From: Beijerinckiaceae bacterium
GTDB taxonomy: Bacteria > Pseudomonadota > Alphaproteobacteria > Rhizobiales > Beijerinckiaceae
Length of the DNA stretch: 64,000 bases
Reading direction: 5' to 3'
Assembly (NCBI GenBank): GCA_947452005.1
Contig: CANGBC010000003.1
Coordinates: 124,001-188,000, forward strand
The notes beneath the pieces are model-generated. The model ran no database searches. It saw only the letters and a list, made by a program, of their open reading frames with translations, and was not told the DNA's origin. The position numbers and the translations under genes are program-made. This document shows, piece by piece, positions 1 to 64,000 of the stretch. The first letter of the stretch is position 1, and the number at the start of each line of letters is the position of its first letter.

Positions 1-1
1 C

Positions 2-1105
2 CGCGCCGCACTCGACAAAGCCATTGATGCCTATCGCATCGATCCCAGCGAATTGAACGCCTTGCGTTTGCATGAAGCCGCTGAACCGCGCCGGCAAGAA
101 TTGATCCGCCGCCTCAACCATGCCCCCGGCGGCACGGCTGCGCTTGTGCATATGCGCGAGGATCTGTTTCGCCATGAGCGCGAAAGGCCTGAGCTGAAGG
201 CGCTCGACCAGGATTTTCGCCATCTCTTTTCCAGCTGGTTCAATCGCGGCTTTCTGGTGTTGCGCCGCATTGATTGGTCGACGCCTGCCAATATTCTGGA
301 AAAGATCATCCGCTATGAAGCCGTGCATGAAATCCAGAACTGGGATGATCTGCGCCGCCGCACAGAACCCTCTGATCGGCGCTGCTTTGCTTTCTTTCAT
401 CCCCGCCTTGGTGACGAGCCGCTGATCTTCGTGGAGGTTGCGCTCACACAAGAGATCCCCGATGCCATCGCGCCCCTGCTCGCGTCTGAACGGCGCATCA
501 TTCCCGGTGCGCAGGCCAATACGGCCGTGTTCTATTCCATCTCCAATTGTCAGGCGGGATTGCGCGGCATTTCCTTCGGCAATTTCCTGATCAAACAGGT
601 GGTCGAAGATCTGCGCCGCGAATGGCCCAAACTCTCGACCTTTGTCACGCTCTCGCCAGTGCCAGATTTTGCGCGCTGGCTGGATGGTGAACTGGGCGAC
701 GAGGCGTCGCTTCTGCCAGCTGATATTCGCCAGGCGCTTGGAGAGTTGAAGGGCGGCTCGCAAACACCCCCGCCAGAGCATTTGCGCAAACCCCTCCTGA
801 TGGCGGCTGCGCTTTATTTCACGCAAGGCAAGATTGCCAACAACCAGCCACGTGACAGCGTCGCGCGCTTCCACCTGGGCAATGGTGCGCAATTGGCGCG
901 CATCAATTGGCATGGCGACCTGTCCAAAAAGGGCCTCGCGCAAGCCCATGGGCTGATGGTCAATTACCTCTACGAGCTCGATGCAATTGAAGAAAACCAC
1001 GAGGCCTTTGCGGATCGCGGTGAAATCATCACATCGGGCGAGGTGCGCCAGCTCCTGAAGCGCAAAAGCGGCCTGCGGATAGCGCCCGAAGCCGCCGCAG
1101 GCTGA
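2..1105 (+). CDS. Malonyl-CoA decarboxylase family protein (5' end outside window)
   Basis: The enzyme family converts malonyl-CoA to acetyl-CoA and CO2 in the cytoplasm. The frame is open from base 2, so the TTG at 53 given in the ORF track is not the true start; about 367 C-terminal residues are visible and family members usually have 400-470. Recognisable blocks are FFHPRLGDEPLIFVEVAL near the middle and SISNCQAGLRGISFGNFLIK followed by FVTLSPVPDFARWL, which belong to the acetyltransferase-like catalytic half of the family. The gene is followed after 64 bases by the chromate-type transporter pair. In rhizobia malonyl-CoA decarboxylase (MatA) often sits with a malonyl-CoA synthetase and malonate carrier; none is seen on this side. 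Confidence 0.88.
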   Translation, partial: RAALDKAIDAYRIDPSELNALRLHEAAEPRRQELIRRLNHAPGGTAALVHMREDLFRHERERPELKALDQDFRHLFSSWFNRGFLVLRRIDWSTPANILEKIIRYEAVHEIQNWDDLRRRTEPSDRRCFAFFHPRLGDEPLIFVEVALTQEIPDAIAPLLASERRIIPGAQANTAVFYSISNCQAGLRGISFGNFLIKQVVEDLRREWPKLSTFVTLSPVPDFARWLDGELGDEASLLPADIRQALGELKGGSQTPPPEHLRKPLLMAAALYFTQGKIANNQPRDSVARFHLGNGAQLARINWHGDLSKKGLAQAHGLMVNYLYELDAIEENHEAFADRGEIITSGEVRQLLKRKSGLRIAPEAAAG

Positions 1106-1169
1106 AGGGTTTATCCCGGCACTCGACTCGGTCTATTGTGCTCCCAACCAAAAACAGGGGGGAGCCACA

Positions 1170-1751
1170 ATGGCCGAGGATACACCACCACAGGACAGAC
1201 CAGACGGCGCGCGTGGGAGCGCGCTCGATGTGCTCGTGTCCTTTTTGAAAATCGGAGGCTCCGCATTCGGTGGCTCGACGCAGGCCATGGTCTTCCGCGA
1301 AGTTGTGGATCGTCGCCAATGGATGAATGAGCAGCAGTTCCTCGTGGGCCAAGCCATTGCGCAGGTTCTGCCCGGCGCCAATCCGGTCAATCTCGCTCTT
1401 TATATGGGCCTGAAGGTTGCTGGTGGCTTGGGCGCAGCTGCTGCCGTGTTTGGCATGGTCATCCCCGCATTCTGCATCATCATGGCCATGGGCTTTGCCT
1501 ATACCGAACTCTCCAGCCTGCCAGTGACCAGCTTTGTGTTGCATGGCGTTGCAGCTGCTGGCGTTGGCGCGACGGTGTCGCAAGGGTTGCGGACAACCCG
1601 CAAATTGCCCAAGAGCGCCTCGACCATCATTGTGGGTCTTGGCGTATTCATCACCATCGGCTTGTTGCGTTGGCCGATGATCCCCGTTGTCATCGTCGCA
1701 GTGCCGCTGTCGATCGTCTGGGCTTATCTCGACCAGCGGAGGGCTGCGTGA
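1170..1751 (+). CDS. Chromate transporter (CHR) family, first half-size subunit
   Basis: This is a 193-residue inner-membrane protein made of one CHR domain. After a polar N-terminus it shows the family signature SFLKIGGSAFGGSTQAMVFR near residues 26-45 and the PGANPVNLALYMG block near 65-77, then several hydrophobic segments. The family exports chromate or takes up related oxyanions. The TGA stop overlaps the ATG of the next gene by one base (TGATG), so the two half-size proteins are translationally coupled and probably form a heterodimer, equivalent to one long ChrA. The substrate cannot be told from sequence; many short CHR pairs are not linked to chromate resistance. Confidence 0.88.
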   Translation: MAEDTPPQDRPDGARGSALDVLVSFLKIGGSAFGGSTQAMVFREVVDRRQWMNEQQFLVGQAIAQVLPGANPVNLALYMGLKVAGGLGAAAAVFGMVIPAFCIIMAMGFAYTELSSLPVTSFVLHGVAAAGVGATVSQGLRTTRKLPKSASTIIVGLGVFITIGLLRWPMIPVVIVAVPLSIVWAYLDQRRAA

Positions 1752-2305
1752 TGGACAATAAACTTCTTGGACTTTTCATTGTCTTCGCGCCGCTGTCGCT
1801 TCTGTCATTTGGTGGCGGACAGGCGATTGTCGCTGATATTCAATATCAGACGGTCACCGTGCATGGTTATCTGAGCAATGCGCAATTTGCCGATCTCTTC
1901 GCGGTGTCGCGCGCGGCACCTGGCCCCAGCACGTTGATTGCAGCACTCATTGGCTATCAGGTCGCGGGTTTCTGGGGCGCGATTGTCGCCTGCCTTGGCA
2001 TTTATGTGCCCTCCTCGCTGCTCGTCTATGGCATTGCCAGCTGGTGGCAGAAGCACAAGACCTCGCCGGTAAAGATTGCGGTGGAGCGCGGGCTGGCCCC
2101 TGTGGCCGTCGGCCTCATCTTTGCGGGCGCGCTGGCAGTTGTGCGCGCAGCCCTTGCCAATGAGCCCAACAATATCATTGTGGCCCTTGAACTGGTGACA
2201 CTGGCGATCTGCTGTTCGATATTCTACTTCTCAAAGATCGGCTCTTACACGGTCGTCTTTGCGACCGGTGGCATCTTCTTCCTGATCCACTGGCTCGCCT
2301 TCTAA
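1751..2305 (+). CDS. Chromate transporter (CHR) family, second half-size subunit
   Basis: This 184-residue membrane protein is the partner of the preceding CHR protein. The ORF track starts it at 1670, but the ATG at 1751, overlapping the upstream TGA, gives a protein that begins directly with the CHR domain (MDNKLLGLFIVFAPLSLLSF), so that start is chosen. The motif LSFGGGQAIVADIQYQ near residues 18-33 and SRAAPGPSTLIAALIGYQ near 55-72 match the CHR pattern of the first subunit. About six hydrophobic stretches follow. The two genes form a tight operon with no visible regulator. Confidence 0.87.
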   Translation: MDNKLLGLFIVFAPLSLLSFGGGQAIVADIQYQTVTVHGYLSNAQFADLFAVSRAAPGPSTLIAALIGYQVAGFWGAIVACLGIYVPSSLLVYGIASWWQKHKTSPVKIAVERGLAPVAVGLIFAGALAVVRAALANEPNNIIVALELVTLAICCSIFYFSKIGSYTVVFATGGIFFLIHWLAF

Positions 2306-2377
2306 ACGTCACGCGGCGCAACCAACATGGCTGCGCCGCGTTCCCCTGCCGGTTCGGTTGCGCGCTTGGAGGGGTAC

Positions 2378-2704
2378 ATGCAAGGCGATGAAGACGACAT
2401 CCGCCGCAAGGCCTATGACCTCTGGGAAGAGGAAGGCCGCCCCGAAGGCAAACATCACGAACATTGGCACAAAGCGCAGGAGCGGTTGCGCGAGCCTGCA
2501 CCCCTGCCCGATGCCGCCCATGCCGGGACCACCGATGTCTCGGCCCAGGATGACGCAAAAGATTTCGAAGAAGAAGCCAAAGCCATGGTGCCTGAAAATG
2601 GCGCCGAAGTGCTCACGCAGGAGAGAGGCCCGGACGAAGAGGGCGAGCCAGCAAGCCCTGCCCAAAAGAAAGTCAGGCCACGGCGCAAGACACCCGTACC
2701 CTGA
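2378..2704 (+). CDS. DUF2934 domain protein
   Basis: This is a 108-residue very polar protein. The block DEDDIRRKAYDLWEEEGRPE at residues 4-23, followed by HHEHWHKAQERL, is the DUF2934 signature, a short domain common in rhizobia and without a known function. The rest is low-complexity, rich in Glu, Ala and Pro, ending in a basic tail (RPRRKTP). The track places the start at 2327; I prefer the ATG at 2378 because GGAGGGG lies just upstream (2368-2374) and the domain begins immediately. It stands alone between the CHR pair and the oligopeptidase gene. Confidence 0.72.
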   Translation: MQGDEDDIRRKAYDLWEEEGRPEGKHHEHWHKAQERLREPAPLPDAAHAGTTDVSAQDDAKDFEEEAKAMVPENGAEVLTQERGPDEEGEPASPAQKKVRPRRKTPVP

Positions 2705-2764
2705 CCTTGTCTCGGCACGCCACGAACGCCATATCAACTCCAGTCCAGCTGGAGCCTGAGCCTC

Positions 2765-4801
2765 GTGTCGCAAAATCCCTTTTTTGAAAACTGGTCCACG
2801 CCTTTTGGCATGCCGCCTTTCGGCCAGATCAAGACCAACCATTTCAAGCCCGCCTATGACAAGGCGCTCCCGCTGCATGTGGAAGAGATTGCGGCCATTC
2901 GCGACAATCCGCAGGCGCCGACTTTCGACAATACGATTGCCGCTTTTGAAAAAGCTGGCGGCGCGCTTTTGAAGATCAACAAGGTCTTCTGGAATCTGAC
3001 CGGCACCGAGTCGGACGAGGCTTTGCAAAAAATCGAGCGCGAGATTTCGCCCGTGCTGGCACGCCATGGCTCGGAGATTTTTCTGGATGCCAAAATGTTG
3101 GCGCGCATTGAGGCGATCATGGCGGGGCCGGAATGGACCAGTCTCAATGCCGAACAGCAGCGTCTGACCGAGCGCATGAAGAAAGCTTTTGTGAGCTCAG
3201 GCGCCAAGCTCAATGATGCCGAGCGCGCACGCCTCACCGAGATCACCGCGCGACTGGCGACGCTGGGCACGCAATTCTCGCAAAACATTCTCAAGGACGA
3301 AGGTGACTTCGTGCTCCGGCTAGAAAAGCCGGAAGACCTGGCCGGCCTCTCGCCTGATTTTCTGGATGCCGCCGCGGCGCTTGCAACATCACGCGGGCGC
3401 GCAGGCCAGCATGCTGTGGGCCTGTCACGCGGACAGGTTGAGACATTCCTTACATCCTCCACACGCCCGGATCTGCGCGAGGCTTTGCTCAATGCTTTTC
3501 TGGCGCGTGGCGAAAAAGGTGGCGAGAGCGACAATCGCGCCATCATTGCCGAGACGCTCGCACTGCGCGCCGAACGGGCCAAGCTTTTAGGCTATGAGAC
3601 TTACGCCCATTACAAACTCGATGACACAATGGCAGAGACGCCTGAAGCTGTGCGCGATTTACTGAACGCTGTCTGGCCGCCTGCCTTGCAAGCAGCGGCA
3701 CGCGAGCGTGATCGGCTTGCATCACTCGCCGCAGAAGACGGACAGAACGGTCCATTCCGCAAAGCGGACTGGCGCCATTATGCGGAAAAATTGCGCGCGC
3801 GCGATTATGCCATCGACGACAATGCGCTGCGCCCTTACTTCCCGCTCTCGCGGATGATTGACGCGGCTTTCTTTGTCGCCACAAAACTCTTCGGCCTGAC
3901 CTTTGAAGAGCGCCGCGATCTGCCACTCTACAATCCCGATGTGCGCGCCTTTGAAGTGAAGGACGCCCATGGCGCGCATGTCGCGCTGTTCTTGGGGGAT
4001 TATTTTGCGCGCCCCTCGAAACGCGGTGGCGCGTGGATGTCGGCCTTCCGCACGCAGCAAAAGCTAGAAGGCAATATCCGCCCGATCATTATCAATGTGC
4101 TCAACATTGCCAAGCCAGCGAGCGGCGGCGATCCGCTGCTCAGCATGGATGAAGCGCGCACTCTGTTCCATGAATTCGGCCATGCGCTCCACGGCATGTT
4201 GTCGGATGTGACTTACCCGTCACTGGCTGGCACATCTGTCTCGACCGATTTCGTGGAATTGCCCTCGCAGCTTTATGAGCATTGGCTGTTGCAGCCAGAC
4301 GTGCTGCGCCGTTTTGCTCTTCACCATGAGACGGGCGCGCCCATCCCTGATGCTTTGATCGACAAGATCAAGGCTGCGCGTGGTTTCAACCAAGGTTTTG
4401 CCACGGTCGAATATTGCGCCTCGACCTTTGTCGATCTCGACATGCATCTCGACAATAACGCGACGAAAGACCCGCTGGCCTTTGAGAAAAAGGTTCTGGA
4501 GGAGATCCGCATGCCCGATGAAATCGCCATGCGCCATCGCTCGCCCCATTTCTCGCATATTTTCTCCGGCGGCCATTATGCGGCGGGCTATTACTCCTAT
4601 CTCTGGTCCGAAGTGCTGGATGCGGATGCCTTCTCGGCCTTTGAAGAGACGGGCGATGTGTTCAATCCGGCGCTCGCCAAACGGCTACGCGATTACATTT
4701 ATGCGGCAGGCAATCTGCGTGACCCAAAAGCGGCCTATATTGCGTTTCGTGGCAAATTGCCGGGCGTTGATGCGTTGCTCGCCAAGCGTGGTCTGGCATG
4801 A
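2765..4801 (+). CDS. dcp: M3 family oligopeptidase (peptidyl-dipeptidase Dcp type)
   Basis: This is a cytoplasmic zinc metallopeptidase of 678 residues, the usual length for Dcp and oligopeptidase A. The zinc-binding motif HEFGH is present near residue 470 in TLFHEFGHALHGMLSD, and the FATVEYCASTFVDLD and SHIFSGGHYAAGYYSYLW blocks near the C-terminus are typical of the Dcp branch. The N-terminus NPFFENWSTPFGMPPFGQIK also fits Dcp. It cleaves short peptides, releasing dipeptides or clearing degradation products. The start is a GTG with GGAG about ten bases upstream. The stop overlaps the start of the DCC gene (ATGA), so the two are coupled. Confidence 0.93.
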   Translation: MSQNPFFENWSTPFGMPPFGQIKTNHFKPAYDKALPLHVEEIAAIRDNPQAPTFDNTIAAFEKAGGALLKINKVFWNLTGTESDEALQKIEREISPVLARHGSEIFLDAKMLARIEAIMAGPEWTSLNAEQQRLTERMKKAFVSSGAKLNDAERARLTEITARLATLGTQFSQNILKDEGDFVLRLEKPEDLAGLSPDFLDAAAALATSRGRAGQHAVGLSRGQVETFLTSSTRPDLREALLNAFLARGEKGGESDNRAIIAETLALRAERAKLLGYETYAHYKLDDTMAETPEAVRDLLNAVWPPALQAAARERDRLASLAAEDGQNGPFRKADWRHYAEKLRARDYAIDDNALRPYFPLSRMIDAAFFVATKLFGLTFEERRDLPLYNPDVRAFEVKDAHGAHVALFLGDYFARPSKRGGAWMSAFRTQQKLEGNIRPIIINVLNIAKPASGGDPLLSMDEARTLFHEFGHALHGMLSDVTYPSLAGTSVSTDFVELPSQLYEHWLLQPDVLRRFALHHETGAPIPDALIDKIKAARGFNQGFATVEYCASTFVDLDMHLDNNATKDPLAFEKKVLEEIRMPDEIAMRHRSPHFSHIFSGGHYAAGYYSYLWSEVLDADAFSAFEETGDVFNPALAKRLRDYIYAAGNLRDPKAAYIAFRGKLPGVDALLAKRGLA

Positions 4802-5166
4802 GCGAGCCACGCAAGACGATCTATTATGATGGTGCCTGCCCGCTCTGCACGCTGGAGATTGCGCATTATCAAAAGCAGGAGGGTGCCGAGAACCTGTGCT
4901 TTCGCGATGTGTCACGCGCAGACGAGACGCCGGGCGCGGACCTGACGCGCGAACAGGCGCTGGCGCGTTTTCACATTCGCAAGGCCGACGGCACTTTGCT
5001 GTCGGGGGCTGCGGCTTTTGTCGCGATCTGGGATGATTTGCCAAAATGGCGCTGGGCCGCGCGTGTTGCGCGCGTGCCGGGTGTGTTGCAACTCATGGAA
5101 ATTGGCTATCGGCTGTTCTTGCCACTGCGGCCGTTTTTGGCGCGGATTGTATCGCGCCACAAGTAG
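4798..5166 (+). CDS. DCC-family (DUF393) thiol-disulfide oxidoreductase-like protein
   Basis: This 122-residue protein belongs to the DCC/DUF393 family, named for its conserved Asp-Cys-Cys pattern. The signature YYDGACPLCTLEI is at residues 9-21, with the CxxC pair in the position expected for a thioredoxin-like fold. The C-terminal WRWAARVARVPGVLQLMEIGYR region is also typical. The family is predicted to act in thiol-disulfide chemistry, but its substrates are unknown. The start codon overlaps the stop of the upstream peptidase gene by four bases, so it is probably translated from the same mRNA. Confidence 0.85.
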   Translation: MSEPRKTIYYDGACPLCTLEIAHYQKQEGAENLCFRDVSRADETPGADLTREQALARFHIRKADGTLLSGAAAFVAIWDDLPKWRWAARVARVPGVLQLMEIGYRLFLPLRPFLARIVSRHK

Positions 5167-5169
5167 CCC

Positions 5170-5251
5170 CGTCATTGCGAGGAGCGAAGCGACGAAGCTA
5201 TCCAGACGCACACGTGGGGCTCTGGATTGCTTCGCTTCGCTCGCAATGACG
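5170..5251. repeat. Dispersed palindromic intergenic repeat, copy 1
   Basis: This 82-base element opens with CGTCATTGCGAGGAGCGAAG and closes with the complementary CTTCGCTCGCAATGACG. Internal arms TATCCAGA and CTCTGGATT also pair. It lies between two convergent genes. Near-identical copies are at about 11815, 16260 and 33022. The end palindrome would form a long RNA hairpin read from either strand. Similar palindromes are common in Bradyrhizobium relatives. Confidence 0.9.
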
Positions 5252-5253
5252 AC

Positions 5254-6327
5254 CTATTCGTCGCCCTTGGCGCCTTCCAGCACTTTCAAGTCAGGCTTCA
5301 ACACTGATGCGTCGGCCAGTTTCTTGATGAGGTGGGGCGGCGTTGCATAGACGTCTCTGAAGGCGGCGGCCATTTCTTCGCCCGTCATCGGATTGACCTC
5401 TTGGTCGCTCTTCTCCGCATCGCTGATCAGATCTTTGTCTTTCATCGCATCATTGAACGCCTTGCGCAGAGCCGCCACGCGGTCTGACGGCACAGCTTCT
5501 GCGACAAAGAGCGGACGGCCCAATTCGAAAGCGGTGAACTGAACTTTCAGGATCTGCTTGGTGTCCGGATTTTCTGCCAGATCAACAATCAGCGGCACGT
5601 CTTTCAAATCCTGATGCGTGCGCAATCCCATTTGGAAGAGGATTTTATACTTGCCGCTCTCCACCATGTCTTTGTAATGCGGCTTGATGCTGGTCCAAGA
5701 GAATGTGCCACGCCCATCAATTTCGCCCCGCTCCATGGCCAGATTCATTTCATTGCCACCGGGGAAGCCTGCAATGACCTTGAACTTCATGCCCATCAGA
5801 TTGCGCAGCACATAAGGGATCACCACGCTTTCGGTGCCCACACCTGTTCCGCCTATGACGGTCTCGCGATTTTTCAGATCAGCCCAGCTCTTGATGCCGG
5901 TGCGCGAATGAACAATCGCAATGGATGTGTCGGAATTGACGCTGCCAATCCATTGCAATGTGCGGGGATCAAATTTCGCTTTTGAGGCCTGGCCCAACAA
6001 AGGCTCAAACGGCACACCACGCTGGGGCGCGCCAATGTTGGTGCCATCAGCGGGCGCAGCATTGGCGACATGGTTGGTCATCACCAGACCGCCAGCACCA
6101 GGCATGTTGCGCACGAGCACGGTTGGATTGCCGGGAATATATTTGCCCAGATGACGCCCCACGAGCCGGGCGTTGGTGTCATAGCCACCACCGGCCGACA
6201 GGCCGACATAGATGGTGACGCTCTTGCCTTTGTAGAATTCAGCGGGGGTCTGCGCGGACGCTTGGCCTGTTGATAAGCCCGCCGCCAATAAGAGACCGCC
6301 GCAACGGCCCAGCTGCGCGAAATCCAT
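5254..6327 (-). CDS. Bug/TctC-family periplasmic binding protein 1
   Basis: The Bug (TctC) family binds organic acids and related small molecules in the periplasm and normally feeds a tripartite tricarboxylate transporter (TctAB). I take the start at 6327 (MDFAQLGRCGG), because GGGAGGA lies a few bases upstream; the longer track ORF has no such site. A signal peptide ends near SAQTPAEFYKGK. Family blocks present are TIYVGLSAGGGYDTNARLVG, IPGNPTVLVRNMPGAGG, the APADGTNIG loop and AMERGEIDG. The mature length of about 330 residues is normal. No TctA or TctB gene is in the window. It is divergent from amt. Confidence 0.9.
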   Translation of the reverse strand: MDFAQLGRCGGLLLAAGLSTGQASAQTPAEFYKGKSVTIYVGLSAGGGYDTNARLVGRHLGKYIPGNPTVLVRNMPGAGGLVMTNHVANAAPADGTNIGAPQRGVPFEPLLGQASKAKFDPRTLQWIGSVNSDTSIAIVHSRTGIKSWADLKNRETVIGGTGVGTESVVIPYVLRNLMGMKFKVIAGFPGGNEMNLAMERGEIDGRGTFSWTSIKPHYKDMVESGKYKILFQMGLRTHQDLKDVPLIVDLAENPDTKQILKVQFTAFELGRPLFVAEAVPSDRVAALRKAFNDAMKDKDLISDAEKSDQEVNPMTGEEMAAAFRDVYATPPHLIKKLADASVLKPDLKVLEGAKGDE

Positions 6328-6495
6328 GAATTCCTCCCCGTTTTTATCTTGTTGGGAGGATGATGACCCAAGAAGTGGCAATCTGAAAGCCGTTTTCACG
6401 GGAAATGCCGGGCGAAAAGCTCACAAAGCCGTTTTTGAGCCAAACAGGCGATTACGCATATATTTTAGGCATTTCTAGCTGAAGCGCTGCTTTTT

Positions 6496-6512
6496 TGGCC
6501 CGCAAGCTGCTT
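6496..6512 (+). promoter_or_regulatory. Sigma-54 type (-24/-12) promoter of amt
   Basis: TGGCCCGCAAGCTGCTT matches the RpoN consensus TGGCACG-N4-TTGCW, with the invariant GG and GC separated by exactly ten bases. It lies about 70 bases upstream of the amt start in the correct orientation. An NtrC-type activator site was looked for upstream and not confidently found. Confidence 0.7.
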
Positions 6513-6582
6513 ACCCTCTGGGCAAACGCCTCATTTCTGACTAAACGCCGACCCCGTCAAACCAACGGGAGGACGTTCGGCC

Positions 6583-7875
6583 TTGATCCAGAAAACTCGC
6601 TTTGCCCTGACGGGCGCGCTGGCCACGTGTTTGGCTACCGGACCTGCATGGGCCGCCGAAACCGCTTTCAGCGCTGCCAATACGGCCTGGATTCTCACCG
6701 CTTCTGCGCTGGTGCTGCTGATGACGCTGCCGGGTCTGGCCATGTTTTATGGCGGTCTGGTGCGCTCCAAAAATGTGCTGTCGGTGCTGATGCATTGCGT
6801 GGCCATTGCCTGCCTGTCTTCTGTGCTGTGGCTGGCACTGGCTTATTCACTGTCCTTCGGCGAAGGCTCGCCCTGGATCGGCGGCTTTGAGAAGGTCTTC
6901 CTTCTGTCCATGGGCCGCGAAGCGCTGAGCGGCACGCTGCCAGAGAGCGTCTTCTTTCTCTTCCAGATGACCTTTGCCATCATCACCCCGGCTTTGATCG
7001 TCGGCGCTTTTCCTGAGCGCATCAAATTCGGCCCGGTGCTGGCTTTCTCGGGTCTCTGGCTGATCCTGGTCTATGCGCCGGTTGCCCATTGGGTCTGGGG
7101 CAATGGCTGGCTGATGAGCCTTGGCGTGATGGATTTCGCGGGCGGCCTCGTGGTGCATGCCACTGCCGGGACATCGGCCCTTGTGATCGCAGCCATGCTG
7201 GGCGCACGTGACGGATTCCCGAAGGAATTGCGTCCGCCGCACAATCCGGGCCTCACCATCATTGGCGCAGGCCTGTTGTGGGTGGGCTGGTACGGCTTCA
7301 ACGGCGGCAGCGCGCTCACCGCTGATGCGGCCGCAGGCAATGCCATTCTGGCCACGCATATGTCAGCCTCGGTTGCTGGCCTTGTCTGGATGGCGATTGA
7401 ATGGATCCGCTTTGGCCGCCCCAGTGTGGTCGGCACGGTGACAGGCGTTGTGGCGGGTCTGGCCACAGTCACCCCGGCTTCAGGCTTTGTCAGCCCGCTG
7501 GGTGGCTGCATTCTGGGCTTGGCGGGCGCCATCATCTGTTTCTTCGCGGTCGATTTCGTGAAGCACAAGATGAAGGTCGATGACACACTCGATGTCTTTG
7601 CCGTTCACGGCCTTGGCGGCATTCTGGGCACTATCCTGGTGGCCTTCCTCGCTCATCCTGCGCTCAATGGCGCGGGCTTTGGCGACAATGGCGATGCCAT
7701 GACGCAGTTGAAAGTGCAGCTGATGGGTGTGGCCGCCACGGTCGTCTGGTCGGGGGTGGTGACCGCCATTCTGGTGGCCGGCATCCGGGCAACACTTGGC
7801 CTGCGGGCCAGCCCCGATGAAGTCGAGGAGGGGTTGGACCTCACCTCCCATGGGGAACGCAGCTACACGCTGTGA
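6583..7875 (+). CDS. amt: Ammonium transporter Amt
   Basis: This 430-residue inner-membrane channel takes up ammonium. A cleavable signal peptide (TGALATCLATGPAWAAE) is followed by about eleven membrane helices. The twin pore histidines are visible in GGLVVHATAGTSAL (near residue 192) and DVFAVHGLGGILGT (near 342), and FYGGLVRSKNVLSVLMH is the canonical first-helix block. The start is TTG with GGGAGG nine bases upstream. No glnK precedes it, unlike the usual glnK-amt operon, so the PII partner must be elsewhere. A sigma-54 type promoter upstream and a strong terminator downstream make it a single-gene unit under probable nitrogen control. Confidence 0.96.
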   Translation: MIQKTRFALTGALATCLATGPAWAAETAFSAANTAWILTASALVLLMTLPGLAMFYGGLVRSKNVLSVLMHCVAIACLSSVLWLALAYSLSFGEGSPWIGGFEKVFLLSMGREALSGTLPESVFFLFQMTFAIITPALIVGAFPERIKFGPVLAFSGLWLILVYAPVAHWVWGNGWLMSLGVMDFAGGLVVHATAGTSALVIAAMLGARDGFPKELRPPHNPGLTIIGAGLLWVGWYGFNGGSALTADAAAGNAILATHMSASVAGLVWMAIEWIRFGRPSVVGTVTGVVAGLATVTPASGFVSPLGGCILGLAGAIICFFAVDFVKHKMKVDDTLDVFAVHGLGGILGTILVAFLAHPALNGAGFGDNGDAMTQLKVQLMGVAATVVWSGVVTAILVAGIRATLGLRASPDEVEEGLDLTSHGERSYTL

Positions 7876-7882
7876 GCATCTC

Positions 7883-7910
7883 AAAAGGCGGCCTGCGGGC
7901 CGCCTTTTTC
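7883..7910 (+). terminator. Rho-independent terminator of amt
   Basis: AAAAGGCGGCC and GGCCGCCTTTTT form a perfect stem with a TGCG loop, followed by a T-rich tract, eight bases after the amt stop codon. Confidence 0.92.
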
Positions 7911-7992
7911 TTTTGCGCTGTCCGTGCATAATCAGCCGGACCGAGACAGGACCGGGCCCACCAAGATGGCCCGCCGCACGGGAGGACAGGCC

Positions 7993-8460
7993 ATGGCATC
8001 CATCACTCTGACGGTGAACGGGAGCGCACGCACGATTGATGTGCGCGACCCCGACAAGCCGCTGCTCTACGCATTGCGCAACGACCTCAATCTCAAAGGC
8101 GCCAAATATGGCTGCGGGCTTGGCCAATGCGGCGCCTGCACCGTCATCGTCGATGGCGAAGCGGTGCGCTCTTGCACCACGCCTGTCTCGGCTTTTGCCG
8201 GCAAGAAGATCACAACGATCGAAGGTCTGGGCTCACCCGAACAACCGCATAAAGTGCAGGCTGCCTTTATTGCCGAACAGGCCGCGCAATGCGGCTATTG
8301 CACCAATGGCATGGTGATGACGAGCGCGGCTTTGCTCGACAAAAATCCCAAACCCTCTGCCGCCCAGGTGAAAGATGCACTCGCACAAAATCTGTGCCGC
8401 TGCGGCACGCATGAGCGCATCGTCAATGCAGTGGTGAAGGTTGGAGGAGCACGCGGATGA
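7993..8460 (+). CDS. Molybdenum hydroxylase [2Fe-2S] small subunit (IorA/CoxS type)
   Basis: This 155-residue iron-sulfur subunit belongs to a xanthine-dehydrogenase-family enzyme. The plant-type cluster site YGCGLGQCGACTVIVDGE lies near residues 38-55 with its fourth Cys in VRSC, and the second cluster uses QCGYCTNG near 100 and NLCRCGTH near 137. The ATG at 7993 follows GGGAGGA at good spacing and gives the normal family N-terminus, so the longer track start is rejected. The stop overlaps the start of the large subunit (ATGA). It passes electrons from the molybdenum centre; with no FAD subunit here the acceptor is probably a cytochrome or quinone. Confidence 0.93.
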   Translation: MASITLTVNGSARTIDVRDPDKPLLYALRNDLNLKGAKYGCGLGQCGACTVIVDGEAVRSCTTPVSAFAGKKITTIEGLGSPEQPHKVQAAFIAEQAAQCGYCTNGMVMTSAALLDKNPKPSAAQVKDALAQNLCRCGTHERIVNAVVKVGGARG

Positions 8461-10652
8461 ATATTCATACCTCGCGCCGCAATTTTCTGAAGAGCACAGG
8501 CGCTCTCTTCATCGCCATTCCCTTTGCCTCCGAGCTGAAAGCCGAGGTCATCTCCGGCAAGACAGTCGATGCCGCACAAGTGGACGCCTATCTCGCGCTC
8601 CACGCTGATGGCACAGCGACGATCTATTCCGGCAAGGTTGATCTGGGCACTGGTCTGCGCGCGGCCTTCCCGCAGATTGCAGCCGAAGAACTGGGCCTGC
8701 CGATCAACAAGATCAAACTGATCGAAGGCGACACGCTGCTCACCCCCGATCAGGGCCCGACCTCGGGTTCCAACGGCATTCCCAAAGGCGGGATGCAATT
8801 GCGCCAGGCGGCGGCCACTGCGCGTCAGGCTTTGATCAAGCTTGCAGCCGAAAAACTGGGCAAGCCGGCCAATGAACTCGACGCCATTGATGGCGAAGTG
8901 CGCCCGAAAGCCGGTGGCGCTGGCATGTCTTTCGCCAGCCTCGTCACCGACAAGGGTTTCGAGCTGAAGCTCGATTCCAAAGCGCCAGTGCGTGATCCCA
9001 AAACGCATAAATATGTCGGCAAGCATGTGCCGCGCCCCGACATTCCGGCGAAAGCCACGGGCCGCTTTGTTTACATGCATGATCTGGACGTGCCCGGCAT
9101 GTTGCATGGCCGCACGATCCGCCCTGCCGTGATCGGTGCGGAACTTGTGTCGGTCGATGAAAGCTCAATTGCCTCCATTCCCGGCGCCAAAGTCGTGCGC
9201 ATGAAAAACTTCTTGGGCGTTGTCGCGCCGGATGAATGGGATGCCGTGCGCGCCGCCAAAATGCTGAAGGCTGAATGGAAGGGCGGCGGCTTGCCGACCG
9301 ATTCCGCCGGTCTTCGTGATTACGTCAAAGCGCAGAAGGTCAGCGAGACCGAAGCGCTCGACAAAGCGGGCGACTTTGCAGGTGCCTATGCAGCCGCGCC
9401 CAAAAAGCTCTCGGGCGAGTTTTATTGGCCAGCCCAAAGCCACGCCTCCATGGGGCCCTCTTGCGCCATTGCCGATGTGAAAGCCGATGAGGCCACCATC
9501 TGGTGCTCGTCGCAAGGCACGCATCGCTATGCCAAACATTTTGCCACCATGCTCGGCCTGCCCGCCAATAAACTGCGCATGCATTATCTGGATGGCGCTG
9601 GCTGCTATGGCATGAATGGCCATGAAGATGCTGCCGCAGATGCTGCCTTCATGTCGAAAGCTGTTGGAAAGCCGGTGCGCGTGCAATGGTCGCGTGAAGA
9701 TGAACATGCGCTTGACCCGAAGGGTCCGGCACAGGTCATCACGCAAGAAGCGGCTTTGTCGGCCGATGGCAAGATCGTGGCTTGGCACACGACCATGCGG
9801 TGCCCAAAGCCAACCGCCAATCTGCCAACCATTCCCCTGCTCGCACCTGTGGAAGCAGATGCAAAACAGGCGAAAGGCATTGCCACCGGCTCACTCTCGT
9901 CGGGCGGCAAGCCGCCTTATGATGTGCCCAATCTGCTCGTCGAAGTGCATTGGCTGGAAGATACACCCTTGCGCCCTTCGCATTTGCGCGCCCCCGGCAA
10001 GATCGGCAATTGCTTGGCGGTTGAAACTTTCATGGATGAGCTGGCACTGGCTGCTGGCAAAGATCCGGTTGAGTTTCGCCTCGCTTACCTCTCCGATCCG
10101 CGTGGTCGCGAAGCGGTGGAGCGTGTCGCCAAACTGTTCAACTGGGACAAGCGCGTCGAGCCGCGCCGCAATGGCAAGGGTCGCGGCATTGGCTTTACGC
10201 AATATAAAGGCGACGAAACCTATGTCGCGATTGCGATGGAAGTGGATGTCTCAGCCGATGGCCACATCAAAGTGACACGTGTCGCCGCCACCCATGATTG
10301 CGGACAGATCATCTCGCCAGATGGCGTGCGCTCGCAAGTCGAGGGCTGCATCTTGCAGACCATCGGCCGCACGCTCTTTGAAGAGGTGAAGTTCGACCGC
10401 AACCATGTAACGAGCCGCGACTGGGCGAGCTATCCGATCCTCACCTTCCCGGATGTGCCGGAAATGAAGATTGAATTGATCGACCGCCCGAACGAGCCAC
10501 CGCGTGGTGCGGGTGAAGCAGCGACTGCGCCTGTGGCCGCAGCACTTGCCAATGCGGTGTTCGATGCCACCGGCATTCGCCTGCGCACCGTGCCGTTCAC
10601 CGCTGCACGCGTGAAATCGGCTATGGCCGATACAGGCGTGAAGTTCGGGTGA
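8457..10652 (+). CDS. Molybdopterin-binding large subunit of a Tat-exported aldehyde/isoquinoline oxidoreductase-type enzyme
   Basis: This is the 731-residue catalytic subunit of a xanthine-dehydrogenase-family enzyme. The N-terminus carries a twin-arginine signal, SRRNFLKSTGALFIAIPFAS, so the folded enzyme should be exported, probably carrying its small subunit with it. Family blocks include ATGRFVYMHDLDVPGMLHG, WPAQSHASMGPSCAIADV, LRAPGKIGNCLAVETFMDEL and the catalytic-Glu region PRGAGEAATAPVAAALANA near the C-terminus. The layout (small subunit plus about 730-residue large subunit, no FAD subunit) is that of IorAB-like oxidoreductases. The substrate is unknown; aldehydes or N-heterocycles are typical for the group. 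It is followed by an orphan binding-protein gene. Confidence 0.92.
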   Translation: MNIHTSRRNFLKSTGALFIAIPFASELKAEVISGKTVDAAQVDAYLALHADGTATIYSGKVDLGTGLRAAFPQIAAEELGLPINKIKLIEGDTLLTPDQGPTSGSNGIPKGGMQLRQAAATARQALIKLAAEKLGKPANELDAIDGEVRPKAGGAGMSFASLVTDKGFELKLDSKAPVRDPKTHKYVGKHVPRPDIPAKATGRFVYMHDLDVPGMLHGRTIRPAVIGAELVSVDESSIASIPGAKVVRMKNFLGVVAPDEWDAVRAAKMLKAEWKGGGLPTDSAGLRDYVKAQKVSETEALDKAGDFAGAYAAAPKKLSGEFYWPAQSHASMGPSCAIADVKADEATIWCSSQGTHRYAKHFATMLGLPANKLRMHYLDGAGCYGMNGHEDAAADAAFMSKAVGKPVRVQWSREDEHALDPKGPAQVITQEAALSADGKIVAWHTTMRCPKPTANLPTIPLLAPVEADAKQAKGIATGSLSSGGKPPYDVPNLLVEVHWLEDTPLRPSHLRAPGKIGNCLAVETFMDELALAAGKDPVEFRLAYLSDPRGREAVERVAKLFNWDKRVEPRRNGKGRGIGFTQYKGDETYVAIAMEVDVSADGHIKVTRVAATHDCGQIISPDGVRSQVEGCILQTIGRTLFEEVKFDRNHVTSRDWASYPILTFPDVPEMKIELIDRPNEPPRGAGEAATAPVAAALANAVFDATGIRLRTVPFTAARVKSAMADTGVKFG

Positions 10653-10664
10653 TGAGAGCCACTC

Positions 10665-10784
10665 CCCTCTCCCGCTTTGCGGGAGAGGGTGTCATGCGCA
10701 GCATGACGGGTGAGGGTGAGTGCAGCTGAACCGCCCTCATCCGTCCGCCTCCGGCGGCCACCTTCTCCCGCCAGCGGGAGAAGG
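10665..10784. repeat. Composite intergenic palindrome cluster
   Basis: Four inverted repeats are packed between two genes. CCCTCTCCCGC/GCGGGAGAGGG pairs across a TTT loop, GTCATGC/GCATGAC follows, then CCGCC/GGCGG, and CCTTCTCCCGC/GCGGGAGAAGG closes the element. The outer two share the core CTCCCGC, so the whole could also fold end to end. It resembles mobile intergenic mosaics of rhizobia. It may act as an RNA structure limiting read-through. Confidence 0.75.
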
Positions 10785-10811
10785 AGACGCTCACACAATT
10801 CGGAAAACAAA

Positions 10812-11795
10812 ATGAAGATCATCCGCACCGCCGCCACACTTGCGGCCCTCTTCGCCGCCCCCGCCTTTGCGCAAACCAAAATCACCGTCGTCACCTTTGC
10901 AGGTGCGACCAACCTCCCCGTGTGGATTGCGATGGACAAGGGCCATTTCGCCAAGCAGGGGCTGGACGTCACCCATGAAGTCACGCGCGGCTCGACAGCT
11001 GCGATTGAGGGCATGATGAGTGGCAAATATCAATTTGCCTCGACCGCCTTCGACAATACGATTGCCAATATTGAGGGCCAAGGCGACGTGTCCATTGCGG
11101 GCTTTGATCTCATCGGCATTGCCGGTGTTCATTCCGGCATGAACAAGATTGTCGTCACACCCGAGATTAAAAACTTTGCTGACCTCAAAGGCAAAGTCGT
11201 GGCGAGTGATGCTTTGACCAGCGGCTATGGACTTGTGTTGGTGCGCATTCTGGAAATGAATGGATTGAAGCGCGAGCGTGATTTTTCAGCGCTGGCTGTG
11301 GGCTCGGGCCCCAATCGCCTGAAAGCCATGCTGGAAGGCAAGGCGCAAGCTGCTGCCCTCTCCTCGCCCGATGACATCGAAGCCAAAAAAGCGGGCATGC
11401 GCGTGCTCGCAGATGCGACCGAGATTATCGGCGCCTATCAGGGCTCGGCCTTTGTGGTGCGCCGCGCTTATGTCAAGGACCATGAAAAAGAGGTCGTCGC
11501 CTTTCTGCGCGCCATGATTATTGCAAGCGATGAAGTGTTTGCCGACAAGGCTGGCGCCATTGCCACGATGCGCGCGCGCATCAAGGGATTGTCAGCTGAA
11601 GATGCTGAAGTCATCTACACTGACATGACGGCCGGCAAAGGCGGGCTGAACCGCCGCGCTGCCATGAATATGGAGGGCGTGAAGACGCTGATCGCGCTGC
11701 GCAATGAATTGAGCGGCGCCAAGAAGATCGATTCTCCGCCCACCAAATATGTCGATCTCAGCTTTTATGAGAAGGCGCTGGCAGGTCTTAAATAA
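10812..11795 (+). CDS. NMT1/THI5-type ABC substrate-binding protein without transporter genes
   Basis: This is a 327-residue periplasmic binding protein of the SsuA/NMT1 type. I use the ATG at 10812 because the residues encoded upstream in the track ORF come from the palindromic repeat. A signal peptide (MKIIRTAATLAALFAAPAFAQ) precedes TKITVVTFAGATNLPVWIAM, and DKGHFAKQGLDVT is the classic start of the fold. Later NFADLKGKVVASDALTSG matches the second-domain entry. Such proteins carry sulfonates, pyrimidines, nitrate or aromatic compounds to an ABC permease, but no permease or ATPase is adjacent. Its placement after the molybdenum hydroxylase hints at a shared substrate; this is inference. 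Confidence 0.85.
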   Translation: MKIIRTAATLAALFAAPAFAQTKITVVTFAGATNLPVWIAMDKGHFAKQGLDVTHEVTRGSTAAIEGMMSGKYQFASTAFDNTIANIEGQGDVSIAGFDLIGIAGVHSGMNKIVVTPEIKNFADLKGKVVASDALTSGYGLVLVRILEMNGLKRERDFSALAVGSGPNRLKAMLEGKAQAAALSSPDDIEAKKAGMRVLADATEIIGAYQGSAFVVRRAYVKDHEKEVVAFLRAMIIASDEVFADKAGAIATMRARIKGLSAEDAEVIYTDMTAGKGGLNRRAAMNMEGVKTLIALRNELSGAKKIDSPPTKYVDLSFYEKALAGLK

Positions 11796-11814
11796 GAGGC
11801 AACAACGCCAGCCT

Positions 11815-11896
11815 CGTCATTGCGAGGAGCGAAGCGACGCGGCAATCCAGAGCCTCACGTGAGGCCACTGGATTGCTTCGCTGCGCTCGCAATGAC
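11815..11896. repeat. Dispersed palindromic intergenic repeat, copy 2
   Basis: This is the same element as at 5170, starting CGTCATTGCGAGGAGCGAAG and ending CTGCGCTCGCAATGACG. The centre reads GCAATCCAG then CTGGATTGC. It lies between convergent genes. A truncated extra end, CCGTCATTGCGA, follows at about 11921. Confidence 0.9.
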
Positions 11897-11943
11897 GGCG
11901 GAGAGGCTGTCCTCTGCATTCCGTCATTGCGAAAAGGCTCGTC

Positions 11944-13002
11944 TTATCGGCTGTACTTCAGCGACTTCATGTCGATGACGAAGCGATATTTCACATCGCT
12001 CTTCAACATGCGCTCATAGGCTTCGTTGATCTTCTGCATCGGGATCGTCTCAATATGCGAGGCAATGCCGTGTTTGGCGCAGAAGTCGAGCATGTCCTGC
12101 GTTTCTTCAATGCCACCAATCAAGGAGCCTACCAGCTGGCGGCGCTTCAAGATCAGATTGAAGACACCGGGTGCGGGATGGGGCGAGGCTGGCGCGCCGA
12201 CGAGGCACATCACACCATCGCGCTTCAGGGCGTTCAGATAGGGGTCCAGATCATGCGGAGCAGCTACCGTATTGATGATGAAATCAAAGGTCGCAAATTC
12301 CTTCGCCATGGCCTCGGCATCTTTGGAGATGACTACGCGTTCTGCGCCAAGCTTTTTGGCATCTTCCAGCTTGCCGGGCGAGGTGGTGAACAAAGTCACA
12401 TGCGCACCCATGGCTTTCGCAATCTGGATAGCCATATGCCCCAGACCACCCAAACCCACCACGCCAACATTCTGCCCAGGCGACACGCGCCAACGGCGCA
12501 TCGGCGAATAGGTGGTAATGCCCGCACACAACAGCGGTGCTGCAGCTGCCAGATCAAGACCGGCCGGAATTTTCAGCACAAAGGATTCATCAACAACGAT
12601 GCGGTCTGAATAGCCGCCATAGGTGTTTTCCGAACCACCAAAGAGACTGCCATTATAGGTGCCGGTGAAACCGCTTTCGCAATATTGCTCCAGACCCTCT
12701 TTGCAGGATGCGCAATGGCGGCAGGAATCGACCATGCAGCCCACGCCGACCAGATCATCCGCTTTGAACTTGCTGACGCTTGAGCCCACGCGGCTGACGC
12801 GCCCGACGATCTCATGTCCAGGCACGCTGGGATAAAGCGTATTGCCCCATTCACCGCGCGCCGTGTGCAGATCCGAATGGCACACGCCGCAGAACAGAAT
12901 GTCGATGTCGACGTCCTTTTCACCGGGCTCGCGACGCTCGAAGGAAAATGACGCCAAAGGGGTGCTGGCGTCAGTGGCAGCAAAGCCGAAAGCCTTGGTC
13001 AT
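11944..13002 (-). CDS. Zinc-dependent NAD(P) alcohol dehydrogenase (cinnamyl-alcohol-dehydrogenase-like)
   Basis: This is a 352-residue medium-chain dehydrogenase. Catalytic zinc ligands are in CGVCHSDLHTARGEWG and GHEIVGRV, and the structural zinc site is CRHCASCKEGLEQYC. The Rossmann block GLGGLGHMAIQIAKAMG binds NAD(P). The overall pattern (YPSVPGHEIVG, CAGITTYSPMRRW) matches the YahK/CAD subgroup, which reduces aldehydes with NADPH. The start at 13002 follows GGAGAC on the minus strand; the longer track start adds an unlikely hydrophobic extension. It stands alone: the gene downstream is convergent and the gene upstream is separated by a repeat remnant. Confidence 0.9.
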   Translation of the reverse strand: MTKAFGFAATDASTPLASFSFERREPGEKDVDIDILFCGVCHSDLHTARGEWGNTLYPSVPGHEIVGRVSRVGSSVSKFKADDLVGVGCMVDSCRHCASCKEGLEQYCESGFTGTYNGSLFGGSENTYGGYSDRIVVDESFVLKIPAGLDLAAAAPLLCAGITTYSPMRRWRVSPGQNVGVVGLGGLGHMAIQIAKAMGAHVTLFTTSPGKLEDAKKLGAERVVISKDAEAMAKEFATFDFIINTVAAPHDLDPYLNALKRDGVMCLVGAPASPHPAPGVFNLILKRRQLVGSLIGGIEETQDMLDFCAKHGIASHIETIPMQKINEAYERMLKSDVKYRFVIDMKSLKYSR

Positions 13003-13082
13003 GATTGTCTCCGGGAAAAGAATGGTACGTCTGTATGTGACGCAAAAGGAGAAAAGAACAAGGGGTGGTGCCAAAATGCAAA

Positions 13083-13108
13083 AATCCAGAGGCCGAGGCC
13101 TCTGGATT
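13083..13108. repeat. Remnant of the dispersed palindromic repeat
   Basis: AATCCAGAGGCC and GGCCTCTGGATT form a perfect 12-base inverted repeat with a two-base loop, followed by GCTTTGCTT. This equals the inner arms of the dispersed element and lacks the GTCATTGCGAG end, so it looks like a decayed copy. Confidence 0.65.
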
Positions 13109-13135
13109 GCTTTGCTTGTGCTGGATCAACGATGC

Positions 13136-14407
13136 TTATTCAGCGGCTGCCACAGCCACACCAGCGGGGAGCGATGCATTTCCGGCAATATGACGGGCGC
13201 GCATCTTCTTCAGGACGAACAGGGCCAGCAGGCCTGTTGCGACATCCATAGCCACTGCGATGAGGAAAACCGGAACCCAACTGCCAGCTGAATCATGGAT
13301 TGCAGCAGCCACCGGCCCACCCAGCACGGAACCAATGCCCTGCGACATGTAGAGGAAGCCGTAATTGGTCGTCGCTTTCTTGGTGCCAAATGTATCGGTC
13401 AGCGTGGAGGGGAAGAGCGAGAAAATCTCACCCCAACCAAAGAAGACCAGACCCGAGAGCAACACGAAGGCCAGTGCATTGTCGCGAAACAGCAGCAGAA
13501 GCAGAATGGCCACAGCCTCGAGCAAGAAGGCAATGCCCATCGTGTTTTCGCGACCGATGCGATCTGAGACCCAGCCGAAGAAGGGGCGCGTGAATCCGTT
13601 GAGCATGCGATCCACTGTCAGCGCCAGCGGCAAAGCGGCCATGCCGTAAAGGACAACATCAGCCACACCAAATTCGCGCGCGAAATTGGCGAAGTTTGAG
13701 GTCACCATCAGGCCGCCAGTCGACATCATGGTCATCATGCCAAACATTAGCCAGAAGACAGGCGTCTTCAGCATGTCTTTTGGGTCGGTATCCTTGCCCG
13801 TCGCAATCGTCTCAACAGGCGGAGGCAGAACATCGCTGGTGGTGGGTGAGCGCAGACCAAGTGCAGCTGCGACACCAATAAAGCCAAGGATCATGCCGAA
13901 GACCATCAGCGTCGACGAATAGCCAGATGCCTTGATCATCGTGTCGATCGGGAAAGTCGTGAGCAAAGCGCCCATGCCATAGCCTGCCGCCACCATGCCA
14001 ATGGCAAAGCCGCGCTTGTCAGGGAACCAGCGTGCCATCAGACCGATGATGCCAATATAAACAATGCCTGTGCCGACGCCGCACAATCCGCCGTAGGTGA
14101 GATAAAGCATGGTGAGGCTGGTGGCTTGCGCCGATGCAATCCAGCCCAAGCCCGACATGGCAGCGCCCGCCGCCACAAGTGTTCGGGGCCCGAACTTTTC
14201 AACGAGCCAGCCTTGCGCAGGCGAGAGCCACGTTTGCAAAACGATCAGCAGAGAAAATGTAATCTGCAGAGCAGGAAGCGAAGCACCTGTCGCGCCCTGG
14301 AACGGTTTGACGAAAAGGGTCCAGACATATTGCGGGCTTGAGATCGACATCATAACGATCAGACCAAGCACCAATTGTATCCATCGCGTCTTCGAAACAG
14401 CAGACAT
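13136..14407 (-). CDS. MFS transporter, OFA (oxalate/formate antiporter) family
   Basis: This 423-residue carrier has about twelve membrane helices. The N-terminus WIQLVLGLIVMMSISSPQYV followed by WTLFVKPFQ is characteristic of OxlT-like OFA proteins, and KFGPRTLVAAGAAMSGLGW and FPDKRGFAIGMVAAGYGMGA are the loop and helix blocks expected. OFA members exchange oxalate, formate or other small carboxylates. The start at 14407 is preferred because GGAGA lies seven bases upstream. Neighbouring genes are an alcohol dehydrogenase and gamma-glutamyltransferase, neither of which fixes the substrate. Confidence 0.88.
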   Translation of the reverse strand: MSAVSKTRWIQLVLGLIVMMSISSPQYVWTLFVKPFQGATGASLPALQITFSLLIVLQTWLSPAQGWLVEKFGPRTLVAAGAAMSGLGWIASAQATSLTMLYLTYGGLCGVGTGIVYIGIIGLMARWFPDKRGFAIGMVAAGYGMGALLTTFPIDTMIKASGYSSTLMVFGMILGFIGVAAALGLRSPTTSDVLPPPVETIATGKDTDPKDMLKTPVFWLMFGMMTMMSTGGLMVTSNFANFAREFGVADVVLYGMAALPLALTVDRMLNGFTRPFFGWVSDRIGRENTMGIAFLLEAVAILLLLLFRDNALAFVLLSGLVFFGWGEIFSLFPSTLTDTFGTKKATTNYGFLYMSQGIGSVLGGPVAAAIHDSAGSWVPVFLIAVAMDVATGLLALFVLKKMRARHIAGNASLPAGVAVAAAE

Positions 14408-14562
14408 GCTATTCTCCATTACCAAATGATGGCAAAGAAAAAGCAAGCGATGTGCCAAAGTCACTTTCGAGAGAGGCGACGGATTTATTGCAAGAGTGTA
14501 CCCCTCAATTGCACGTTTTCAATGCAATGCGCGCAAATCTAGGGCTTTGTGCTGAAATGAAA

Positions 14563-14585
14563 AAAGCGCTGTGATCCAGCGCTTT
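14563..14585 (-). terminator. Terminator of the gamma-glutamyltransferase gene
   Basis: AAAGCGCTG and CAGCGCTTT form a perfect nine-base stem with a five-base loop. Read on the minus strand it is followed by a T tract (TTTTTT), about 20 bases after the ggt stop. Confidence 0.88.
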
Positions 14586-14606
14586 CTTTTCATCGTAGGG
14601 CCGCGC

Positions 14607-16196
14607 TCAAAAGCCGAGAGCTGCGCCATCGCTGCGTGGATCTGTCGCACCTTCAAACATACCGCTGCTATGGCGAACAATCGCGCCGGCATGGCCCATT
14701 GTGCTGGTGAATTCTGGAAGCACTTCGACATTGTGGCCCACCTCGCGCAGACGCGCGATGAGATCTGGTGAAAAGCGACTCTCCACTTTCAGCGTGACGC
14801 TCTCTTCGCCCCAGGTTTTTCCAAGCAACCAGCGCGGTGCGGTGATGGAGGCCTGCAAGCCTTGGCCAAACATGCCATAGCGCGAAAAGACAGCGGATTG
14901 CGTTTGTGGCTGACCCTCGCCACCCATGGTGCCATAGACCATGCAGCGCCCGTCATCGAATTTGGCCATAGCAGGGTTCAGCGTATGGAAAGGCTTGCGC
15001 CCGGCACCAATCACGCGCGGGCCATTGCCTGAGAGCGCAAAGCTCGCACCGCGGTTTTGCCAGACGACCCCGGTCTGGGGCAGCACACAGCCCGAACCGA
15101 ATTCAAAAAAAATGCTCTGGATGAAAGACACAGCCAGACCATTGCCATCAATCGCACCGAGCCAAACTGTATCGCCAGCACTGGCAGGCTGCGGCCACGG
15201 CAATGCCTGCTTCATGTCAATGCGCTTTGCCAATTCATCAAGCTTTGCGCTCGTCAGATAGGCAGCGGTATCTTCGCTCATCGAACCGGGATCACCCACG
15301 ACACGATCGCGCACGAGAAAGGCTTGCTTGGTGGATTCGACCAAGCCGTGCAGATGATCAAAGCCTTCTGCCGCTTGCACGCCGAGGCGATCAAACAAAG
15401 CGAGGATCATCAGCGAAGCGAGGCCCTGTGTGGGCGGTGGGAAATTGAACAATTTTGCGCCGCGCACCGGCACGCTGAGTGCTTCGCGCCGCTGAGCACA
15501 ATGGGCGGCTAGATCGGCCGCAGCCACCGGCGAACCAATGGCCGCCAGATCTGCGGCAAGATCGGCGGCGATAGAGCCTGTATAAAAATCCTGCGTGCCC
15601 TTGTCAGCCAAGCGGCGCAGCGTGCGCCCCAGCGCTGGCAATTTCATCACCGCGCCTTCGGCCGGCGGCGCTCCATGGGCCAGAAAATGCTCGGCAAAGC
15701 CTGGCACATCTTTCAATTCAGGTAATTTCGATGTGGTGAGCTCGTTCTGGCTGGCCGTGACAGGAAAGCCATTTTCGGCAGACCAAGCCGCATCTTCGAT
15801 CAGACGCGCGAGTGGCAGCTTGCCGCCCATTTCCGCAGACAAGCGCAAGACCTCACCCCAGCCAGACACGGTGCCAGCCACCGTATTGGCAGCGAGTGGT
15901 CCGCGTTGGGGAATCGCACTCAGTCCGCGGGAGGCATAAAACGCAGGCGAGGCTGCGGCGGCCGCGCCACCACACGCATCAACGGCAAGTGGATCTGCGC
16001 CATCTTTCGAGATGAGCCAGAAACCATCGCCACCGATCGCCGTCATATGCGGATAAACAACTGCCAAGGACGCTGCCATGGCGACAGTCGCCTCAATGGC
16101 ATTGCCGCCCTCACGCAAGACGCGCAGGCCTGCTTCGCTGGCCAGATGATTGGGAGATGTGACCATGCCGCGAAGGGCGCGGGGCGTATTGAGCAT
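14607..16196 (-). CDS. ggt: Gamma-glutamyltransferase family protein
   Basis: This is a 529-residue Ntn-hydrolase precursor that would self-cleave into large and small subunits. The family start GMVTSPNHLASEAGLRVLRE followed by GGNAIEATVAMAASLAVVYP is clear. The expected nucleophile threonine is in AGDTVWLGAIDGNGLAVSFI, where the new small-subunit N-terminus would form. GTMGGEGQPQTQ near the C-terminus is also conserved. No signal peptide is evident, so it may be cytoplasmic, unlike the periplasmic enteric enzyme; such forms often act on other gamma-glutamyl or acyl amides. It is followed by its own terminator. Confidence 0.9.
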   Translation of the reverse strand: MLNTPRALRGMVTSPNHLASEAGLRVLREGGNAIEATVAMAASLAVVYPHMTAIGGDGFWLISKDGADPLAVDACGGAAAAASPAFYASRGLSAIPQRGPLAANTVAGTVSGWGEVLRLSAEMGGKLPLARLIEDAAWSAENGFPVTASQNELTTSKLPELKDVPGFAEHFLAHGAPPAEGAVMKLPALGRTLRRLADKGTQDFYTGSIAADLAADLAAIGSPVAAADLAAHCAQRREALSVPVRGAKLFNFPPPTQGLASLMILALFDRLGVQAAEGFDHLHGLVESTKQAFLVRDRVVGDPGSMSEDTAAYLTSAKLDELAKRIDMKQALPWPQPASAGDTVWLGAIDGNGLAVSFIQSIFFEFGSGCVLPQTGVVWQNRGASFALSGNGPRVIGAGRKPFHTLNPAMAKFDDGRCMVYGTMGGEGQPQTQSAVFSRYGMFGQGLQASITAPRWLLGKTWGEESVTLKVESRFSPDLIARLREVGHNVEVLPEFTSTMGHAGAIVRHSSGMFEGATDPRSDGAALGF

Positions 16197-16259
16197 TGTT
16201 GTGATCCCTCGTGATATCGCGCGCTCTACGCAAATCGCGTGCCGCGCAGCCTCTCAACC

Positions 16260-16336
16260 ATTCGAGGAGCTGAACGACGCGGCAATCCAGAGGCCGCGCG
16301 TCGGGCTTCTGGATTGCTTCGCTTCGCTCGCAATGA
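16260..16336. repeat. Dispersed palindromic intergenic repeat, copy 3 (diverged)
   Basis: The right half (CTGGATTGCTTCGCTTCGCT then CGCAATGA) is intact. The left end is eroded to TTCGAGGAGCTGAACGACGC. The central arms GCAATCCAGA and TCTGGATTGC pair. It lies between ggt and ahpF, which are both on the minus strand. Confidence 0.82.
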
Positions 16337-16347
16337 TTGCAGGCGCG

Positions 16348-17925
16348 TTAGGCCGCGGCTTTGACCTCTGCCGGCAAGCGGATCAGATAATCAAAAGCTG
16401 ACAGACCTGCCTTTGCGCCCTCACCCAAAGCAATGATGATTTGCTTGTAGGGTGTGGTCGTTGCATCGCCGCCTGCAAATACGCCAGGAAGCGAGGTGGC
16501 GCCATGCGCATCCACTTCGATCTCGCCACGCGGAGACAGCGCCAACACGCCCTTGAGCCATTCCGTGTTGGGCACAAGACCGATCTGCACGAAGATCCCT
16601 TCGAGCTCGAGGGTCTTGGCCTCGCCCGTGCCGCGATCTGTATAGGCCAGCGCACTCACCTTGACGCCATCGCCCAGAACTTCCGTTGTCTGAGCATTGG
16701 TGACGATGGACACATTGGAAAGCGAGCGCAACTTGTTTTGCAACACGGCATCCGCGCGCAGCTTCGTGTCCCATTCGATCAAGGTGACATGGGCCACGAG
16801 ACCGGCCAGATCGATGGCTGCTTCCACACCGGAATTGCCGCCACCAATCACCGCCACGCGCTTGCCCTTGAACAAAGGCCCGTCGCAATGCGGGCAATAG
16901 GCAACGCCCTTGTTGCGATATTGCTCTTCACCCGGCACGTTCATCTGGCGCCAGCGTGCACCTGTGGAAAGGATGAGCGTCTTGGCCTTGAGCGAAGCGC
17001 CATTGGCGAGTTTGATCTCGTGATAGCCACCCGCAACAGAGGCCGGCACGAGGGCAGTTGCTGTTTGCAGGCCCATAATGTCGACTTCATATTCGCGCAC
17101 ATGTTGTTCGAGCTGGGCGGCGAGCTTCGGGCCTTCCGTGTGTTGCACGGAGATGAAGTTTTCAATGCCCATCGTATCGAGCACCTGACCGCCAAAGCGC
17201 TCAGCCACCAGACCCGTGCGAATGCCCTTGCGTGCCGTATAAACAGCTGCAGCCGCACCAGCCGGGCCACCGCCCACGATCAACACTTCGAAGGCTTCTT
17301 TGTGCTTGATGGCCTCAGCTGCACGATCCGCTGCACCCGTGTCGAGCTTGGCCAGAATCTGCTCAAGCGACATGCGGCCCTGCGCGAAGGGTTCGCCATT
17401 CAGATAGACTGACGGCACAGCCATGATCTGGCGATCATCGACTTCCTTCTGGTTGAGCGCGCCATCGATTGCGACGTGCTTGATGTTCGCATTCAGCGCG
17501 CCCATCAGGTTCAGCGCCTGCACAACGTCAGGGCAATTCTGGCACGACAGCGAGAAATAGGTTTCGAACACGAAGGTGCCCTGCAGATTGCGGATCTGCT
17601 CCAGCACAGCTTCGTCTTCCTTGGGCGGATGACCGCCGACCTGCAGCACGGCCAGAATGAGCGAGTTGAACTCATGGCCCATCGGGAGGCCAGCGAAGGC
17701 GACGCCAATGTCTGTGCCAGCGCGGTTGATCGCGAAGGAGGGCTTGCGTGCATCTGTGCCATCGAGGCGCAGAGAAATTTTGTCGGATAGCGGCGCGATG
17801 TCTTCGAGCAGCTCCTTCATCTCCTGCGACTTGGCGCTGTCGTCGAGCGAGGCGACCAGTTCAAGCGGCATTTGAATGCGCTCAAAATAGCTCTGCAACT
17901 GGCCCTTCAGATTGGCGTCTAGCAT
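16348..17925 (-). CDS. ahpF: Alkyl hydroperoxide reductase subunit F
   Basis: This 525-residue flavoprotein recycles AhpC with NADH. The N-terminal double-thioredoxin domain carries its CxxC at about residues 128-131 ([10 protein letters not shown]). The FAD domain starts at [20 protein letters not shown], the second active-site CxxC is in [12 protein letters not shown], and the NAD-binding site is [39 protein letters not shown] closes the FAD site. All redox cysteines are present and the length is normal. It lies downstream of ahpC on the same strand, separated by a strong stem-loop. Confidence 0.97.
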
Positions 17926-17961
17926 GGGAGGCTCCGAAAGTTCACGAGAGATCCTGGGGGA

Positions 17962-17988
17962 ACCCCGGGCTTAAACAAAGCCCGGGGT
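17962..17988 (-). terminator. Strong stem-loop between ahpC and ahpF
   Basis: ACCCCGGGCTT and AAGCCCGGGGT form a perfect 11-base stem with a five-base loop. No T tract follows on either strand, so it is more likely an mRNA-processing or attenuation structure that sets the ahpC:ahpF ratio than a complete terminator. Confidence 0.65.
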
Positions 17989-18038
17989 GCGCACAGCCAT
18001 GCTCAGGGGCAGAGCATGACCGCACTTAACGTGTCAGA

Positions 18039-18602
18039 TTAGATCTTGCCGACGAGGTCGAGCGACGGGGCGAGAGTCTTCTCGCCTTCCTGCCACTTGG
18101 CCGGGCAGACTTCACCCGGATGCGACGCGACATACTGAGCAGCCTTGATCTTGCGCAGCAGTTCGGTCGCCGAGCGGCCAACGCCACCAGCGGTGATTTC
18201 AACGATCTGCACCTTGCCCTGCGGATCGATCACGAATGTGCCGCGATCAGCCAGGCCCGCTTCTTCGATCAGCACGTCGAAATTGCGCGAGATGTTGGTC
18301 GTCGGGTCACCAACCATCGTGTACTGGATCTTCTTGATGGCGGGCGAGGAATCGTGCCAGGCCTTGTGAGCGAAATGCGTGTCGGTGGAGACCGAGTAGA
18401 TCTCGACGCCGAGCTTCTGGAATTCAGCGTAATTGTCGGCGAGGTCTTCGAGCTCGGTCGGGCAGACGAAGGTGAAGTCGGCGGGGTAGAAGAACACAAC
18501 GGACCACTTGCCGTGCAGCGACTGGTCGGTCACTTCGATGAACTTGCCGCCCTTGAGGGCCTGGGCTTTGAAGGGCTTAATCTGTGAACCGATCAGCGAC
18601 AT
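18039..18602 (-). CDS. ahpC: Alkyl hydroperoxide reductase subunit C (typical 2-Cys peroxiredoxin)
   Basis: This 187-residue peroxidase reduces hydrogen peroxide and organic hydroperoxides. The peroxidatic Cys is at about residue 47 in [16 protein letters not shown] and the resolving Cys at about 166 in [13 protein letters not shown]. The length and the start [20 protein letters not shown] are those of the AhpC branch. It is transcribed away from oxyR, and an OxyR-type box lies between them, so peroxide induction is expected. Codon use is cleaner than in the surrounding genes, as expected for a highly expressed protein. Confidence 0.97.
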
Positions 18603-18702
18603 AGGTTGCTCCTGCTTGATAGTCTGGGCCGGCAGAAAGCCGCCCTTGAAAGTGACTTGAGCTGTTTAGGTCGGTTTTACATCCAATAAAAGTGAATTAT
18701 TT

Positions 18703-18728
18703 CGATTGTTTTGATCGACTTTTTCGAT
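18703..18728. promoter_or_regulatory. Probable OxyR-binding box between ahpC and oxyR
   Basis: CGAT-N7-ATCG-N7-CGAT reproduces the spacing of the OxyR consensus (four tetramers separated by seven bases). Three of the four tetramers are present as CGAT/ATCG instead of ATAG/CTAT; the fourth position reads CGCC. It ends 12 bases before the oxyR ATG. Confidence 0.6.
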
Positions 18729-18740
18729 TACTGAGCGCCC

Positions 18741-19646
18741 ATGAAAATTCTCCCCACCCTGCGCCAGCTACGCTTTCTCGTGTCCCTTGTTGACCATTGC
18801 CACTTCGGCAAGGCGGCGGAGGCCTGCCTGATTGGCCAGTCCACGCTCTCGGCTGGCATTCAGGAGCTGGAGCAGATCTTGGGCGTTCGTCTGTTGGAAC
18901 GCACCAAGCGCTCGGTAGTGCCAACGCCCATTGGGCGGGAGATTGCCGAGCGGGCCCGCGCCCTGTTGGGCGATGCGGAAGATCTGGTCGATGTGGCGCT
19001 GGCCGCCCAAGACCCGCTGGGTGGCGTCTTGCATCTGGGGCTGATCCCGACCATCGGCCCCTTCATTCTGCCGCGCATCATGGCGCCTTTGCGCGACACA
19101 CTGCCGAAGATGAAATTCTATTTGCGGGAAGAACAAACTGCCATGCTGCTGTCGCGCCTCGAAGATGGCGACATTGATGCAGCGATCATCGCCCTGCCCT
19201 ATGCGGGCGATTTTGAGTCAATCGAAATTGCGCAAGACCGGTTCTGGGTGGTCTATCCCAAAGGTCATCGCTTCACCGGGCGCGATGATATTCTGCCCAG
19301 CGAGATTGCGGTCGAAGATCTGCTGCTGCTCGAAGACGGGCACTGCCTGCGTGATCATGCGCTGGCGGCTTGCGCACTGGAGACAGCACGCCGCAACAAT
19401 GCTTTTCAGGGCACGAGTTTGCACACGCTGGTGCAAATGGTGGGCAGCGGGCTTGGCATTACACTGCTCCCGCAAATGGCGGTCGAAGGTGGCTTGCTGC
19501 GTGGACTGGATGTCGGCTGCACGCCGCTCACTGGCGACCAGAATTTCCGCCGCATTGGTTTGGCCTTCAGGCCAACATCGGGACGCCGCGCAACCTTTGA
19601 ACATCTGGCCAAGGAAATGACCTTCAGGCTGGCGCCTGTTTTGTAA
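18741..19646 (+). CDS. oxyR: Hydrogen-peroxide sensing LysR-type regulator OxyR
   Basis: This 301-residue LysR regulator has the HTH block HFGKAAEACLIGQSTLSAGI near residues 21-40. The redox pair expected of OxyR is at Cys202 and Cys211 in EDGHCLRDHALAAC, with the same nine-residue offset as Cys199/Cys208 in E. coli OxyR. Position next to ahpC on the opposite strand supports the call. On peroxide exposure the disulfide form should activate ahpC and repress or tune oxyR from the shared intergenic box. Confidence 0.95.
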   Translation: MKILPTLRQLRFLVSLVDHCHFGKAAEACLIGQSTLSAGIQELEQILGVRLLERTKRSVVPTPIGREIAERARALLGDAEDLVDVALAAQDPLGGVLHLGLIPTIGPFILPRIMAPLRDTLPKMKFYLREEQTAMLLSRLEDGDIDAAIIALPYAGDFESIEIAQDRFWVVYPKGHRFTGRDDILPSEIAVEDLLLLEDGHCLRDHALAACALETARRNNAFQGTSLHTLVQMVGSGLGITLLPQMAVEGGLLRGLDVGCTPLTGDQNFRRIGLAFRPTSGRRATFEHLAKEMTFRLAPVL

Positions 19647-19672
19647 TTGACCGGACAATCCGCTTTAACCGG

Positions 19673-19942
19673 TCAATGCAACTGCAATTCATGCCCCACG
19701 AGGCGCAACTCTGCGGGCTTGATCAAACCCTGATGTGCCACCAGCACAGAATGAATCGCACCCTCCAGCTTGGCGCTCCAGAAATCGAGAAATTTCTTCA
19801 GCTCGGGAAAATGCGGATGCAGATCATATTCCTGCCAGATGTAATTTTGCAGGATCGCGGGATGATCAGGCAGACGATAGATGATGTTGGCGGTGGTCAG
19901 CCCATAGCCCATGAGCTGTTTGGAGAGGTGAGTCTCGGTCAT
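19673..19942 (-). CDS. usg: Usg family protein
   Basis: This 89-residue protein belongs to the Usg family of alphaproteobacteria, first noted as an upstream gene of trpF in Caulobacter. Conserved text such as YGLTTANIIYRLPDHPAILQ followed by NYIWQEYDLHPHFPELKKFL identifies it. The function is unknown; there is no signal peptide or membrane segment. Here it is not next to trp genes but convergent with oxyR. An eight-base inverted repeat (TTGACCGG/CCGGTCAA, 19647-19676) overlaps its stop codon and may act as a shared 3' structure. Confidence 0.85.
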   Translation of the reverse strand: MTETHLSKQLMGYGLTTANIIYRLPDHPAILQNYIWQEYDLHPHFPELKKFLDFWSAKLEGAIHSVLVAHQGLIKPAELRLVGHELQLH

Positions 19943-20096
19943 CAGCTAAGCCCCGTGGTTTGCGATTCACACGTGTCGCAAGCCCAAGCCTAGGGCGGCG
20001 GAATTACCCTTTGCAAGATGAAACTTGCTTGAAAACAGCATGTTAGCAGCAGGCTTTCGCGGCTGCTGACAGCGCGGGAAAAGGCTTGCTATTAAA

Positions 20097-20120
20097 TTAG
20101 AAATATCTAAATTAGATATT
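20097..20120 (+). promoter_or_regulatory. AT-rich palindromic operator abutting the arsR-type start codon
   Basis: AATATCTAA-A-TTAGATATT is a perfect nine-base inverted repeat around a single base (20102-20120). It is overlapped on the left by TTAGA-AATA-TCTAA (20097-20110). The ATG of the repressor gene follows at once, leaving no Shine-Dalgarno site. A repressor bound here would block its own operon, and translation may be leaderless. Confidence 0.75.
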
Positions 20121-20465
20121 ATGAATATAGAGAAACTCCTCCCCAAGGCCGAAAAGGCCGAAGCCTTTCTGAAGGCGCTCGCCAACAAGCATCGCTTGAT
20201 GGTGCTGTGTGAACTGCACCAAGGCGAACGCTCGGTTGGCACATTGATGGATGCTGTGGGCCTGAGCCAATCAGCGCTCTCACAGCATCTGGCCAAATTA
20301 CGCGAGGATGGCCTCGTGGTGACGCGGCGTGATGCGCAGACCATCTATTACGCACTCGCCAATGATGACGCTTCGCGCATCATGGCTGTGCTCTACGACC
20401 TGTTCTGCGCTGACAAACCAGCGCAGCCTCTCCTCACATCAGCAGCGAAAGGAAAAGCCAGATGA
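20121..20465 (+). CDS. ArsR-family repressor, BigR/SqrR-like persulfide sensor
   Basis: This 114-residue winged-helix protein has an ArsR HTH around residues 38-60 (VGTLMDAVGLSQSALSQHLA) and a wing at GLVVTRRDAQTIYYAL. Its only two cysteines are Cys30 (MVLCELH) and Cys96 (DLFCADKP), exactly 66 residues apart. BigR (Cys42/Cys108) and SqrR (Cys41/Cys107) have the same spacing for sensing sulfide through a polysulfide bridge. Metal-sensor ArsR motifs (CxCxxC) are absent. It is the first gene of an operon with two YeeE/YedE proteins, which is the usual BigR target class. The start codon sits directly on the operator palindrome. Confidence 0.88.
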   Translation: MNIEKLLPKAEKAEAFLKALANKHRLMVLCELHQGERSVGTLMDAVGLSQSALSQHLAKLREDGLVVTRRDAQTIYYALANDDASRIMAVLYDLFCADKPAQPLLTSAAKGKAR

Positions 20466-21016
20466 GCATGGCAACGATGGAACGTGCGGGTGCGCATGTC
20501 AGCACATCCCGCTTGGACTGGACACCCTATCTCGCAGGCGCCGGCATTGGCATTCTGAGCTGGATTGCCTTTGCTATCGCCAAAGACCCAATTGGCGTGA
20601 CCACCGCCTATGGTCGCTTGGCAGGCGAAGTCGCGATTCCCCTCTTGGGCGCAGAAACCGTTGCGACGAACACCTATTGGAAAGCCGCACCCTTCGCAAT
20701 TGATTACGGCGTGCTGTTTCTGGTCGGCATCATGCTCGGGGCTTTTGTGTCGGCTATCGTATCGGGCACATTTAAAATCGAGCTCGTGCCGGACATTTGG
20801 AAAGCTGAAATCGGCACCTCTGTCTGGAAGCGCTTTGCTTATGCCTTTTTCGGCGGCGTGATCATCATGTATGGCGCGCGCTTAGCGGGTGGTTGCACCA
20901 GCGGCCATGGCATTTCAGGCGGGTTGCAACTGGCCGTCTCGAGCTGGCTCTTTCTCGCGGTGATGTTTGCCACAGGCCTTGTTGCTTCTGCTGTCCTCTT
21001 TCGCAAAAAAATCTGA
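20462..21016 (+). CDS. YeeE/YedE family sulfur transport subunit A
   Basis: This 184-residue membrane protein has about five hydrophobic segments and the family signature GARLAGGCTSGHGISGGLQL near residues 139-158, which includes the conserved Cys thought to bind thiosulfate or persulfide sulfur during transport in the YeeE/TsuA family. The gene overlaps the repressor stop (ATGA-type overlap at 20462-20465), so repressor and transporter are co-translated. Together with the next gene it makes up one full-length YeeE-like channel in two halves, as in PmpA/PmpB pairs. Confidence 0.9.
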   Translation: MSMATMERAGAHVSTSRLDWTPYLAGAGIGILSWIAFAIAKDPIGVTTAYGRLAGEVAIPLLGAETVATNTYWKAAPFAIDYGVLFLVGIMLGAFVSAIVSGTFKIELVPDIWKAEIGTSVWKRFAYAFFGGVIIMYGARLAGGCTSGHGISGGLQLAVSSWLFLAVMFATGLVASAVLFRKKI

Positions 21017-21027
21017 AGGAGTTTCTC

Positions 21028-21576
21028 ATGTCTGACTTTTTTGCTCCCGGCAGTGCAGTGCTTGCCCTTCTGATCGGTGCGGCTTTCGGGGCGCTCCTGC
21101 ATCGTGGCCGCGTCACCAGCTGCAATGTCATCCAAAACCAGTTCCGTTTGAAAGATTACACGGTGCTCAAAGTTATGCTGACGGCCATCATCATTGGCGG
21201 TGTCGGTGTGATGTTTCTGGCTGATGCCAACCTCGCCAAATATGCGGTGAAAGACACAAACCTGCTCGGTGTGGCACTGGGTGCGGCCATCTTTGGTGTC
21301 GGCATGGTCATCTATGGCTATTGCCCCGGCACAGGCCTGGCCGCCATTGCCACAGGCAGCGTGCATGCACTGGTGGGCGCACTGGGCATGATCGCGGGCG
21401 GCATCCTCTTCGCCTTGTCCTTTGACTGGGTGAAGGCCAACATTTTGACAGTCGGCGCCTATGGCAAGATCCGCCTGCCCGACATCACGGGGATTTCCTC
21501 TCCCGTCTGGTTTGCAGGCCTCACCCTTGTGGCCATCGTGTTTTTTGTCTGGGCAGAGCGCCAGCAAAACCGCTAA
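21028..21576 (+). CDS. YeeE/YedE family sulfur transport subunit B
   Basis: This is a 182-residue membrane protein. The ATG at 21028 follows AAGGAG at ideal spacing, so the track start at 20893 inside the previous gene is rejected. Conserved cysteine blocks are LLHRGRVTSCNVIQNQF near residue 30 and VIYGYCPGTGLAAIATGS near 95. It pairs with the preceding protein to form a sulfur-compound channel. The substrate is probably thiosulfate, sulfide or persulfide; the redox-sulfur repressor upstream supports this but does not choose among them. Confidence 0.9.
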   Translation: MSDFFAPGSAVLALLIGAAFGALLHRGRVTSCNVIQNQFRLKDYTVLKVMLTAIIIGGVGVMFLADANLAKYAVKDTNLLGVALGAAIFGVGMVIYGYCPGTGLAAIATGSVHALVGALGMIAGGILFALSFDWVKANILTVGAYGKIRLPDITGISSPVWFAGLTLVAIVFFVWAERQQNR

Positions 21577-21598
21577 ACTCTCCCCCAACGAGAACAGC

Positions 21599-21622
21599 AA
21601 CGTCGGCCTCGTGGCCGGCGTT
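21599..21622 (+). terminator. Stem-loop after the YeeE/YedE operon
   Basis: AACGTCGGCC and GGCCGGCGTT pair with one G-T wobble around a TCGT loop, followed by only a short T run. It lies between the YeeE subunit B stop and the methyltransferase start and is probably a weak terminator or attenuator. Confidence 0.6.
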
Positions 21623-21640
21623 TCCATTTGGGGGGACGAC

Positions 21641-22246
21641 ATGAGCGAACACGCGCGCTGGCAAGGCCGCTATGCGGTGCCCGATTATATTTTCGGCGAA
21701 GAACCCAACGCCTTTCTCGCAGCCCAAAAACATCTCCTGCCCAAGAGTGGCAAAGCTTTGGCTGTTGCCGATGGCGAGGCGCGCAATGGCGTTTGGCTCG
21801 CCCAGCAGGGACTGGATGTCACCTCCATCGATTTCTCATCCAATGCGCAGGACAAAGCCCGCGCGCTCGCCAAAAAGCGCGGCGTCAACATCACGCTTGA
21901 ATGCGTGGATGTGCATGCGTGGCCCTACCCCGAAAATACATTCGATGTGGTGGTGGAGGTTTTCACGCAATTCTCAACGCCCGCAGAGCGCGAGCTCAAA
22001 TGGGATGGCATGATCCGCACGCTGAAGCCCGGCGGGCTTTTGCTGCTCGAAGGCTACACACAAAAACAGCTCGAATATAAAACAGGCGGACCGAAAGAGC
22101 TGGAGCGCCTGTATACGCGCGACATGCTCGAAAAAGGCTTCGCCAAGCTCTCGCGCTTTGAGATCAAGGAATATGATACGCATATGTCGGAAGGTGCGGG
22201 ACACGCTGGCATGGCAGCCGTGATTGATCTCATCGGCACCAAGTGA
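21641..22246 (+). CDS. Class I SAM-dependent methyltransferase (TehB-like)
   Basis: This is a 201-residue cytoplasmic methyltransferase. The start at 21641 follows GGGGGGA; the track start lies in the YeeE gene. Motif I is KALAVADGEARNGVWLAQQG followed by TSIDFSSNAQDKARAL, a variant of the TehB DLGCGNGRNS pattern. DVVVEVFTQFSTP and MIRTLKPGGLLLLEGY are motifs II and III. TehB-type enzymes methylate tellurite, selenite or thiols, so volatile methylation of a sulfur or selenium compound would fit the neighbouring sulfur operon. That link is inference. Confidence 0.85.
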   Translation: MSEHARWQGRYAVPDYIFGEEPNAFLAAQKHLLPKSGKALAVADGEARNGVWLAQQGLDVTSIDFSSNAQDKARALAKKRGVNITLECVDVHAWPYPENTFDVVVEVFTQFSTPAERELKWDGMIRTLKPGGLLLLEGYTQKQLEYKTGGPKELERLYTRDMLEKGFAKLSRFEIKEYDTHMSEGAGHAGMAAVIDLIGTK

Positions 22247-22286
22247 TCACCCCAACAAAAAACAAGAACAAGGAACGGACCCAAGA

Positions 22287-23522
22287 ATGAAAGTGCCTGC
22301 GCTGATCAAGCGAAATGTCGCGCTGTTTTCCATGTCGCAGAGCTTTACCGGCGCAGGCATGCAATTCTCCTACGGCTTTGGTCCATTGATGGTCCAAGCC
22401 CTCACCGGCTCCGCTGCACTGGCTGGCCTGTCGGTTGGCCTGATTGGCATCAGCCGTTTTCTCGTCGCTTATCCCATGGGCAAAATCACAGATGCGTATG
22501 GGCGCAAGCGCGGCATCTTTCTGGGTCTGGGGCTCGCGCTCATTGGCAGCCTGACACTGGGCTCGGCCATGCTCGTCCATTCCATTGCTTTGTTCATCAT
22601 CGGCCTGCTGATGTTTGGCATGGGCATGAACGGCGCGCAGCAAATGCGCGTGGGCGTGACAGATATGTTCCCGCCCTCGATGCGCGCGCAGGCGCTGGGC
22701 TATCTGGCGCTGGGCTCACTGTTCTCGCTTCTACTAAGCCCGTTCATGGTCAATCTGGCCGACAAGATTGCGGCAGCCACCGGCGCTGATCCACTTGGCA
22801 TGCCGTGGTTCTTCTTGCCCGTGCTGATCCTGTCTGGCGTGGTGATCGTCAGCTTTGTGAAACCGGATCCCAAAGTGATCGGCATGAATTTGCGTGATTA
22901 CTGGACCGACCTGCCACCCACCGTGAAAAAAGAAACGCTGCCAGACCAGCCTTTCAGCGCCAAAAAGCTTTTGTCGGATCCCTCGATCCGCCTTGCCATC
23001 CTGTCCAACTGCGCTGGCACCGGCAATATGTCGATTGTCATGGTGCTCACCTCGCTCGTGCTGCATGAGCATGGCCATTCGCTCTTTGCCATTGCCGTGT
23101 CGCATACGTTTCATTCAGCAGGCATGTTTGCTTTCACGATTCCGATTGGCAAACTGGCAGACCGTTTTGGCCGCTCGGCCATCATGTTCCCCGGCGTGTT
23201 CATCTCGCTTATTGGCGCAGCACTTGTGTCTTTCATTCCCAGCATGATCGCTGTGACGCTCGGCACATTTCTGGTGGGACTAGGCTGGGCTGGCGCCAAT
23301 GTGGCAGCCACCGCCTATATTGCTGACAAGGTCGAAACCTCACAGCGTGGGCGCGCCATTGGCGTGAATGATTCCTTCGGTGCAACCAGCACGATCTTTG
23401 CGGCCTTCGTCACCGGGCCGCTGATCTCGTTTGCAGGCTTGCCTGCTGCGGGTCTTGTTGCCGTGCTTCTCGCTGTCCTGCCCTTCATCCTGCGGATGAT
23501 CAGCGGACCCATGAAAGAATAA
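22287..23522 (+). CDS. MFS transporter of unknown substrate
   Basis: This 411-residue carrier has about twelve membrane helices. The loop 2-3 signature GKITDAYGRKRG is near residue 65 and its second-half counterpart GKLADRFGRSA near 285, both typical of the major facilitator superfamily. The chosen ATG at 22287 follows AAGGA; the track start overlaps the methyltransferase stop. MFGMGMNGAQQMRVGVTDMF is a helix-4 type block seen in drug or small-molecule exporters. It is followed after 17 bases by the CMD-family gene, which suggests one operon. Confidence 0.82.
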   Translation: MKVPALIKRNVALFSMSQSFTGAGMQFSYGFGPLMVQALTGSAALAGLSVGLIGISRFLVAYPMGKITDAYGRKRGIFLGLGLALIGSLTLGSAMLVHSIALFIIGLLMFGMGMNGAQQMRVGVTDMFPPSMRAQALGYLALGSLFSLLLSPFMVNLADKIAAATGADPLGMPWFFLPVLILSGVVIVSFVKPDPKVIGMNLRDYWTDLPPTVKKETLPDQPFSAKKLLSDPSIRLAILSNCAGTGNMSIVMVLTSLVLHEHGHSLFAIAVSHTFHSAGMFAFTIPIGKLADRFGRSAIMFPGVFISLIGAALVSFIPSMIAVTLGTFLVGLGWAGANVAATAYIADKVETSQRGRAIGVNDSFGATSTIFAAFVTGPLISFAGLPAAGLVAVLLAVLPFILRMISGPMKE

Positions 23523-23539
23523 AGAAAAGGGAGAGACCA

Positions 23540-24142
23540 ATGACCGAGAACACCAAATGGCCGGCCGACATCGATCCGCAATCGGGCTTTCGTCTGCCGC
23601 TGCTCAAGCGCGAAGACCTCGATGAGGTTGGCCAGCGCCGCTATGATCGTGCGGCCAATGGCGGCAATATTGCCGGCCTGCAAGGCCCTACCGGCATCAT
23701 GCTCTATTCACCGCGCACCAGCGAAGCACAATCCTCCGTTAGCCGCTATTTGCGCAATGAAGCGGGCTTTACACCCCGTATTCGCGAGATTGCACTGCTC
23801 GTCACATCCCGCTGCATGGACCAGCAGTTTGAATGGACGGCGCATGAGCCCGAAGCTGTGCATGCCGGTGTGCCACAAGACGTGATTGATACAATCAAAC
23901 ACGACCGCTCCACCGATGGGTTAGACGAAGCCGACAAGACGGTGATCGAGCTGGGCCGTGCGGTGTGGCGTGATCACAAAGTCTCGCCTGAGCTGTTTGC
24001 CCGCGCCAAGACAATTTTTGGGCCCAACCAGCTGGTCGATCTTGTTTTGCTCATGGGCACGCATGCGTCCACCGCAGCTCTGCTCACCACTTTTAATATG
24101 CAATTGCACAAGGGCCGCGAGCCCATGCTGCCGATCAAATGA
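23540..24142 (+). CDS. Carboxymuconolactone decarboxylase (CMD) family protein
   Basis: This is a 200-residue protein with one CMD/AhpD-like helical domain. The recognisable core is GFTPRIREIALLVTSRCMDQ followed by QFEWTAHEPEAVHAGVPQDV at residues 76-115. It has a single Cys and no CxxC, so it cannot act as an AhpD-type peroxidase reductase and fits the decarboxylase-like or uncharacterised CMD branch. A GGGAGA site precedes the ATG. It ends at a strong terminator and is probably co-transcribed with the MFS gene. The reaction is unknown. Confidence 0.85.
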   Translation: MTENTKWPADIDPQSGFRLPLLKREDLDEVGQRRYDRAANGGNIAGLQGPTGIMLYSPRTSEAQSSVSRYLRNEAGFTPRIREIALLVTSRCMDQQFEWTAHEPEAVHAGVPQDVIDTIKHDRSTDGLDEADKTVIELGRAVWRDHKVSPELFARAKTIFGPNQLVDLVLLMGTHASTAALLTTFNMQLHKGREPMLPIK

Positions 24143-24146
24143 ATTG

Positions 24147-24176
24147 AAAAGGGCGGGACTTTCCCGCCCTTTTTTG
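24147..24176. terminator. Bidirectional terminator between convergent genes
   Basis: AAAGGGCGGGA and TCCCGCCCTTT form a perfect 11-base stem with a CTT loop, flanked by an A run on the left and a T run on the right. It can therefore stop transcription of both the CMD gene and the TauE gene. Confidence 0.93.
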
Positions 24177-24938
24177 TCACCAAAAGCCCAATTGCGAGGC
24201 CGCGCGCGCCAATAATTGCAGCGCCAGAAGTGTCAGCACCACTTTGAGCGTCGTGCGATATTTCTTCTCCGGCAAATGATGCAGCGCCACTTCACCCAGC
24301 CAATTGCCAGCAGCACCCGTAACGATCATCACGCCCATCAACGGTAAATAAGCGCCAATCGAAAAACCAATGAAGCTGAACGCAATCAGCTTGGCGACAT
24401 GCACAAAAATCATCAAAGCGCCTTGTGTCGCCACATGATTGCGCCGATCAGGCGCCGCGCTTGCAATGAAGGGCGACAGAAAAGTGCCCGTCGCACTGAC
24501 AAAGACACCCAAGAATGTCGCGAAGAAACCGAGCACCGCAAAGCGGCCCTTTTCCGCACCGATCCGTCCAAGATTGGGCATCCATGTGACGAGCAGAATG
24601 AAGCCGCCAATAATCGCCTGCAGCCAGGGTGTCGGCAGCGCGACGAAGGTCTTGGCACCAAAGGCTGCGCCCAAGGCGGCACCGATGATGAAGGGCGGCA
24701 CGATCTGGCGCATGACATAGCGCCACATGATGATCGTGCGCGACACGCCAGACCCCAGCTGCACCACTGTGTGCACCGGCACAAGAACAGACGGCGGCAT
24801 GACCAAAGCCATCAGCGCCAGCAGGATCACACCACCCGCTGTGCCCGTAAACACACCAATGAAAGCGGTGACGAAGGACGCCAATGCGAGGCCTGCAAAA
24901 AGCCCAAGCCCGATGTCAGGCGTGCCCAGAAAATCCAT
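24177..24938 (-). CDS. Sulfite exporter TauE/SafE family membrane protein
   Basis: This is a 253-residue inner-membrane protein with about eight hydrophobic segments. The first repeat block FIGVFTGTAGGVILLALMA and the loop PPSVLVPVHTVVQLGSGVSR are typical TauE/SafE, and a second similar block (TFLGVFVSATGTFLSPFIAS) reflects the internal duplication of the family. Members export sulfite, sulfoacetate or other organic anions. GGGGGGA precedes the ATG. Its position near the YeeE operon may be meaningful, but it is transcribed separately. Confidence 0.88.
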   Translation of the reverse strand: MDFLGTPDIGLGLFAGLALASFVTAFIGVFTGTAGGVILLALMALVMPPSVLVPVHTVVQLGSGVSRTIIMWRYVMRQIVPPFIIGAALGAAFGAKTFVALPTPWLQAIIGGFILLVTWMPNLGRIGAEKGRFAVLGFFATFLGVFVSATGTFLSPFIASAAPDRRNHVATQGALMIFVHVAKLIAFSFIGFSIGAYLPLMGVMIVTGAAGNWLGEVALHHLPEKKYRTTLKVVLTLLALQLLARAASQLGFW

Positions 24939-25101
24939 CGTCCCCCCATTTGGCGCTGTGGCGCGCCTTGTTCTGCCTTGACCGCAAGGTTTTAGCTTAA
25001 AGGTGTCTTAAACTCATTTTAGAAACTGCGCCAATAATCTTCCCTTTACTTGACCGCCGTTTGGGGGGTTATTAGGTGATGACTATCCGAGCACACCCAA
25101 G

Positions 25102-25476
25102 ATGAGACTGAACGCTGTGTCGCATTCGCCCCGCACCGCTGCCTATGGCCGGTTCAAGGCCCGATTCAAACCGGGCCTGGGCATTCTCGTATTTTACGAC
25201 GGCACCGCGCTGACCATTAGCGACATCAGCGATGTCGGTTTCAAACTGGAAAGCAACGGACAGTTTGAGGCAGACAATGTCTATCATTTCGACATTGTGT
25301 TTCACGAAGCCTCAGATGTCAGCGGGTGGCGGTTGCGCGCCGAATGCCGTTGGACATCGGATAATGAAGCCGGGTTTCTGTTCAAACATGATCGCTGGGG
25401 CCAGGCCATCAGCTCGCGCATCGCGCGCCAGCATGTGCGCGGGCGCATGAAAGTGCTCAACGGCATCGAACTCTGA
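25102..25476 (+). CDS. PilZ-domain protein (probable c-di-GMP receptor)
   Basis: This 124-residue single-domain protein has both halves of the c-di-GMP binding signature: RxxxR at residues 17-21 (GRFKAR) and DxSxxG at residues 41-46 (DISDVG). Beta-rich sequence follows, with FDIVFHEASDVSGWRLRAEC matching the PilZ barrel. A basic helix (SSRIARQHVRGRMK) closes it. There is no clear Shine-Dalgarno site before the ATG. The target process cannot be inferred. A tiny convergent membrane-protein ORF lies directly downstream. Confidence 0.78.
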   Translation: MRLNAVSHSPRTAAYGRFKARFKPGLGILVFYDGTALTISDISDVGFKLESNGQFEADNVYHFDIVFHEASDVSGWRLRAECRWTSDNEAGFLFKHDRWGQAISSRIARQHVRGRMKVLNGIEL

Positions 25477-25482
25477 TCGGCA

Positions 25483-25614
25483 TCACAGCCAATGATCAGA
25501 CACTGGCTCGCGTGTCCCGTGAAACAGCAGCAGATAGACCAGCAAATTGATGAGCGGCGCAAAGGACAGAGCTTGTCCGGCAATGGACAAAACATGTGAT
25601 AGAGTGTCTGGCAT
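25483..25614 (-). CDS. Small 43-residue membrane protein (not in ORF track)
   Basis: The minus strand encodes a 43-residue ORF that starts ATG at 25614 with GGGAGG six bases upstream, one of the best ribosome sites in this stretch. The protein begins MPDTLSHVLSIAGQALSF, contains a strongly hydrophobic stretch APLINLLVYLLLFHG that could span the membrane once, and ends in a polar tail (EPVSDHWL). It is convergent with the PilZ gene, with six bases between the stops. No family is recognised. The ribosome site plus one clean hydrophobic helix argue for a real gene, but there is no homology evidence. Confidence 0.5.
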   Translation of the reverse strand: MPDTLSHVLSIAGQALSFAPLINLLVYLLLFHGTREPVSDHWL

Positions 25615-25788
25615 AGCCTGCCTCCCGATCGCCCATCCCTGCTCGACAGACTAGGACGATTCCGCAGGGGCAGAAAAGCGTGGCCGTGGTGATTTGTGGG
25701 GCCCCCTCAGGCCTGACCTCATTTTGACTTGGCCAGAACGCTGCCTTATCAATTGAGCCTCAACAGCAACAAAAAAATGGGGATGGCC

Positions 25789-26988
25789 ATGTCAGCCGCT
25801 GACGACATTCACTTCGCGTCCAATGGTGGTGCCATTTTCCGTGACCCCTATATGGAATGGGCCACCCGCCAAGACATCCCGATCCATCTTGATTTCGGCC
25901 ATGATCTGCTCGCGCTCGAAACAGCCCCTTGGGCGCACTATGACGCGCGCGGCTGCTTTGCGCATACCCATGGTCGCGGTGACTTCTGTGCGAATTTTGT
26001 GCTCGAGGTCGAGCCCGGTCGCAAGACCAAGCCGGTGAAACATCTGCACGAAGCGTTCTTCTTTGCGCTGTCTGGCTATGGCTCGACAACGGTCTGGCTG
26101 ACTGACGGCACCAAGAACACATTCGAATGGGGACCCAAGGCCCTCTTCGCCATTCCGCTCAATTGCGAATATCAGATCTTCAATACATCAGGCCATGAGC
26201 GCGCACGCCTGTCATGCACCAATGATCTGCCGCTGGCGCTCAACCATTATCACAATGAAGACTTCATCTTCGCCAATGACTTCAAATTCCCTGAGCGCAC
26301 GGGACCGGAAAATCGCTTTCAGGGCGAAGGCGAACATTTCACTTATGACCGCAAGAAGAATGGCGGACAGATCAACATCTGGGAAACCAACTTCGTGCAG
26401 GATCTGACGGCCTTCAAACTGTACGAACTCAACACGCGCGGCAAAGGCTCGCGCAATGTGTTCTTTCAGCTGGCGGATGGCACAATGCATTCGCACACGT
26501 CAGAGATCCCGGTTGGTCGTTACAAAAAAGCCCATCGCCACGCCGCAGGCACGCATGTGCATGCCGTCTCGGGCGCTGGCTATTCGCTGCTCTGGTATGA
26601 AGGCGACGATAAATTCGTCGAATTGCCGTGGCGTCATGGCATCATGTACACGCCGCCGTTCTGGATGTTCCACCAGCACTTCAACACGTCTGATGCGCCC
26701 GCGCGCTATCTCGCCTGCTCGATTGGCAGCGCGCGCTATCCCTTCATCTCGCTGCGCCGCGTCAGCAATGAAGGGGGCGGATCGACATCGGTCAAACAGG
26801 GCGGACGCCAGATCGAATATGAAGATCAGGATCCGCGCATCCACCGCAAGTTTTTGCGCGAGCTGAAAGCCACTGGCACGGAATCGCTCATGGGCGACGT
26901 CTTTGATGAAGATGCGATCATGCAGATTCCCGAAGAGAGCCTGACCGGGCCGATCCGCACGCCCGAACTCAAAGGGCCTGCGATCTAG
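25789..26988 (+). CDS. Large bicupin protein, paralog A
   Basis: This is a protein of about 399 residues with two cupin domains and no signal peptide. First domain: KHLHEAFFFALSGYGST then FEWGPKALFAIPLN. Second domain: YKKAHRHAAGTHVHAVSGAG then LLWYEGD, and HQHFNTSDAPARYL. The end KQGGRQIEYEDQDPRIH is shared almost exactly with the bicupin at 56212. Metal-binding His residues are present in both cupins, so a dioxygenase, isomerase or decarboxylase activity is possible but unproven. Several in-frame ATGs exist (25777, 25783, 25789); the last fits a GGGGA site best. Its stop overlaps that of the convergent Bug gene at CTAG. Confidence 0.82.
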   Translation: MSAADDIHFASNGGAIFRDPYMEWATRQDIPIHLDFGHDLLALETAPWAHYDARGCFAHTHGRGDFCANFVLEVEPGRKTKPVKHLHEAFFFALSGYGSTTVWLTDGTKNTFEWGPKALFAIPLNCEYQIFNTSGHERARLSCTNDLPLALNHYHNEDFIFANDFKFPERTGPENRFQGEGEHFTYDRKKNGGQINIWETNFVQDLTAFKLYELNTRGKGSRNVFFQLADGTMHSHTSEIPVGRYKKAHRHAAGTHVHAVSGAGYSLLWYEGDDKFVELPWRHGIMYTPPFWMFHQHFNTSDAPARYLACSIGSARYPFISLRRVSNEGGGSTSVKQGGRQIEYEDQDPRIHRKFLRELKATGTESLMGDVFDEDAIMQIPEESLTGPIRTPELKGPAI

Positions 26989-28076
26989 TCCTTGCCGGCG
27001 CGCGAGGCATAATTCATCAGCCAGTCGCGCTCTTCATCCTTGATGGTGAGAGCGCGGCGCACTTCGTCTTGCACATTGTCGCCTGTTTCATAATCGGGCA
27101 CGAAGCCGACGAGCTTTTCGGCTTCAGTCGCATAGTCGGGATCTTTCTCAAACGCGCGGATGGCATCGCGCACCGCAGTCATCGCCTCATTTGGCACGTT
27201 CGGCGGGAAAGCAATCATGCGCTGCATCGCAGAGGATGTGGCCAGCACACGCTTGTAGGCCTCCCACAATTCGCCCGATGGCTCATGGCCCTTCACCTCC
27301 CGATAGAATGTATCGAAGGAGGGCATGTTGAGGCCACGCACCTGCCCAGGCTGCGCAAAGCGTGTGCCGTTCCAGCCGGGATTGTAGAAGAGCGGCACAG
27401 CCGTGCCATTGGCGATCACGCCGGGCTCGACAACCGAGCGATAGCCGGGCGGGCTTTCAGAAAACAGATTGATCTCGCCGCGATCAAACGCCAGACGCGC
27501 GGCAGAATTGCTCTTGTAGCCCGTGACATATTTATATTTCAGCCCAAGCATGTCGGCGGTCAGGCGCAACAGCAAATCCTTGGATGAATCAGCCGACAGT
27601 CCGCCGATAACAAGATTTTGCGAGCGCATGATGTCCGCGCCTTTTTTCATGTTCGGCTGGGCGGCATCTGCACGCACATAATAGACTGTGGTGCCGGGCT
27701 GATAGGCGACGAAATTATAGGAGAGAATATCGACGCGGGCTTTTTCTTTCACGCTCGCATGGCGCCAGGCGATGCCTGACAAATAGCCGATGGTTGTGCC
27801 ATCACGGGGTGCAATTTCGCCCAGAAAATTCGTGCCGACTGCGCCGCCAGCGCCATCCATATTCTGCACGATGATATTGGGTTTGCCGGCCAGATGTCGG
27901 CCGAGGAATTTGGCAAAGAGCCGCCCCTCAATATCTGTGGGGCCAGCGGCTGCGAAATTCACCAGAACCGTGACGCGCTTGCCCTTATAGAAATCATCAG
28001 CGGCCTGAACCGGCACAGACGACAGAGCTGCAACAAGACCGGCAATTGCGTAAGCGACCTTTCCTGCGAAAGCCAT
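26985..28076 (-). CDS. Bug/TctC-like periplasmic binding protein 2 (divergent)
   Basis: This 363-residue exported protein has a signal peptide ending at VPVQAADDFYKG. Family landmarks are GKRVTVLVNFAAAGPTDIEG, LAGKPNIIVQNMDGAGGAVG and IAPRDGTTIGYLSG. It differs from the other Bug proteins here in carrying EINLFSESPPGYRSVVEPG in place of the usual MERGE loop and in a longer C-terminus (DEERDWLMNYASRAG), so it may bind another ligand class. The ATG at 28076 follows GGGAGGG. It is convergent with bicupin A and lies downstream of a small-cupin gene, from which a terminator separates it. Confidence 0.86.
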   Translation of the reverse strand: MAFAGKVAYAIAGLVAALSSVPVQAADDFYKGKRVTVLVNFAAAGPTDIEGRLFAKFLGRHLAGKPNIIVQNMDGAGGAVGTNFLGEIAPRDGTTIGYLSGIAWRHASVKEKARVDILSYNFVAYQPGTTVYYVRADAAQPNMKKGADIMRSQNLVIGGLSADSSKDLLLRLTADMLGLKYKYVTGYKSNSAARLAFDRGEINLFSESPPGYRSVVEPGVIANGTAVPLFYNPGWNGTRFAQPGQVRGLNMPSFDTFYREVKGHEPSGELWEAYKRVLATSSAMQRMIAFPPNVPNEAMTAVRDAIRAFEKDPDYATEAEKLVGFVPDYETGDNVQDEVRRALTIKDEERDWLMNYASRAGKD

Positions 28077-28155
28077 CGCACCCTCCCTCAAAGCCCGCAT
28101 CTGGTGCGCGGGTCATTGTGACAAGGCTAGCAAGCTTTGGGCTCGCACGCAAAAA

Positions 28156-28179
28156 GAAAGCCGCCAGAAGGCGGCTTTC
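28156..28179 (-). terminator. Terminator of the small-cupin gene
   Basis: GAAAGCCGCC and GGCGGCTTTC form a perfect ten-base stem with an AGAA loop. On the minus strand it is followed by CTTTTTG, about 20 bases after the cupin stop. Confidence 0.88.
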
Positions 28180-28201
28180 AAAAGATGTCTACACAGCGGG
28201 T

Positions 28202-28621
28202 TCAGATTCGCTGGGTGATGTTTTCGACCTTGATCGAACCCACTTCGAATTTCTGCGGGGCCGCATCGACGCGCTCGGTTTTCACGGCCTTGTCAAAGCC
28301 TGCCATCTGCAGGATTTCGAGATCTTCATCGCCCGAGCTCTCGAACCAATATTGAGCGCCCGCCGGGATGAGGATGCCTTCGTGCTTGGCAAATTCGCCA
28401 ATCAGCACATCACCGGGGCCATAAAACTTCACCTTGCCGCTCAGGACAAACCAGAAGCCATCCATGCCACGGTGCGAGTGGAGATTGTTCTCGCCACCTT
28501 CGCTGACCACCTGCACGCGGCCACGGATAATATCGGTCCCCGCCAGCTGGACGATGCCTTTGCCCTTTTTCAGCTCGGGTTTTTTGTAGCTGAAGACCTG
28601 ATAGGATTTTTCGTCTGTCAT
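28202..28621 (-). CDS. Small single-domain cupin protein
   Basis: This is a 139-residue cupin. Metal-site motif 1 is GENNLHSHRGMDGFWFVLSG near residues 44-63 and motif 2 is around HEGILIPAGAQYWFES near 80. The track start adds 17 residues; two adjacent ATGs follow GGGAGG and the second (28621) has the better spacing. Single cupins of this kind bind a metal and are often isomerases, dioxygenases or auxiliary proteins. It lies between two Bug genes on the same strand: 81 bases after Bug 3 and, past a terminator, before Bug 2. The association of Bug proteins and cupins recurs in this window. Confidence 0.83.
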   Translation of the reverse strand: MTDEKSYQVFSYKKPELKKGKGIVQLAGTDIIRGRVQVVSEGGENNLHSHRGMDGFWFVLSGKVKFYGPGDVLIGEFAKHEGILIPAGAQYWFESSGDEDLEILQMAGFDKAVKTERVDAAPQKFEVGSIKVENITQRI

Positions 28622-28702
28622 CATATCCTCCCAATGGCCCCGTTGGCGGGCGTTATCTCCAGTTTGTGACAAAGATCGTGCACAGAGGCAAGCCTCCCGC
28701 GA

Positions 28703-29743
28703 TCACTTCACAAGGTCACCCAGCAGCACACGGGCGCGCGCGACCACTTCAGGCCGCGTATTGACGATGGCATCGGCAATGCGCTGCGCCTCCTCGCCCG
28801 TCATCGGGCTGATATCCATCTTGGCCTTGTCAGCATCGGCCAGGAACTGCGGATCAGCCATGACGGCATCATAAGCGCGGCGCAAAGCGGTGATCCGGTC
28901 CTTGGGCACGCCGGGCGTGACAACAAGGGTGCGCGCCACAGCCGTCTCGGCTGAGACAAAGCGCAGGATTTCGCGATCCGCATCGTTTCCGGCCAGCTCC
29001 AGCAGGAGCGGCACATCTTTCAGATCGGGATGGCGCACGAGCCCCACCTGCGTGATGAAATTGATCTTCTTTTGCGCAATCCAGTCGCCGCTGGTCGCCT
29101 TCCACGAGGCCCAGGAATTGGACGCGCGCACTTCAACTTCGCCGCGCTCCATCGCCAGATTGACTTCAACTCCCCCCGGATAGCCCGTGACAATATTGAG
29201 CTGCGTGCCGAGCACGGCATTCATCAGCTCCGCATATAAAGCACCTGACGTGCCCATCGGCGCGCCGACGATCGCTTTGCGGGGTTTGAGATCGGCGAAC
29301 GTCTTGATGCCGGTTGTGTGCCAAGCCGCCATGACATTTGGCGCGCTGGTCGAATTGCCGATGAAAGCAAACTCGCGCGTGTCGAATTTGATTTGCGGAT
29401 TGCCGAGCGCCTGCAGCGCCATCATGGTCGACATGAGCGCATGCAAATGCGTGCCATCGCGGGGTGCCACCTGCGTCATGTAATTGGCGGCCACAATGCC
29501 ACCACCACCGGGCATGTTGCGCACGACCACGGTCGGCTGACCGGGAATGGTCTTTTGCAGATATTTGCCAATCAGGCGGGCGCGCAGATCATAATCATTG
29601 CCCGCCGACGTGCCCACAACAATGTCGAGTGTCTTGCCACGATAGAAATCGGCAACATCCTGAGCGGCGGCGGGGGTGCCCAGCGAAAAGCCGACAAGAC
29701 CGGCTGACAGCAGGGCCGCGGCGAACCCTTGGCGCAAAAACAT
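28703..29743 (-). CDS. Bug/TctC-family periplasmic binding protein 3
   Basis: This is a 346-residue exported binding protein. The start at 29743 has GGGAGGA upstream, so the 137-codon extension in the track is rejected. A signal peptide ends near TPAAAQDVADFYRG. Family blocks are LDIVVGTSAGNDYDLRARLI, IPGQPTVVVRNMPGGGGIVA, VAPRDGTHLHAL and AMERGEVEVRAS. The C-terminus has the usual MTGEEAQRIADAIV. It is probably the first gene of a transcript that continues into the small cupin. No TctAB genes are nearby. It is divergent from the TonB-like gene. Confidence 0.9.
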   Translation of the reverse strand: MFLRQGFAAALLSAGLVGFSLGTPAAAQDVADFYRGKTLDIVVGTSAGNDYDLRARLIGKYLQKTIPGQPTVVVRNMPGGGGIVAANYMTQVAPRDGTHLHALMSTMMALQALGNPQIKFDTREFAFIGNSTSAPNVMAAWHTTGIKTFADLKPRKAIVGAPMGTSGALYAELMNAVLGTQLNIVTGYPGGVEVNLAMERGEVEVRASNSWASWKATSGDWIAQKKINFITQVGLVRHPDLKDVPLLLELAGNDADREILRFVSAETAVARTLVVTPGVPKDRITALRRAYDAVMADPQFLADADKAKMDISPMTGEEAQRIADAIVNTRPEVVARARVLLGDLVK

Positions 29744-29875
29744 GTGGCTTCCTCCCGATCTTCTTTTTTTCTGATCCAAGACTACAGGGTGGCTCGCATC
29801 CCGCCAAGCGCAGGGGCTGGCGGAATCTGCCCGGGACCAATAGAAATTCCCTACCCCAAGAGGACCAGCCCTGTC

Positions 29876-30655
29876 GTGACGAGCCTTGAACCAGCGGTGG
29901 AAGTGACAGTCGAGCCCGTGCCGCTCGACCTGCGCAACGCGCTGCCTGCGCGCGCGGCCCATCGCGACACGTTGCGCTATTTGGGTAGCTTTCTGATCGG
30001 TCTTGCCTTGCATGCGCTCATCTTCTTTGCGCTCACTGATTTTCCCGCTGATGTCCCGCCGCTTGAGGAAGTGATCCCGGTTGAAGTGATCATCGAGCCG
30101 CCGCCCGAACAACCCGCGCCACAGCCCGAGACGCCAGCCCCGGAGCCTGAGCAAGCCCCGCAGCCAAACATTGATCTGAAGCCCGCAACTGACGCGCCGC
30201 GCCCATCAAATGAAGATCGCAGCGGGCAAGCGACAAAGCCCGAGCCTGCCGAAAAGCCGCAAGAGAAAGCAGCCAAAGAACCCGACAAAGAGCCGCCGAA
30301 AAGGCCTGATTATTGGGGATTGCAAACGCAATTGCCGCCGCTCGAATTTTCAGCGCCGGCGCCAAAATCAAGCCTCATGCGCGGCCAGGCGGAACGCACC
30401 TATAGTTCGACTGTCTATGCGATGATCATGGAAAAATTATCGCTGCCAGAAAAGCGCAAACAAGGACGCATGCATGTGCGCGTGTCGTTTGGCATTGATA
30501 GCGCGGGCCATATTTTCCAGTCCGCCGTCATCCAGTCCAGCGGCGATTCAGGCCTTGATGGGGCGACCCTTGATGCTGTGCGTAAAGCGGGCACATTGCC
30601 GCCACCGCCCAACGGCGGGCCAGTCTATTTATATTTCGATCTCGAGACGAATTGA
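29876..30655 (+). CDS. TonB-like energy-transducing/cell-envelope protein
   Basis: This protein of about 259 residues has one N-terminal membrane helix (FLIGLALHALIFFALTDF), then a long Pro-Glu-Lys-rich periplasmic linker (QPAPQPETPAPEPEQAPQ), and a C-terminal TonB/TolA-like domain ending MHVRVSFGIDSAGHIFQSAV and TLPPPPNGGPVYLYF. This is the architecture of TonB proteins that drive outer-membrane receptors. The track ORF begins inside the divergent Bug gene; a GTG at 29876 behind AGAGGA is the most plausible start. No exbBD or receptor gene is adjacent. It is convergent with the LysR gene and only one base separates the stops. Confidence 0.78.
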   Translation: MTSLEPAVEVTVEPVPLDLRNALPARAAHRDTLRYLGSFLIGLALHALIFFALTDFPADVPPLEEVIPVEVIIEPPPEQPAPQPETPAPEPEQAPQPNIDLKPATDAPRPSNEDRSGQATKPEPAEKPQEKAAKEPDKEPPKRPDYWGLQTQLPPLEFSAPAPKSSLMRGQAERTYSSTVYAMIMEKLSLPEKRKQGRMHVRVSFGIDSAGHIFQSAVIQSSGDSGLDGATLDAVRKAGTLPPPPNGGPVYLYFDLETN

Positions 30656-30656
30656 C

Positions 30657-31568
30657 CTATTCGACCAGATCCCAATAGGGACGCGGGCCAAAGCGCTCCG
30701 CCAGAAAGTCCACAAAGGCGCGGACCTTTGGCGACAGATGCCGCGCATGCGGATAGAGCGCGTGCAGCCCCAAATTTTGGGGCATGAAATCATCCAGCAC
30801 ACTCACCAGCGTGCCCGCCTGCAAATCCCGCCCGACAATGAAGGTTGGCAGAATGGTGAGCCCCATGCCGCCGAGTGCCGCTACGCGCAAAGCATCGCCA
30901 TTGTTGATGGCTATTTTGCTGTCGACTTTGACCACGAGCGGCTTGCCGTCGTGATTGATAAATTTCCATTCATGCGCTGAGGCAATGTTGCTGTTGACGA
31001 TACAGGCATGGGCGCGCAGATCCTGCGGTTCACGCGGCGTGCCATGGGCTTTGAGATAAGCGGGGCTTGCACTCACCACGAGACGAATGGGGGCGAGGCG
31101 GCGCGCGATCAGGCTGGAATCCTGCAGGGCGGCAATGCGCACGGCGACATCAAAACCTTCATCGACCAGATCAACAAAACGATCATTCATCGAAACATCG
31201 AGTTCGACCTCTGGATAGCGCCTCTGAAAATCGGGCAAGGCGGGCGCCAGATGCAGAAAGCCAAAACTCAGCGGCGCATTGACGCGCAATTTGCCGCGCG
31301 GTGCGGCCTGCAATTGCGTGACGGCCAGATTGGCTTCCGCCAGATCGGCGAGAATCTGGCCCACCCGCCCCAGATAGCCCTGCCCCGCCTCAGTGAGCGT
31401 CAAAGAGCGCGTGGTGCGGTGAAACAGGCGCGCACCCAGCTCCGCCTCCAGCGCGCTGACCTGCCGCGAGATCACGGACTTGGACGTGCGCAGCCGCCGT
31501 GCGGCCTCCGAAAAAGACGCCGTTTCAGCAACCTGCACAAAGGCTTCGATGGCAGCCAGACGATCCAT
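30657..31568 (-). CDS. LysR-family transcriptional regulator
   Basis: This is a 303-residue LysR protein. The HTH is VQVAETASFSEAARRLRTSK then SVISRQVSALEAELGARLFH at residues 11-50. The effector domain follows (GKLRVNAPLSFGFLHLAPAL). The subgroup with RSLTLTEAGQGYL and a C-terminal FVDFLAERF is the large AaeR/DmlR-like clade. It is divergent from the pirin-wrbA pair across a 124-base gap that holds two nested inverted repeats, so it very probably controls that operon. The effector is unknown. Confidence 0.92.
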   Translation of the reverse strand: MDRLAAIEAFVQVAETASFSEAARRLRTSKSVISRQVSALEAELGARLFHRTTRSLTLTEAGQGYLGRVGQILADLAEANLAVTQLQAAPRGKLRVNAPLSFGFLHLAPALPDFQRRYPEVELDVSMNDRFVDLVDEGFDVAVRIAALQDSSLIARRLAPIRLVVSASPAYLKAHGTPREPQDLRAHACIVNSNIASAHEWKFINHDGKPLVVKVDSKIAINNGDALRVAALGGMGLTILPTFIVGRDLQAGTLVSVLDDFMPQNLGLHALYPHARHLSPKVRAFVDFLAERFGPRPYWDLVE

Positions 31569-31581
31569 GGCGAGGGCTCCG

Positions 31582-31635
31582 CTTATTGTTGCTAAAATTA
31601 GAACAATAAGTTCTCAAAGTCGATAATTGTTCTAA
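31582..31635. promoter_or_regulatory. Nested inverted repeats between lysR and pirin genes
   Basis: CTTATTGTT (31582-31590) pairs with AACAATAAG (31602-31610), and TTAGAACAAT (31598-31607) pairs with ATTGTTCTAA (31626-31635). Both are perfect and share the half-site AACAAT. The first has an 11-base gap, as in the LysR T-N11-A rule, so these are likely LysR operator sites. Confidence 0.68.
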
Positions 31636-31692
31636 ATATTGATCGCGACTATATCTGGGCCATGTAAAGCCCGAGGGGCAGGAGATGTCGCC

Positions 31693-32397
31693 ATGACCGC
31701 AAAACTTCGCAAAGCTCAAGAGCGCGGCCATGCCAATCATGGCTGGCTTGACAGTTTCCATACGTTTTCTTTCGCCGATTATTATGATCCCGCGCATATG
31801 AGCTTCAGTGCGCTACGCGTGATCAATGAAGACCGCGTGAGTGCAGGCCAGGGTTTTGGCACGCATGGCCACCGCGACATGGAGATCATCTCCTATGTTT
31901 TGGAGGGTGCGCTGGAGCACAAGGATTCGATTGGCACCGGCTCGGTGATCAATGCCGGTGACGTTCAGGTCATGTCAGCAGGCACGGGCATTCGCCATAG
32001 CGAGTTCAACCACTCAGCCAAGGATGGCGTGCATTTTCTGCAAATCTGGATCATGCCGGACGCCACCAATCACACACCGCGTTACGACCAGAAAACCTTT
32101 GTCACCGATGACAAGCGGGGCCGCGCGCGGCTGGTGGTGTCGGGAGACGGGCGTGACGGCTCGCTGATGATCCATCAAGATGCCGATCTTTATGCAAGCC
32201 TTCTGGATGCGGGCGCGAGCCTGCAGCATGAGCTGCGCCAGGGCCGCCGCGGCTGGATCCAGATCATGCGCGGTGCGCTGGAGGTAAACGGCACCAAGCT
32301 TGCGCGTGGGGACGGTCTGGCACTCGAACATGAAACATCGCTGACGATGCGCGCCAGCGAAGACAAGACTGAATTTCTGATTTTCGATCTTCCGTGA
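31693..32397 (+). CDS. Pirin-family protein (YhhW-like bicupin)
   Basis: This is a 234-residue pirin. The metal-binding residues are in [17 protein letters not shown] (two His) and [10 protein letters not shown] (His and Glu), and the family N-terminus [20 protein letters not shown] is exact. E. coli YhhW, a close type, shows quercetin 2,3-dioxygenase activity; the physiological role is generally stress related. The ATG at 31693 follows AGGAGA. It is first in an operon with wrbA and is divergent from a LysR regulator, a frequently conserved arrangement for quinone or electrophile stress. Confidence 0.94.
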
Positions 32398-32411
32398 AAG
32401 GACAAACGCAG

Positions 32412-33011
32412 ATGGCAAAAGTTCTCGTTCTTTATTACTCGACCTATGGTCACATTGAAAAAATGGCGGAAGCCGTGGCCGAAGGCGCACGTGCTGCTGG
32501 GGCCACCGTTGACATCAAGCGCGTGCCCGAAACCGTACCGGAAGAAATCGCCCGCACGCATCATTTCAAACTCGACCAGAAAGCGCCTGTCGCCAGGGTC
32601 GAAGAGCTTGAACATTATGATGCGATCATTGTGGGCACCGGCACGCGCTTTGGTCGCATCTCGTCGCAAATGGCGGCTTTCCTTGATCAGGCTGGCGGGC
32701 TTTGGGCGCGCGGCGCTTTGAATGGCAAGGTTGGCGCGGCTTTCGCCTCCACCGCGACACAGCATGGCGGTCAGGAGACAACGCTGTTTTCGATCATCAC
32801 CAATCTGCTGCATTTCGGCATGGTGATTGTGGGCCTGCCCTACAGCCATCAGGGTCAGATGAATATGAGCGAGATCGTCGGCGGTGCGCCATATGGGGCA
32901 ACGACCATGGCGGCGGGCGATGGCTCACGCCAGCCCAGCGAGATTGATCTGGCAGGCGCACGCCATCAGGGCGAGCTGGTGGCCAAGACTGCGGCCAAAT
33001 TGTTCGGCTGA
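32412..33011 (+). CDS. wrbA: NAD(P)H:quinone oxidoreductase WrbA
   Basis: This 199-residue flavodoxin-like enzyme reduces quinones by two electrons and so limits semiquinone formation. The FMN phosphate loop is [20 protein letters not shown] at residues 6-25, and PTRFG-equivalent [19 protein letters not shown] and [15 protein letters not shown] are signature blocks of WrbA. The ATG at 32412 gives the normal N-terminus and lies 14 bases after the pirin stop. It is co-transcribed with pirin and followed by a dispersed palindrome and a terminator. Confidence 0.96.
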
Positions 33012-33021
33012 GTTTGCCGCC

Positions 33022-33107
33022 GTCATTGCGAGGAGTCGAAGGCGACGCGGCAATCCATAAGGCCACACGTGAGGCTCTGGATTGCTTCGCTTCGCTCGCA
33101 ATGACGA
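33022..33107. repeat. Dispersed palindromic intergenic repeat, copy 4
   Basis: It starts CGTCATTGCGAGGAGTCGAA and ends CTTCGCTCGCAATGACG, with the central arms GCAATCCA and TGGATTGC. It lies between the convergent wrbA and pcaG genes, the same type of position as copies 1 and 2. Confidence 0.9.
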
Positions 33108-33110
33108 TCA

Positions 33111-33146
33111 AAAAAAGCCCCGCAGCAATGCGGGGCTTTCTTTTTT
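33111..33146. terminator. Bidirectional terminator between wrbA and pcaG
   Basis: An A run, then GCCCCGC and GCGGGGC pairing around AGCAAT, then TTTCTTTTTT. With A and T runs on both sides it can serve both convergent genes. Confidence 0.88.
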
Positions 33147-33159
33147 CTGAAGCAGACGA

Positions 33160-33783
33160 TCACACGTCCATAAAGACGGTCTCGTTCTCACCCTGCAAGA
33201 CGATGTCGAATGTGTAAATCGTCTTGCCATCCTTCTGCGAAGGCTTGGCGAGAAGCGTTTCGCGGCGCTGCTTCAATTCAATGCCGCGCAGAACAGGATC
33301 AGACTCATTCGCTTTTTCCTCGTCAGCGAAATACATGCGGGTGTTGAGCCCGATGTTGATGCCGCGCGCGACGATCCAGAGATTGATATGGGGCGCCATC
33401 ACCTTGCCTTCGCGGCCGGCGACACAGCCCGGCTTGACCGTATAGAAACGGAAAATGCCCGTTTCAAAATCGGTACAAGCGCGGCCCCAGCCACGGAAAT
33501 TCGGATCAACCGAACCCGTCTTCTGGCGATCACCCGGATGATTGTAGCGACCATCCGCATTGGCCTGCCAGGCTTCGATCAAAGCGTCCCGCACGAGGCT
33601 GCCTGAGCCATCATAGACACGACCTTCAATGATAATCTGTGCACCGCGCGTGGTGGCGCTGACGAGATTATTGTCGAAGTTGTTCTGGAAAATATCGAAG
33701 CCCGCCTGATGCGGTGCCAGGCCGATATGGACATAAGGGCCTGCCGTCTGAGAGGCGGTTTCCTTGAGATATTTGACGCTCAT
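33160..33783 (-). CDS. pcaG: Protocatechuate 3,4-dioxygenase alpha subunit
   Basis: This 207-residue subunit partners PcaH in intradiol cleavage of protocatechuate to 3-carboxy-cis,cis-muconate. Recognisable blocks are TAGPYVHIGLAPHQAG near residues 13-28, EGRVYDGSGSLVRDALIEAW and APHINLWIVARGINIGLNTR. The alpha chain keeps the fold but lacks the full set of iron ligands, as expected. It starts three bases after the pcaH stop and ends the four-gene operon Bug - hydroxylase - pcaH - pcaG. No other pca genes are in the window. Confidence 0.95.
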   Translation of the reverse strand: MSVKYLKETASQTAGPYVHIGLAPHQAGFDIFQNNFDNNLVSATTRGAQIIIEGRVYDGSGSLVRDALIEAWQANADGRYNHPGDRQKTGSVDPNFRGWGRACTDFETGIFRFYTVKPGCVAGREGKVMAPHINLWIVARGINIGLNTRMYFADEEKANESDPVLRGIELKQRRETLLAKPSQKDGKTIYTFDIVLQGENETVFMDV

Positions 33784-33786
33784 GGA

Positions 33787-34683
<897 letters not shown>

Positions 34684-36285
34684 TTAAGCGCGGCCGGTGA
34701 CGCGAGAAAGAATTGCATCGGCCGGCCATTCAAGCCTGTCACCAGACCAGACGACATATTGATCGGGGCGCACGAGAATGAGACGCGCCTCATAGGCCTC
34801 GCGCCCGTCGCCACGCGTATCGCGGATGACATCGAAGGGGATTTTCGCCGCCTGCGCTACGCTCTCCAATGCGGCGATGTCAGCTGCATCAGCATCCAGC
34901 GCGATCAGCGTAAAACCTTGACCCAGAGCATCGAAACTGTTGCGGCCATCCGACAGCGGCAGAGGTGCAAGATGATGCCCGGCACGCGCCTTCACCTGAT
35001 GCACGCCATGCGCGCCGGTCTTGCCACCCTCTGGCCCGAACATGACAGGCGAGGCCTCGTAATTGGGCTCATATTGCTGGAAGCGCGAACCAATGTCGGT
35101 CTTGCGGCCTTCCCAGGCCGCTTCAAACTCGGCGCGATCACGCTCGGGATTGTAACGGTGCAAAAACTCGGCATCGCGCTTGATGCGCGAGGTGATGAAA
35201 TCATTCGCTGTATCCCAGAACACCGGGCGGCGCTCTTCGCTGTAGCTTTCCAGCAATGTGTCAGCGCCCCAGCCCTGCACGCAGGCGGCAAGCTTCCAGC
35301 CGAGATTGACGATGTCTTCAAGCCCATTGTTGAGGCCAAAGCCGCCATAGGGTGGATGCGCATGCGCGGCGTCGCCCGCAATGAAAATGCGGCCGCGCTG
35401 ATATTCATTGGCAACAGCGACGCGCATTTGCCAGAAGGACAAATGTTCAAAATCGCATTCCACCGGAAAGCCTGTGGCCTGGCGAATGAGGCCAAGTGAG
35501 TCGAATGTTTCGATCTTGGACTCGGGGGGCACGGGTGCGTGGAAAAACCAACCATCAGGCACATCGATACGCCCGAAAAACTGCCAATAGCCATCGTCTT
35601 CTGGACGCAAGACACGATAGGTCGAGCGCTCAGGAAAGCGCTTCAGCTTTTCATTGAGATCGGGTGAGCGGAAGACGGCGAGCAGCATGGTCTGCTCGTA
35701 ATCCTGCGTGGTGCGATCAATGCCGATCTGGTCGCGCACGGCCGAGCGTGCACCATCGCAGCCCACAAGATAGGAGCCCGTGATGATGCGCTTATCAGAG
35801 CCATCTTCGCGCGACACTTCGACAGAGACTTTCGCGCCATCCTGCGAAACCTTGCCCGCCACCGTGCCAAACAGCGTCGTGACGCTGGGCAGATCCTTGA
35901 TCTTTTTCCGCAGCACCATTTCGGTCTGATATTGCGGCAGACGTTCATTGTCCTGCGCGTAAAAAGCGCGCACCAATTCGCGGCCTGCAGGCGCGTGCCA
36001 ATATTCGCCCATCAGACTGCCGTAAGCGGTGAGCTCGCCAATCGCATAGCCCTTGGGCATGAGACGCGCCTCACGCATCTCATCCACCACACCCCAGCGG
36101 GCAAAATGTTCCATCGTGCGTTGGGTCAGATTCTGGCCTTTGGGGATTCGGCTAAATGTCTCGCGCGGCTCAATCAGCGCGCACATGACACCCCGCAAAC
36201 CCAGCGCCACAGCAAGCCCGACACCCACAGGCCCGCCGCCAACAATCACAACGTCAAAATGGTTACGCATTTTCTTCTCGTTCAT
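34684..36285 (-). CDS. FAD-dependent aromatic monooxygenase (MhpA/phenol-hydroxylase-like)
   Basis: This 533-residue class A flavoprotein hydroxylase has the three fingerprints of the group: GxGxxG in VVIVGGGPVGVGLAVALG at residues 11-28, the DG motif in YLVGCDGARSAVRDQIG near 175, and the GD motif in RIFIAGDAAHAHPPYGGFG near 300 followed by LNNGLEDIVNLGWKLA. It is much longer than PobA (about 390) and close to MhpA and phenol 2-monooxygenase in length, with the C-terminal thioredoxin-like extension. It sits between a Bug gene (14-base gap) and pcaHG. It probably makes protocatechuate or another catechol from the imported aromatic; the exact substrate is not known. The start may instead be the Met at 36270. 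Confidence 0.88.
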   Translation of the reverse strand: MNEKKMRNHFDVVIVGGGPVGVGLAVALGLRGVMCALIEPRETFSRIPKGQNLTQRTMEHFARWGVVDEMREARLMPKGYAIGELTAYGSLMGEYWHAPAGRELVRAFYAQDNERLPQYQTEMVLRKKIKDLPSVTTLFGTVAGKVSQDGAKVSVEVSREDGSDKRIITGSYLVGCDGARSAVRDQIGIDRTTQDYEQTMLLAVFRSPDLNEKLKRFPERSTYRVLRPEDDGYWQFFGRIDVPDGWFFHAPVPPESKIETFDSLGLIRQATGFPVECDFEHLSFWQMRVAVANEYQRGRIFIAGDAAHAHPPYGGFGLNNGLEDIVNLGWKLAACVQGWGADTLLESYSEERRPVFWDTANDFITSRIKRDAEFLHRYNPERDRAEFEAAWEGRKTDIGSRFQQYEPNYEASPVMFGPEGGKTGAHGVHQVKARAGHHLAPLPLSDGRNSFDALGQGFTLIALDADAADIAALESVAQAAKIPFDVIRDTRGDGREAYEARLILVRPDQYVVWSGDRLEWPADAILSRVTGRA

Positions 36286-36299
36286 CCATTCAGATGCGC

Positions 36300-37331
36300 T
36301 TAGCGCGCGGCTTCCGAAATCTGGCGCGCGCGCTCGACCACTTCAGGTGAAGCCGTATAGACGCGGTTCAAAATCGACATGATCTCGTCTGCATAAACAG
36401 GATCAACATCAATCGCCTGCTTTTCAGCTTCTGCTTTATATTCGGCATCTTTCATCGTGGCGGCGAAAGCGGCGCGCAAGGCGGTGGCGCGATCAGCCGG
36501 CATGTTGGCGGGGCCTGCCAGCGGCCAGGCAATCGCCAGGCGTGCGAGGAAGACTTCCAAGAGTTGGCGGTCCGCCTGATCTTTCACAATATCAAATGCA
36601 GAGGGTACATTCGGCAAGTCAGGCGCTTTGGTGAGTCCCAGCTGCAATTGTACGTCGATTTTTTTCTCAGGCACCCAGCTCGGGCGCGCAACTTTCAAAT
36701 AGCCCCATGAGAGACCGGCCATGCCATCGGCTTCGCCGCGCTCAACGGCCAGCAGCATTTCGCTGGCGCCCGGATAACCCGTGACAACCTTCATCTTGGT
36801 CTTGAAGACCGCATTCAGGATGAGCGGGAATGTTGCGGTATCAGCGCCGCCACCCGATGTGGCAATGACCACTTCGCGACCTTTGAGATCATCCAGTGTT
36901 TTGAAATTGGCAGCTGTGCGCGTGAAGACGAGATTGGTCTCGCGGCTTGGGCTGCCGATCCATGTCAGGTTGCGCGGATCAAATTGCGCCTGCTTGTTGC
37001 CCATCAAAGGCTCGAACGGCGTGCCGCGCGCGAAGGTGGCAATCGCAGTGCCATCTTTAGGCGCGAGATTGGCCATGTGGTTGATGGCCGTGATGGACCC
37101 AGCACCGGGCATGTTCTGCACGATGACCTTCGGGTTGCCGGGAATATATTTGGCAATGTAGCGGCTGATGGCACGCGCATTGAGGTCATAGCCACCGCCG
37201 GGCGAAAAGCCGACGATGATCGACAGGTTCTTGCCCTTGTAAAAATCCTCAATCGCATCGGCGCGCACCGGCGCGCTGGAGACAAGAGCGAGCCCCGTCA
37301 ACGCGGCGGCGAGTTTGAACTGCTTGGACAT
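36300..37331 (-). CDS. Bug/TctC-family periplasmic binding protein 4, first gene of an aromatic operon
   Basis: This is a 343-residue exported binding protein. The ATG at 37331 follows GGGAGG. A signal peptide ends at SSAPVRADAIEDFYKG. Family blocks are LSIIVGFSPGGGYDLNARAI, IPGNPKVIVQNMPGAGS, LAPKDGTAIATFARG and AVERGEADGMAG. It heads the operon that continues into a flavin hydroxylase and pcaHG, so its ligand is probably an aromatic acid. TphC of Comamonas, a Bug protein that serves terephthalate uptake with a distant TctAB, is a known precedent for this arrangement. Confidence 0.92.
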   Translation of the reverse strand: MSKQFKLAAALTGLALVSSAPVRADAIEDFYKGKNLSIIVGFSPGGGYDLNARAISRYIAKYIPGNPKVIVQNMPGAGSITAINHMANLAPKDGTAIATFARGTPFEPLMGNKQAQFDPRNLTWIGSPSRETNLVFTRTAANFKTLDDLKGREVVIATSGGGADTATFPLILNAVFKTKMKVVTGYPGASEMLLAVERGEADGMAGLSWGYLKVARPSWVPEKKIDVQLQLGLTKAPDLPNVPSAFDIVKDQADRQLLEVFLARLAIAWPLAGPANMPADRATALRAAFAATMKDAEYKAEAEKQAIDVDPVYADEIMSILNRVYTASPEVVERARQISEAAR

Positions 37332-37779
37332 ATTTGCCTCCCGAAGACGGGCCGCCGGACGTCGCCGGGACCTTTGTCGTTGATTTGCGGTCCTTCTAAC
37401 CCGAAAACGCACAGGCTTCACCCCCTAAGCCGATGTTCAAGAAATAGCCAAAAAAATAGGCAGCCAGGCTAATAAATAGACAGGCCCTGCCGCGTTTAAG
37501 GTCAATTCTCTGGCAAAAAGCCTGTGGTTTCAGCGCCGTCCCGCTCAGGAATCACCACCTTGGCGGTAAAGCCCCTGCTCTTTTCGTGCCATAAGCCCGG
37601 TTTCGGGGCGTGATCGGCCGTGGCGGGCAGATGTCCACGGGAAAATGCGCCCAGCCACCCCAAAACAGCGCCCTTTTGACAGCCAAAGCGTGACGGCTGG
37701 CATGTTACCTGCTTTGAGAACCCCGTATCCACGGGCACCCCGCGTGCCGCCCGCGATCCCCGAATAGCTGAGGGCGACC
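37332..37779. other. 448-base intergenic region between Bug 4 and glnII
   Basis: The left part holds the leader of the divergent Bug 4 operon. The right part holds the sigma-54 type promoter of glnII at 37698. Between them are AT-rich stretches (AAAAAAATAGG near 37450) and no ORF with a convincing ribosome site; the track ORFs at 37502-37805 lack family features and overlap the promoter. I saw no clear NtrC box. Confidence 0.6.
37698..37714 (+). promoter_or_regulatory. Sigma-54 type (-24/-12) promoter of glnII
   Basis: TGGCATGTTACCTGCTT matches TGGCACG-N4-TTGCW with the GG and GC doublets ten bases apart. It lies about 65 bases before the glnII ATG, giving a leader of about 55 bases. glnII is a known RpoN/NtrC target in rhizobia. 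Confidence 0.78.
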
Positions 37780-38796
37780 ATGACAAAGTATAAACTCGAG
37801 TACATCTGGCTTGACGGTTATGAGCCGGTCCAAAACCTGCGCAGCAAGACCCAGATCAAGGAATTCGATTCCTTTCCGAAGCTGGAAACCTTGCCGCTCT
37901 GGGGTTTCGATGGCAGCTCGACCATGCAGGCTGAGGGTCACAACTCGGATTGCGTGCTGAAGCCCGTCGCCGTCTATCCTGACGCTGCGCGCGAAAACGG
38001 CGTGCTCGTCATGTGCGAAGTCATGATGCCGGATGGCAAGACCCCGCACCCGTCCAACCATCGCTCGACGATTCTGGACGCGCCCGATGCCTGGTTCGGC
38101 TTCGAGCAGGAATATTTCATGTACCAGGACGGCCGTCCGCTCGGCTTCCCGGAAAATGGCTACCCCGCTCCGCAGGGCCCCTACTACACCGGCGTCGGCT
38201 ACAAGAATGTCGGCTCGATCGCACGCGAGATCGTTGAAGAACATCTCGACCTGTGCCTGGCCGCTGGCATCAACCACGAAGGCATCAATGCCGAAGTGGC
38301 TAAGGGCCAGTGGGAATTCCAGATTTTCGGCAAGGGCTCACGCACCGCTGCTGACCAGATCTGGGTCGCTCGCTACATCTTGCTGCGTCTGTGCGAAACC
38401 TACGGCGTCGACATTGAATGGCATTGCAAGCCGCTCGGCGACACCGACTGGAATGGCTCGGGCATGCATTGCAACTTCTCGACCGGACATATGCGCGACG
38501 TCGGCGGCAAGGATTACTTTGAACGCCTGATGAAGCAGTTCGAAAAGAACCTGCATGACCACATCAAGGTCTATGGCCCCGACAATCATCTGCGCCTCAC
38601 CGGCAAGCATGAGACGGCGCCGTGGAACAAGTTCAGCCATGGCGTTGCCGACCGCGGTGCATCGATCCGCGTTCCGCATTCCTTCGTCAACAATGGCTAC
38701 AAGGGCTATCTGGAAGATCGCCGCCCCAATTCACAGGGCTGCCCTTACCAGATCGCTTCGCAGGTTCTGAAGACGATCTCGGAAGTTTCGAAGTAA
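37780..38796 (+). CDS. glnII: Glutamine synthetase type II (GlnII)
   Basis: This is a 338-residue eukaryotic-type glutamine synthetase that makes glutamine from glutamate, ammonium and ATP. The length is that of GSII (bacterial GSI has about 470). Motifs are LPLWGFDGSSTMQAEGHNSD near residues 40-59, WFGFEQEYFMY near 108, NAEVAKGQWEFQIFGKG near 171 and DWNGSGMHCNFST near 226. Rhizobia and relatives carry GlnII beside GlnA and express it under nitrogen limitation without adenylylation control. The sigma-54 type promoter upstream and perfect terminator downstream make it a single-gene unit. Confidence 0.97.
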   Translation: MTKYKLEYIWLDGYEPVQNLRSKTQIKEFDSFPKLETLPLWGFDGSSTMQAEGHNSDCVLKPVAVYPDAARENGVLVMCEVMMPDGKTPHPSNHRSTILDAPDAWFGFEQEYFMYQDGRPLGFPENGYPAPQGPYYTGVGYKNVGSIAREIVEEHLDLCLAAGINHEGINAEVAKGQWEFQIFGKGSRTAADQIWVARYILLRLCETYGVDIEWHCKPLGDTDWNGSGMHCNFSTGHMRDVGGKDYFERLMKQFEKNLHDHIKVYGPDNHLRLTGKHETAPWNKFSHGVADRGASIRVPHSFVNNGYKGYLEDRRPNSQGCPYQIASQVLKTISEVSK

Positions 38797-38822
38797 GTTT
38801 TACGCCTCACGGCAAATAACGG

Positions 38823-38857
38823 AATGGCGCAGCGAGTCTCTCGCTGCGCCATTTTTG
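38823..38857 (+). terminator. Terminator of glnII
   Basis: AATGGCGCAGCGAG and CTCGCTGCGCCATT form a perfect 14-base stem with a TCT loop, followed by TTTGTTT. It also lies ahead of the convergent cyclodeaminase-family gene. Confidence 0.95.
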
Positions 38858-38872
38858 TTTGTGGCCTTTCAC

Positions 38873-39949
38873 TCAGGGATGGACGGTTTCGGTGAACCAG
38901 TCGGTGGGCAATTGGTGGCCCACGCCCTGCTCGCAGGCGCGCTTGTAAATCACGGACCCGGCGGCGGCGAATTGATAACCCAGGCCCAGATTGTTGAGGA
39001 AACAGGTGACCTGCTCGTCATCGTCACGCCCGATAAAACGACCGGCGATCATGTCGGGCAAAGTGGGAAATGATTTGAAATCGAGTTGCCGCGCGCTGTT
39101 CCAGCCCGCTTGCTTGTTCGTTTCCTTGAACTTCGCATCTTTGGAGACGATCAACACCGGGTCTGTGTCATGCGTGTGCACGGCGATCTTGTTGGCTGCG
39201 CGAATGGCAGAAGGCTCAATCTCGGGCTTTTTGATTGATGACAAATGCATGCCCGGTTCGATCCAATGCTGAAAGAAAATCGGATCAATCGAATTGGAGG
39301 CACACATCACAATGTCGGCGCCTGCTATCGCATCTTCCGGCTGCGCCACGGGGCGCACTTCTATGCCCAGCGTCTCGCTCATGCGCGCAGCAAATGCCTC
39401 GCGATTTTCTTGATTGGGGGAGAAGCAGCGGATGGAGGTGATGTCACGCACGGCGCAAGCGGCTGTGAGCTGCGTTTCCGCCTGCCAGCCAGAGCCCAGA
39501 ATGCCGATGGAGCTCGCATTCTGGCGCGCCATATATTTCACGCCCAATCCATTGGTCGCGCCCACACGAATATGCTGCAACACGCCATCGGGAAAGATGG
39601 CGAGCGGCTCGCCATTATGGGTCGAGAACAACAGCACCAAGCCGACATAGCGATCATTGGGAGCGGCTGGCACTTTGACGCGGCGGCGTGAATTGCCGAC
39701 CAGCGGATTGGTGATGATGTCAGAATTGATGCGAATGGCACTGACGCCAAGTGCTGGCACAACTCCATCCATGGATTTCAATCCATAGACGGCATCTTCA
39801 TGCCAGGTGGTGGGGGTGATGCAATCAGACCGTTGGCGCGAGACACCGCGCCCTTCTGCGAGATCAAGATAGGCTGTCTCCAATGCCTCGATGCAATCGG
39901 GCATGGTGAGGAGCTTTTCGACATCCTCATTCGACAGGATCAGCGTCAT
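38873..39949 (-). CDS. Ornithine cyclodeaminase/mu-crystallin family protein
   Basis: This 358-residue NAD(P)-binding protein has the family core QHIRVGATNGLGVKYMARQN then IGILGSGWQAETQLTAACAV, the latter being the Rossmann GxGxxA region near residue 150, and DIVMCASNSIDPIFFQHWIE. The family includes ornithine cyclodeaminase, alanine dehydrogenase and ketimine reductases; the catalytic Asp of true cyclodeaminase cannot be assigned with confidence, so the substrate is left open. The C-terminus is longer than usual (QGVGHQLPTDWFTETVHP). It is followed downstream by the glnII terminator and preceded by yeiH on the same strand. Confidence 0.88.
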   Translation of the reverse strand: MTLILSNEDVEKLLTMPDCIEALETAYLDLAEGRGVSRQRSDCITPTTWHEDAVYGLKSMDGVVPALGVSAIRINSDIITNPLVGNSRRRVKVPAAPNDRYVGLVLLFSTHNGEPLAIFPDGVLQHIRVGATNGLGVKYMARQNASSIGILGSGWQAETQLTAACAVRDITSIRCFSPNQENREAFAARMSETLGIEVRPVAQPEDAIAGADIVMCASNSIDPIFFQHWIEPGMHLSSIKKPEIEPSAIRAANKIAVHTHDTDPVLIVSKDAKFKETNKQAGWNSARQLDFKSFPTLPDMIAGRFIGRDDDEQVTCFLNNLGLGYQFAAAGSVIYKRACEQGVGHQLPTDWFTETVHP

Positions 39950-39973
39950 GGTCTCAACTCCCCGGTGGTTTTC

Positions 39974-41017
39974 TTATTGAAGTCCGAAACGCGCCTCCAG
40001 CACAAGGCCACCTGCGACGCAGGCCAAAATGACCAGCGTTGTGCCCGACACCACCAGCACATGCCGCAGGCCGAGTTTGGCGATGGATTCAAACGATGTG
40101 TTCAGACCCAAAGCCGCAATGGCAATGAGCAACCCCCAAGCCGACACATCACCGAGCAGGGCTTTGAGCGGCAGATAGACGCTCTGCAGCGAGGGCGCCA
40201 AAGCCATCGCGCTGTTGACGATGCAAAGACCGAGGAAAGCAAAAGCAAAAACGGGCACGGGCACTTTGGCGCCCTCGGCAGAGCCGACAAACATACGCCC
40301 GATGATCAGGATCGCAGGCAGCAGCAGAAGCACGCGGAAGAGTTTGACGATGACTGCCGTCGCACCTGCGGTTTCGGAGACGGCATAACCCGCACCCACC
40401 ACCTGCGCGACATCATGAATGGACCCGCCGAGCAAAATGCCGGTGTGCAGATCATCAAACCCCAAGAGCCGCGCCAAGGGCGGATAGGCGAGCATGGCCA
40501 CAGTCGAGAGAAGGTTCACCGCCACAATCACAAAGACGGTGTCGGCATCTCTGGATGGTGATGACGGCAGAACACTGGATGTCGCCAGCGCCGCAGATGC
40601 GCCGCATATGGCTGTGGCAGATCCCGCCAGGGCACCAAAGCTGCGCGAGAGGCCAAACAGGCCTGCCAGACCAAAGCCCGCTGCAATGGTGAGCGCCATG
40701 GCCAAAACGACCAGCAGACCGGTGCTGAAGCCCAGCGCAGCAATTTCTGCCAGACTGACCTTGAGCCCGAGGAGCGCCACCGCAATGCGCAGAATGCGCG
40801 AGACGCAAAAGCGCAAGCCCGGCTGAAAACGCGCGGCCATGGCAGGCTGCAGAGCAATGCCAACCAGAAGCGCGATGAGCAATGCTGGCAAAGGGGCGAT
40901 GCGTGCGACCAGCGGCGCCAGCGCCTGCGCGCTTGCGGCCAGAGCCAATGCCAAGAGCAAACCGGGCGCCAGCTCAGCCAAACCCTGCGGCGCACCCGCC
41001 CGATGATCTCCTGCCAT
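39974..41017 (-). CDS. YeiH/UPF0324 family putative sulfate exporter
   Basis: This is a 347-residue membrane protein with about ten hydrophobic segments. The central block GSATAICGASAALATSSVLP is the signature of the YeiH family, and LLGGSIHDVAQVVGAGYAVS is the second conserved loop. Family members are annotated as sulfate or organosulfur exporters on limited evidence. I use the ATG at 41017, preceded by AAGAAGAA, rather than 41035. It lies 24 bases upstream of the cyclodeaminase-family gene on the same strand, so the two may be co-transcribed, possibly to handle a sulfur amino acid or taurine-like compound; this is inference. Confidence 0.88.
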   Translation of the reverse strand: MAGDHRAGAPQGLAELAPGLLLALALAASAQALAPLVARIAPLPALLIALLVGIALQPAMAARFQPGLRFCVSRILRIAVALLGLKVSLAEIAALGFSTGLLVVLAMALTIAAGFGLAGLFGLSRSFGALAGSATAICGASAALATSSVLPSSPSRDADTVFVIVAVNLLSTVAMLAYPPLARLLGFDDLHTGILLGGSIHDVAQVVGAGYAVSETAGATAVIVKLFRVLLLLPAILIIGRMFVGSAEGAKVPVPVFAFAFLGLCIVNSAMALAPSLQSVYLPLKALLGDVSAWGLLIAIAALGLNTSFESIAKLGLRHVLVVSGTTLVILACVAGGLVLEARFGLQ

Positions 41018-41219
41018 TGTTCTTCTTGCTCTCAAGAGGCCTCAATTTGGAGGACCATGACGATCAGGGCCGCCCATGGCAATTCGCGGACGCCCCTTTT
41101 GTAGAAAAAACCTCTCTCGGAGGGGGACAGAAGAGGCGTTTCTTCTCTGAGGCGCGCATTGGCTGCCCCTCCTGCCCAGCCGATACTGGGGGCACTCGTC
41201 TCCATTGGCAGGATCTTCC

Positions 41220-41432
41220 ATGCTGGACATTGCGTCCAACCCGCGCTCCCTCGCACGCATGTGGCACCCGCCACTGGCGCGCCATGTCGCCACATCCGGG
41301 CTGGTCGGGCTCCTGACAGGCCTCTGGGCCCAGAGCCTTGGATTGGGCCTGCTCTTTTTTCTGCTTAATTTCAGTGTCCGGCTGGTGATAGATTACACCC
41401 GACCGAAAGTTTCAGGGCACAAGGCGGATTAA
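41220..41432 (+). CDS. Small membrane protein upstream of fpr
   Basis: This 70-residue protein starts at an ATG (41220) with GCAGGA upstream. A basic N-terminal third (SLARMWHPPLARHVATSG) precedes one or two hydrophobic stretches (LVGLLTGLWAQSLGLGLLFF then LLNFSVRLVIDY). It ends three bases before the fpr ATG, so the two are probably co-translated. No family is recognised. Competing minus-strand ORFs in the same stretch look like shadows. The tight spacing to fpr is the main support. Confidence 0.55.
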   Translation: MLDIASNPRSLARMWHPPLARHVATSGLVGLLTGLWAQSLGLGLLFFLLNFSVRLVIDYTRPKVSGHKAD

Positions 41433-41435
41433 CGA

Positions 41436-42248
41436 ATGACGACGGCAAACGATCGCGCTACTGCGCGACCGGCTTCGGGTGCTTTTCTTGAGGAGCAGGT
41501 TCTCTCGGTCCATCACTGGACGGACACCTTGTTCAGCTTCACCACAACCCGTGACCCAGGCTTTCGCTTTCGTAGCGGGCAATTTGTCATGATTGGCCTG
41601 CAGGTCGAGGGCAAGCCGCTGCTGCGCGCCTATTCGGTGGCTTCAGCCTTTTATGCCGAACATCTCGAATTCTTCTCGATCAAAGTTCAGAACGGCCCAC
41701 TCACCTCACGCCTGCAACATTTGAAAGTCGGTGACACGGTGCTGGTTGGCCGCAAGCCCACCGGCACGCTGGTGCTCGACAATTTGCGCGACGGCCGCAA
41801 TTTGTATCTGCTGGCCACTGGCACGGGGCTCGCGCCCTTCCTGTCCACAATCCGCGATCCCGAAACCTATGAGCGTTTCGACAAGGTGATTGTGACGCAT
41901 GGCGTGCGCACAGTTGCCGAGCTCGCCTATCGCGAGCTGATTGAAAATGAACTGCCCAATGACGAATTGCTGGGCGAATATATCAAGCCCAAGCTCGTCT
42001 ATTATCCGACTGTGACGCGCGAACCGTTCCGCAATCAGGGACGCCTGACCGATCTGATCACATCAGGCAAGCTGTTCACAGATCTCGGCCTGCCTGCTTT
42101 CGACAAGGCGCAGGACCGCGTCATGCTGTGCGGCAATCCGGGCATTATTGCTGACGTGCCAAAATATCTCGAAAGTATCGGCTTTGAAGAAGGCAATACG
42201 GGCGAGCCCGGCGATTATGTGATCGAGAAAGCCTTCGTCGAGAAATAA
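41436..42248 (+). CDS. fpr: Ferredoxin-NADP+ reductase
   Basis: This 270-residue FAD enzyme exchanges electrons between NADPH and ferredoxin or flavodoxin. The FAD site is GKPLLRAYSVASAFYAEHLE near residues 64-83, containing the RxYS motif. The NADPH site is LYLLATGTGLAPFLSTIRDP near 122, and MLCGNPGIIADVPKYLESIG near 229 is the third signature. The C-terminal FVEK ending is typical of the bacterial subclass I enzymes of alphaproteobacteria. It probably supports oxidative-stress defence and electron supply to oxygenases. Confidence 0.96.
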   Translation: MTTANDRATARPASGAFLEEQVLSVHHWTDTLFSFTTTRDPGFRFRSGQFVMIGLQVEGKPLLRAYSVASAFYAEHLEFFSIKVQNGPLTSRLQHLKVGDTVLVGRKPTGTLVLDNLRDGRNLYLLATGTGLAPFLSTIRDPETYERFDKVIVTHGVRTVAELAYRELIENELPNDELLGEYIKPKLVYYPTVTREPFRNQGRLTDLITSGKLFTDLGLPAFDKAQDRVMLCGNPGIIADVPKYLESIGFEEGNTGEPGDYVIEKAFVEK

Positions 42249-42251
42249 GCC

Positions 42252-43064
42252 TCAGCCACGCGGCGCAGGCTTGCGCAGCACTGGGCTTTCCATCGCCAGA
42301 CGTGCGGCCTCTTGCGGGGCAAGCGCCGGATTCCACAGACTGCCATTGTAGCGCTCGCCACTATGGCCATCGGAGTCTGGCGAACAGAGCCACAAGAGTG
42401 GGCCATTCATCACATCAACGGCCAAAGTTTTGCGCGTGGCCGTTGAGGGTCGCGTGCCGTCTGTGTCGACCATGCCGCCGGGCAGCAGAATATTGCAGGT
42501 GACGCCTGTGCCTTCCAGATCACCCGCCCAGATCAGCGAGGCGGCATCAATGGCCGCTTTGGTCACGCCATAGGGCGAATTGTTGCGCCGCTGCATCGTA
42601 TCCAGCGAGGTTGAGATATTGATGATGCGGCCCCAGCCGCGCTTGATGAGATGGGGCGCTACTTCACGCGACATGAGAAATGTGCCCGACACATTCACAT
42701 TGACGGCCTGCACCCAAATGTCTGGGTTGGACTCCCAGAAGGGGAAATTATTTCCCTCCACCGGCAGCCCCGGCCCGCGCTGCTCACGCCGCGCATTGTT
42801 GATGAGGATGGAGAGATCGCCAAAGGCGGCGAGTGTCTCCGCCACCACGCGCGCGCAATCATCGCGCTTGGTAATGTCGGCTGTCACTGCGAGCACGCGT
42901 GTCGCACCGCAGGCTTTGTTGATCTCGGCGGCGGCTTCTTCCAGCAGCTGCGTTTGCGGCGAGGCAATGGTGACGCACGCACCACTTTGCGCCAGCGCCA
43001 GCGCCATGGAGCGACCAAGCCCCACGCTGCCGCCCGTAACAATCGCGACCTGCCCTTTCAACAT
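42252..43064 (-). CDS. SDR-family oxidoreductase
   Basis: This is a 270-residue short-chain dehydrogenase. The cofactor loop is IVTGGSVGLGRSMALAL at residues 8-24, the NNAR block follows ILINNARREQRGPG near 86, and the catalytic Ser and YxxxK are INISTSLDTM near 148 and SPYGVTKAAIDAASL near 163. It is the last gene of the operon with hyuA, hyuB and a Bug protein; only three bases separate it from the hyuB stop. The substrate is unknown but probably a product of the hyuAB reaction. Confidence 0.92.
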   Translation of the reverse strand: MLKGQVAIVTGGSVGLGRSMALALAQSGACVTIASPQTQLLEEAAAEINKACGATRVLAVTADITKRDDCARVVAETLAAFGDLSILINNARREQRGPGLPVEGNNFPFWESNPDIWVQAVNVNVSGTFLMSREVAPHLIKRGWGRIINISTSLDTMQRRNNSPYGVTKAAIDAASLIWAGDLEGTGVTCNILLPGGMVDTDGTRPSTATRKTLAVDVMNGPLLWLCSPDSDGHSGERYNGSLWNPALAPQEAARLAMESPVLRKPAPRG

Positions 43065-43067
43065 GGC

Positions 43068-44777
43068 TCAGGCTCCCCGTGCGTTGCGCGTGGCGGCTTC
43101 ATCGACGCTGCCCTTGGCATCCAGCATGACTTTATAGAGATCGCGTGCGGCATCGCGCGAGACATAGCCCATGGCAACATCGCGCTGCACCGCTTGCGGA
43201 TCGCGCTTCAACGGGTCGCCCAAACCGCCACCGCCGGGCATATCGACGACCAAACGTTCGCCTGTCGGAATGATTTGCGTGCCGCGTGGCAAGACGGGTG
43301 TGCCTGACGAAAGATTCAACGTGCCTGCTGCGCCATCAGCGCCGCCGCCACGCCCGGCTGCTGGATATTTCACGCGCTGGAAACGCGCGAAAATAGCGAA
43401 GGGAGCATCTTCACGCGAGCCGACTTCAATCGTCTGGCCGAGACCGCCGCGATAAAAACCAGCACCACCCGAGTCGCGGCGCAATTCCTTGCGCCAGAAG
43501 ACGAGCGGCGTCATCGCTTCAGTGATTTCAATCGCAATGGCTTTCACGCCCGAGGGATAAGGCGTTGCGGCAATGCCATCATGTTTCCAATGCGCGCCCA
43601 TGCCGCCACTTTGAAAATTCTGCGAGAGAAATTTGGTGCCCTTGGCATCAGGCCCCGTGACACCGGGCCCTGCACCAAAGCGCAAGCTCCAGCTAGCCCC
43701 CGTGCCTTCCGCTGGCGCGCGGCCGGGCATGGCTTTTTCAAAACAGCCAAAGGCGACATCGGGCAACATTTGACCAATCAGCGCACGCGCTGTGACGGGT
43801 GCCGGGAAAGGTGCATTGACGATCGTGCCTTCTGGAGCGGTGACGACAATGCGCGCCAGCACGGCAGCATTATTGGCCAGACGTGGCGCGACAAGGCATT
43901 TGATGCCGAAGCTCGTATAGGCATCCGTGTAGCAAATCGGGCAATTGATGCCATATTTCGACACGCCGGATGTGCCCGCAAAATCAATATAGATTTTCTC
44001 GCCATCAATGGTGAGTTTGGCGGCAATCTCGACCGGATCAGCAAAGCCATCAATCGTGACCTTGTGTGACCACGTGCCTTTGGGCAATTGCGCAATGGCC
44101 TCGCGCATGGATTTGTCGCTGGAGGAGAGAATGTGATCGCTCAGATCATCAAGTGACGTGAGCTTGTATTCTTCCATCATGCTGGAGAGCTGTTTGCCGC
44201 CCGCCTCATTGGAGGCAATGAGCGCATAGACGTCACCCTCAAGCTTTTCAGGCTCGCGGCTGTTGGCGCACAGAAGCTTCATCAACCATTGGCTGATCTC
44301 GCCTTGCATCACCAATGGCATGATCGGCAGGAAGAGCCCTTCAGCAAAGACATCGCGCGAATGGGGATCGGGACCATTGCCGCCAATATCGGCCACATGC
44401 GCCGTGCAGGCGAAAATCGCGACCAACTTGCCCTTGTGAAAGGTCGGGGTGACGACCGTGAAATCGAACAAATGTCCCGTGCCGCGCCACGGATCATTCG
44501 TCATATAGACGTCGCCCGCTTTCATCGTCTCGGCGGGAAAGACTTTCAGAAACTCACGGATAGAGCGCGCCATAGAATTGATATGGCCCGGCGTGCCGGT
44601 GACAGCCTGCGCCAGCAAATCTCCCTTGGTGTTGAAGACACCCGCTGACAAATCGCCGGCTTCACGCACAACAGTCGAGAAAGCCACGCGCATCAAAGTG
44701 CGCGCTTGTTCTTCGACAACCGAGATCAGCCGATCCCACATGACCTGATTGCGGATTTTCTGGAATTGCGAGCTCAT
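43068..44777 (-). CDS. hyuB: Hydantoinase B/oxoprolinase family subunit
   Basis: This is the 569-residue HyuB-type subunit of an ATP-dependent amidohydrolase or carboxylase complex. Blocks typical of the family are LIDVVEEQ-type MWDRLISVVEEQARTLMRVA at the start, REAGDLSAGVFNTKGDLLAQ near 38, VYMTNDPWRGTGHLFDFTVV near 93 and DSGGAGFYRGGLGQTIEVGS near 460. The real start is the ATG at 44777, one base after the hyuA stop, not the track start inside hyuA. With HyuA it could hydrolyse N-methylhydantoin, 5-oxoproline or another cyclic amide, or carboxylate a ketone. Confidence 0.92.
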   Translation of the reverse strand: MSSQFQKIRNQVMWDRLISVVEEQARTLMRVAFSTVVREAGDLSAGVFNTKGDLLAQAVTGTPGHINSMARSIREFLKVFPAETMKAGDVYMTNDPWRGTGHLFDFTVVTPTFHKGKLVAIFACTAHVADIGGNGPDPHSRDVFAEGLFLPIMPLVMQGEISQWLMKLLCANSREPEKLEGDVYALIASNEAGGKQLSSMMEEYKLTSLDDLSDHILSSSDKSMREAIAQLPKGTWSHKVTIDGFADPVEIAAKLTIDGEKIYIDFAGTSGVSKYGINCPICYTDAYTSFGIKCLVAPRLANNAAVLARIVVTAPEGTIVNAPFPAPVTARALIGQMLPDVAFGCFEKAMPGRAPAEGTGASWSLRFGAGPGVTGPDAKGTKFLSQNFQSGGMGAHWKHDGIAATPYPSGVKAIAIEITEAMTPLVFWRKELRRDSGGAGFYRGGLGQTIEVGSREDAPFAIFARFQRVKYPAAGRGGGADGAAGTLNLSSGTPVLPRGTQIIPTGERLVVDMPGGGGLGDPLKRDPQAVQRDVAMGYVSRDAARDLYKVMLDAKGSVDEAATRNARGA

Positions 44778-44778
44778 C

Positions 44779-46869
44779 TTAGCCCTTCCTTTCCAAGACG
44801 ACATGACCGCCAGCGGACAAGCGTCCATTAAAGCTTGAGGGCACCCAGACCGTTGTCTGATCTTCGACAATAAGGGCTGGACCATGGAAGGCAGCACCGG
44901 GAGGCGATGCCTCGCGACTGATGATCTGCGCTTCAACAAAATCACCCACCTCGGCATCGAAGACACGTGTCTTGCGGATCGCGACAGCTTGCGTGCGCGA
45001 CGGCTCGCTTGGCGCGGTGGCAGGCGGACGATCATCGACAGCTGAGAGAACGAGTGTCCAGGTGAGCGCCTCAACTGTCAGATTGGGAATACGGCGGCCA
45101 TAGTTTTTCTGATACTGCGCTTCAAACAGCTCAGCCAGTGCTGGCCCATCAGCATCTTCATAAAGACGCGCGGGAATCTCGACCGCCAGCTCATGCCCCT
45201 GCCCTTTGTAGCGCATGTCCGCAAAGCGGCGCTCGCGCAGCGGGCGATCCGCCGATGCAATGCGCACGACACCTTCGGCTTCTTTGCGCAATTGCGCGAA
45301 CACCTGATTGGCCGAGGCGGCATTGAATGCCGCCAGATGCATGATCTGCGAATAAACGGCTTCATAAGCGATAGGGGCTTTCAGAAAGCCAAAAGCCGAT
45401 CCCACACCTGCCGCTTTGGGCACAACCACCGTCTGGATACCAAGCTTTTCGGCGATGCGCGCTGCATGGAGTGGCCCCGCACCACCTGTGGCGATCAACA
45501 CACGGCTTTCCAACTCTTCACCGGCATCCGCAGCATGGACGCGCGTGGCATTGGCCATATTTTCATCGACGATTTCACAGACGCCACCCGCAGCATCAGC
45601 CCAAGAAATGCCAGCAGGTTTGCCGACATGGTCTTCGGCCGCCTGACGCGCTTTCTGCGTATTGAGAATCATGGTGCCTGCAGCAAAAGCATCGGGATCG
45701 AGTTTCCCAAGCAGCAGATCGCAATCGGTGACCGTGGGGCGCGTACCACCACGCGCATAGCATGCAGGACCGGGCACGGAACCAGCGCTTTCCGGCCCAA
45801 CTGCAATGCGACCCAATTCATCGACATGGGCAATGGAGCCACCACCCGCGCCGATCTCGATCATTTCAATGACGGGGATGCGCAAAGGCAGGCCACTACC
45901 CGAGAGAAAACGATAGGCGCGCGCAACTTCCATTGAGCGTGCATGGCGTGGCTCGTAATCGGTGATCATGATGATCTTGGCCGTCGTGCCACCCATATCG
46001 AGCGCGACCGTTCGATCAGCGCCGATCTCTTTGGCGACTTCACGCGCGAGAATGGCACCACCTGCAGGGCCTGATTCCACCAGTCGGATCGGCAGACGCC
46101 GCGCCGTCTCGACCGAGGTCAGCGAGCCAGATGACATGATCATAAGCAACGGGCCATCCACGCCAAGTTCTTTCAGCGCACCCGACAATTTGCCCAGATA
46201 GGTCGACATCAGAGGCTGCACATAGGCATTGGCGACGGTGGTCGACGTGCGCTCATATTCGCGGATCTCAGGGCAGACTTCATGCGAGAGCGAGACAAAC
46301 AGGCCCGGGCATTCTTCCGCGAGAATCTCGCCCACGCGCTTCTCATGCGCACCATTGCGATAGGCATGGATGAAGCAGACAGCGACAGATTCGATATTCT
46401 CATTGCGTAATTGCGCCGCAACATCACGCACATTCTGTTCATCAAGCGCCAGAAGCACGGAGCCATCTGCGGCCATACGCTCGGCAGCCTCAAAGCGCAA
46501 AGGGCGCGAGACCAAAGGTTCTGGGCGCTCCAGCTCCAGATCATATTGATCAAAGCGATGGCCGAAGGCGAATTCCAGCGTATCGCGGAAACCGCGCGTG
46601 GTGATCAGCGCTGTGCGAGCCCCGCGCCGCTCAATAATCGCGTTGGTTGCCAAAGTTGTTCCGTGAATGACAAGATCCAGCTGCGAGGCAGCTACTTTTG
46701 TTTTGTCGAGAACAAGGCGGACACCATCGATCACACCCTGCTCGGGACGGTCCGGCGTGGTCAGAACTTTGCCAGATTCAAACCCGGTTGGCGTTTCGAG
46801 AACAATATCTGTGAAAGTCCCACCAATATCGACGGCGAGCCGATAGCCCGCTTCTTTTCTCATTGTCAT
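44779..46869 (-). CDS. hyuA: Hydantoinase A/oxoprolinase family subunit
   Basis: This is the 696-residue HyuA-type ATP-binding subunit. The ASKHA phosphate loop is LAVDIGGTFTDIVLETPTG near residues 10-28, the GTT block is VIHGTTLATNAIIERRGA near 66, the second ATP motif is VALDMGGTTAKIIMITDYE near 288 and ATGGAGPLHAARIAEKLG near 462 is the adenosine motif. GGAGGA lies upstream of the start. It is partner of HyuB directly downstream and is preceded by a Bug gene with a six-base gap, so uptake and degradation genes are in one transcript. Confidence 0.93.
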   Translation of the reverse strand: MTMRKEAGYRLAVDIGGTFTDIVLETPTGFESGKVLTTPDRPEQGVIDGVRLVLDKTKVAASQLDLVIHGTTLATNAIIERRGARTALITTRGFRDTLEFAFGHRFDQYDLELERPEPLVSRPLRFEAAERMAADGSVLLALDEQNVRDVAAQLRNENIESVAVCFIHAYRNGAHEKRVGEILAEECPGLFVSLSHEVCPEIREYERTSTTVANAYVQPLMSTYLGKLSGALKELGVDGPLLMIMSSGSLTSVETARRLPIRLVESGPAGGAILAREVAKEIGADRTVALDMGGTTAKIIMITDYEPRHARSMEVARAYRFLSGSGLPLRIPVIEMIEIGAGGGSIAHVDELGRIAVGPESAGSVPGPACYARGGTRPTVTDCDLLLGKLDPDAFAAGTMILNTQKARQAAEDHVGKPAGISWADAAGGVCEIVDENMANATRVHAADAGEELESRVLIATGGAGPLHAARIAEKLGIQTVVVPKAAGVGSAFGFLKAPIAYEAVYSQIMHLAAFNAASANQVFAQLRKEAEGVVRIASADRPLRERRFADMRYKGQGHELAVEIPARLYEDADGPALAELFEAQYQKNYGRRIPNLTVEALTWTLVLSAVDDRPPATAPSEPSRTQAVAIRKTRVFDAEVGDFVEAQIISREASPPGAAFHGPALIVEDQTTVWVPSSFNGRLSAGGHVVLERKG

Positions 46870-46875
46870 TTCGGT

Positions 46876-47895
46876 TCACTTTCCTCCGGACTCGAGCGCC
46901 TCACGCACACGCTTCACCACTTCGGGTGGCGTCTGCATGGCTTTGTCGACCAATTCATTCACACGCTCGCCCGTGATGGCATCAACATCAATCTGGGCGC
47001 GCGCGGCGTCTGCCAAAAAGGCTGGATCTTTCATCGTCGCATCAAAGGCACGGCGCATATAGCTCACACGCTCGGGGGCCACACCCGGCGGCAGAAAGAA
47101 GGGGCGCCCATATTCCAGACGTCCCACCATCAGCGCCATGGCTTGGCGATCCGATTCCGTCTTGGTGGCATCAAAGATTGTCGGGACATTGGGCAGATCT
47201 GGATGACGCTCGAAATTGAAATGAACAATCGGGATCACTTTGCCATCACGAATCCAGTCGGGATTGAGCGCCTTGAGACTAAGCCAAGCGTTTGAGCCCA
47301 TCCCCTGCAATTCGCCCCGCTCCATCGCCAGATGAATATCGGTCGTGCCCTTGTAGCCCGAGATCAGCTTGTATTTGAGACCGAGCAATTTGGCCGCCAC
47401 GAGCGGATATTCAAATTGCGTGGTGCCCGGCGTTGTCGCGCCCACCACGACTTCGGTCTTCATGAGATCGGCGAGGTTTTTGACCGGTGCGGTATGCCAG
47501 ACATAGGTGATCTGCGTGTCGCGATTGGTCGAGCCCAGCCAGTTGAATTTGCGCGGATCAAACTGCACAACATCAGGCGTGAACAGAGCCGATGTCGGCA
47601 TGCCATTGATGGCAGAGCCCATGACGGTGCCGTCTTTTGGGGCTGTGTTGTAAATCTGGTTGGCCATGGCCACACTGCCCGCACCTTGCTGGTTCTGGAC
47701 AATGATGTTGACGCCATTCGACAGATGGCCTGCGTAATGGCGCGCAAAGAGACGTGCATTCACATCATAGCCCGAGCCCGCTGCCGAGCCGACGATAAGA
47801 CGGATTTGCTTGTCTTGGAAAAAAGCGCGCTCATCGGCCATCGCCACGGATGACAGGCTGCACAAAAGGGCCAAGCCCTGCGTCAAACGCCCCAT
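46876..47895 (-). CDS. Bug/TctC-family periplasmic binding protein 5
   Basis: This is a 339-residue exported binding protein with its start at 47895 behind GGGAGGGA. A signal peptide ends at SSVAMADERAFFQDK. Family blocks are IRLIVGSAAGSGYDVNARLF, IIVQNQQGAGSVAMANQIYN, APKDGTVMGSAINGMP and AMERGELQGMGSN. It lies six bases upstream of hyuA and 81 bases after the racemase-like gene on the same strand. Its ligand is therefore probably the substrate of the HyuAB system. No TctAB genes are adjacent. Confidence 0.91.
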   Translation of the reverse strand: MGRLTQGLALLCSLSSVAMADERAFFQDKQIRLIVGSAAGSGYDVNARLFARHYAGHLSNGVNIIVQNQQGAGSVAMANQIYNTAPKDGTVMGSAINGMPTSALFTPDVVQFDPRKFNWLGSTNRDTQITYVWHTAPVKNLADLMKTEVVVGATTPGTTQFEYPLVAAKLLGLKYKLISGYKGTTDIHLAMERGELQGMGSNAWLSLKALNPDWIRDGKVIPIVHFNFERHPDLPNVPTIFDATKTESDRQAMALMVGRLEYGRPFFLPPGVAPERVSYMRRAFDATMKDPAFLADAARAQIDVDAITGERVNELVDKAMQTPPEVVKRVREALESGGK

Positions 47896-47976
47896 TACTC
47901 CCTCCCGCACATCAGGCTCTTTTTTCGGCCTGTCTTGTTTTAAAAGCATAGCACTCCCTGACAGACAGGGAAGCCT

Positions 47977-48681
47977 TCAGGTGAGCATTGCAAAGACCCG
48001 CCCCGGCGGCCGCTGCGGGCCCGTCCAGCCGATCAGGCGCAAAGCCTCGAAGATGACGGCTTGATTGCTGGTGATCATGGGCCGCCCAAGCCGGCGCTCC
48101 ACCTCATCGATAATGGCAATGCCCTGCACATTGGCACAGGAGAGGAATAGCGCGTCCGCCGCGTTGCCAGCTGCCAGCATCCGCTCCAGCCAGACGGCGG
48201 CTGGCGTCGAGCAATAGGCATCGCTGCCGCCCAAATTCCAGCCCTTCGCATAAGGCACATCCACACCACGCGCATTGAGGAAGTGGACCTCATGCTCGGC
48301 CACAGCCTCGCTATAGGGCGTCACCAGAGCAATCGACGAGGCCCGCAGCGCCTGCAAGGCAGACACAATCGCGGTTGAGGTTGTAGCGACCTGCGGCGCC
48401 CCGGCGTTGGACATGGCACCCAGAAGACGGGCCTCGCCATCCGTGCCTTCTGACATGGAATTGGCGGTGCAATGAAAGACAACCACATCGCATTTGGCAT
48501 CGACCAAGGCAGCTGTGGCGGCATCGACCGCAGGCAGAAGATCATCGATGGATTTGCGGTTTCCCCCCGTCATGCGCAAACGCGTGACATGGGGCACAAC
48601 GTCATTCGGGAAGTAGCGCACCATTTCCTGTTCGACCATGCGGTTCGAAGACGGAATGATGAGACCGACGCGGCGGACCAT
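47977..48681 (-). CDS. Asp/Glu racemase superfamily protein (maleate isomerase/arylmalonate decarboxylase-like)
   Basis: This is a 234-residue two-domain protein. The N-terminus RVGLIIPSSNRMVEQEMVRY fits maleate cis-trans isomerase and arylmalonate decarboxylase. Cysteines stand at both expected catalytic positions: VVVFHCTANSMSEG near residue 70 and ALFLSCANVQGI near 188. Having both Cys favours a racemase or cis-trans isomerase over a decarboxylase, which keeps only one. It is the first gene of the minus-strand operon that continues into Bug 5, hyuA, hyuB and the SDR gene. GGGAGGA precedes its ATG. Confidence 0.82.
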   Translation of the reverse strand: MVRRVGLIIPSSNRMVEQEMVRYFPNDVVPHVTRLRMTGGNRKSIDDLLPAVDAATAALVDAKCDVVVFHCTANSMSEGTDGEARLLGAMSNAGAPQVATTSTAIVSALQALRASSIALVTPYSEAVAEHEVHFLNARGVDVPYAKGWNLGGSDAYCSTPAAVWLERMLAAGNAADALFLSCANVQGIAIIDEVERRLGRPMITSNQAVIFEALRLIGWTGPQRPPGRVFAMLT

Positions 48682-48830
48682 GAGCTCCTCCCTGTTTCTT
48701 TTTTTGCCATGCTAGGGGTTCCCATCCCCGCCCGCAACCAAGCTCTCGTTGACGGCCAGCCTCCTGACGGACTAGCCTTGTGCCCATAACAAGCACCGGC
48801 AACAAAGACCGGACGCGCGGGAGGAGCGAT

Positions 48831-49877
48831 ATGCGCAAGGTCATGACCTTGGCCTGCATGGCAACAGCCATCTGCCTAGACGCGGCACAACCAAGCCGCG
48901 CTGCAGATCCGGTTGCGGATTTCTACACCGGCAAAACCATCACCCATATTGTCGGCGCGGGCGCGGGCGGCGCTTATGATCTCGTGTCGCGTGCCGTTGT
49001 GTCGCATATAGGGAAATATATTCCCGGCAAGCCTGCCTTCGTCGTCTCGAATATGGCGGGCGCCTCAAGTCTGACGATGATGAATTATCTGACCAATGCC
49101 GCCAAGAAAGACGGCACGGTCATGGGGATGACCAATCCGAATATTGCGCTCGAAGGCCCGCTGAAAATGCTGTCGAAAGGCGGCGGCAAGGCGATGTTTG
49201 ATGTGAACAAGTTGCAATGGATCGGCTCACCCTTGCAGCAACCCCATGTGCTGTGGGTCTGGCACACAGCGCCCGCGCAAAAGTTTGATGATTTGCGCAC
49301 CAATAAAATCATTCTGGCCTCCACCGCAGTGGGGGGCGACAATTACACTTTGCCACTCATCCTCTCCCGCCTGATGGGCGCCAAATTTGATATTGTGACC
49401 GGATATGAGGGACAAAATGATGTTTTCATCGCGACCGAACGCGGTGAAGTGCAAGGCAATAGCGCGATCCTTCCCAATCTGACATCGGCACGACCCGACT
49501 GGTTCCGCGACAAAAAGGTGCGCGTGCTGGTACAATTTGGCGTCTCGCGCATGCGGCAGCTCCCCGATGTGCCAACGGCGATTGAACTTGCCACACGCCA
49601 AGAAGACAAAGACATGCTGCGCTTTTATGCGCGCAAATTTTCCATGGCCTACCCTTTTGTGATGGCACAGGACGTGCCCAAGGACCGCGCGCAAGCCATC
49701 CGCACCGCATTTGATGCGACGATGAAAGACGAAGCCTTTCTGAAAGAGGCTGCAAGGCTTGGCCTTGATGTCGACCCGTTCTCGGGCGCAGAGATGGAAC
49801 AATTGATCACCGAACTAAACAACAGCCCAAAAGCAATCGTCGATGCGGTTGCTGACTTCATCCAGATGCCAAAATGA
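48831..49877 (+). CDS. Bug/TctC-family periplasmic binding protein 6
   Basis: This is a 348-residue exported binding protein. The ATG at 48831 follows GGGAGGAG; the track start lies upstream without a site. A signal peptide ends near AAQPSRAADPVADFYTGK. Family blocks are THIVGAGAGGAYDLVSRAVV, IPGKPAFVVSNMAGASS, AAKKDGTVMGMTNP and ATERGEVQGNSA. It is divergent from the racemase-like gene and followed after 25 bases by a flavin-dependent monooxygenase gene, so the pair is probably one operon facing the hyu operon. Confidence 0.91.
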   Translation: MRKVMTLACMATAICLDAAQPSRAADPVADFYTGKTITHIVGAGAGGAYDLVSRAVVSHIGKYIPGKPAFVVSNMAGASSLTMMNYLTNAAKKDGTVMGMTNPNIALEGPLKMLSKGGGKAMFDVNKLQWIGSPLQQPHVLWVWHTAPAQKFDDLRTNKIILASTAVGGDNYTLPLILSRLMGAKFDIVTGYEGQNDVFIATERGEVQGNSAILPNLTSARPDWFRDKKVRVLVQFGVSRMRQLPDVPTAIELATRQEDKDMLRFYARKFSMAYPFVMAQDVPKDRAQAIRTAFDATMKDEAFLKEAARLGLDVDPFSGAEMEQLITELNNSPKAIVDAVADFIQMPK

Positions 49878-49902
49878 AAATGCCCCAGGGAGCCACTGCG
49901 TC

Positions 49903-51012
49903 ATGAGCGCCAAGAACCGCGACGAAACGCGCATTTATAACAAGAACAAATTCAAGCTCGGCCTGTTTGGCATGAATTGCTCAGGTGGCTTGAGCCTCAC
50001 TCTGGCACCTGAGCGCTGGGATGCCACATGGGACAATAATGCCAAAGCCGCGCAAATGGCTGACGAGGCAGGCTTGGAGTTCCTGCTTCCTATTGGCCGC
50101 TGGCATGGCTATCAGGGCAAAAGCGACACGCAGGGCACGACGTTTGAAACGCTCACCTGGGCCTGCGGGCTGCTGGCGCTGACCAAGGAAATCACCACTT
50201 TCGGCACGCTGCATGTGGCCTTCTGCAATCCGGTTTTCTCCGCCAAACAGATGGTGACCGCTGACCACATTGGCCATGGCCGTTTTGGCCTCAACATTGT
50301 CTCTGGCTGGAACCCGGTTGAATTCGGCATGATGGGCGTCGAGCTGAAAGAGCATGATGACCGCTATGCCTATAGCCAGGAATGGATCGAGATCGTCAAA
50401 CGCATCTGGTCCGAGAGCGAGCCTTTCGATCACGATGGCCAGATGTTCAAACTGAAAGGTGTGTTGGGCAAACCCAAACCCTATTGGAACTCACGCCCGA
50501 TTCTGGTCAGCGCTGGCAATTCACCCACGGGGCGTGAATTTGCCGCTGGCAATGCTGATTGCCTGTTCACATCCATTCCAAATCTTGATGAGCTTAAGCC
50601 GAAGATTGACGGTTTCCGCGCGGCTGCCCCTCCCGGCCAGCTGCGCAATATTTTTGCCAGCTGCCATTTGATGGTGCGCAAAACCCGCAAGGAAGCGCAG
50701 GATTATCACCATTACATCGTGCACGAAAAAGGTGATTGGGAAGCCGCCGCCTATGCGGCAGACTTCCGTGGCAATCGCCTCAACACGTGGATGAAAGAAC
50801 AGACCGATCTGAAAGCGCGCCTGATTAGTGGCGCGGGCTATCCGATGGTCGGCTCTTATGATGATGCGGTTGAGACATTCCTGAAGCTCAATGAAATGGG
50901 CCTTGATGGTCTGGCTTGCGGCATGATCAATTATATTGATGACTTTCCGCATATCCGCGACGAGCTGCTGCCACGCATGGAACATGCGGGCTTGCGTGAA
51001 CCCAAGCGCTAA
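49903..51012 (+). CDS. LLM-class flavin-dependent monooxygenase
   Basis: This 369-residue luciferase-like FMNH2-dependent oxygenase starts at the ATG at 49903 behind a GGGAG site. The core TIM-barrel blocks are MNCSGGLSLTLAPERWDATW near residue 24, TADHIGHGRFGLNIVSGWNP near 126 and PILVSAGNSPTGREFAAGNA near 200. This pattern is shared by RutA, SsuD and dimethyl-sulfone-type monooxygenases. The family cleaves C-S or C-N bonds in scavenged compounds. It needs a flavin reductase, which is not adjacent. The gene is paired with Bug 6, which suggests that the imported ligand is its substrate or a precursor. Confidence 0.92.
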   Translation: MSAKNRDETRIYNKNKFKLGLFGMNCSGGLSLTLAPERWDATWDNNAKAAQMADEAGLEFLLPIGRWHGYQGKSDTQGTTFETLTWACGLLALTKEITTFGTLHVAFCNPVFSAKQMVTADHIGHGRFGLNIVSGWNPVEFGMMGVELKEHDDRYAYSQEWIEIVKRIWSESEPFDHDGQMFKLKGVLGKPKPYWNSRPILVSAGNSPTGREFAAGNADCLFTSIPNLDELKPKIDGFRAAAPPGQLRNIFASCHLMVRKTRKEAQDYHHYIVHEKGDWEAAAYAADFRGNRLNTWMKEQTDLKARLISGAGYPMVGSYDDAVETFLKLNEMGLDGLACGMINYIDDFPHIRDELLPRMEHAGLREPKR

Positions 51013-51022
51013 GGCGCTTGGG
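51001..51022 (+). terminator. Stem-loop with the LLM stop codon in its loop
   Basis: CCCAAGCGC and GCGCTTGGG form a perfect nine-base stem. The loop TAAG contains the TAA stop of the monooxygenase gene. TCTTATCT follows. It separates the convergent permease gene. Confidence 0.75.
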
Positions 51023-51029
51023 TCTTATC

Positions 51030-52769
51030 TCATACGGACAATTGGTGGCGGCGCGTCAGCATGTGGAAGGCCACGCTGACGCACGTCATCAAAGCAATCC
51101 ACAAAATGCCCATGGCCGCGAGTTCCGTCACCTGACCATTCTGCCAGAGCTCGAACAAAGTGACGGCCATCACTTCAGAGCCCGGCCCCACAAGCAAGAG
51201 CGGCAATGACACGGCCTGCACCGAGAGCAGGAAGATCAACAGCCAAGAGCTGATCAAAGTCGCCGCCAGCAACGGCATCAGAATGCGAACAAAGACTTTG
51301 AACTTTGCTGCACCTGAAATGGTGGCCGCTTCTTCCAGATCGGAATGAATCTGCATCGTGCCCGCAAAAGCATAGCGCATACCATAAGGCAGATAGCGCA
51401 CAGAAGATGCCAAAATGACCGAAAGCAATGTGCCATAGAGCGGCAGCGGCATGTTCACAAAGACATCGAGAAACGCCACGCTGAGAATGATTGCCGGAAA
51501 GACCAGCGGGACAGAGGCAATCTGGTCCAGAATCCAGGCGCCCGGCACACGACGCACGACAAGCCAGGCACAGAGTGCGGTAAATGGAACCACGAGTGTG
51601 GCCGTGGCGGCACCGAGCACCAACGTGTTGACAATCGAGTCGCGGAACGAGCCCGGCTTCAGCAGGACTTCGTAATTTTCAAGCGACAGGCGCGTGAACG
51701 ATTCCCATGAGACACCACCATAAAATGGCTGGAACGAGGTGAAGGCCAACATGGCAACAGGCACAATCGTCACGATGAGGAACAGGCCCACGAGAATAGC
51801 TGCCGCCCCATAGCGCCATCTGCCCAAATCAATCACACGCGGACGAAAACCTTTGCCCGTGATCGTCTGATAGCGTTTGGCGTGGCGTGACAATTGGTTT
51901 TGCCAAAACATCAGCCCAAGCAGAATGAGAATGAGACAGACCGAGTAAGCGCCCGCCTCACCATAATTGGCAGCACCGGCCTGTCGCGAGCTTTGATAAA
52001 TCATCGTCGTGATGACATTGACGTTGCCAGCCAAGCCCACAAGGGCGGGCACTTCGAAAGACTCAAAAGCTTTCACGAAAATCAGCAGCGTCAAGCCAGC
52101 GAGCGCTGGAAATGCCATACGCAAAGTAATGCTGGCAAAAGCGCGCACGGGTGAAGCACCCGACATCATCGCTGCCTCTTCAAATGACGCATCTGTCGAG
52201 CGCAAGACGGAGGACATCAGGAGGAAGGTGAGCGGCACAAAGCCGATGCCTTCAATCAGCATCATGCCCCACAGTGAATAGACATCGAGCACTTGCGCGT
52301 GCTGGGTGATGGATTGCAACAGGTCATTCATCGGGCCGGAGCGCCCCAGAATGAGCAGCCAGGCGACCGTATAAAGAATATGCGGCACACCCAGGGAAAT
52401 CACAGCCGCCAGAAAGGCCAGTTTGCGCCCCGGTGTATTGGTGCGCTCAACAATCAGGGCCTGCACAGTGCCTATAAAAATGGCGATGGCCGCTGACCCG
52501 CAGGCATAGATGAACGTGTTGATGAGGCTGGGCAGGAAAAACTTCCCCGCCACCAGTTGCTGATAGAAGCGCAAGGTAAAAGCACCCGGCGCGCCATCGG
52601 CCAGCGTTTCATGAAAACTTGCATTGATCAGAAACGCGGCAGGCGGCACCACGGCAAGCAACAGAACAGCAATCAGAACCAAAACGCCGGGCGATATCCG
52701 CCGGGATTCCGCCCACCTGCGTGAAACCTGAGCGCTCAGCGCCCGATCCTCTTCAACCTGCATGGTCAC
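51030..52769 (-). CDS. Fused ABC transporter permease (Fe3+/AfuB-like, two permease domains)
   Basis: This is a 579-residue inner-membrane permease with about twelve helices, formed by two BPD (MetI-type) domains in one chain. Both domains carry the EAA loop that docks the ATPase: FEEAAMMSGASPVRAFASIT near residue 195 and LEEAATISGAAKFKVFVRIL near 485. The fused form is typical of iron/AfuB and some organic-acid importers. It is the last gene of the operon with two binding proteins and an enolase-superfamily enzyme. The expected ATPase gene does not follow, so an ATPase from elsewhere must serve it. The start is GTG at 52769 or ATG at 52763. Confidence 0.91.
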   Translation of the reverse strand: MTMQVEEDRALSAQVSRRWAESRRISPGVLVLIAVLLLAVVPPAAFLINASFHETLADGAPGAFTLRFYQQLVAGKFFLPSLINTFIYACGSAAIAIFIGTVQALIVERTNTPGRKLAFLAAVISLGVPHILYTVAWLLILGRSGPMNDLLQSITQHAQVLDVYSLWGMMLIEGIGFVPLTFLLMSSVLRSTDASFEEAAMMSGASPVRAFASITLRMAFPALAGLTLLIFVKAFESFEVPALVGLAGNVNVITTMIYQSSRQAGAANYGEAGAYSVCLILILLGLMFWQNQLSRHAKRYQTITGKGFRPRVIDLGRWRYGAAAILVGLFLIVTIVPVAMLAFTSFQPFYGGVSWESFTRLSLENYEVLLKPGSFRDSIVNTLVLGAATATLVVPFTALCAWLVVRRVPGAWILDQIASVPLVFPAIILSVAFLDVFVNMPLPLYGTLLSVILASSVRYLPYGMRYAFAGTMQIHSDLEEAATISGAAKFKVFVRILMPLLAATLISSWLLIFLLSVQAVSLPLLLVGPGSEVMAVTLFELWQNGQVTELAAMGILWIALMTCVSVAFHMLTRRHQLSV

Positions 52770-52783
52770 GATCTGATTTCACC

Positions 52784-53863
52784 TTACCTGAATTGTTCTT
52801 CCCAGATCTTTTGCGAAGATCCGTAATAACGGTTGAGCTTTTCTGACCCGACAAACAATTCTTCTTTGCCGGCTTTGGCGGGAACAACAGGTGCCAATTT
52901 TTCGAGCGGCGCCACATCGGGGCGAACGGGGAAATATTCTGCCTTGGCAAAAATTTCCTGACCTTCCTTTGACAAAACAAAATCTGCCAGCAGCATGGCG
53001 GCATGGGGATGGCGCACACCTCTGGGCACGACCATCGTGCCAGCCGTTGAGGGCACCGGCTCGAGCAGAGCTGTGTTTACAGGCGCGCCCTTGGCCTTAC
53101 TAATCAGCGGGTGATGGGCAAAAATATTCAACGCGATGGGAATTTCACCCGCGATCACACGATCAACCAGCGTGCGTGCGCTACCTGAGCCGAAATTGAT
53201 GATCTTCTGCTCGGCCAGTTTGGCGAAATATTCCTTCGCCTTGTCTTCACCGCGCGACAGACGAATCGCGGTGATGAACAAAGGCGTGCCGCTGGATGTG
53301 TTGATGCGCCAAGCAATCTTGCCCTTCCATTTCGGATCGAGAAGATCGTCATAGGTTTTGGGCACCTGATCGGCAGGAACGAGCTTGGTATTATAGGCCA
53401 TACCGAAATAGCTGATCCGCGAGCTGGCCCAGTTGCCACGTGGGTCGCGATACATTTCTGGCAATTCATCGGTTGCTGGCGTGGTGAAGGGCACAGTGAG
53501 CCCACTCTCCACCGCCAATTCACCGACGCCGGTACCCTCCACCAGATCTGCGACCGTGTTTTTGGCGCGCACTTCGGCTGAAAGTTTGGCGATGATTTCT
53601 TCCGTATCCGCACGCCAATAGGTCAGCTTCACGAAGGGATATTTTTTCATGAAAGCTTCGGCCATTGGGCGCAAAGCCTGATTGACGATGGCTGCCGAAT
53701 AAAGAACGACCTGTCCTTCTTTCTTGGCACCCTCGATCAAAAGCTCCTGACGGCTGGGTGATTTGTTTGTGAGAACCGACAAATCCTGCGCTTGTGCACT
53801 GGCCATGCCAGAGAGCGCCAAAGCACCAAAGCCCAGCACACGAAGGGGGTGAAACATGCTCAT
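52784..53863 (-). CDS. ABC extracellular solute-binding protein B (Fe3+/AfuA-like)
   Basis: This 359-residue exported protein has a signal peptide ending at GMASAQAQDLSVL. Conserved text includes GAKKEGQVVLYSAAIVNQAL, MKKYPFVKLTYWRADTEEII, VPKTYDDLLDPKWKGKIAWR and NIFAHHPLISKAKGAPVNTA. Family members bind ferric iron or, in many soil bacteria, organic ligands. It is a clear paralog of the binding protein at 55005, which lies on the other side of the enolase-family gene. I take the start at 53863, behind AAGGAAG. The permease gene follows after 14 bases. Confidence 0.9.
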   Translation of the reverse strand: MSMFHPLRVLGFGALALSGMASAQAQDLSVLTNKSPSRQELLIEGAKKEGQVVLYSAAIVNQALRPMAEAFMKKYPFVKLTYWRADTEEIIAKLSAEVRAKNTVADLVEGTGVGELAVESGLTVPFTTPATDELPEMYRDPRGNWASSRISYFGMAYNTKLVPADQVPKTYDDLLDPKWKGKIAWRINTSSGTPLFITAIRLSRGEDKAKEYFAKLAEQKIINFGSGSARTLVDRVIAGEIPIALNIFAHHPLISKAKGAPVNTALLEPVPSTAGTMVVPRGVRHPHAAMLLADFVLSKEGQEIFAKAEYFPVRPDVAPLEKLAPVVPAKAGKEELFVGSEKLNRYYGSSQKIWEEQFR

Positions 53864-53892
53864 GGAGACGCTTCCTTGTTTCGACACGCCGA

Positions 53893-54963
53893 TCACGGGC
53901 CCTTCCAGCGCACGCCAGAGCCTGGGCCCTGTGTGAGATGCAGCATGCCATTCTCGATTTCGATGCCATCAAAGGGATCATCAAGCAGCCGCGCGAATTC
54001 ACCCAATTCGCAGGCATAATCGACACCCGGCAGCGAGCAGGCCAAATGCAGCGCGTGGGCGGAGAGCAGACGCGAGCCAACCGCAGCCCCCATGCGATAG
54101 GACACACCCGCCTGTTCACACAGACGCGCCGCCGCAATCGTGTTGCGCAGACCACCAAGCTTGGGGATTTTCAAGGAGACAGCGTCGACCGCGCGCTTGG
54201 TGACGAGCTGATAAATCTCGGCTAGTGAGCCCGCTGCTTCATCCGCCTCGACTTTGACCGGCACCGTGCGCGTGACCATGGCAAGGCCCTCGAAATCATC
54301 GGCTGGCACCGGCTGCTCGACGAGATCGATATTATAATCGGCCATGCGATTGATAGCGGTGATGGCATTTTTAACCGTATAGGCCTGATTGGCATCGATG
54401 GTCAGATGCACATCATCGCCCACACGCTTGCGAATGGCCGCGACACGCTGCACATCGAGATCGACCTCGCCATGCACTTTGATTTTCAAATAGCGATAGC
54501 CCTGATCGACAAGCTTTTGCGCTTGGGCGGCCATTTCATCGGGCGTCTTGATCGCCAGAATACGCAAGATCGGCACACTGGTGCGCATCTGGCCGCCAAA
54601 CAGCTGACACAGAGGCACATTCAGGCGGCGGGCGAGCATATCATGCAAAGCGCAATCAATCGCGGCTTTAGCCTGCGGCGCGCCGCGCATGGCGCGATCA
54701 AGCGCTGCGCCAATCGCCTCAATATGTCCGCCATCTTTACCCACCACATGGGGCTTGAAATAAGCGAGCTCCGCCTCGAGGGTCGCAGCAATGGCACCCA
54801 TATGCGGTGTCGCTGAGGCATAACCAAAGCCCTCAGTGCCTGCATCATCGACCAGACGCAGGATGGAGCCTTCGGTCACCGGGCTTGCGCCCAGCGCAAA
54901 TTTCCAGGTCGGGTCTTCCTTGCGCATCACGCTGGGATGCGACGAGAACTCACGGATCATCAA
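53893..54963 (-). CDS. Enolase-superfamily enzyme (mandelate racemase/muconate lactonizing type)
   Basis: This is a 356-residue enzyme of the MR/MLE family. Metal ligands are visible as Asp in HLTIDANQAYTVKNAI, Glu in NIDLVEQPVPADDFEG and Glu/Asp in VKVEADEAAGSLAEI. The KxK base is YRYLKIKVHGEVDLD and the opposite Lys is in VSLKIPKLGGLRNT, which together give the MLE subgroup pattern. Such enzymes cycloisomerise, racemise or dehydrate carboxylic acids. It lies between two paralogous binding-protein genes in a transport operon, so it probably acts on the imported acid. The exact reaction is unknown. Confidence 0.92.
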   Translation of the reverse strand: MMIREFSSHPSVMRKEDPTWKFALGASPVTEGSILRLVDDAGTEGFGYASATPHMGAIAATLEAELAYFKPHVVGKDGGHIEAIGAALDRAMRGAPQAKAAIDCALHDMLARRLNVPLCQLFGGQMRTSVPILRILAIKTPDEMAAQAQKLVDQGYRYLKIKVHGEVDLDVQRVAAIRKRVGDDVHLTIDANQAYTVKNAITAINRMADYNIDLVEQPVPADDFEGLAMVTRTVPVKVEADEAAGSLAEIYQLVTKRAVDAVSLKIPKLGGLRNTIAAARLCEQAGVSYRMGAAVGSRLLSAHALHLACSLPGVDYACELGEFARLLDDPFDGIEIENGMLHLTQGPGSGVRWKGP

Positions 54964-55004
54964 AGCACTCTCCCATTGTCGCGCGCTCTGTGGCGCGCTT
55001 TTGA

Positions 55005-56099
55005 CTATTTCTTCATGACCGTCTGGATCATCTCTTCTGAACTGACGGTATATTTATTGAGCGATTCCGGCGATACAAACTGCTCTGAAACACGCGACAA
55101 AGCATCCGTGATGGGTGCGAGATCTGCGCGGGTGGCGACATCTGTGCGGCTCGGGAAATAGCCGGCTTCTGACAAAATCTGCTGCCCCTCTTTCGAGAGA
55201 ATGTAATCAACCAGCAACATGGCAGAATGGGGATGGCGCACACCTTTGGGCACGATCATCGTCCCAATCGTGCTCGCCACAGGATCCAGCAGTATTGAGC
55301 TGACAGGCGCGCCTTTAGCAGCGCTGATTAGCGGATGATGCGCAAAAATATTCAAGGCGAGGCCAAGCTCACCTGCGATCACGCGATCAACAAGCCCACG
55401 CGCACTCGCGCCGCTGAGCGAGATGATATTTTGTTCCGCCAGACGATCGAGATAGGCCCGCGCACGCTCTTCGCCCCAAGCCATGCGCAAATTGGTGACA
55501 AACAAATCTGCACCACTCGCACTGCCGGCATGCCAAGCCATACGGCCCTTCCAGCGCGGATCGAGCAAATCCTCATAGGTCTTGGGCACATCAGATGCAG
55601 ATGTGGTCTTGGTGTTGTAACCAATCCCGAAGAAGCTGCGACGCGTGGGCGTCCACAGCATGTTGGGATCGTGATAGCGCGCCGGAATTTCTGCCATCAG
55701 CGGCGTGTCGTAGGCTTGAGCAAATCCGGCCTGGATAACGGATTCACCAACGCCCGTTCCCTCAACCACATCAGCCACCAATTTCCCCGCGCGCATCTCA
55801 GCTGCGAGCTTGGTGAAAATGCCCGATGACTCGGAGCGCCAGTAATTGACCTTGATGAAGGGATATTTTTTCATGAAGCCGTCAGAGATCGGCCGCAGAG
55901 CCTGATTGACGATCATGGCTGAGTAGAAAACGACTTCGCCTTCGGCTTTGGCACCCTCCATCAGGCGCTCCTGCCGGTCGGCAGCCTTATAGGTCAGTGG
56001 ATTCTCAACAGCCTGCGCAGACGCAGCCATCAGCATCGCCACAAGCGACGCAGAAATGGACCTGCACACAGCAAGCCTTATGGCTGCCCCGAGCACCAT
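55005..56099 (-). CDS. ABC extracellular solute-binding protein A (Fe3+/AfuA-like), first gene of operon
   Basis: This 364-residue exported protein begins at ATG 56099 with GGGGAGGA upstream and has a signal peptide ending at MAASAQAVENPL. Compared with protein B at 52784, the shared text is long and ordered: YSAMIVNQALRP, FMKKYPFIKVNYWR, VADVVEGTGVGE, YEDLLDPRWKGRMAWH, NIFAHHPLISAAKGAPV and GVRHPHSAMLL. The two are thus duplicates kept in one operon, which suggests two related ligands or one high- and one low-affinity form. The operon faces away from bicupin B at 56212. Confidence 0.91.
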   Translation of the reverse strand: MVLGAAIRLAVCRSISASLVAMLMAASAQAVENPLTYKAADRQERLMEGAKAEGEVVFYSAMIVNQALRPISDGFMKKYPFIKVNYWRSESSGIFTKLAAEMRAGKLVADVVEGTGVGESVIQAGFAQAYDTPLMAEIPARYHDPNMLWTPTRRSFFGIGYNTKTTSASDVPKTYEDLLDPRWKGRMAWHAGSASGADLFVTNLRMAWGEERARAYLDRLAEQNIISLSGASARGLVDRVIAGELGLALNIFAHHPLISAAKGAPVSSILLDPVASTIGTMIVPKGVRHPHSAMLLVDYILSKEGQQILSEAGYFPSRTDVATRADLAPITDALSRVSEQFVSPESLNKYTVSSEEMIQTVMKK

Positions 56100-56211
56100 T
56101 ATTCCTCCCCACCGGTCGCGCCCTTATTGTCGGGCGCTGTCCCGTCCGGTAATTCTAACAACAAGGCGAGCGACTTGTCACCAGCTCAGCCCATAAAACA
56201 GGGAGATTGCA

Positions 56212-57321
56212 ATGAGCGACGAAGTCGCCACTGCCCGCTACGGGATTGATGCCTATCTGGACTGGGTGCATGCCGAAGGCATGCCCGTCATCGAGGGCGA
56301 TTATGCGATCGATCTGTTTGAGGTCGAGACCGGCCCTTGGGCACGGGCGGGCTGCCACGGCGCTGCCGTCCACCTGAAGGGGCGTGGCGACTTTTGCAAC
56401 ATGTTCCTGTTCGAACTGGCACCCGGCGCCTCCAGCGCGCCGCTCCGCCACCTCTACGAAGACATTTATTACGTGATCGAGGGGCACGGCTCGACGCAGA
56501 TCGAGCTGCCCGATGGCACCAAGCGCAGCTTTGAATGGTCGCCCAAGTCCATGTTCTCGATCCCGATCAACATGCCACACCGCCATTTCAATTCAGGCGG
56601 GCGCGAGCGGGTGCGGCTGGTCTCCACCACCAATATGCCGCTGCTCATGAACACGTTCCACAATGAGCATTTCATCTTTGACAATCCCTTTGCGTTTCAA
56701 GACCGCATTGGCAAAGAGAGCTATTGGTCAGGCGAAGGTGATTTCATTCCCATCCGCCCGGGCAATCATTTGTGGGAAACCAATTTTGTCCCCGATATGG
56801 CCAGCATCAAACTGCATGATTATGCAGATCGTGGCGGCGGCTCCAGCAATATCAAATTCGTTCTGGCCGATGGCATCATGTCTGGCCATATGTCGGAAAT
56901 GCCAGCTGGTACTTACAAGAAAGCTCACAGGCACGGGCCTGGAACGCATGTGATCTGCGTAACAGGCCATGGTTACTCACTGCTCTGGTATGAGGGCGAT
57001 GCTGATTATACGCGCATTGAATGGAAACATGGTGTGGTGTTCCCGCCCTGCCAAAGCCAGATTCATCAGCATTTCAACACGAGCCATGAGCCCGCGCGCT
57101 ATCTGGCCATGGGCATCGGCAATGTGCGCTATCCCTTCACACTGCAGAAGCGCCAGACGATGATCGGCGAAAAGGGCGCCAAGCAGCGCTCATCCTTGTC
57201 GATCAAACAAGGCGGCAACCAGATCGAATTTGAAGATCAGGATCCGCGCATCCACGCCATCTGGCTGGATGAAATGAAAAAGGCAGGCATTACGCCGCTG
57301 ATGGACAAATATTTCCCTTAA
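56212..57321 (+). CDS. Large bicupin protein, paralog B
   Basis: This is a 369-residue two-cupin protein without a signal peptide. The ATG at 56212 lies in AGGGAGATTGCAATG, so GGGAG is at good spacing. First cupin: LRHLYEDIYYVIEGHGSTQI then FEWSPKSMFSIPIN. Second cupin: YKKAHRHGPGTHVICVTGHG, LLWYEGD and HQHFNTSHEPARYLAMGIGN. The tail KQGGNQIEFEDQDPRIH equals that of paralog A. It shares a leader region with the divergent binding-protein operon and a terminator with paralog C. The chemistry is unknown; metal-dependent oxygenase or isomerase roles are possible. Confidence 0.85.
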   Translation: MSDEVATARYGIDAYLDWVHAEGMPVIEGDYAIDLFEVETGPWARAGCHGAAVHLKGRGDFCNMFLFELAPGASSAPLRHLYEDIYYVIEGHGSTQIELPDGTKRSFEWSPKSMFSIPINMPHRHFNSGGRERVRLVSTTNMPLLMNTFHNEHFIFDNPFAFQDRIGKESYWSGEGDFIPIRPGNHLWETNFVPDMASIKLHDYADRGGGSSNIKFVLADGIMSGHMSEMPAGTYKKAHRHGPGTHVICVTGHGYSLLWYEGDADYTRIEWKHGVVFPPCQSQIHQHFNTSHEPARYLAMGIGNVRYPFTLQKRQTMIGEKGAKQRSSLSIKQGGNQIEFEDQDPRIHAIWLDEMKKAGITPLMDKYFP

Positions 57322-57326
57322 GAAAA

Positions 57327-57352
57327 AAGGGGCCGGATAAAACCGGCCCCTT
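57327..57352. terminator. Bidirectional terminator between bicupins B and C
   Basis: AAGGGGCCGG and CCGGCCCCTT form a perfect ten-base stem with a six-base loop, with an A run on the left and TCTTT on the right. It lies between the two convergent genes. Confidence 0.9.
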
Positions 57353-57360
57353 CTTTGTCA

Positions 57361-58590
57361 TCAGAACAGATCTTTGGGCTGATCGACGCCGGCTGTCGCC
57401 TCGTCATACCAGCGCGGATCCATGCGCGACTCGACACCATCGGCCGCCAGCGCGCGCGCGAATTCATCGCGCAAATAGGGATCTTCCGCGTGATAGGGAA
57501 TGGCGCCGCCACCCTTCTTGATGTCGATGGCACCGCGATCCGTGATCTGCTCACCCGGGCGCCCCGGCTTGCGCGAGGTCGAATTGTTCGGGCCAAACCA
57601 GGCGGACAGTCGCAGCGGGTCTTTACTCACACCAAAATGCTGGTGGAACCAGTCACCCGACATGGGAGCGGCAGAAACAATACCGCCATATTCATAATCC
57701 TGACGGCGAACCTGATCCATCTTGCCGCTTTCCCAAGGGCGCTGACCCAAAGATTCGGGCCACGTATAGGTGTAGCCCTTGCCCTTCAAGCAGAGCAGGA
57801 CTGCAGCAGACGCATGTTTATGCGCCTTGGAATAACGGCCCGTCTCATGCTGACCAACCCAGAGATAGAAGCGATTGCCCGCCATATGTGGCTCAATGCG
57901 GCGATAGCCGGGTGAGCGACGGTTATCGAGCGGCAATTCGCAATTGATGACGTCGGGCACGAGATTGGTTTTCTTCATCGCAAGCCCGCGCACCGGATCG
58001 GGCGCGATATCATCATTGGGCTTGAAATAATCGCCGTCACCCGAATAGCGATCAGTGAAGTCAAACGGGCAATCGAAAATCGCGCGACGGCTGTCGAGCA
58101 GATTGAACATATTGGGCGCACTGGTGCCGCACAAAAGAACGGCGGGCGCGTTGGTAGCATTGACGAAGCGATGATAGGCATTGATCGGGATGGAAAAGAG
58201 CGAGCCCTTCTGCCATTCGAAATGCTGCTTCTTCGGGTTGCTCTCCTGCCAGACTTCGGTCGATCCGCGCCCTTCAACAACCATGACGATCTTTTCATAC
58301 ATGTGATGATCGACATTGAGGGCCCCACCTGGCGGCACTTCCACGACATACATGCCCCACAGGCCTTCGGTGCCAAAGAGCTGGATATAGCTGCCACGGC
58401 CACCCAAGCGCTGCCATGGCTTCATCGGCAGATCGAGAACCGTGCGCACGCCAATATCGCGATAGACCGGCACGCCTTCCGATTCCATAAATTGATCATA
58501 GGGCATGGCAGGGCGTTCAAACTTGCCAAGACCCGCCATTTGAGTAGCGCTCGGCTCGTGCCAGTGCGAGCCTTTGTCATCATGGGGCAT
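57361..58590 (-). CDS. Large bicupin protein, paralog C (diverged)
   Basis: This 409-residue two-cupin protein is a distant relative of paralogs A and B. First cupin: DHHMYEKIVMVVEGRGSTEV then FEWQKGSLFSIPINAYHRFV. Second cupin: YSKAHKHASAAVLLCLKGKG and DWFHQHFGVSKDPLRLSAWF. Its tail IKKGGGAIPYHAEDPYLRDE corresponds to the KQGGxQIEYEDQDPRIH tail. It is the last gene of the operon HCHL - binding protein - permease - acyl-CoA ligase, 51 bases after the ligase. The position suggests a role in processing the imported aromatic or its product. The start is at 58590 with AGGAGAC upstream. Confidence 0.85.
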   Translation of the reverse strand: MPHDDKGSHWHEPSATQMAGLGKFERPAMPYDQFMESEGVPVYRDIGVRTVLDLPMKPWQRLGGRGSYIQLFGTEGLWGMYVVEVPPGGALNVDHHMYEKIVMVVEGRGSTEVWQESNPKKQHFEWQKGSLFSIPINAYHRFVNATNAPAVLLCGTSAPNMFNLLDSRRAIFDCPFDFTDRYSGDGDYFKPNDDIAPDPVRGLAMKKTNLVPDVINCELPLDNRRSPGYRRIEPHMAGNRFYLWVGQHETGRYSKAHKHASAAVLLCLKGKGYTYTWPESLGQRPWESGKMDQVRRQDYEYGGIVSAAPMSGDWFHQHFGVSKDPLRLSAWFGPNNSTSRKPGRPGEQITDRGAIDIKKGGGAIPYHAEDPYLRDEFARALAADGVESRMDPRWYDEATAGVDQPKDLF

Positions 58591-58641
58591 GCTTGTCTCC
58601 TGCGTTCTGATCCAAATGATATTTTTTATGTCTGTTGACGG

Positions 58642-60804
58642 CTACGCGTTGCGCACGACCAAGGCATCGAGTGCCACGCCGCCTTTTTCTGAAAGAAGAA
58701 ACGGATTGACGTCGATTTCGGCGATCACGCCGTCGGCATCCATCATCACATCTGACAAAGCGACCAGCGCCTTTGCAAGCGCCGCCTTATCGAGAACAGG
58801 GCGACCGCGATAGCCATTGGCAATGGTACCTGCTCTTGTGCGCGCAATGAGCTGCAAGGCGCCGGCCTCATCCAGTGGGCAAGCCGCCAAAGCGACATCG
58901 CGCGTCAATTCAAGATCAACACCGCCTGAGCCAAACAGAATGACCGGACCCATTTCAGGATCAAGCTTGGCCCCCAGCACGCATTCCAGCTTTCCTGAAG
59001 CCATTTCGGCAATCAGCACACCTTCAACCTGCGGCTTGTCCTTGAGCGCCGCCACATTGGCCATGATGGCGCGATAAGCATCGCGCACCGCCGCCTCATC
59101 TTTCAGATTGATCTTCACGCCGCCAATGTCCGACTTATGCGGAAGCGCAGCAGACACAATTTTGGCAACCACCGGATAGCCAATGCGCGCAGCCGCTTGC
59201 GCCGCACCATCTTCGCTTTTCACCAATTCCTCACGCGTGCCGGCCAAGCCATAGAGGCTGAGCAGGGCTTTGGACGAGACTTCGTCCAGCGTTGCAGCGC
59301 CCGATTGTTGCGCGAGCTGACGCAACAAAGCGCAACCATCATCATGAGGCGGTGAGCGCTTTGGCTCATCGGTATTGCCGAGATCAAACTGACGCGTGAT
59401 GGCCCGCATGGTGCGCAAAGCGCGATCAACTTCCTGCAGGAAGGGCAGATTGGTGAATTCAGCGCGCAGTGTGCGGCTGTAATCGCTCAAACCATAAGAA
59501 ATCATGCTGACATAAGCGATGGGTTTTTTGGCTTTGGCAGCCAGCGCATTCACCTCCCGCAAATTGCGCTCTTTGCGCTCTGTGCCAGCAGCGCGGGGCA
59601 ATTCTTCCTGCAAGAGAAGAATGTCGATTTCCGGATCGTCCAGCAAAATCTCGACGCAGCGCAGATAAGCGCCTTCTTTGGACAATGCCGCAAAGCCTGC
59701 ATCAAGCGGATTGCCAATGATCGAGCCCACCGAGAGAATCTCTTCAAGCTTCGTGCGCGTCACATCCGACAAAGGTTGGTAGGACATGCCACAAGCTTCA
59801 GCCGCGTCGAGCAACAGGCCGCGCATGCCGCCCGAGAATGTAATCGACCCCAAGCGCTTGCCTTGAGGGGCCGGCGCATGGACAAGAAATTCAACCGCCT
59901 CGACCATTTCATCGAGATTGCCGACACGAATCGCACCCGCACGGCCTGCCACCGCATCGAAGGCCTCCATGGAACCTGCCAGCGCGCCTGTGTGCGCAGC
60001 GGCTGCCGCGCGCCCTGCATCAGACGCACCAAGCTTCATGATGACAACATGCTTGCCAGCTGCACGCGCCATGCGCAGCGATTCCAAAAACGCCGCGCCA
60101 TCATGGACACTTTCCAGATAGCAGGAGATGACGCGCACATCAGAAACGCCTGCGAAATAGGCGATATAATCAGCCGTGGTGAGGCCTGTCTCATTGCCGC
60201 TGGTGATCGCCGCTTGCGTATCCACGCCGCGCTCTTCAAGCGAGCGCTTGATGGCCATCACAATGCCGCCCGATTGGCCAAGCACAGCGACAGGCCCGTG
60301 CGACAATTGCTGCTGGCGATCATCGGGCATTGAAAAGAAACGTGCCGCCGCATTGAAATTGCCAAGGCAATTGGGGCCTGACACCGCAAGGCCGGTCTCC
60401 TTAATGGTCTTGCGCAAGGCTTCCGCAAGCGCCGGACCATCAGCTTCGGTCGATTCTTCAAAGCCCGATGTCATAACAGTGGCAGAACGTGCGCCAGCTG
60501 CGGCACCATCGCGCAAGACACCGGGCACAACTTTGGCCGGTGCCAACACGACGAGATGATCCGGCTTTTCAGGCATATCGGCAAAAGTGCGATAGCAGCG
60601 TGTCTCCCAAACTGTGTCGCGCGTCGGATTGAACGGGAAAACCTGACCCTGATAGCCATAGCGCTTGAGATTGCGCCAAACGCGTTGCGGCCAATTGCCG
60701 GGCTTGTCGGTCGCGCCAATGATGACGACATTTTTGGGGTTGAGAAGCGCTTCGACTTTCCTGGCGCCCTCGCGCAGTTTTTCCTGCGTCTTGGTCTGGC
60801 TCAT
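58642..60804 (-). CDS. ADP-forming acyl-CoA ligase (acetate-CoA ligase/FerA-like)
   Basis: This 720-residue enzyme has a CoA-binding domain first (LLNPKNVVIIGATDKPGNWP near residues 20-39), then succinyl-CoA-synthetase-like domains with the active His in AAAAAHTGALAGSMEAFDAV near 265 and GPNCLGNFNAAARFFSMP near 143. The last part is an ATP-grasp domain (GYPVVAKIVSAALPHKSDIG then GVKINLKDEAAVRDA; EVDVNPF-type IAEIDVNPFLLSEKG). The nucleoside-diphosphate-forming class includes acetyl-CoA synthetases and the feruloyl-CoA synthetase FerA of Sphingobium. Association with an HCHL gene in the same operon favours a hydroxycinnamoyl-CoA synthetase role here. It starts six bases before the permease stop region. 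Confidence 0.9.
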   Translation of the reverse strand: MSQTKTQEKLREGARKVEALLNPKNVVIIGATDKPGNWPQRVWRNLKRYGYQGQVFPFNPTRDTVWETRCYRTFADMPEKPDHLVVLAPAKVVPGVLRDGAAAGARSATVMTSGFEESTEADGPALAEALRKTIKETGLAVSGPNCLGNFNAAARFFSMPDDRQQQLSHGPVAVLGQSGGIVMAIKRSLEERGVDTQAAITSGNETGLTTADYIAYFAGVSDVRVISCYLESVHDGAAFLESLRMARAAGKHVVIMKLGASDAGRAAAAAHTGALAGSMEAFDAVAGRAGAIRVGNLDEMVEAVEFLVHAPAPQGKRLGSITFSGGMRGLLLDAAEACGMSYQPLSDVTRTKLEEILSVGSIIGNPLDAGFAALSKEGAYLRCVEILLDDPEIDILLLQEELPRAAGTERKERNLREVNALAAKAKKPIAYVSMISYGLSDYSRTLRAEFTNLPFLQEVDRALRTMRAITRQFDLGNTDEPKRSPPHDDGCALLRQLAQQSGAATLDEVSSKALLSLYGLAGTREELVKSEDGAAQAAARIGYPVVAKIVSAALPHKSDIGGVKINLKDEAAVRDAYRAIMANVAALKDKPQVEGVLIAEMASGKLECVLGAKLDPEMGPVILFGSGGVDLELTRDVALAACPLDEAGALQLIARTRAGTIANGYRGRPVLDKAALAKALVALSDVMMDADGVIAEIDVNPFLLSEKGGVALDALVVRNA

Positions 60805-60810
60805 GTCACA

Positions 60811-62574
60811 TCAACCCTGTCCGTAAAGCCCGACACCGGAGCGGCGAGCGGAGAAATAAAAGATCAAAGCCACTGCCGTCATGGCGAGGCTCCAGAGCAA
60901 GCCAAGGGCTGCCAGTTCTGGCCCCTGCCCGTTGCTCCACAGATCAAACATGGCGACAGCCATGGTCTGCGATGACGGACCCGACAGAAGCACCGGAAGC
61001 GTCAAAACGCGCGTCGACAACAGAAAGATGAAGAGCCAACCCGCCACAAGCGAGGGCGCCAGCAGCGGGAAAACAATGCGGCGAAAGGCCAGAAAAGGCG
61101 ATGCGCCAGACACGGCCGCTGCTTCTTCCAGTTCACGATGCACCTGCAGCATGCCCGCATAAGAATAGCGAATGCCATAGGGCAGATAATTGATGATGAA
61201 GGCCCAGACGATGATCCAGATCGTGCCGTAAATGCCAATTGGTGTGGCCAAGAAGAATTGCATCACGCCCACGCCCAGCACAATGCCGGGAAACACCAAT
61301 GGCACCGTGCCCAATTGATCGACCATACGCGCGCCAGGAAGCTTGCGCACACTGAGCCAGGCGGCAACGGCCGTGATCACCATGACAATCGTTGCTGTCA
61401 CCACCGCCACCAGCAGCGTATTGCCAAGCAGAGACAGATAGCGATCAGACTCAAAAATGCGGATGTAATGTTTGAAGCTCAGCAGTTTGAAAGCTGACGC
61501 GCGGACCGTTTGATAAAACGGCAGAAGCGAGGCCCAGACCAGAACCAGCATCGGCAGGATCAACAGGCAGAGGAAATTCAGGATCAGAATCGCGCCACCC
61601 AGCGGGCGGTATTTGCCCAGCGGAATTCGATTGGGTCGGAAATTCTTGCCTGTGATCGTCGCAAACCGCTCTGCGTTTCGCGTCAGGCGTCCATAATACC
61701 AGAGCAGGACAGCAACCACGCACAGTAACAATGTCGACAAAGTGCTGGCCGAGCCAACATCTGGCGGCATGGTCCGGTGCATCATCTCATAAATATCGGT
61801 GGTCAGCACATGGATGCGACCCGGCAGACCAACCAGAGCTGGAACCTCAAAAGCCTCTACCGTGCGAATGAACACCAGCATGGCCAGCGCCACGACGGAT
61901 GGCAGTGACAATCGGAACGTGATCCGCCGCATCGTTTGCCATGTGCCGGCCCCGCTCATGCGCGCCGCTTCTTCCAAATCTGGGTTGAAATTGCGCAGCG
62001 TCGAGCCCAGCAGAAGGAAGACAAGCGGCGACCACAAAAGGCCCTCGATCAGGATCATGCCGCCGAGCCCGTAAACATTGATCAGAACGTCAGTCTCACC
62101 CGTCAATTCGCGATACCAAGAATTGATCGGGCCCGAGCGGGCAAGCAACAAAAGCCACGCGCTTGTATAGAGCACATAAGGCGTGCCCAGCGAGATGATG
62201 GTGGTCAGATAGGCAAGCGGCTTGAACGGCGTATCGGTGCGCTCAACGAGCCATGCATTCACGCCGCCAATCAGCAGAGCCAATAGCGCGCTGCCGAATG
62301 CAAAGGCGAAGGAATTGAAGGCGCTCATCCAGATGCCACGCTGCGACAGCACGAGGGCAAAACGATGTAGGCTGATATGCGTCTCGCCATTTTGCGTGAC
62401 GGTGAGTGCGCCTTTGATCAGGAAGACAAGCGGCGGCAGAACGAGGATGGCAAAAATGGCGGCGATGATCAGGACGAGAATGACACGCTCATCGCGTGGC
62501 AGGAACCGCGCAAACATGCCCCGCGTGTCTTGCTCGACCCCTTTCACCGCAGCTTCACTCATCGATTCACTCAC
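60811..62574 (-). CDS. Fused ABC transporter permease (Fe3+/AfuB-like, two permease domains)
   Basis: This is a 587-residue permease with two BPD domains in one chain and about twelve helices. The ATPase-docking EAA loops are LEEAARMSGAGTWQTMRRIT near residue 210 and LEEAAAVSGASPFLAFRRIV near 490. It resembles the permease at 51030 in length and organisation and is its paralog. The start is a GTG that overlaps the stop of the binding-protein gene (GTGA), so the two are coupled. No ATPase gene is in the operon as far as the window shows; it may lie beyond 64000. Confidence 0.92.
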   Translation of the reverse strand: MSESMSEAAVKGVEQDTRGMFARFLPRDERVILVLIIAAIFAILVLPPLVFLIKGALTVTQNGETHISLHRFALVLSQRGIWMSAFNSFAFAFGSALLALLIGGVNAWLVERTDTPFKPLAYLTTIISLGTPYVLYTSAWLLLLARSGPINSWYRELTGETDVLINVYGLGGMILIEGLLWSPLVFLLLGSTLRNFNPDLEEAARMSGAGTWQTMRRITFRLSLPSVVALAMLVFIRTVEAFEVPALVGLPGRIHVLTTDIYEMMHRTMPPDVGSASTLSTLLLCVVAVLLWYYGRLTRNAERFATITGKNFRPNRIPLGKYRPLGGAILILNFLCLLILPMLVLVWASLLPFYQTVRASAFKLLSFKHYIRIFESDRYLSLLGNTLLVAVVTATIVMVITAVAAWLSVRKLPGARMVDQLGTVPLVFPGIVLGVGVMQFFLATPIGIYGTIWIIVWAFIINYLPYGIRYSYAGMLQVHRELEEAAAVSGASPFLAFRRIVFPLLAPSLVAGWLFIFLLSTRVLTLPVLLSGPSSQTMAVAMFDLWSNGQGPELAALGLLWSLAMTAVALIFYFSARRSGVGLYGQG

Positions 62575-63608
62575 CTGAACAGGCTTTTGAAGACTTCAGC
62601 CCAGCGCGGCATTTCCTTGTCGATCTCTTCTGGCGTTTTGTAGATAGCCTTGAACTTTTCGCCATCAGGACGCAACGCGAGGTCATTGGGCGGCACATTG
62701 GGGTCAACCGGAAGATAATCGGCATCGCGATAGATCTTCTGCCCGTCTTCGGAGAGCAAGAACTCCAGCAACAAGCGCCCGGCATTGGGATGGGGCGCAT
62801 CCTTCGTCACTGATATCACCGAGAGTACGGCGAGCGCCGGGTTCATCGGGATCCAGTCAACAGGGGCACCTTTGGCCGCACTGATCACCGCGTGATTGTT
62901 GAAAATATTGAGCGCGATCGCATATTCGCCAGCAATGACCTGATCAAGCACCTGGCGTGCAGCGACTGCGAGGCCAGAGGGATTCTGCTTCGCCAATTCG
63001 CGCAGATAGGCCATTCCTTTTTCTTCGCCCATGGATGCCAGCACAATGCCAACAAAGCCCGGACCTGCCGAGGACGACGCCGTCGAGTTCCAGGCGATCT
63101 TGCCTTTGTATTTGGGGTCCAGCAGATCCTGGAAAGTTTTGGGTTCCGTTCCCTTTTTGATGAGCTCGGTGTTGAAGCCGGGCGTCAGCACATAGAGATT
63201 GGTCGCGACCCAATAGCCTTCGGGATCGATATAGGATTTTGGCAAGCGCTTGGCGCTTTCAGGAATCCATTGCGCAGGGATCTTTTCGCTCTTTAGCGCA
63301 GCGGTTGCGCCTGTGCCATCGAAGACATCAACCTGCATTTTGCCCGCGCGCGCTTCATTGAGCACGCGCAGCGCCACTTCGTTTGAATTGGCGCGCACAT
63401 AATTGACCTTGATGCCGTAGCGCTTTTCAAAAGCCTGAGCAGCGGGCCGCGCAAATTGATCGATGATCTGTGTTGTGTACCACGTCACCTGCCCCTCTTT
63501 TTTCGCAGCATCAATCAACGCCTGATCGAGTGCGGCGGCAGGATGCACAAAAGCCGCCATGGTTGCGGCCAGTATCAAAAAACGGCGATGAAAAGCACGA
63601 GGTGCCAC
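62571..63608 (-). CDS. ABC extracellular solute-binding protein C (Fe3+/AfuA-like)
   Basis: This is a 345-residue exported protein. The start is GTG at 63608 with GGAGAAAG upstream, and a signal peptide ends near FVHPAAALDQAL. Conserved text is AKKEGQVTWYTTQIIDQFAR, FEKRYGIKVNYVRANSNEV, KTFQDLLDPKYKGKIAWNST and NIFNNHAVISAAKGAPVDWI. It is related to the two binding proteins at 52784 and 55005 but more distant. It follows the HCHL gene (with a stem-loop between) and precedes its permease, so a hydroxycinnamate or similar aromatic acid is a reasonable ligand guess. Confidence 0.9.
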   Translation of the reverse strand: MAPRAFHRRFLILAATMAAFVHPAAALDQALIDAAKKEGQVTWYTTQIIDQFARPAAQAFEKRYGIKVNYVRANSNEVALRVLNEARAGKMQVDVFDGTGATAALKSEKIPAQWIPESAKRLPKSYIDPEGYWVATNLYVLTPGFNTELIKKGTEPKTFQDLLDPKYKGKIAWNSTASSSAGPGFVGIVLASMGEEKGMAYLRELAKQNPSGLAVAARQVLDQVIAGEYAIALNIFNNHAVISAAKGAPVDWIPMNPALAVLSVISVTKDAPHPNAGRLLLEFLLSEDGQKIYRDADYLPVDPNVPPNDLALRPDGEKFKAIYKTPEEIDKEMPRWAEVFKSLFR

Positions 63609-63638
63609 GATCTTTCTCCAAGCAACGGAGAGATTAAA

Positions 63639-63665
63639 GCATGGGCCGGAAAAACCGGCCCATGC
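63639..63665 (-). terminator. Stem-loop between the HCHL gene and the binding-protein gene
   Basis: GCATGGGCCGG and CCGGCCCATGC form a perfect 11-base stem with an AAAAA loop (TTTTT on the coding strand). Only TTTAAT follows, so partial termination or mRNA stabilisation is more likely than a full stop. Confidence 0.7.
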
Positions 63666-63681
63666 GATTCATGTCAGATGA

Positions 63682-64000
63682 TCAGCGCTTAAATTCGCCC
63701 AGACCTGGCTTGAACACCTTGTCGTCGAGGAACATCTTCATCGCCTTCTGGCGACCACCCTCTGGATCGACATGCTTCAGCGCGTCGCTCTTGGCGTTGA
63801 GATAATCCATCGCCTGATCCTTGGTCATGCGGCGAACCATGCGCACGCATTCCTTGGTGTATTTCACCGCGGCCGGGCTCTTGGCTTCGAGCTTGCGGGC
63901 AAGCTCCATCACTTCGGCGCGCAGATTTTCGACCGGCACAGATTTGTTGACGAATTTCATCGCCGCCGCTTCTTTGCCCGAGAAGCGATCACCCGTGACG
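63682..64000 (-). CDS. p-Hydroxycinnamoyl-CoA hydratase/lyase (crotonase superfamily), C-terminal part
   Basis: The gene runs off the right edge; the frame is open to base 64000, so the Met at 63960 is internal. About 105 C-terminal residues are visible. TGDRFSGKEAAAMKFVNKSV near the edge is the crotonase C-terminal turn, and HVDPEGGRQKAMKMFLDDKV then FKPGLGEFKR matches the distinctive tail of HCHL enzymes (DPE-GR-QGLKQFLDEK-KPGL-YKR). HCHL hydrates and cleaves feruloyl-, caffeoyl- or coumaroyl-CoA to the aldehyde and acetyl-CoA. It heads the visible part of the operon with binding protein, permease, acyl-CoA ligase and bicupin C. Confidence 0.87.
   Translation of the reverse strand, partial: VTGDRFSGKEAAAMKFVNKSVPVENLRAEVMELARKLEAKSPAAVKYTKECVRMVRRMTKDQAMDYLNAKSDALKHVDPEGGRQKAMKMFLDDKVFKPGLGEFKR

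Follow-up and report, generated by a model that had tools for sequence, protein, structure and literature searches.

A predicted leaderless, operator-overlapped arsR promoter ahead of a sulfur-transporter pair in a NolR-related Rhizobiales branch

Described systems and gene content of the locus

In the BigR operons of Xylella, Agrobacterium, and Acinetobacter, a two-cysteine ArsR repressor heads or stands beside a yeeE-yedE pair, and a sulfur dioxygenase is included; in A. baumannii, the genes yeeE-yedE-pdo2 are under BigR (PMC7315123). Cupriavidus pinatubonensis has an ArsR gene beside the split yedE1-yedE2 pair, whose import of zero-valent sulfur was shown (PMC10812762) and whose halves have one essential cysteine each (C104 and C101). 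The same paper gives no regulation or promoter layout, and its likeness to the locus described here is one of gene arrangement. In Hyphomicrobium denitrificans, the YeeE-type transporter SoxT1B signals to the two-cysteine ArsR repressor SoxR (PMC11582611); the genes concerned are those of sulfur oxidation, and SoxR is closest to SqrR (PMC10451225). HlyU of Vibrio, an activator of a distant promoter, is converted by persulfides to a tetrasulfide and then leaves the DNA, a release brought about by persulfide alone, and it does not react with H2O2 (PMC10509353). NolR of rhizobia has lost both cysteines, and an AGGAG ribosome site is present in its relatives from Agrobacterium and Rhizobium.

The window, a 64,000-nt stretch of a Beijerinckiaceae genome (2.03 Mb, 58% complete), contains the following genes:

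20121..20465, + strand: arsR, encoding a two-cysteine (C30, C96) ArsR-family repressor of the NolR/HlyU branch (PDB sequence matches, Pfam HTH_5, tree)
20462..21016, + strand: yedE1-like half-transporter (Sulf_transp; PF04143, 9e-23, profile positions 171-308)
21028..21576, + strand: yedE2-like half-transporter (Sulf_transp; PF04143, 5e-20, profile positions 1-154; YeeE/TsuA 6leo, 1e-5)

The translated arsR product consists of 114 aa with C30 and C96, 66 residues apart, as its only cysteines, in agreement with an earlier note on this DNA. The arsR stop codon and the next ATG overlap as ATGA (20462-20465). That arsR heads paired YeeE/YedE channels was also stated there and was borne out by the PF04143 matches of both downstream products, two adjacent half-size Sulf_transp proteins of the YedE1E2 kind that match opposite halves of the profile. 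The motifs GGCTSGHG and GYCPGTG occur in them, as read from the window translations alone. Such a pair is an already known and ordinary partner of this type of regulator (PMC7315123, PMC10812762, and locus L112, whose bigR operon also contains a yeeE-yedE pair). No sulfur dioxygenase gene (DUF442/ETHE1-type) is present in the arsR unit, and none was found in the 58% complete source genome. The missing dioxygenase of bigR operons, to which the earlier note had drawn attention, thus holds for the unit, but the transporter pair is ordinary with or without that gene.

The order arsR-yedE1-yedE2 is kept in near relatives with 83-92% repressor identity, those named being uncultured Beijerinckiaceae, Rhizobiales, or Hyphomicrobiales. 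Directly upstream, at 16348-19646, the minus strand carries genes for an AhpF-like protein and AhpC, accompanied by a LysR-type gene resembling oxyR; the sulfur unit is adjoined by a peroxide-defence cluster (ahpF-like, ahpC, and likely oxyR).

Relationship and probable signal of the repressor

A midpoint-rooted tree of 135 rows and 93 columns, many forks of which are unresolved, placed the window protein in a 26-row Rhizobiales clade (support 96/87). This clade is sister to the one with NolR (96/89), HlyU follows next, and BigR and SqrR stand across the midpoint root (92/87). The recognition helix SQSALSQHL is identical in the window protein, NolR, and HlyU, whereas those of BigR and SqrR read GQPTLSQQL and RQAAVSQQL. 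Against the BigR equivalog profile (NCBIfam NF040642), the window protein scored 90.3 bits, 65 short of the 155-bit cut-off. Identity as BigR or SqrR was rejected on this cut-off, the tree position, and the helix. The likeness to BigR and SqrR drawn in the earlier note stood for the 66-residue dithiol layout and failed for the family. From its sequence, the window protein is classified as a two-cysteine ArsR repressor of the NolR/HlyU branch, distinct from BigR and SqrR.

The resemblance to HlyU comprises an end-to-end alignment, the helix SQSALSQHLA, and the cysteine positions, C30 and C96 occupying those of HlyU, BigR, and SqrR. The 66-residue spacing is also present in A. baumannii BigR (C34/C100; PMC7315123), H. 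denitrificans SoxR (C50/C116), and X. fastidiosa BigR (C42/C108). The window protein thus has the cysteine pair of the persulfide-sensing ArsR proteins (SSN cluster 4 of PMC10509353). Both cysteines are retained in 117 of the 135 tree rows. Because of the HlyU chemistry and the shared spacing, persulfide sensing would be the best guess for the window protein, by homology. The lack of both cysteines in NolR, its sister group, is a point against this mechanism.

The neighbourhoods of the clade vary. Farther members adjoin YgaP-type membrane proteins, rhodanese, or an SQR-like flavoprotein, and some adjoin a BLH domain and a beta-lactamase-fold protein. At L144-L147, L158, and L159, one or two genes for small membrane proteins of the YgaP type (PF11127) come after the clade arsR, as in E. 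coli ygaVP. Many farther arsR genes are faced by a divergent RND efflux operon. Predicted leaderless members at L009, L013, L035, L036, L051, and L060 face such an operon (membrane-fusion and RND protein), and the very short intergenic region there suggests that one operator may serve both directions.

The RND efflux operons indicate that the inducer could be another thiol-reactive compound. A repressor that senses a different thiol oxidant, an electrophile, or a metal(loid) instead of persulfides, with the sulfur transporters as incidental neighbours, would fit these operons and the likely oxyR, ahpC, and ahpF genes adjoining the unit. This is considered unlikely, since C30 and C96 lie at the positions used by HlyU, which is inert to H2O2 (PMC10509353), the CxC metal motif is absent from the window protein, and sulfur genes recur around the clade.

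Promoter, start codon, and operator

The elements predicted or found upstream of arsR are as follows:

20086..20091, + strand: -35 box TTGCTA, from sequence and clade comparison (clade consensus TTGACA)
20096..20100, + strand: upstream operator half-site ATTAG, conserved, with its partner CTAAA 6 bp farther on (dyad centred at -17.5 from the ATG)
20102..20120, + strand: perfect 19-bp palindrome AATATCTAAATTAGATATT with nine perfect arm pairs, its last base adjoining the ATG
20107-20115, + strand: palindrome core CTAAATTAG, conserved in relatives, unlike the outer arms
20108..20113, + strand: -10 box TAAATT, its end 7 nt short of the ATG; transcription is predicted to begin at 20121 or a base beside it

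The window sequence has no alternative in-frame ATG, GTG, or TTG between the preceding stop and 20121. The ATG at 20121 was taken as the true start because V. vulnificus HlyU aligns with the start of the arsR product from its own Met1; most arsR orthologues have the same start position. The anti-Shine-Dalgarno duplex energy of the 20 nt upstream of arsR was +0.1 kcal/mol versus -4.9 to -9.3 kcal/mol for the next four genes, so that the earlier claim of no ribosome site before arsR was confirmed; across the arsR clade, the values ranged from -2.7 to +1.4 kcal/mol.

The comparison of upstream DNA covered 31 distinct arsR clade members. The commonest promoter consists of TTGACA, 17 nt, TAAWTT, 7 nt (often AGCAAGT), and ATG. 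A gap of exactly 7 nt separates the -10 box of the best-scoring promoter from the ATG in 25 of the 31 members (1.1% in shuffles), and one of 5-8 nt in 28 (4.7% in shuffled upstream DNA), the 31 promoters sharing ancestry and hence not being independent draws in this comparison. Mean pairwise identity was 0.58 from -36 to -8 and 0.50 from -7 to -1, and it fell to about the chance level (0.26) from -100 to -51, conservation ending sharply at -36. With a gap of 7 nt, the usual transcript start would be the A of the ATG or a base beside it. The window arsR has a -10 box 5-8 nt before its start codon and no Shine-Dalgarno sequence, the layout taken here as leaderless. The leaderless mRNA that the earlier note had put forward as a possibility is thus very likely, its 5' end being predicted at the AUG or a base beside it, with strong comparative support from the 7-nt gap in 25 of 31 clade promoters that lack a Shine-Dalgarno sequence. 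The window's own promoter is weaker than the clade form (TTGCTA, 16 nt, TAAATT), and these weak boxes 16 nt apart count against the preferred explanation.

Within the tree set, the promoter layout was observed in 22 of 25 window-clade genes and in 3 of 24 genes of the clade with NolR; it was found in none of 19 genes on the BigR/SqrR side, none of 10 HlyU/gamma genes, and none of 35 in two further groups. The strict rule counted 0/9 Bradyrhizobium-type relatives, owing to the TATATA that stands as their -10-like box; on visual inspection, most of them have TTGACT, 17 nt, TATATA, 7 nt, and ATG. Bradyrhizobium-type loci, among them L094 and L099, have another palindrome, (G)CGTATATACG(C), in the -10 region beside a ATATTCGAATAT-like sequence just upstream of the arsR start, which suggests a changed operator half-site. 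Searched as a fixed DNA pattern, the promoter block matched in only 4 of 398 order-level genomes; the pattern was overly strict, as in most relatives at least one of the fixed bases is different. In related bacteria, only a minority of mRNAs are leaderless, for example 7% in Methylorubrum extorquens (PMC9320726), so a leaderless arsR would be unusual yet precedented. In the literature searched, which gave partial coverage, no account of such a regulator being encoded by a leaderless gene was found.

Alternatively, the arsR mRNA could carry a leader transcribed from a promoter farther upstream and be translated without a Shine-Dalgarno sequence, aided by an unstructured, AT-rich stretch of RNA at the AUG; the block resembling a -35/-10 pair would then be an operator only. 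The window boxes are indeed weak, and a missing Shine-Dalgarno sequence by itself is no proof of a leaderless mRNA. The block, however, has a -35 box, a 16-18 nt spacing, and a -10 box whose distance from the ATG is a constant 7 nt in 25 of 31 promoters, and its conservation ends sharply at -36, which makes a leadered mRNA quite improbable. The reading of arsR as a genuine BigR or SqrR orthologue whose dioxygenase gene was lost is very hard to credit despite the identical cysteine spacing and the yeeE-yedE pairs of bigR operons (L112; PMC7315123), given the profile score, the tree position, the recognition helix, and a promoter layout found in 0/19 BigR/SqrR-side genes.

A perfect 19-base palindrome reaching the base before the ATG, as reported earlier, is present with its nine arm pairs (AATATCTAAATTAGATATT at 20102-20120). 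Perfect palindromes with 9-base arms number three in the window versus about one in shuffles, and the chance of one within the local AT-rich 50 bp is 0.5%; by itself, the palindrome is no remarkable signal for the whole window and a modest one locally. The promoter/operator block owes its significance to its conservation in relatives and not to the palindrome by itself. The full 19-mer is perfect only in the window genome, relatives keeping 0 to 8 of its 9 pairs and sharing ATTAG-N6-CTAAWTTAG across the spacer and the -10 box. Two overlapping best dyads were recognized in relatives, one centred at -17.5 (ATTAG-N6-CTAAW) and the other at -10 (CTAAWTTAG), the former scoring slightly higher. Pairing at both centres only slightly exceeds the column-independent expectation, so covariation does not choose between them; this small excess is also a point against the mechanism. 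The 19-bp palindrome as the whole conserved operator was rejected, since its outer arms vary and the -17.5 dyad scores slightly higher. What stood of the earlier reading of the palindrome as the operator is a predicted operator on arsR's own promoter, of which the 19-mer is only the local form.

A dimer at either dyad centre would cover the spacer and the -10 box and would exclude polymerase. No second operator copy with up to two mismatches was found in the 58% complete source genome, and with a single copy, regulation is probably local. The footprinted HlyU site TAATTCAGACTAAATTA includes CTAAATTA (PMC4330345), a sequence common to the window operator and the HlyU site.

Extent of the unit, proposed mechanism, and significance

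Two features lie downstream of the transporter genes:

21599..21622, + strand: terminator-like GC-rich hairpin with a short T run, from its fold and relatives; 3' end of the unit
21641..22246, + strand: class I SAM methyltransferase (Pfam; Slr1183 2kw5, 7e-34), a neighbour outside the unit

Relatives conserve the hairpin, their changes being compensatory or of the G-U type. At L178 and L179, from two same-genus genomes, the order is usg, methyltransferase, and MFS, with no arsR-yedE1E2 in between; these empty sites lack window positions ~20053-21631, and similarity to the window resumes at 21632-21641. Since the flanks are intact at the empty sites, the unit comes and goes as a block from promoter to hairpin, and the hairpin and the empty sites together mark its ends. 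The empty sites could reflect either insertion in the window genome or loss in the L178 and L179 genomes; one of the latter (G504) has an arsR-yedE1E2 unit on another contig (L143). An imperfect inverted repeat, TGTTAGCAGC...GCTGCTGACA, occupies 20040-20075 upstream of the unit, and L178 and L179 have a similar sequence in the interval from usg to the methyltransferase gene.

The TehB-like methyltransferase gene reported in the earlier note is present, but its product matched TehB only marginally (21.6 bits versus a cut-off of 20.4) and Methyltransf_25 at 9e-15, its closest solved structure by sequence being Slr1183 (2kw5), and the gene lies beyond the hairpin. Membership of the operon was unsupported, as the hairpin intervenes and the gene stays where the unit is absent; it is more likely a neighbour than a regulatory target. 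Relatives of this gene are present in 41 of 51 same-genus genomes, frequently beside rhodanese, SQR-like, YgaP-type, or YedE genes (L165, L167, L173, L181, L182, L184-L186, L188-L190, and L198). A role as a thiol or sulfide methyltransferase is possible for its product.

A leaderless, autorepressed, persulfide-responsive arsR-yedE1-yedE2 operon is considered the probable mechanism as a whole, and the rhodanese, SQR-like flavoprotein, BLH-domain, and YgaP-type neighbours of the clade lend it support. A sigma-70-type promoter, its -10 box ending 7 nt short of the ATG, would drive the self-contained operon, and the mRNA would begin at or next to the AUG. The reduced repressor would bind ATTAG-N6-CTAAATTAG over the spacer and the -10 box and keep polymerase off its own promoter. 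By analogy with homologues, a rise in persulfides or polysulfides would lead to a C30-C96 sulfur bridge and bring the dimer off the DNA, after which the repressor and both half-transporters would be made. As judged from YedE1E2 and YeeE, the half-transporters may import zero-valent sulfur or thiosulfate, and transcription would mostly end at the hairpin ahead of the methyltransferase gene.

A bolder and more doubtful proposal, offered tentatively, is that an obligately leaderless promoter overlapped by the operator is retained throughout the Rhizobiales clade of two-cysteine, NolR-related sulfur sensors, the sensor level being set through leaderless translation and autorepression. If true, this would be a coupled transcription-translation sulfur switch absent from BigR, SqrR, and HlyU.

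The sensor and the sulfur importers themselves are of known kinds; what is new is that a separate branch of likely persulfide sensors, related to NolR, has a conserved, putatively leaderless promoter. The predicted layout, in which promoter, operator, and start codon of a conserved leaderless regulatory gene fall within ~36 bp, is conserved across many related soil bacteria. The predicted sulfur-responsive unit is compact and is gained or lost as a block between related genomes. The locus marks a separate Rhizobiales branch of likely persulfide sensors beside NolR, and because NolR is a nodulation regulator without the sensing cysteines and stands next to it, this branch bears on the origin of NolR.

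Follow-up and report, generated by a model that had tools for sequence, protein, structure and literature searches.

A conserved lyase, ligase and ABC transporter gene unit, probably for hydroxycinnamate-like acids, relocated beside a bicupin gene in a Beijerinckiaceae bacterium

Four adjoining genes, encoding an HCHL-family lyase, a periplasmic binding protein (SBP1), a fused ABC permease (PERM1) and an NDP-forming acyl-CoA ligase (LIG), probably constitute one conserved transcription unit that takes up hydroxycinnamate-like plant acids and shortens them. The reading that we favour, and hold to be fairly likely, is that of a hydroxycinnamate-type import and degradation unit that has been relocated beside the gene of bicupin C, the latter being no intrinsic step of the route.

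Gene content and organization of the locus

The window is the whole stretch of DNA analysed, of 64,000 nucleotides (G000:C3:124001-188000); its contig extends beyond the window end, and the genome to which it belongs (G000) is a 58%-complete MAG. The first-pass annotation had described five minus-strand genes (HCHL, binding protein, permease, ligase and bicupin C), and all of these ORFs were recovered in place. The features of interest are the following.

33160..34623, minus strand: pcaG (33160-33783) and pcaH (33787-34623), protocatechuate 3,4-dioxygenase
49843..51012, plus strand: luciferase-like FMN monooxygenase, SfnG-like (below cut-off), at the end of the cluster shared with relatives
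51030..52769, minus strand: PERM2, fused ABC permease of the bicupin cluster
52784..53896, minus strand: SBP3, second binding protein of the bicupin cluster
53893..54963, minus strand: enolase-superfamily protein (MR_MLE), best NCBIfam match the muconate/chloromuconate cycloisomerase family, below cut-off
55005..56099, minus strand: SBP2, paralogous binding protein of the bicupin cluster
56212..57321, plus strand: bicupin A, conserved convergent neighbour of bicupin C, to which it is 29% identical
57361..58590, minus strand: bicupin C, two cupin domains, a member of the adjacent cluster rather than of the HCHL unit
58602..58648, no strand: junction of the relocated block and the bicupin cluster, placed by the ends of homology to two G031 regions
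58642..60804, minus strand: LIG, NDP-forming acyl-CoA ligase (CoA_binding_2, Succ_CoA_lig, ATP-grasp_5; catalytic His271)
60811..62574, minus strand: PERM1, fused two-domain ABC permease of PhnU2-like architecture (profile matches; kept in the unit)
62571..63608, minus strand: SBP1, PhnS/AfuA-like SBP_bac_6/SBP_bac_8 periplasmic binding protein (profile matches; kept beside HCHL in relatives)
63682..64000, minus strand: 3' part of the HCHL-family gene, with its stop at 63682 and its start at about 64509, past the window (whole gene to G000:C3:188509)

The genes are closely spaced, with a 73 bp gap between HCHL and SBP1, a 4-bp overlap of SBP1 and PERM1, 6 bp between PERM1 and LIG, and 51 bp between LIG and bicupin C. 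The whole HCHL gene corresponds to L008:3682-4509 from an ATG start (preceded by AGGGAGGA) or to 3682-4530 from a GTG start. An ATPase and an aldehyde dehydrogenase (ALDH) had been anticipated just past position 64000; both are absent there, and the next genes upstream of HCHL are divergent (a 228-aa unknown, a GntR regulator, an FAD monooxygenase and an amidase).

A labelled gene-neighbourhood comparison identifies HCHL-SBP1-PERM1-LIG as a unit conserved across the genus. At 40 HCHL-clade loci, a PERM1-like gene occurs at 30 and an SBP1-like gene at 26, these counts being lower bounds where loci reach contig edges, and SBP1, PERM1 and LIG stand in order at many of them. In close relatives, the unit is flanked by a thiamine-diphosphate (ThDP) enzyme and an MFS transporter, not by vdh or vanAB. 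Like the classical fcs-ech-vdh operon (e.g., that of the Azospirillum B510 plasmid), it combines a CoA ligase, an HCHL and a transporter gene; the classical operon, however, has an AMP-forming ligase, an ALDH and an MFS carrier, whereas in the window unit the ligase is NDP-forming, the transporter is an ABC importer and an ALDH is lacking.

The HCHL-family lyase

Followed past position 64000, the gene first recognized by its HCHL-type tail proves to encode a full HCHL-family lyase. The protein scores 359 bits with the PRK09120 HCHL equivalog model (NCBIfam; cut-off 276), the second-best family reaching 166 bits, and its top PDB match is 2j5i, the P. fluorescens HCHL of the crotonase fold family (E 6e-83, identity about 49%). 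The catalytic Glu143 is present in every tabulated sequence and the phenol-binding Tyr75 throughout the window clade, window lyase included; Gly120 and Trp146 are also retained. An ordinary enoyl-CoA hydratase is ruled out by the equivalog score, the PDB match and these kept residues.

The window lyase nevertheless differs from the HCHL/Ech/FerB type at residues 70 (Gln, not Met), 123 (Thr, not Ser) and 239 (Asn, not Tyr), and in its position in the lyase tree, where the window-type clade (support 1.0) is sister to the canonical clade holding the characterised HCHLs (support 0.956), and not inside it. All members of the window clade carry Gln70 and either Asn or Asp at 239; canonical HCHLs mostly carry Met70. 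Residue 239 binds the phenol in P. fluorescens HCHL. As proof of a non-HCHL function, Asn239 is weakened by the variation of this position in other annotated HCHLs, which have V, T, S or M there (one of them from a ligase-HCHL-ALDH operon); across these sequences, Tyr239 is thus no strict mark of the family.

The NDP-forming ligase

The CoA-binding, His and ATP-grasp blocks previously noted in the ligase are borne out by profile search, which returns CoA_binding_2, Succ_CoA_lig and ATP-grasp_5 (PF13380+PF13607+PF13549), and by the catalytic-His block AAAHTGALAG, with His271. This architecture suggests that LIG would form ADP. The three Pfam domains are identical to those of FCS1, for which NDP-forming feruloyl-CoA synthetase activity was biochemically shown (PMC6388921), and LIG shares with FerA (Sphingobium SYK-6) and FCS1 the catalytic His and an HCHL-family partner gene. 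LIG departs from that type in forming a separate clade in the ligase tree and in its low identity, about 30%, to the ligases adjoining canonical HCHLs; these ligases stood in for FerA of SYK-6 in the comparison. The canonical-HCHL partner ligases (Sagittula, Neorhizobium, Polymorphobacter) are 43-58% identical among themselves.

The lyase and ligase trees mirror each other, and the two proteins have therefore co-diverged as a pair. The ferA/ferB-like pathway proposed earlier stands insofar as an HCHL-family lyase accompanies an NDP-forming ligase, but neither protein groups with its counterparts from the canonical HCHL/FerA-type pairs, and for that reason we infer the substrate rather than observe it.

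The pair could thus act on another acid, not a 4-hydroxycinnamate, which the PhnS-like ABC set would import. The separate co-diverged clades and the fixed Gln70 and Asn/Asp239 are consistent with this, as are the ThDP enzyme and MFS neighbours in relatives and the coexistence of the window-type pair with more canonical HCHL/ligase pairs in certain genomes (L193-L195). We nevertheless consider another acid rather unlikely, given the retention of Tyr75, Gly120, Glu143 and Trp146, the variability of residue 239 in annotated HCHLs, and the presence of PobA and PcaGH. A 4-hydroxycinnamate or a close analogue remains the preferred substrate.

The ABC importer

The 'AfuA-type' label first given to SBP1 holds for its membership of the SBP_bac_6/SBP_bac_8 group but is loose, as SBP1 comes closest, among named families, to PhnS/PhnS2 and to a pyridoxal-phosphate-binding SBP, with all curated models far below cut-off. 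The two transport genes may serve in the uptake of an aromatic acid. The suggestion that the pathway is fed by its own ABC importer gains from the conservation of binding protein and permease with lyase and ligase; nevertheless, the HCHL locus holds only these two parts of an ABC set and no ATPase gene, and the sole AfuC/PhnT2-like ATPase found in the genome is on G000:C4, about 163.5 kb in.

ABC uptake of hydroxycinnamates has a precedent in CouPSTU of Rhodopseudomonas palustris (PMC3610893), also an alphaproteobacterium, and the window set is a candidate for the same role. It is unlike CouPSTU in its PhnS-like SBP_bac_6/8 binding protein, its single fused permease and the lack of an ATPase gene in the unit. 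The locus would represent hydroxycinnamate-type catabolism equipped with a dedicated ABC importer of a non-CouP kind; the unit is retained across an uncultured freshwater lineage, which probably lives on plant-derived aromatics.

Proposed pathway and downstream route

In the proposed pathway, SBP1 and the fused permease, served by an ATPase encoded elsewhere, would bring in an aromatic alkenoic acid, with a 4-hydroxycinnamate or a close analogue as the likeliest candidate. LIG would convert the imported acid, with ATP and CoA, to its CoA thioester, and the HCHL-family lyase would then hydrate the double bond and cleave the product to acetyl-CoA and an aromatic aldehyde. Once oxidised, the aldehyde would pass to PobA and PcaGH. 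A pobA gene (4-hydroxybenzoate 3-hydroxylase) is on the same contig as the window, pcaGH is inside the window, and together they offer a plausible route to protocatechuate cleavage. No ALDH was found beside the operon or anywhere in the 58%-complete window MAG; G038, a complete close relative, encodes a single full-length ALDH, which is SSADH-like.

Asn239, Gln70, the sister-clade position and an operon devoid of ATPase and ALDH count against the hydroxycinnamate reading.

Relocation of the four-gene block

The nearest outgroup genomes have the HCHL block and the bicupin cluster at different loci. In G031, the ThDP-enzyme and MFS (DHA2-family) genes are 6.6 kb apart with the HCHL block between them. 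In G000, by contrast, just 580 bp separates the two genes, which marks an empty site; they are adjacent in G038 and G012 too. L141 9917-15988 is missing from the G000 site, with 26 bp in its place. Conversely, window positions 58649-64590 (~5.9 kb) are homologous to the G031 HCHL block (83% identical), and homology to the G031 bicupin cluster covers 49915-58601, its limit lying 11 bp upstream of bicupin C. As read from these alignable segments, the ~5.9 kb four-gene block left its ancestral ThDP enzyme/MFS site in an ancestor of the window lineage and came to lie just upstream of bicupin C, elsewhere in the chromosome.

An assembly or binning artefact at this junction might be feared from a MAG of such incompleteness, but is hardly credible: G038, from another sample and 89% identical to the window in nucleotides over the whole region, shows the identical junction, as does G012, and these divergent assemblies share the empty site with G000. 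The locus is thereby a clean example of apparent operon membership explained by block relocation, with the vacated donor site as well as the new junction readable in the sequence.

Bicupin C and its cluster

Because the whole block was relocated there, bicupin C is a recent neighbour of the unit. Its own partners are bicupin A, the enolase resembling muconate cycloisomerases and another ABC set (SBP2, SBP3, PERM2). His257, His259 and His316, in the C-terminal cupin domain, are invariant in 29 sequences, and this motif without Glu points to a 3-His (HxH...H) metal site in one of the two domains. Two cupin domains and such a putative site are shared with gentisate/5-aminosalicylate-type bicupin dioxygenases, but bicupin C gives only a trace match to the 5-aminosalicylate 1,2-dioxygenase model NF049978 (19 bits vs. 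a cut-off of 650), and the nearest solved folds are distant (oxalate decarboxylase, TM 0.44, 12% identity). Its sequence has no significant match in the PDB, and for its structural model the sole matches were seed storage proteins and remote bicupins; therefore, no function can be read from the fold. A literature search on bicupins with hydroxycinnamates or in Beijerinckiaceae returned nothing relevant.

The first-pass annotation had proposed the bicupin as a pathway step, e.g., in the processing of aldehyde or side chain; the ring would be another conceivable target. Such a role seems improbable, as block and bicupin are neighbours in the window lineage alone, following the relocation. Among the 40 HCHL-clade loci of relatives, a bicupin is nearby at only three (a lower bound where loci reach contig edges), and the other 37 have none within reach; its linkage with HCHL/ligase is not conserved. 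Orthologous clusters (88-90% identical) carry bicupin C with no HCHL or ligase directly adjoining, and bicupin density near HCHL (5 in 0.91 Mb) is not clearly above the implied background, roughly at least 3 per Mb. A functional link would fit the shared strand, the short gap to the ligase, in which no minus-strand terminator-like site was found, and the occurrence of bicupins near aromatic genes, e.g., Rieske oxygenases. In a second genome (L159), moreover, an HCHL-clade gene and a different ligase (34% identical) are beside a bicupin C relative and enolase, and selection could have favoured the block's move. Under the preferred reading, read-through may by now place bicupin C on a common transcript with the block.

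A combined scenario, to which we likewise give little credence, would have the window-type lyase and ligase as an uncharacterised sister pair with a different aromatic substrate. The genus would import such acids through PhnS-like ABC modules and couple some of them to a hugely expanded 3-His bicupin family catalysing a novel aromatic reaction, and the arrival of the block beside bicupin C would reflect selection putting an operon together. Bicupin C does belong to a large lineage-specific bicupin expansion, which, together with the co-diverged HCHL/NDP-ligase sister clade, constitutes a testable source of new aromatic enzymes.

The HCHL unit and its conservation

All five minus-strand genes claimed in the first-pass annotation are present, with successive gaps of 73, -4, 6, and 51 bp. 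While this confirms the observed gene set, its interpretation as a hydroxycinnamate pathway is only partly supported.

63682 to about 64509, minus strand: HCHL-family lyase
62571-63608, minus strand: SBP1, PhnS/AfuA-like binding protein
60811-62574, minus strand: PERM1, fused ABC permease
58642-60804, minus strand: LIG, NDP-forming acyl-CoA ligase
57361-58590, minus strand: bicupin C

Extending the contig past the window end makes the HCHL gene readable whole, as 275 codons from an ATG preceded by AGGGAGGA (position 4509 of the extended locus, L008) to the stop at window position 63682. An ATPase and an aldehyde dehydrogenase (ALDH) had been sought upstream of it; the minus-strand run, read beyond the window end, contains neither, and the next genes are divergent. 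These plus-strand genes encode an unknown 228-aa protein, a GntR regulator, an FAD monooxygenase, an amidase, and a NitT-type ABC set. The window spans bases 124001-188000 of contig C3 in genome G000, a 58%-complete MAG of 2.03 Mb; many of this genome's close relatives are apparently of lake or pond origin, judging by isolate names.

HCHL, SBP1, PERM1, and LIG, usually in that order, form a conserved unit: PERM1-like and SBP1-like genes are found in 30 and 26, respectively, of 40 HCHL-clade loci of relatives. In many relatives (L141, L149, L157, L177, and other loci), the unit is flanked by genes for a thiamine-diphosphate (ThDP) enzyme and a DHA2-family efflux MFS protein, which might act on or export an aromatic aldehyde or acid. 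The nearest curated families of the ThDP enzyme are ThDP-requiring protein and benzoylformate decarboxylase, both below cut-off.

The lyase and its partner ligase

The lyase belongs to the HCHL family, scoring 359 bits against the NCBIfam HCHL equivalog (cut-off 276; next family 166 bits). Among solved structures, it strongly matches HCHLs only (258-282 bits for 2j5i and others, against 141 bits for the following match). It retains Glu143, Gly120, Tyr75, and Trp146 (P. fluorescens numbering), with the substitutions Met70 to Gln, Ser123 to Thr, and Tyr239 to Asn relative to the P. fluorescens enzyme. Structural work on HCHL reportedly found Glu143 essential and Ser123 non-essential, with the 4-hydroxyl held by Tyr239 and Tyr75. 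Other HCHLs found carry V, T, S, or M at position 239, including an HCHL encoded in an AMP-ligase/ALDH operon, so Asn239 alone is no bar to hydroxycinnamates. HCHL-family lyases are expanded in the genus, with up to 9 per genome.

LIG shares all three of its domains with FCS1, an NDP-forming feruloyl-CoA synthetase demonstrated biochemically (PMC6388921), and the catalytic His is present in LIG (His271). Ligases adjoining canonical HCHLs (Sagittula, Neorhizobium, Polymorphobacter, and the same-genus loci L193-L195) share a mutual identity of 43-58% or more, but only about 30% with LIG. The lyase and ligase trees show the same split, with canonical HCHLs and FerA-like ligases on one side and window-type lyases and ligases on the other. 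Judged from these trees, the two enzymes have co-diverged as pairs, in two parallel lineages within the genus, which supports a joint pathway; the window pair belongs to an uncharacterised sister lineage. The earlier proposal of a ferA/ferB-like pathway with its own ABC importer survives in the sense of working like FerA/FerB; the low identity of LIG and the separate tree positions of both enzymes place the window pair outside the exact FerA/FerB pair.

Proposed route

SBP1 and PERM1 would most likely import an aryl-propenoic acid, using an ATPase shared from elsewhere. LIG would then activate the acid to its CoA form, which the lyase would hydrate and cleave to acetyl-CoA and an aldehyde; the latter would be oxidised, followed by ring cleavage via PobA and PcaGH.

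Contig C3, 69117-70283: PobA (618 bits, cut-off 538.7)
Window 33160-34623, minus strand: pcaG and pcaH (PcaGH, protocatechuate 3,4-dioxygenase), over cut-offs

The only AfuC/PhnT2-like ATPase found in this partial genome is encoded on contig C4, in an operon near 163.0-164.7 kb (L201) that also includes genes for a fused permease and a further bicupin; several orphan binding protein/permease sets may depend on this ATPase. Aldehyde oxidation is the weak link of the route. G038, a complete relative rich in aromatic catabolism genes, has a single full-length ALDH, of the SSADH type; in Neorhizobium, an ALDH annotated as SSADH lies between two HCHL genes.

Upstream of pcaG/pcaH, positions 34684-36285 encode a phenol-hydroxylase-like FAD monooxygenase, and a gene for a TctC-type binding protein is found there too. 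TctC-type proteins are numerous (window 36300-37421 and 46876-49877; L008:14391-15365).

Relocation of the unit beside bicupin C

Bicupin C is a newcomer beside the HCHL unit. A bicupin is within reach in only 3 of the 40 HCHL-clade loci, one being that of G038, with near-identical genes. Three other relatives (G026, G031, and G043) have bicupin C orthologues (88-90% identical) and keep the convergent bicupin A and the SBP2-enolase-SBP3-PERM2-LLM (luciferase-like monooxygenase) series, with other genes upstream of bicupin C. In G031, the HCHL block lies between the ThDP and MFS genes, 6.6 kb apart. These are separated by 580 bp in G000 (C4:107817-109577 and C4:110157-111542) and are likewise adjacent in G012 and G038. 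Aligned with this donor site, positions 9917-15988 of the G031 locus (L141) are missing from G000, with 26 bp in their place. The moved block (window 58649-64590) is 83% identical to the G031 segment and extends about 80 bp beyond the HCHL ATG on its upstream side; bicupin-cluster homology to G031 stops 11 bp short of the bicupin C start codon, at position 58601. G038 has the same arrangement, at 89% identity across the region, which excludes a single-MAG assembly error. With so few bicupin-bearing loci and a block relocated next to bicupin C, the suggestion that the bicupin adds a pathway step is unsupported.

The bicupin family

With up to at least 12 members per genome in the genus and a single match among 150 relatives beyond it, the bicupins represent a very large, lineage-specific expansion, nearly absent from the other searched genera of the family. 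Rhizobial plasmids carry a few copies, one of which adjoins genes for a Rieske oxygenase, a class II aldolase, and an EutA-like protein. Of 79 loci, 42 have a TctC-type binding protein within reach of a bicupin. The invariant His257, His259, and His316 of bicupin C suggest that its C-terminal cupin domain holds a 3-His metal site. Its AlphaFold model is confident (pLDDT 86), and the nearest solved folds are remote; from context, our guess is an oxygenase in aromatic breakdown. EutA-like (ethanolamine ammonia-lyase reactivase-like) genes adjoin bicupins and occur near HCHL blocks (L202, L188, L120; L150, L153, L155, L167).
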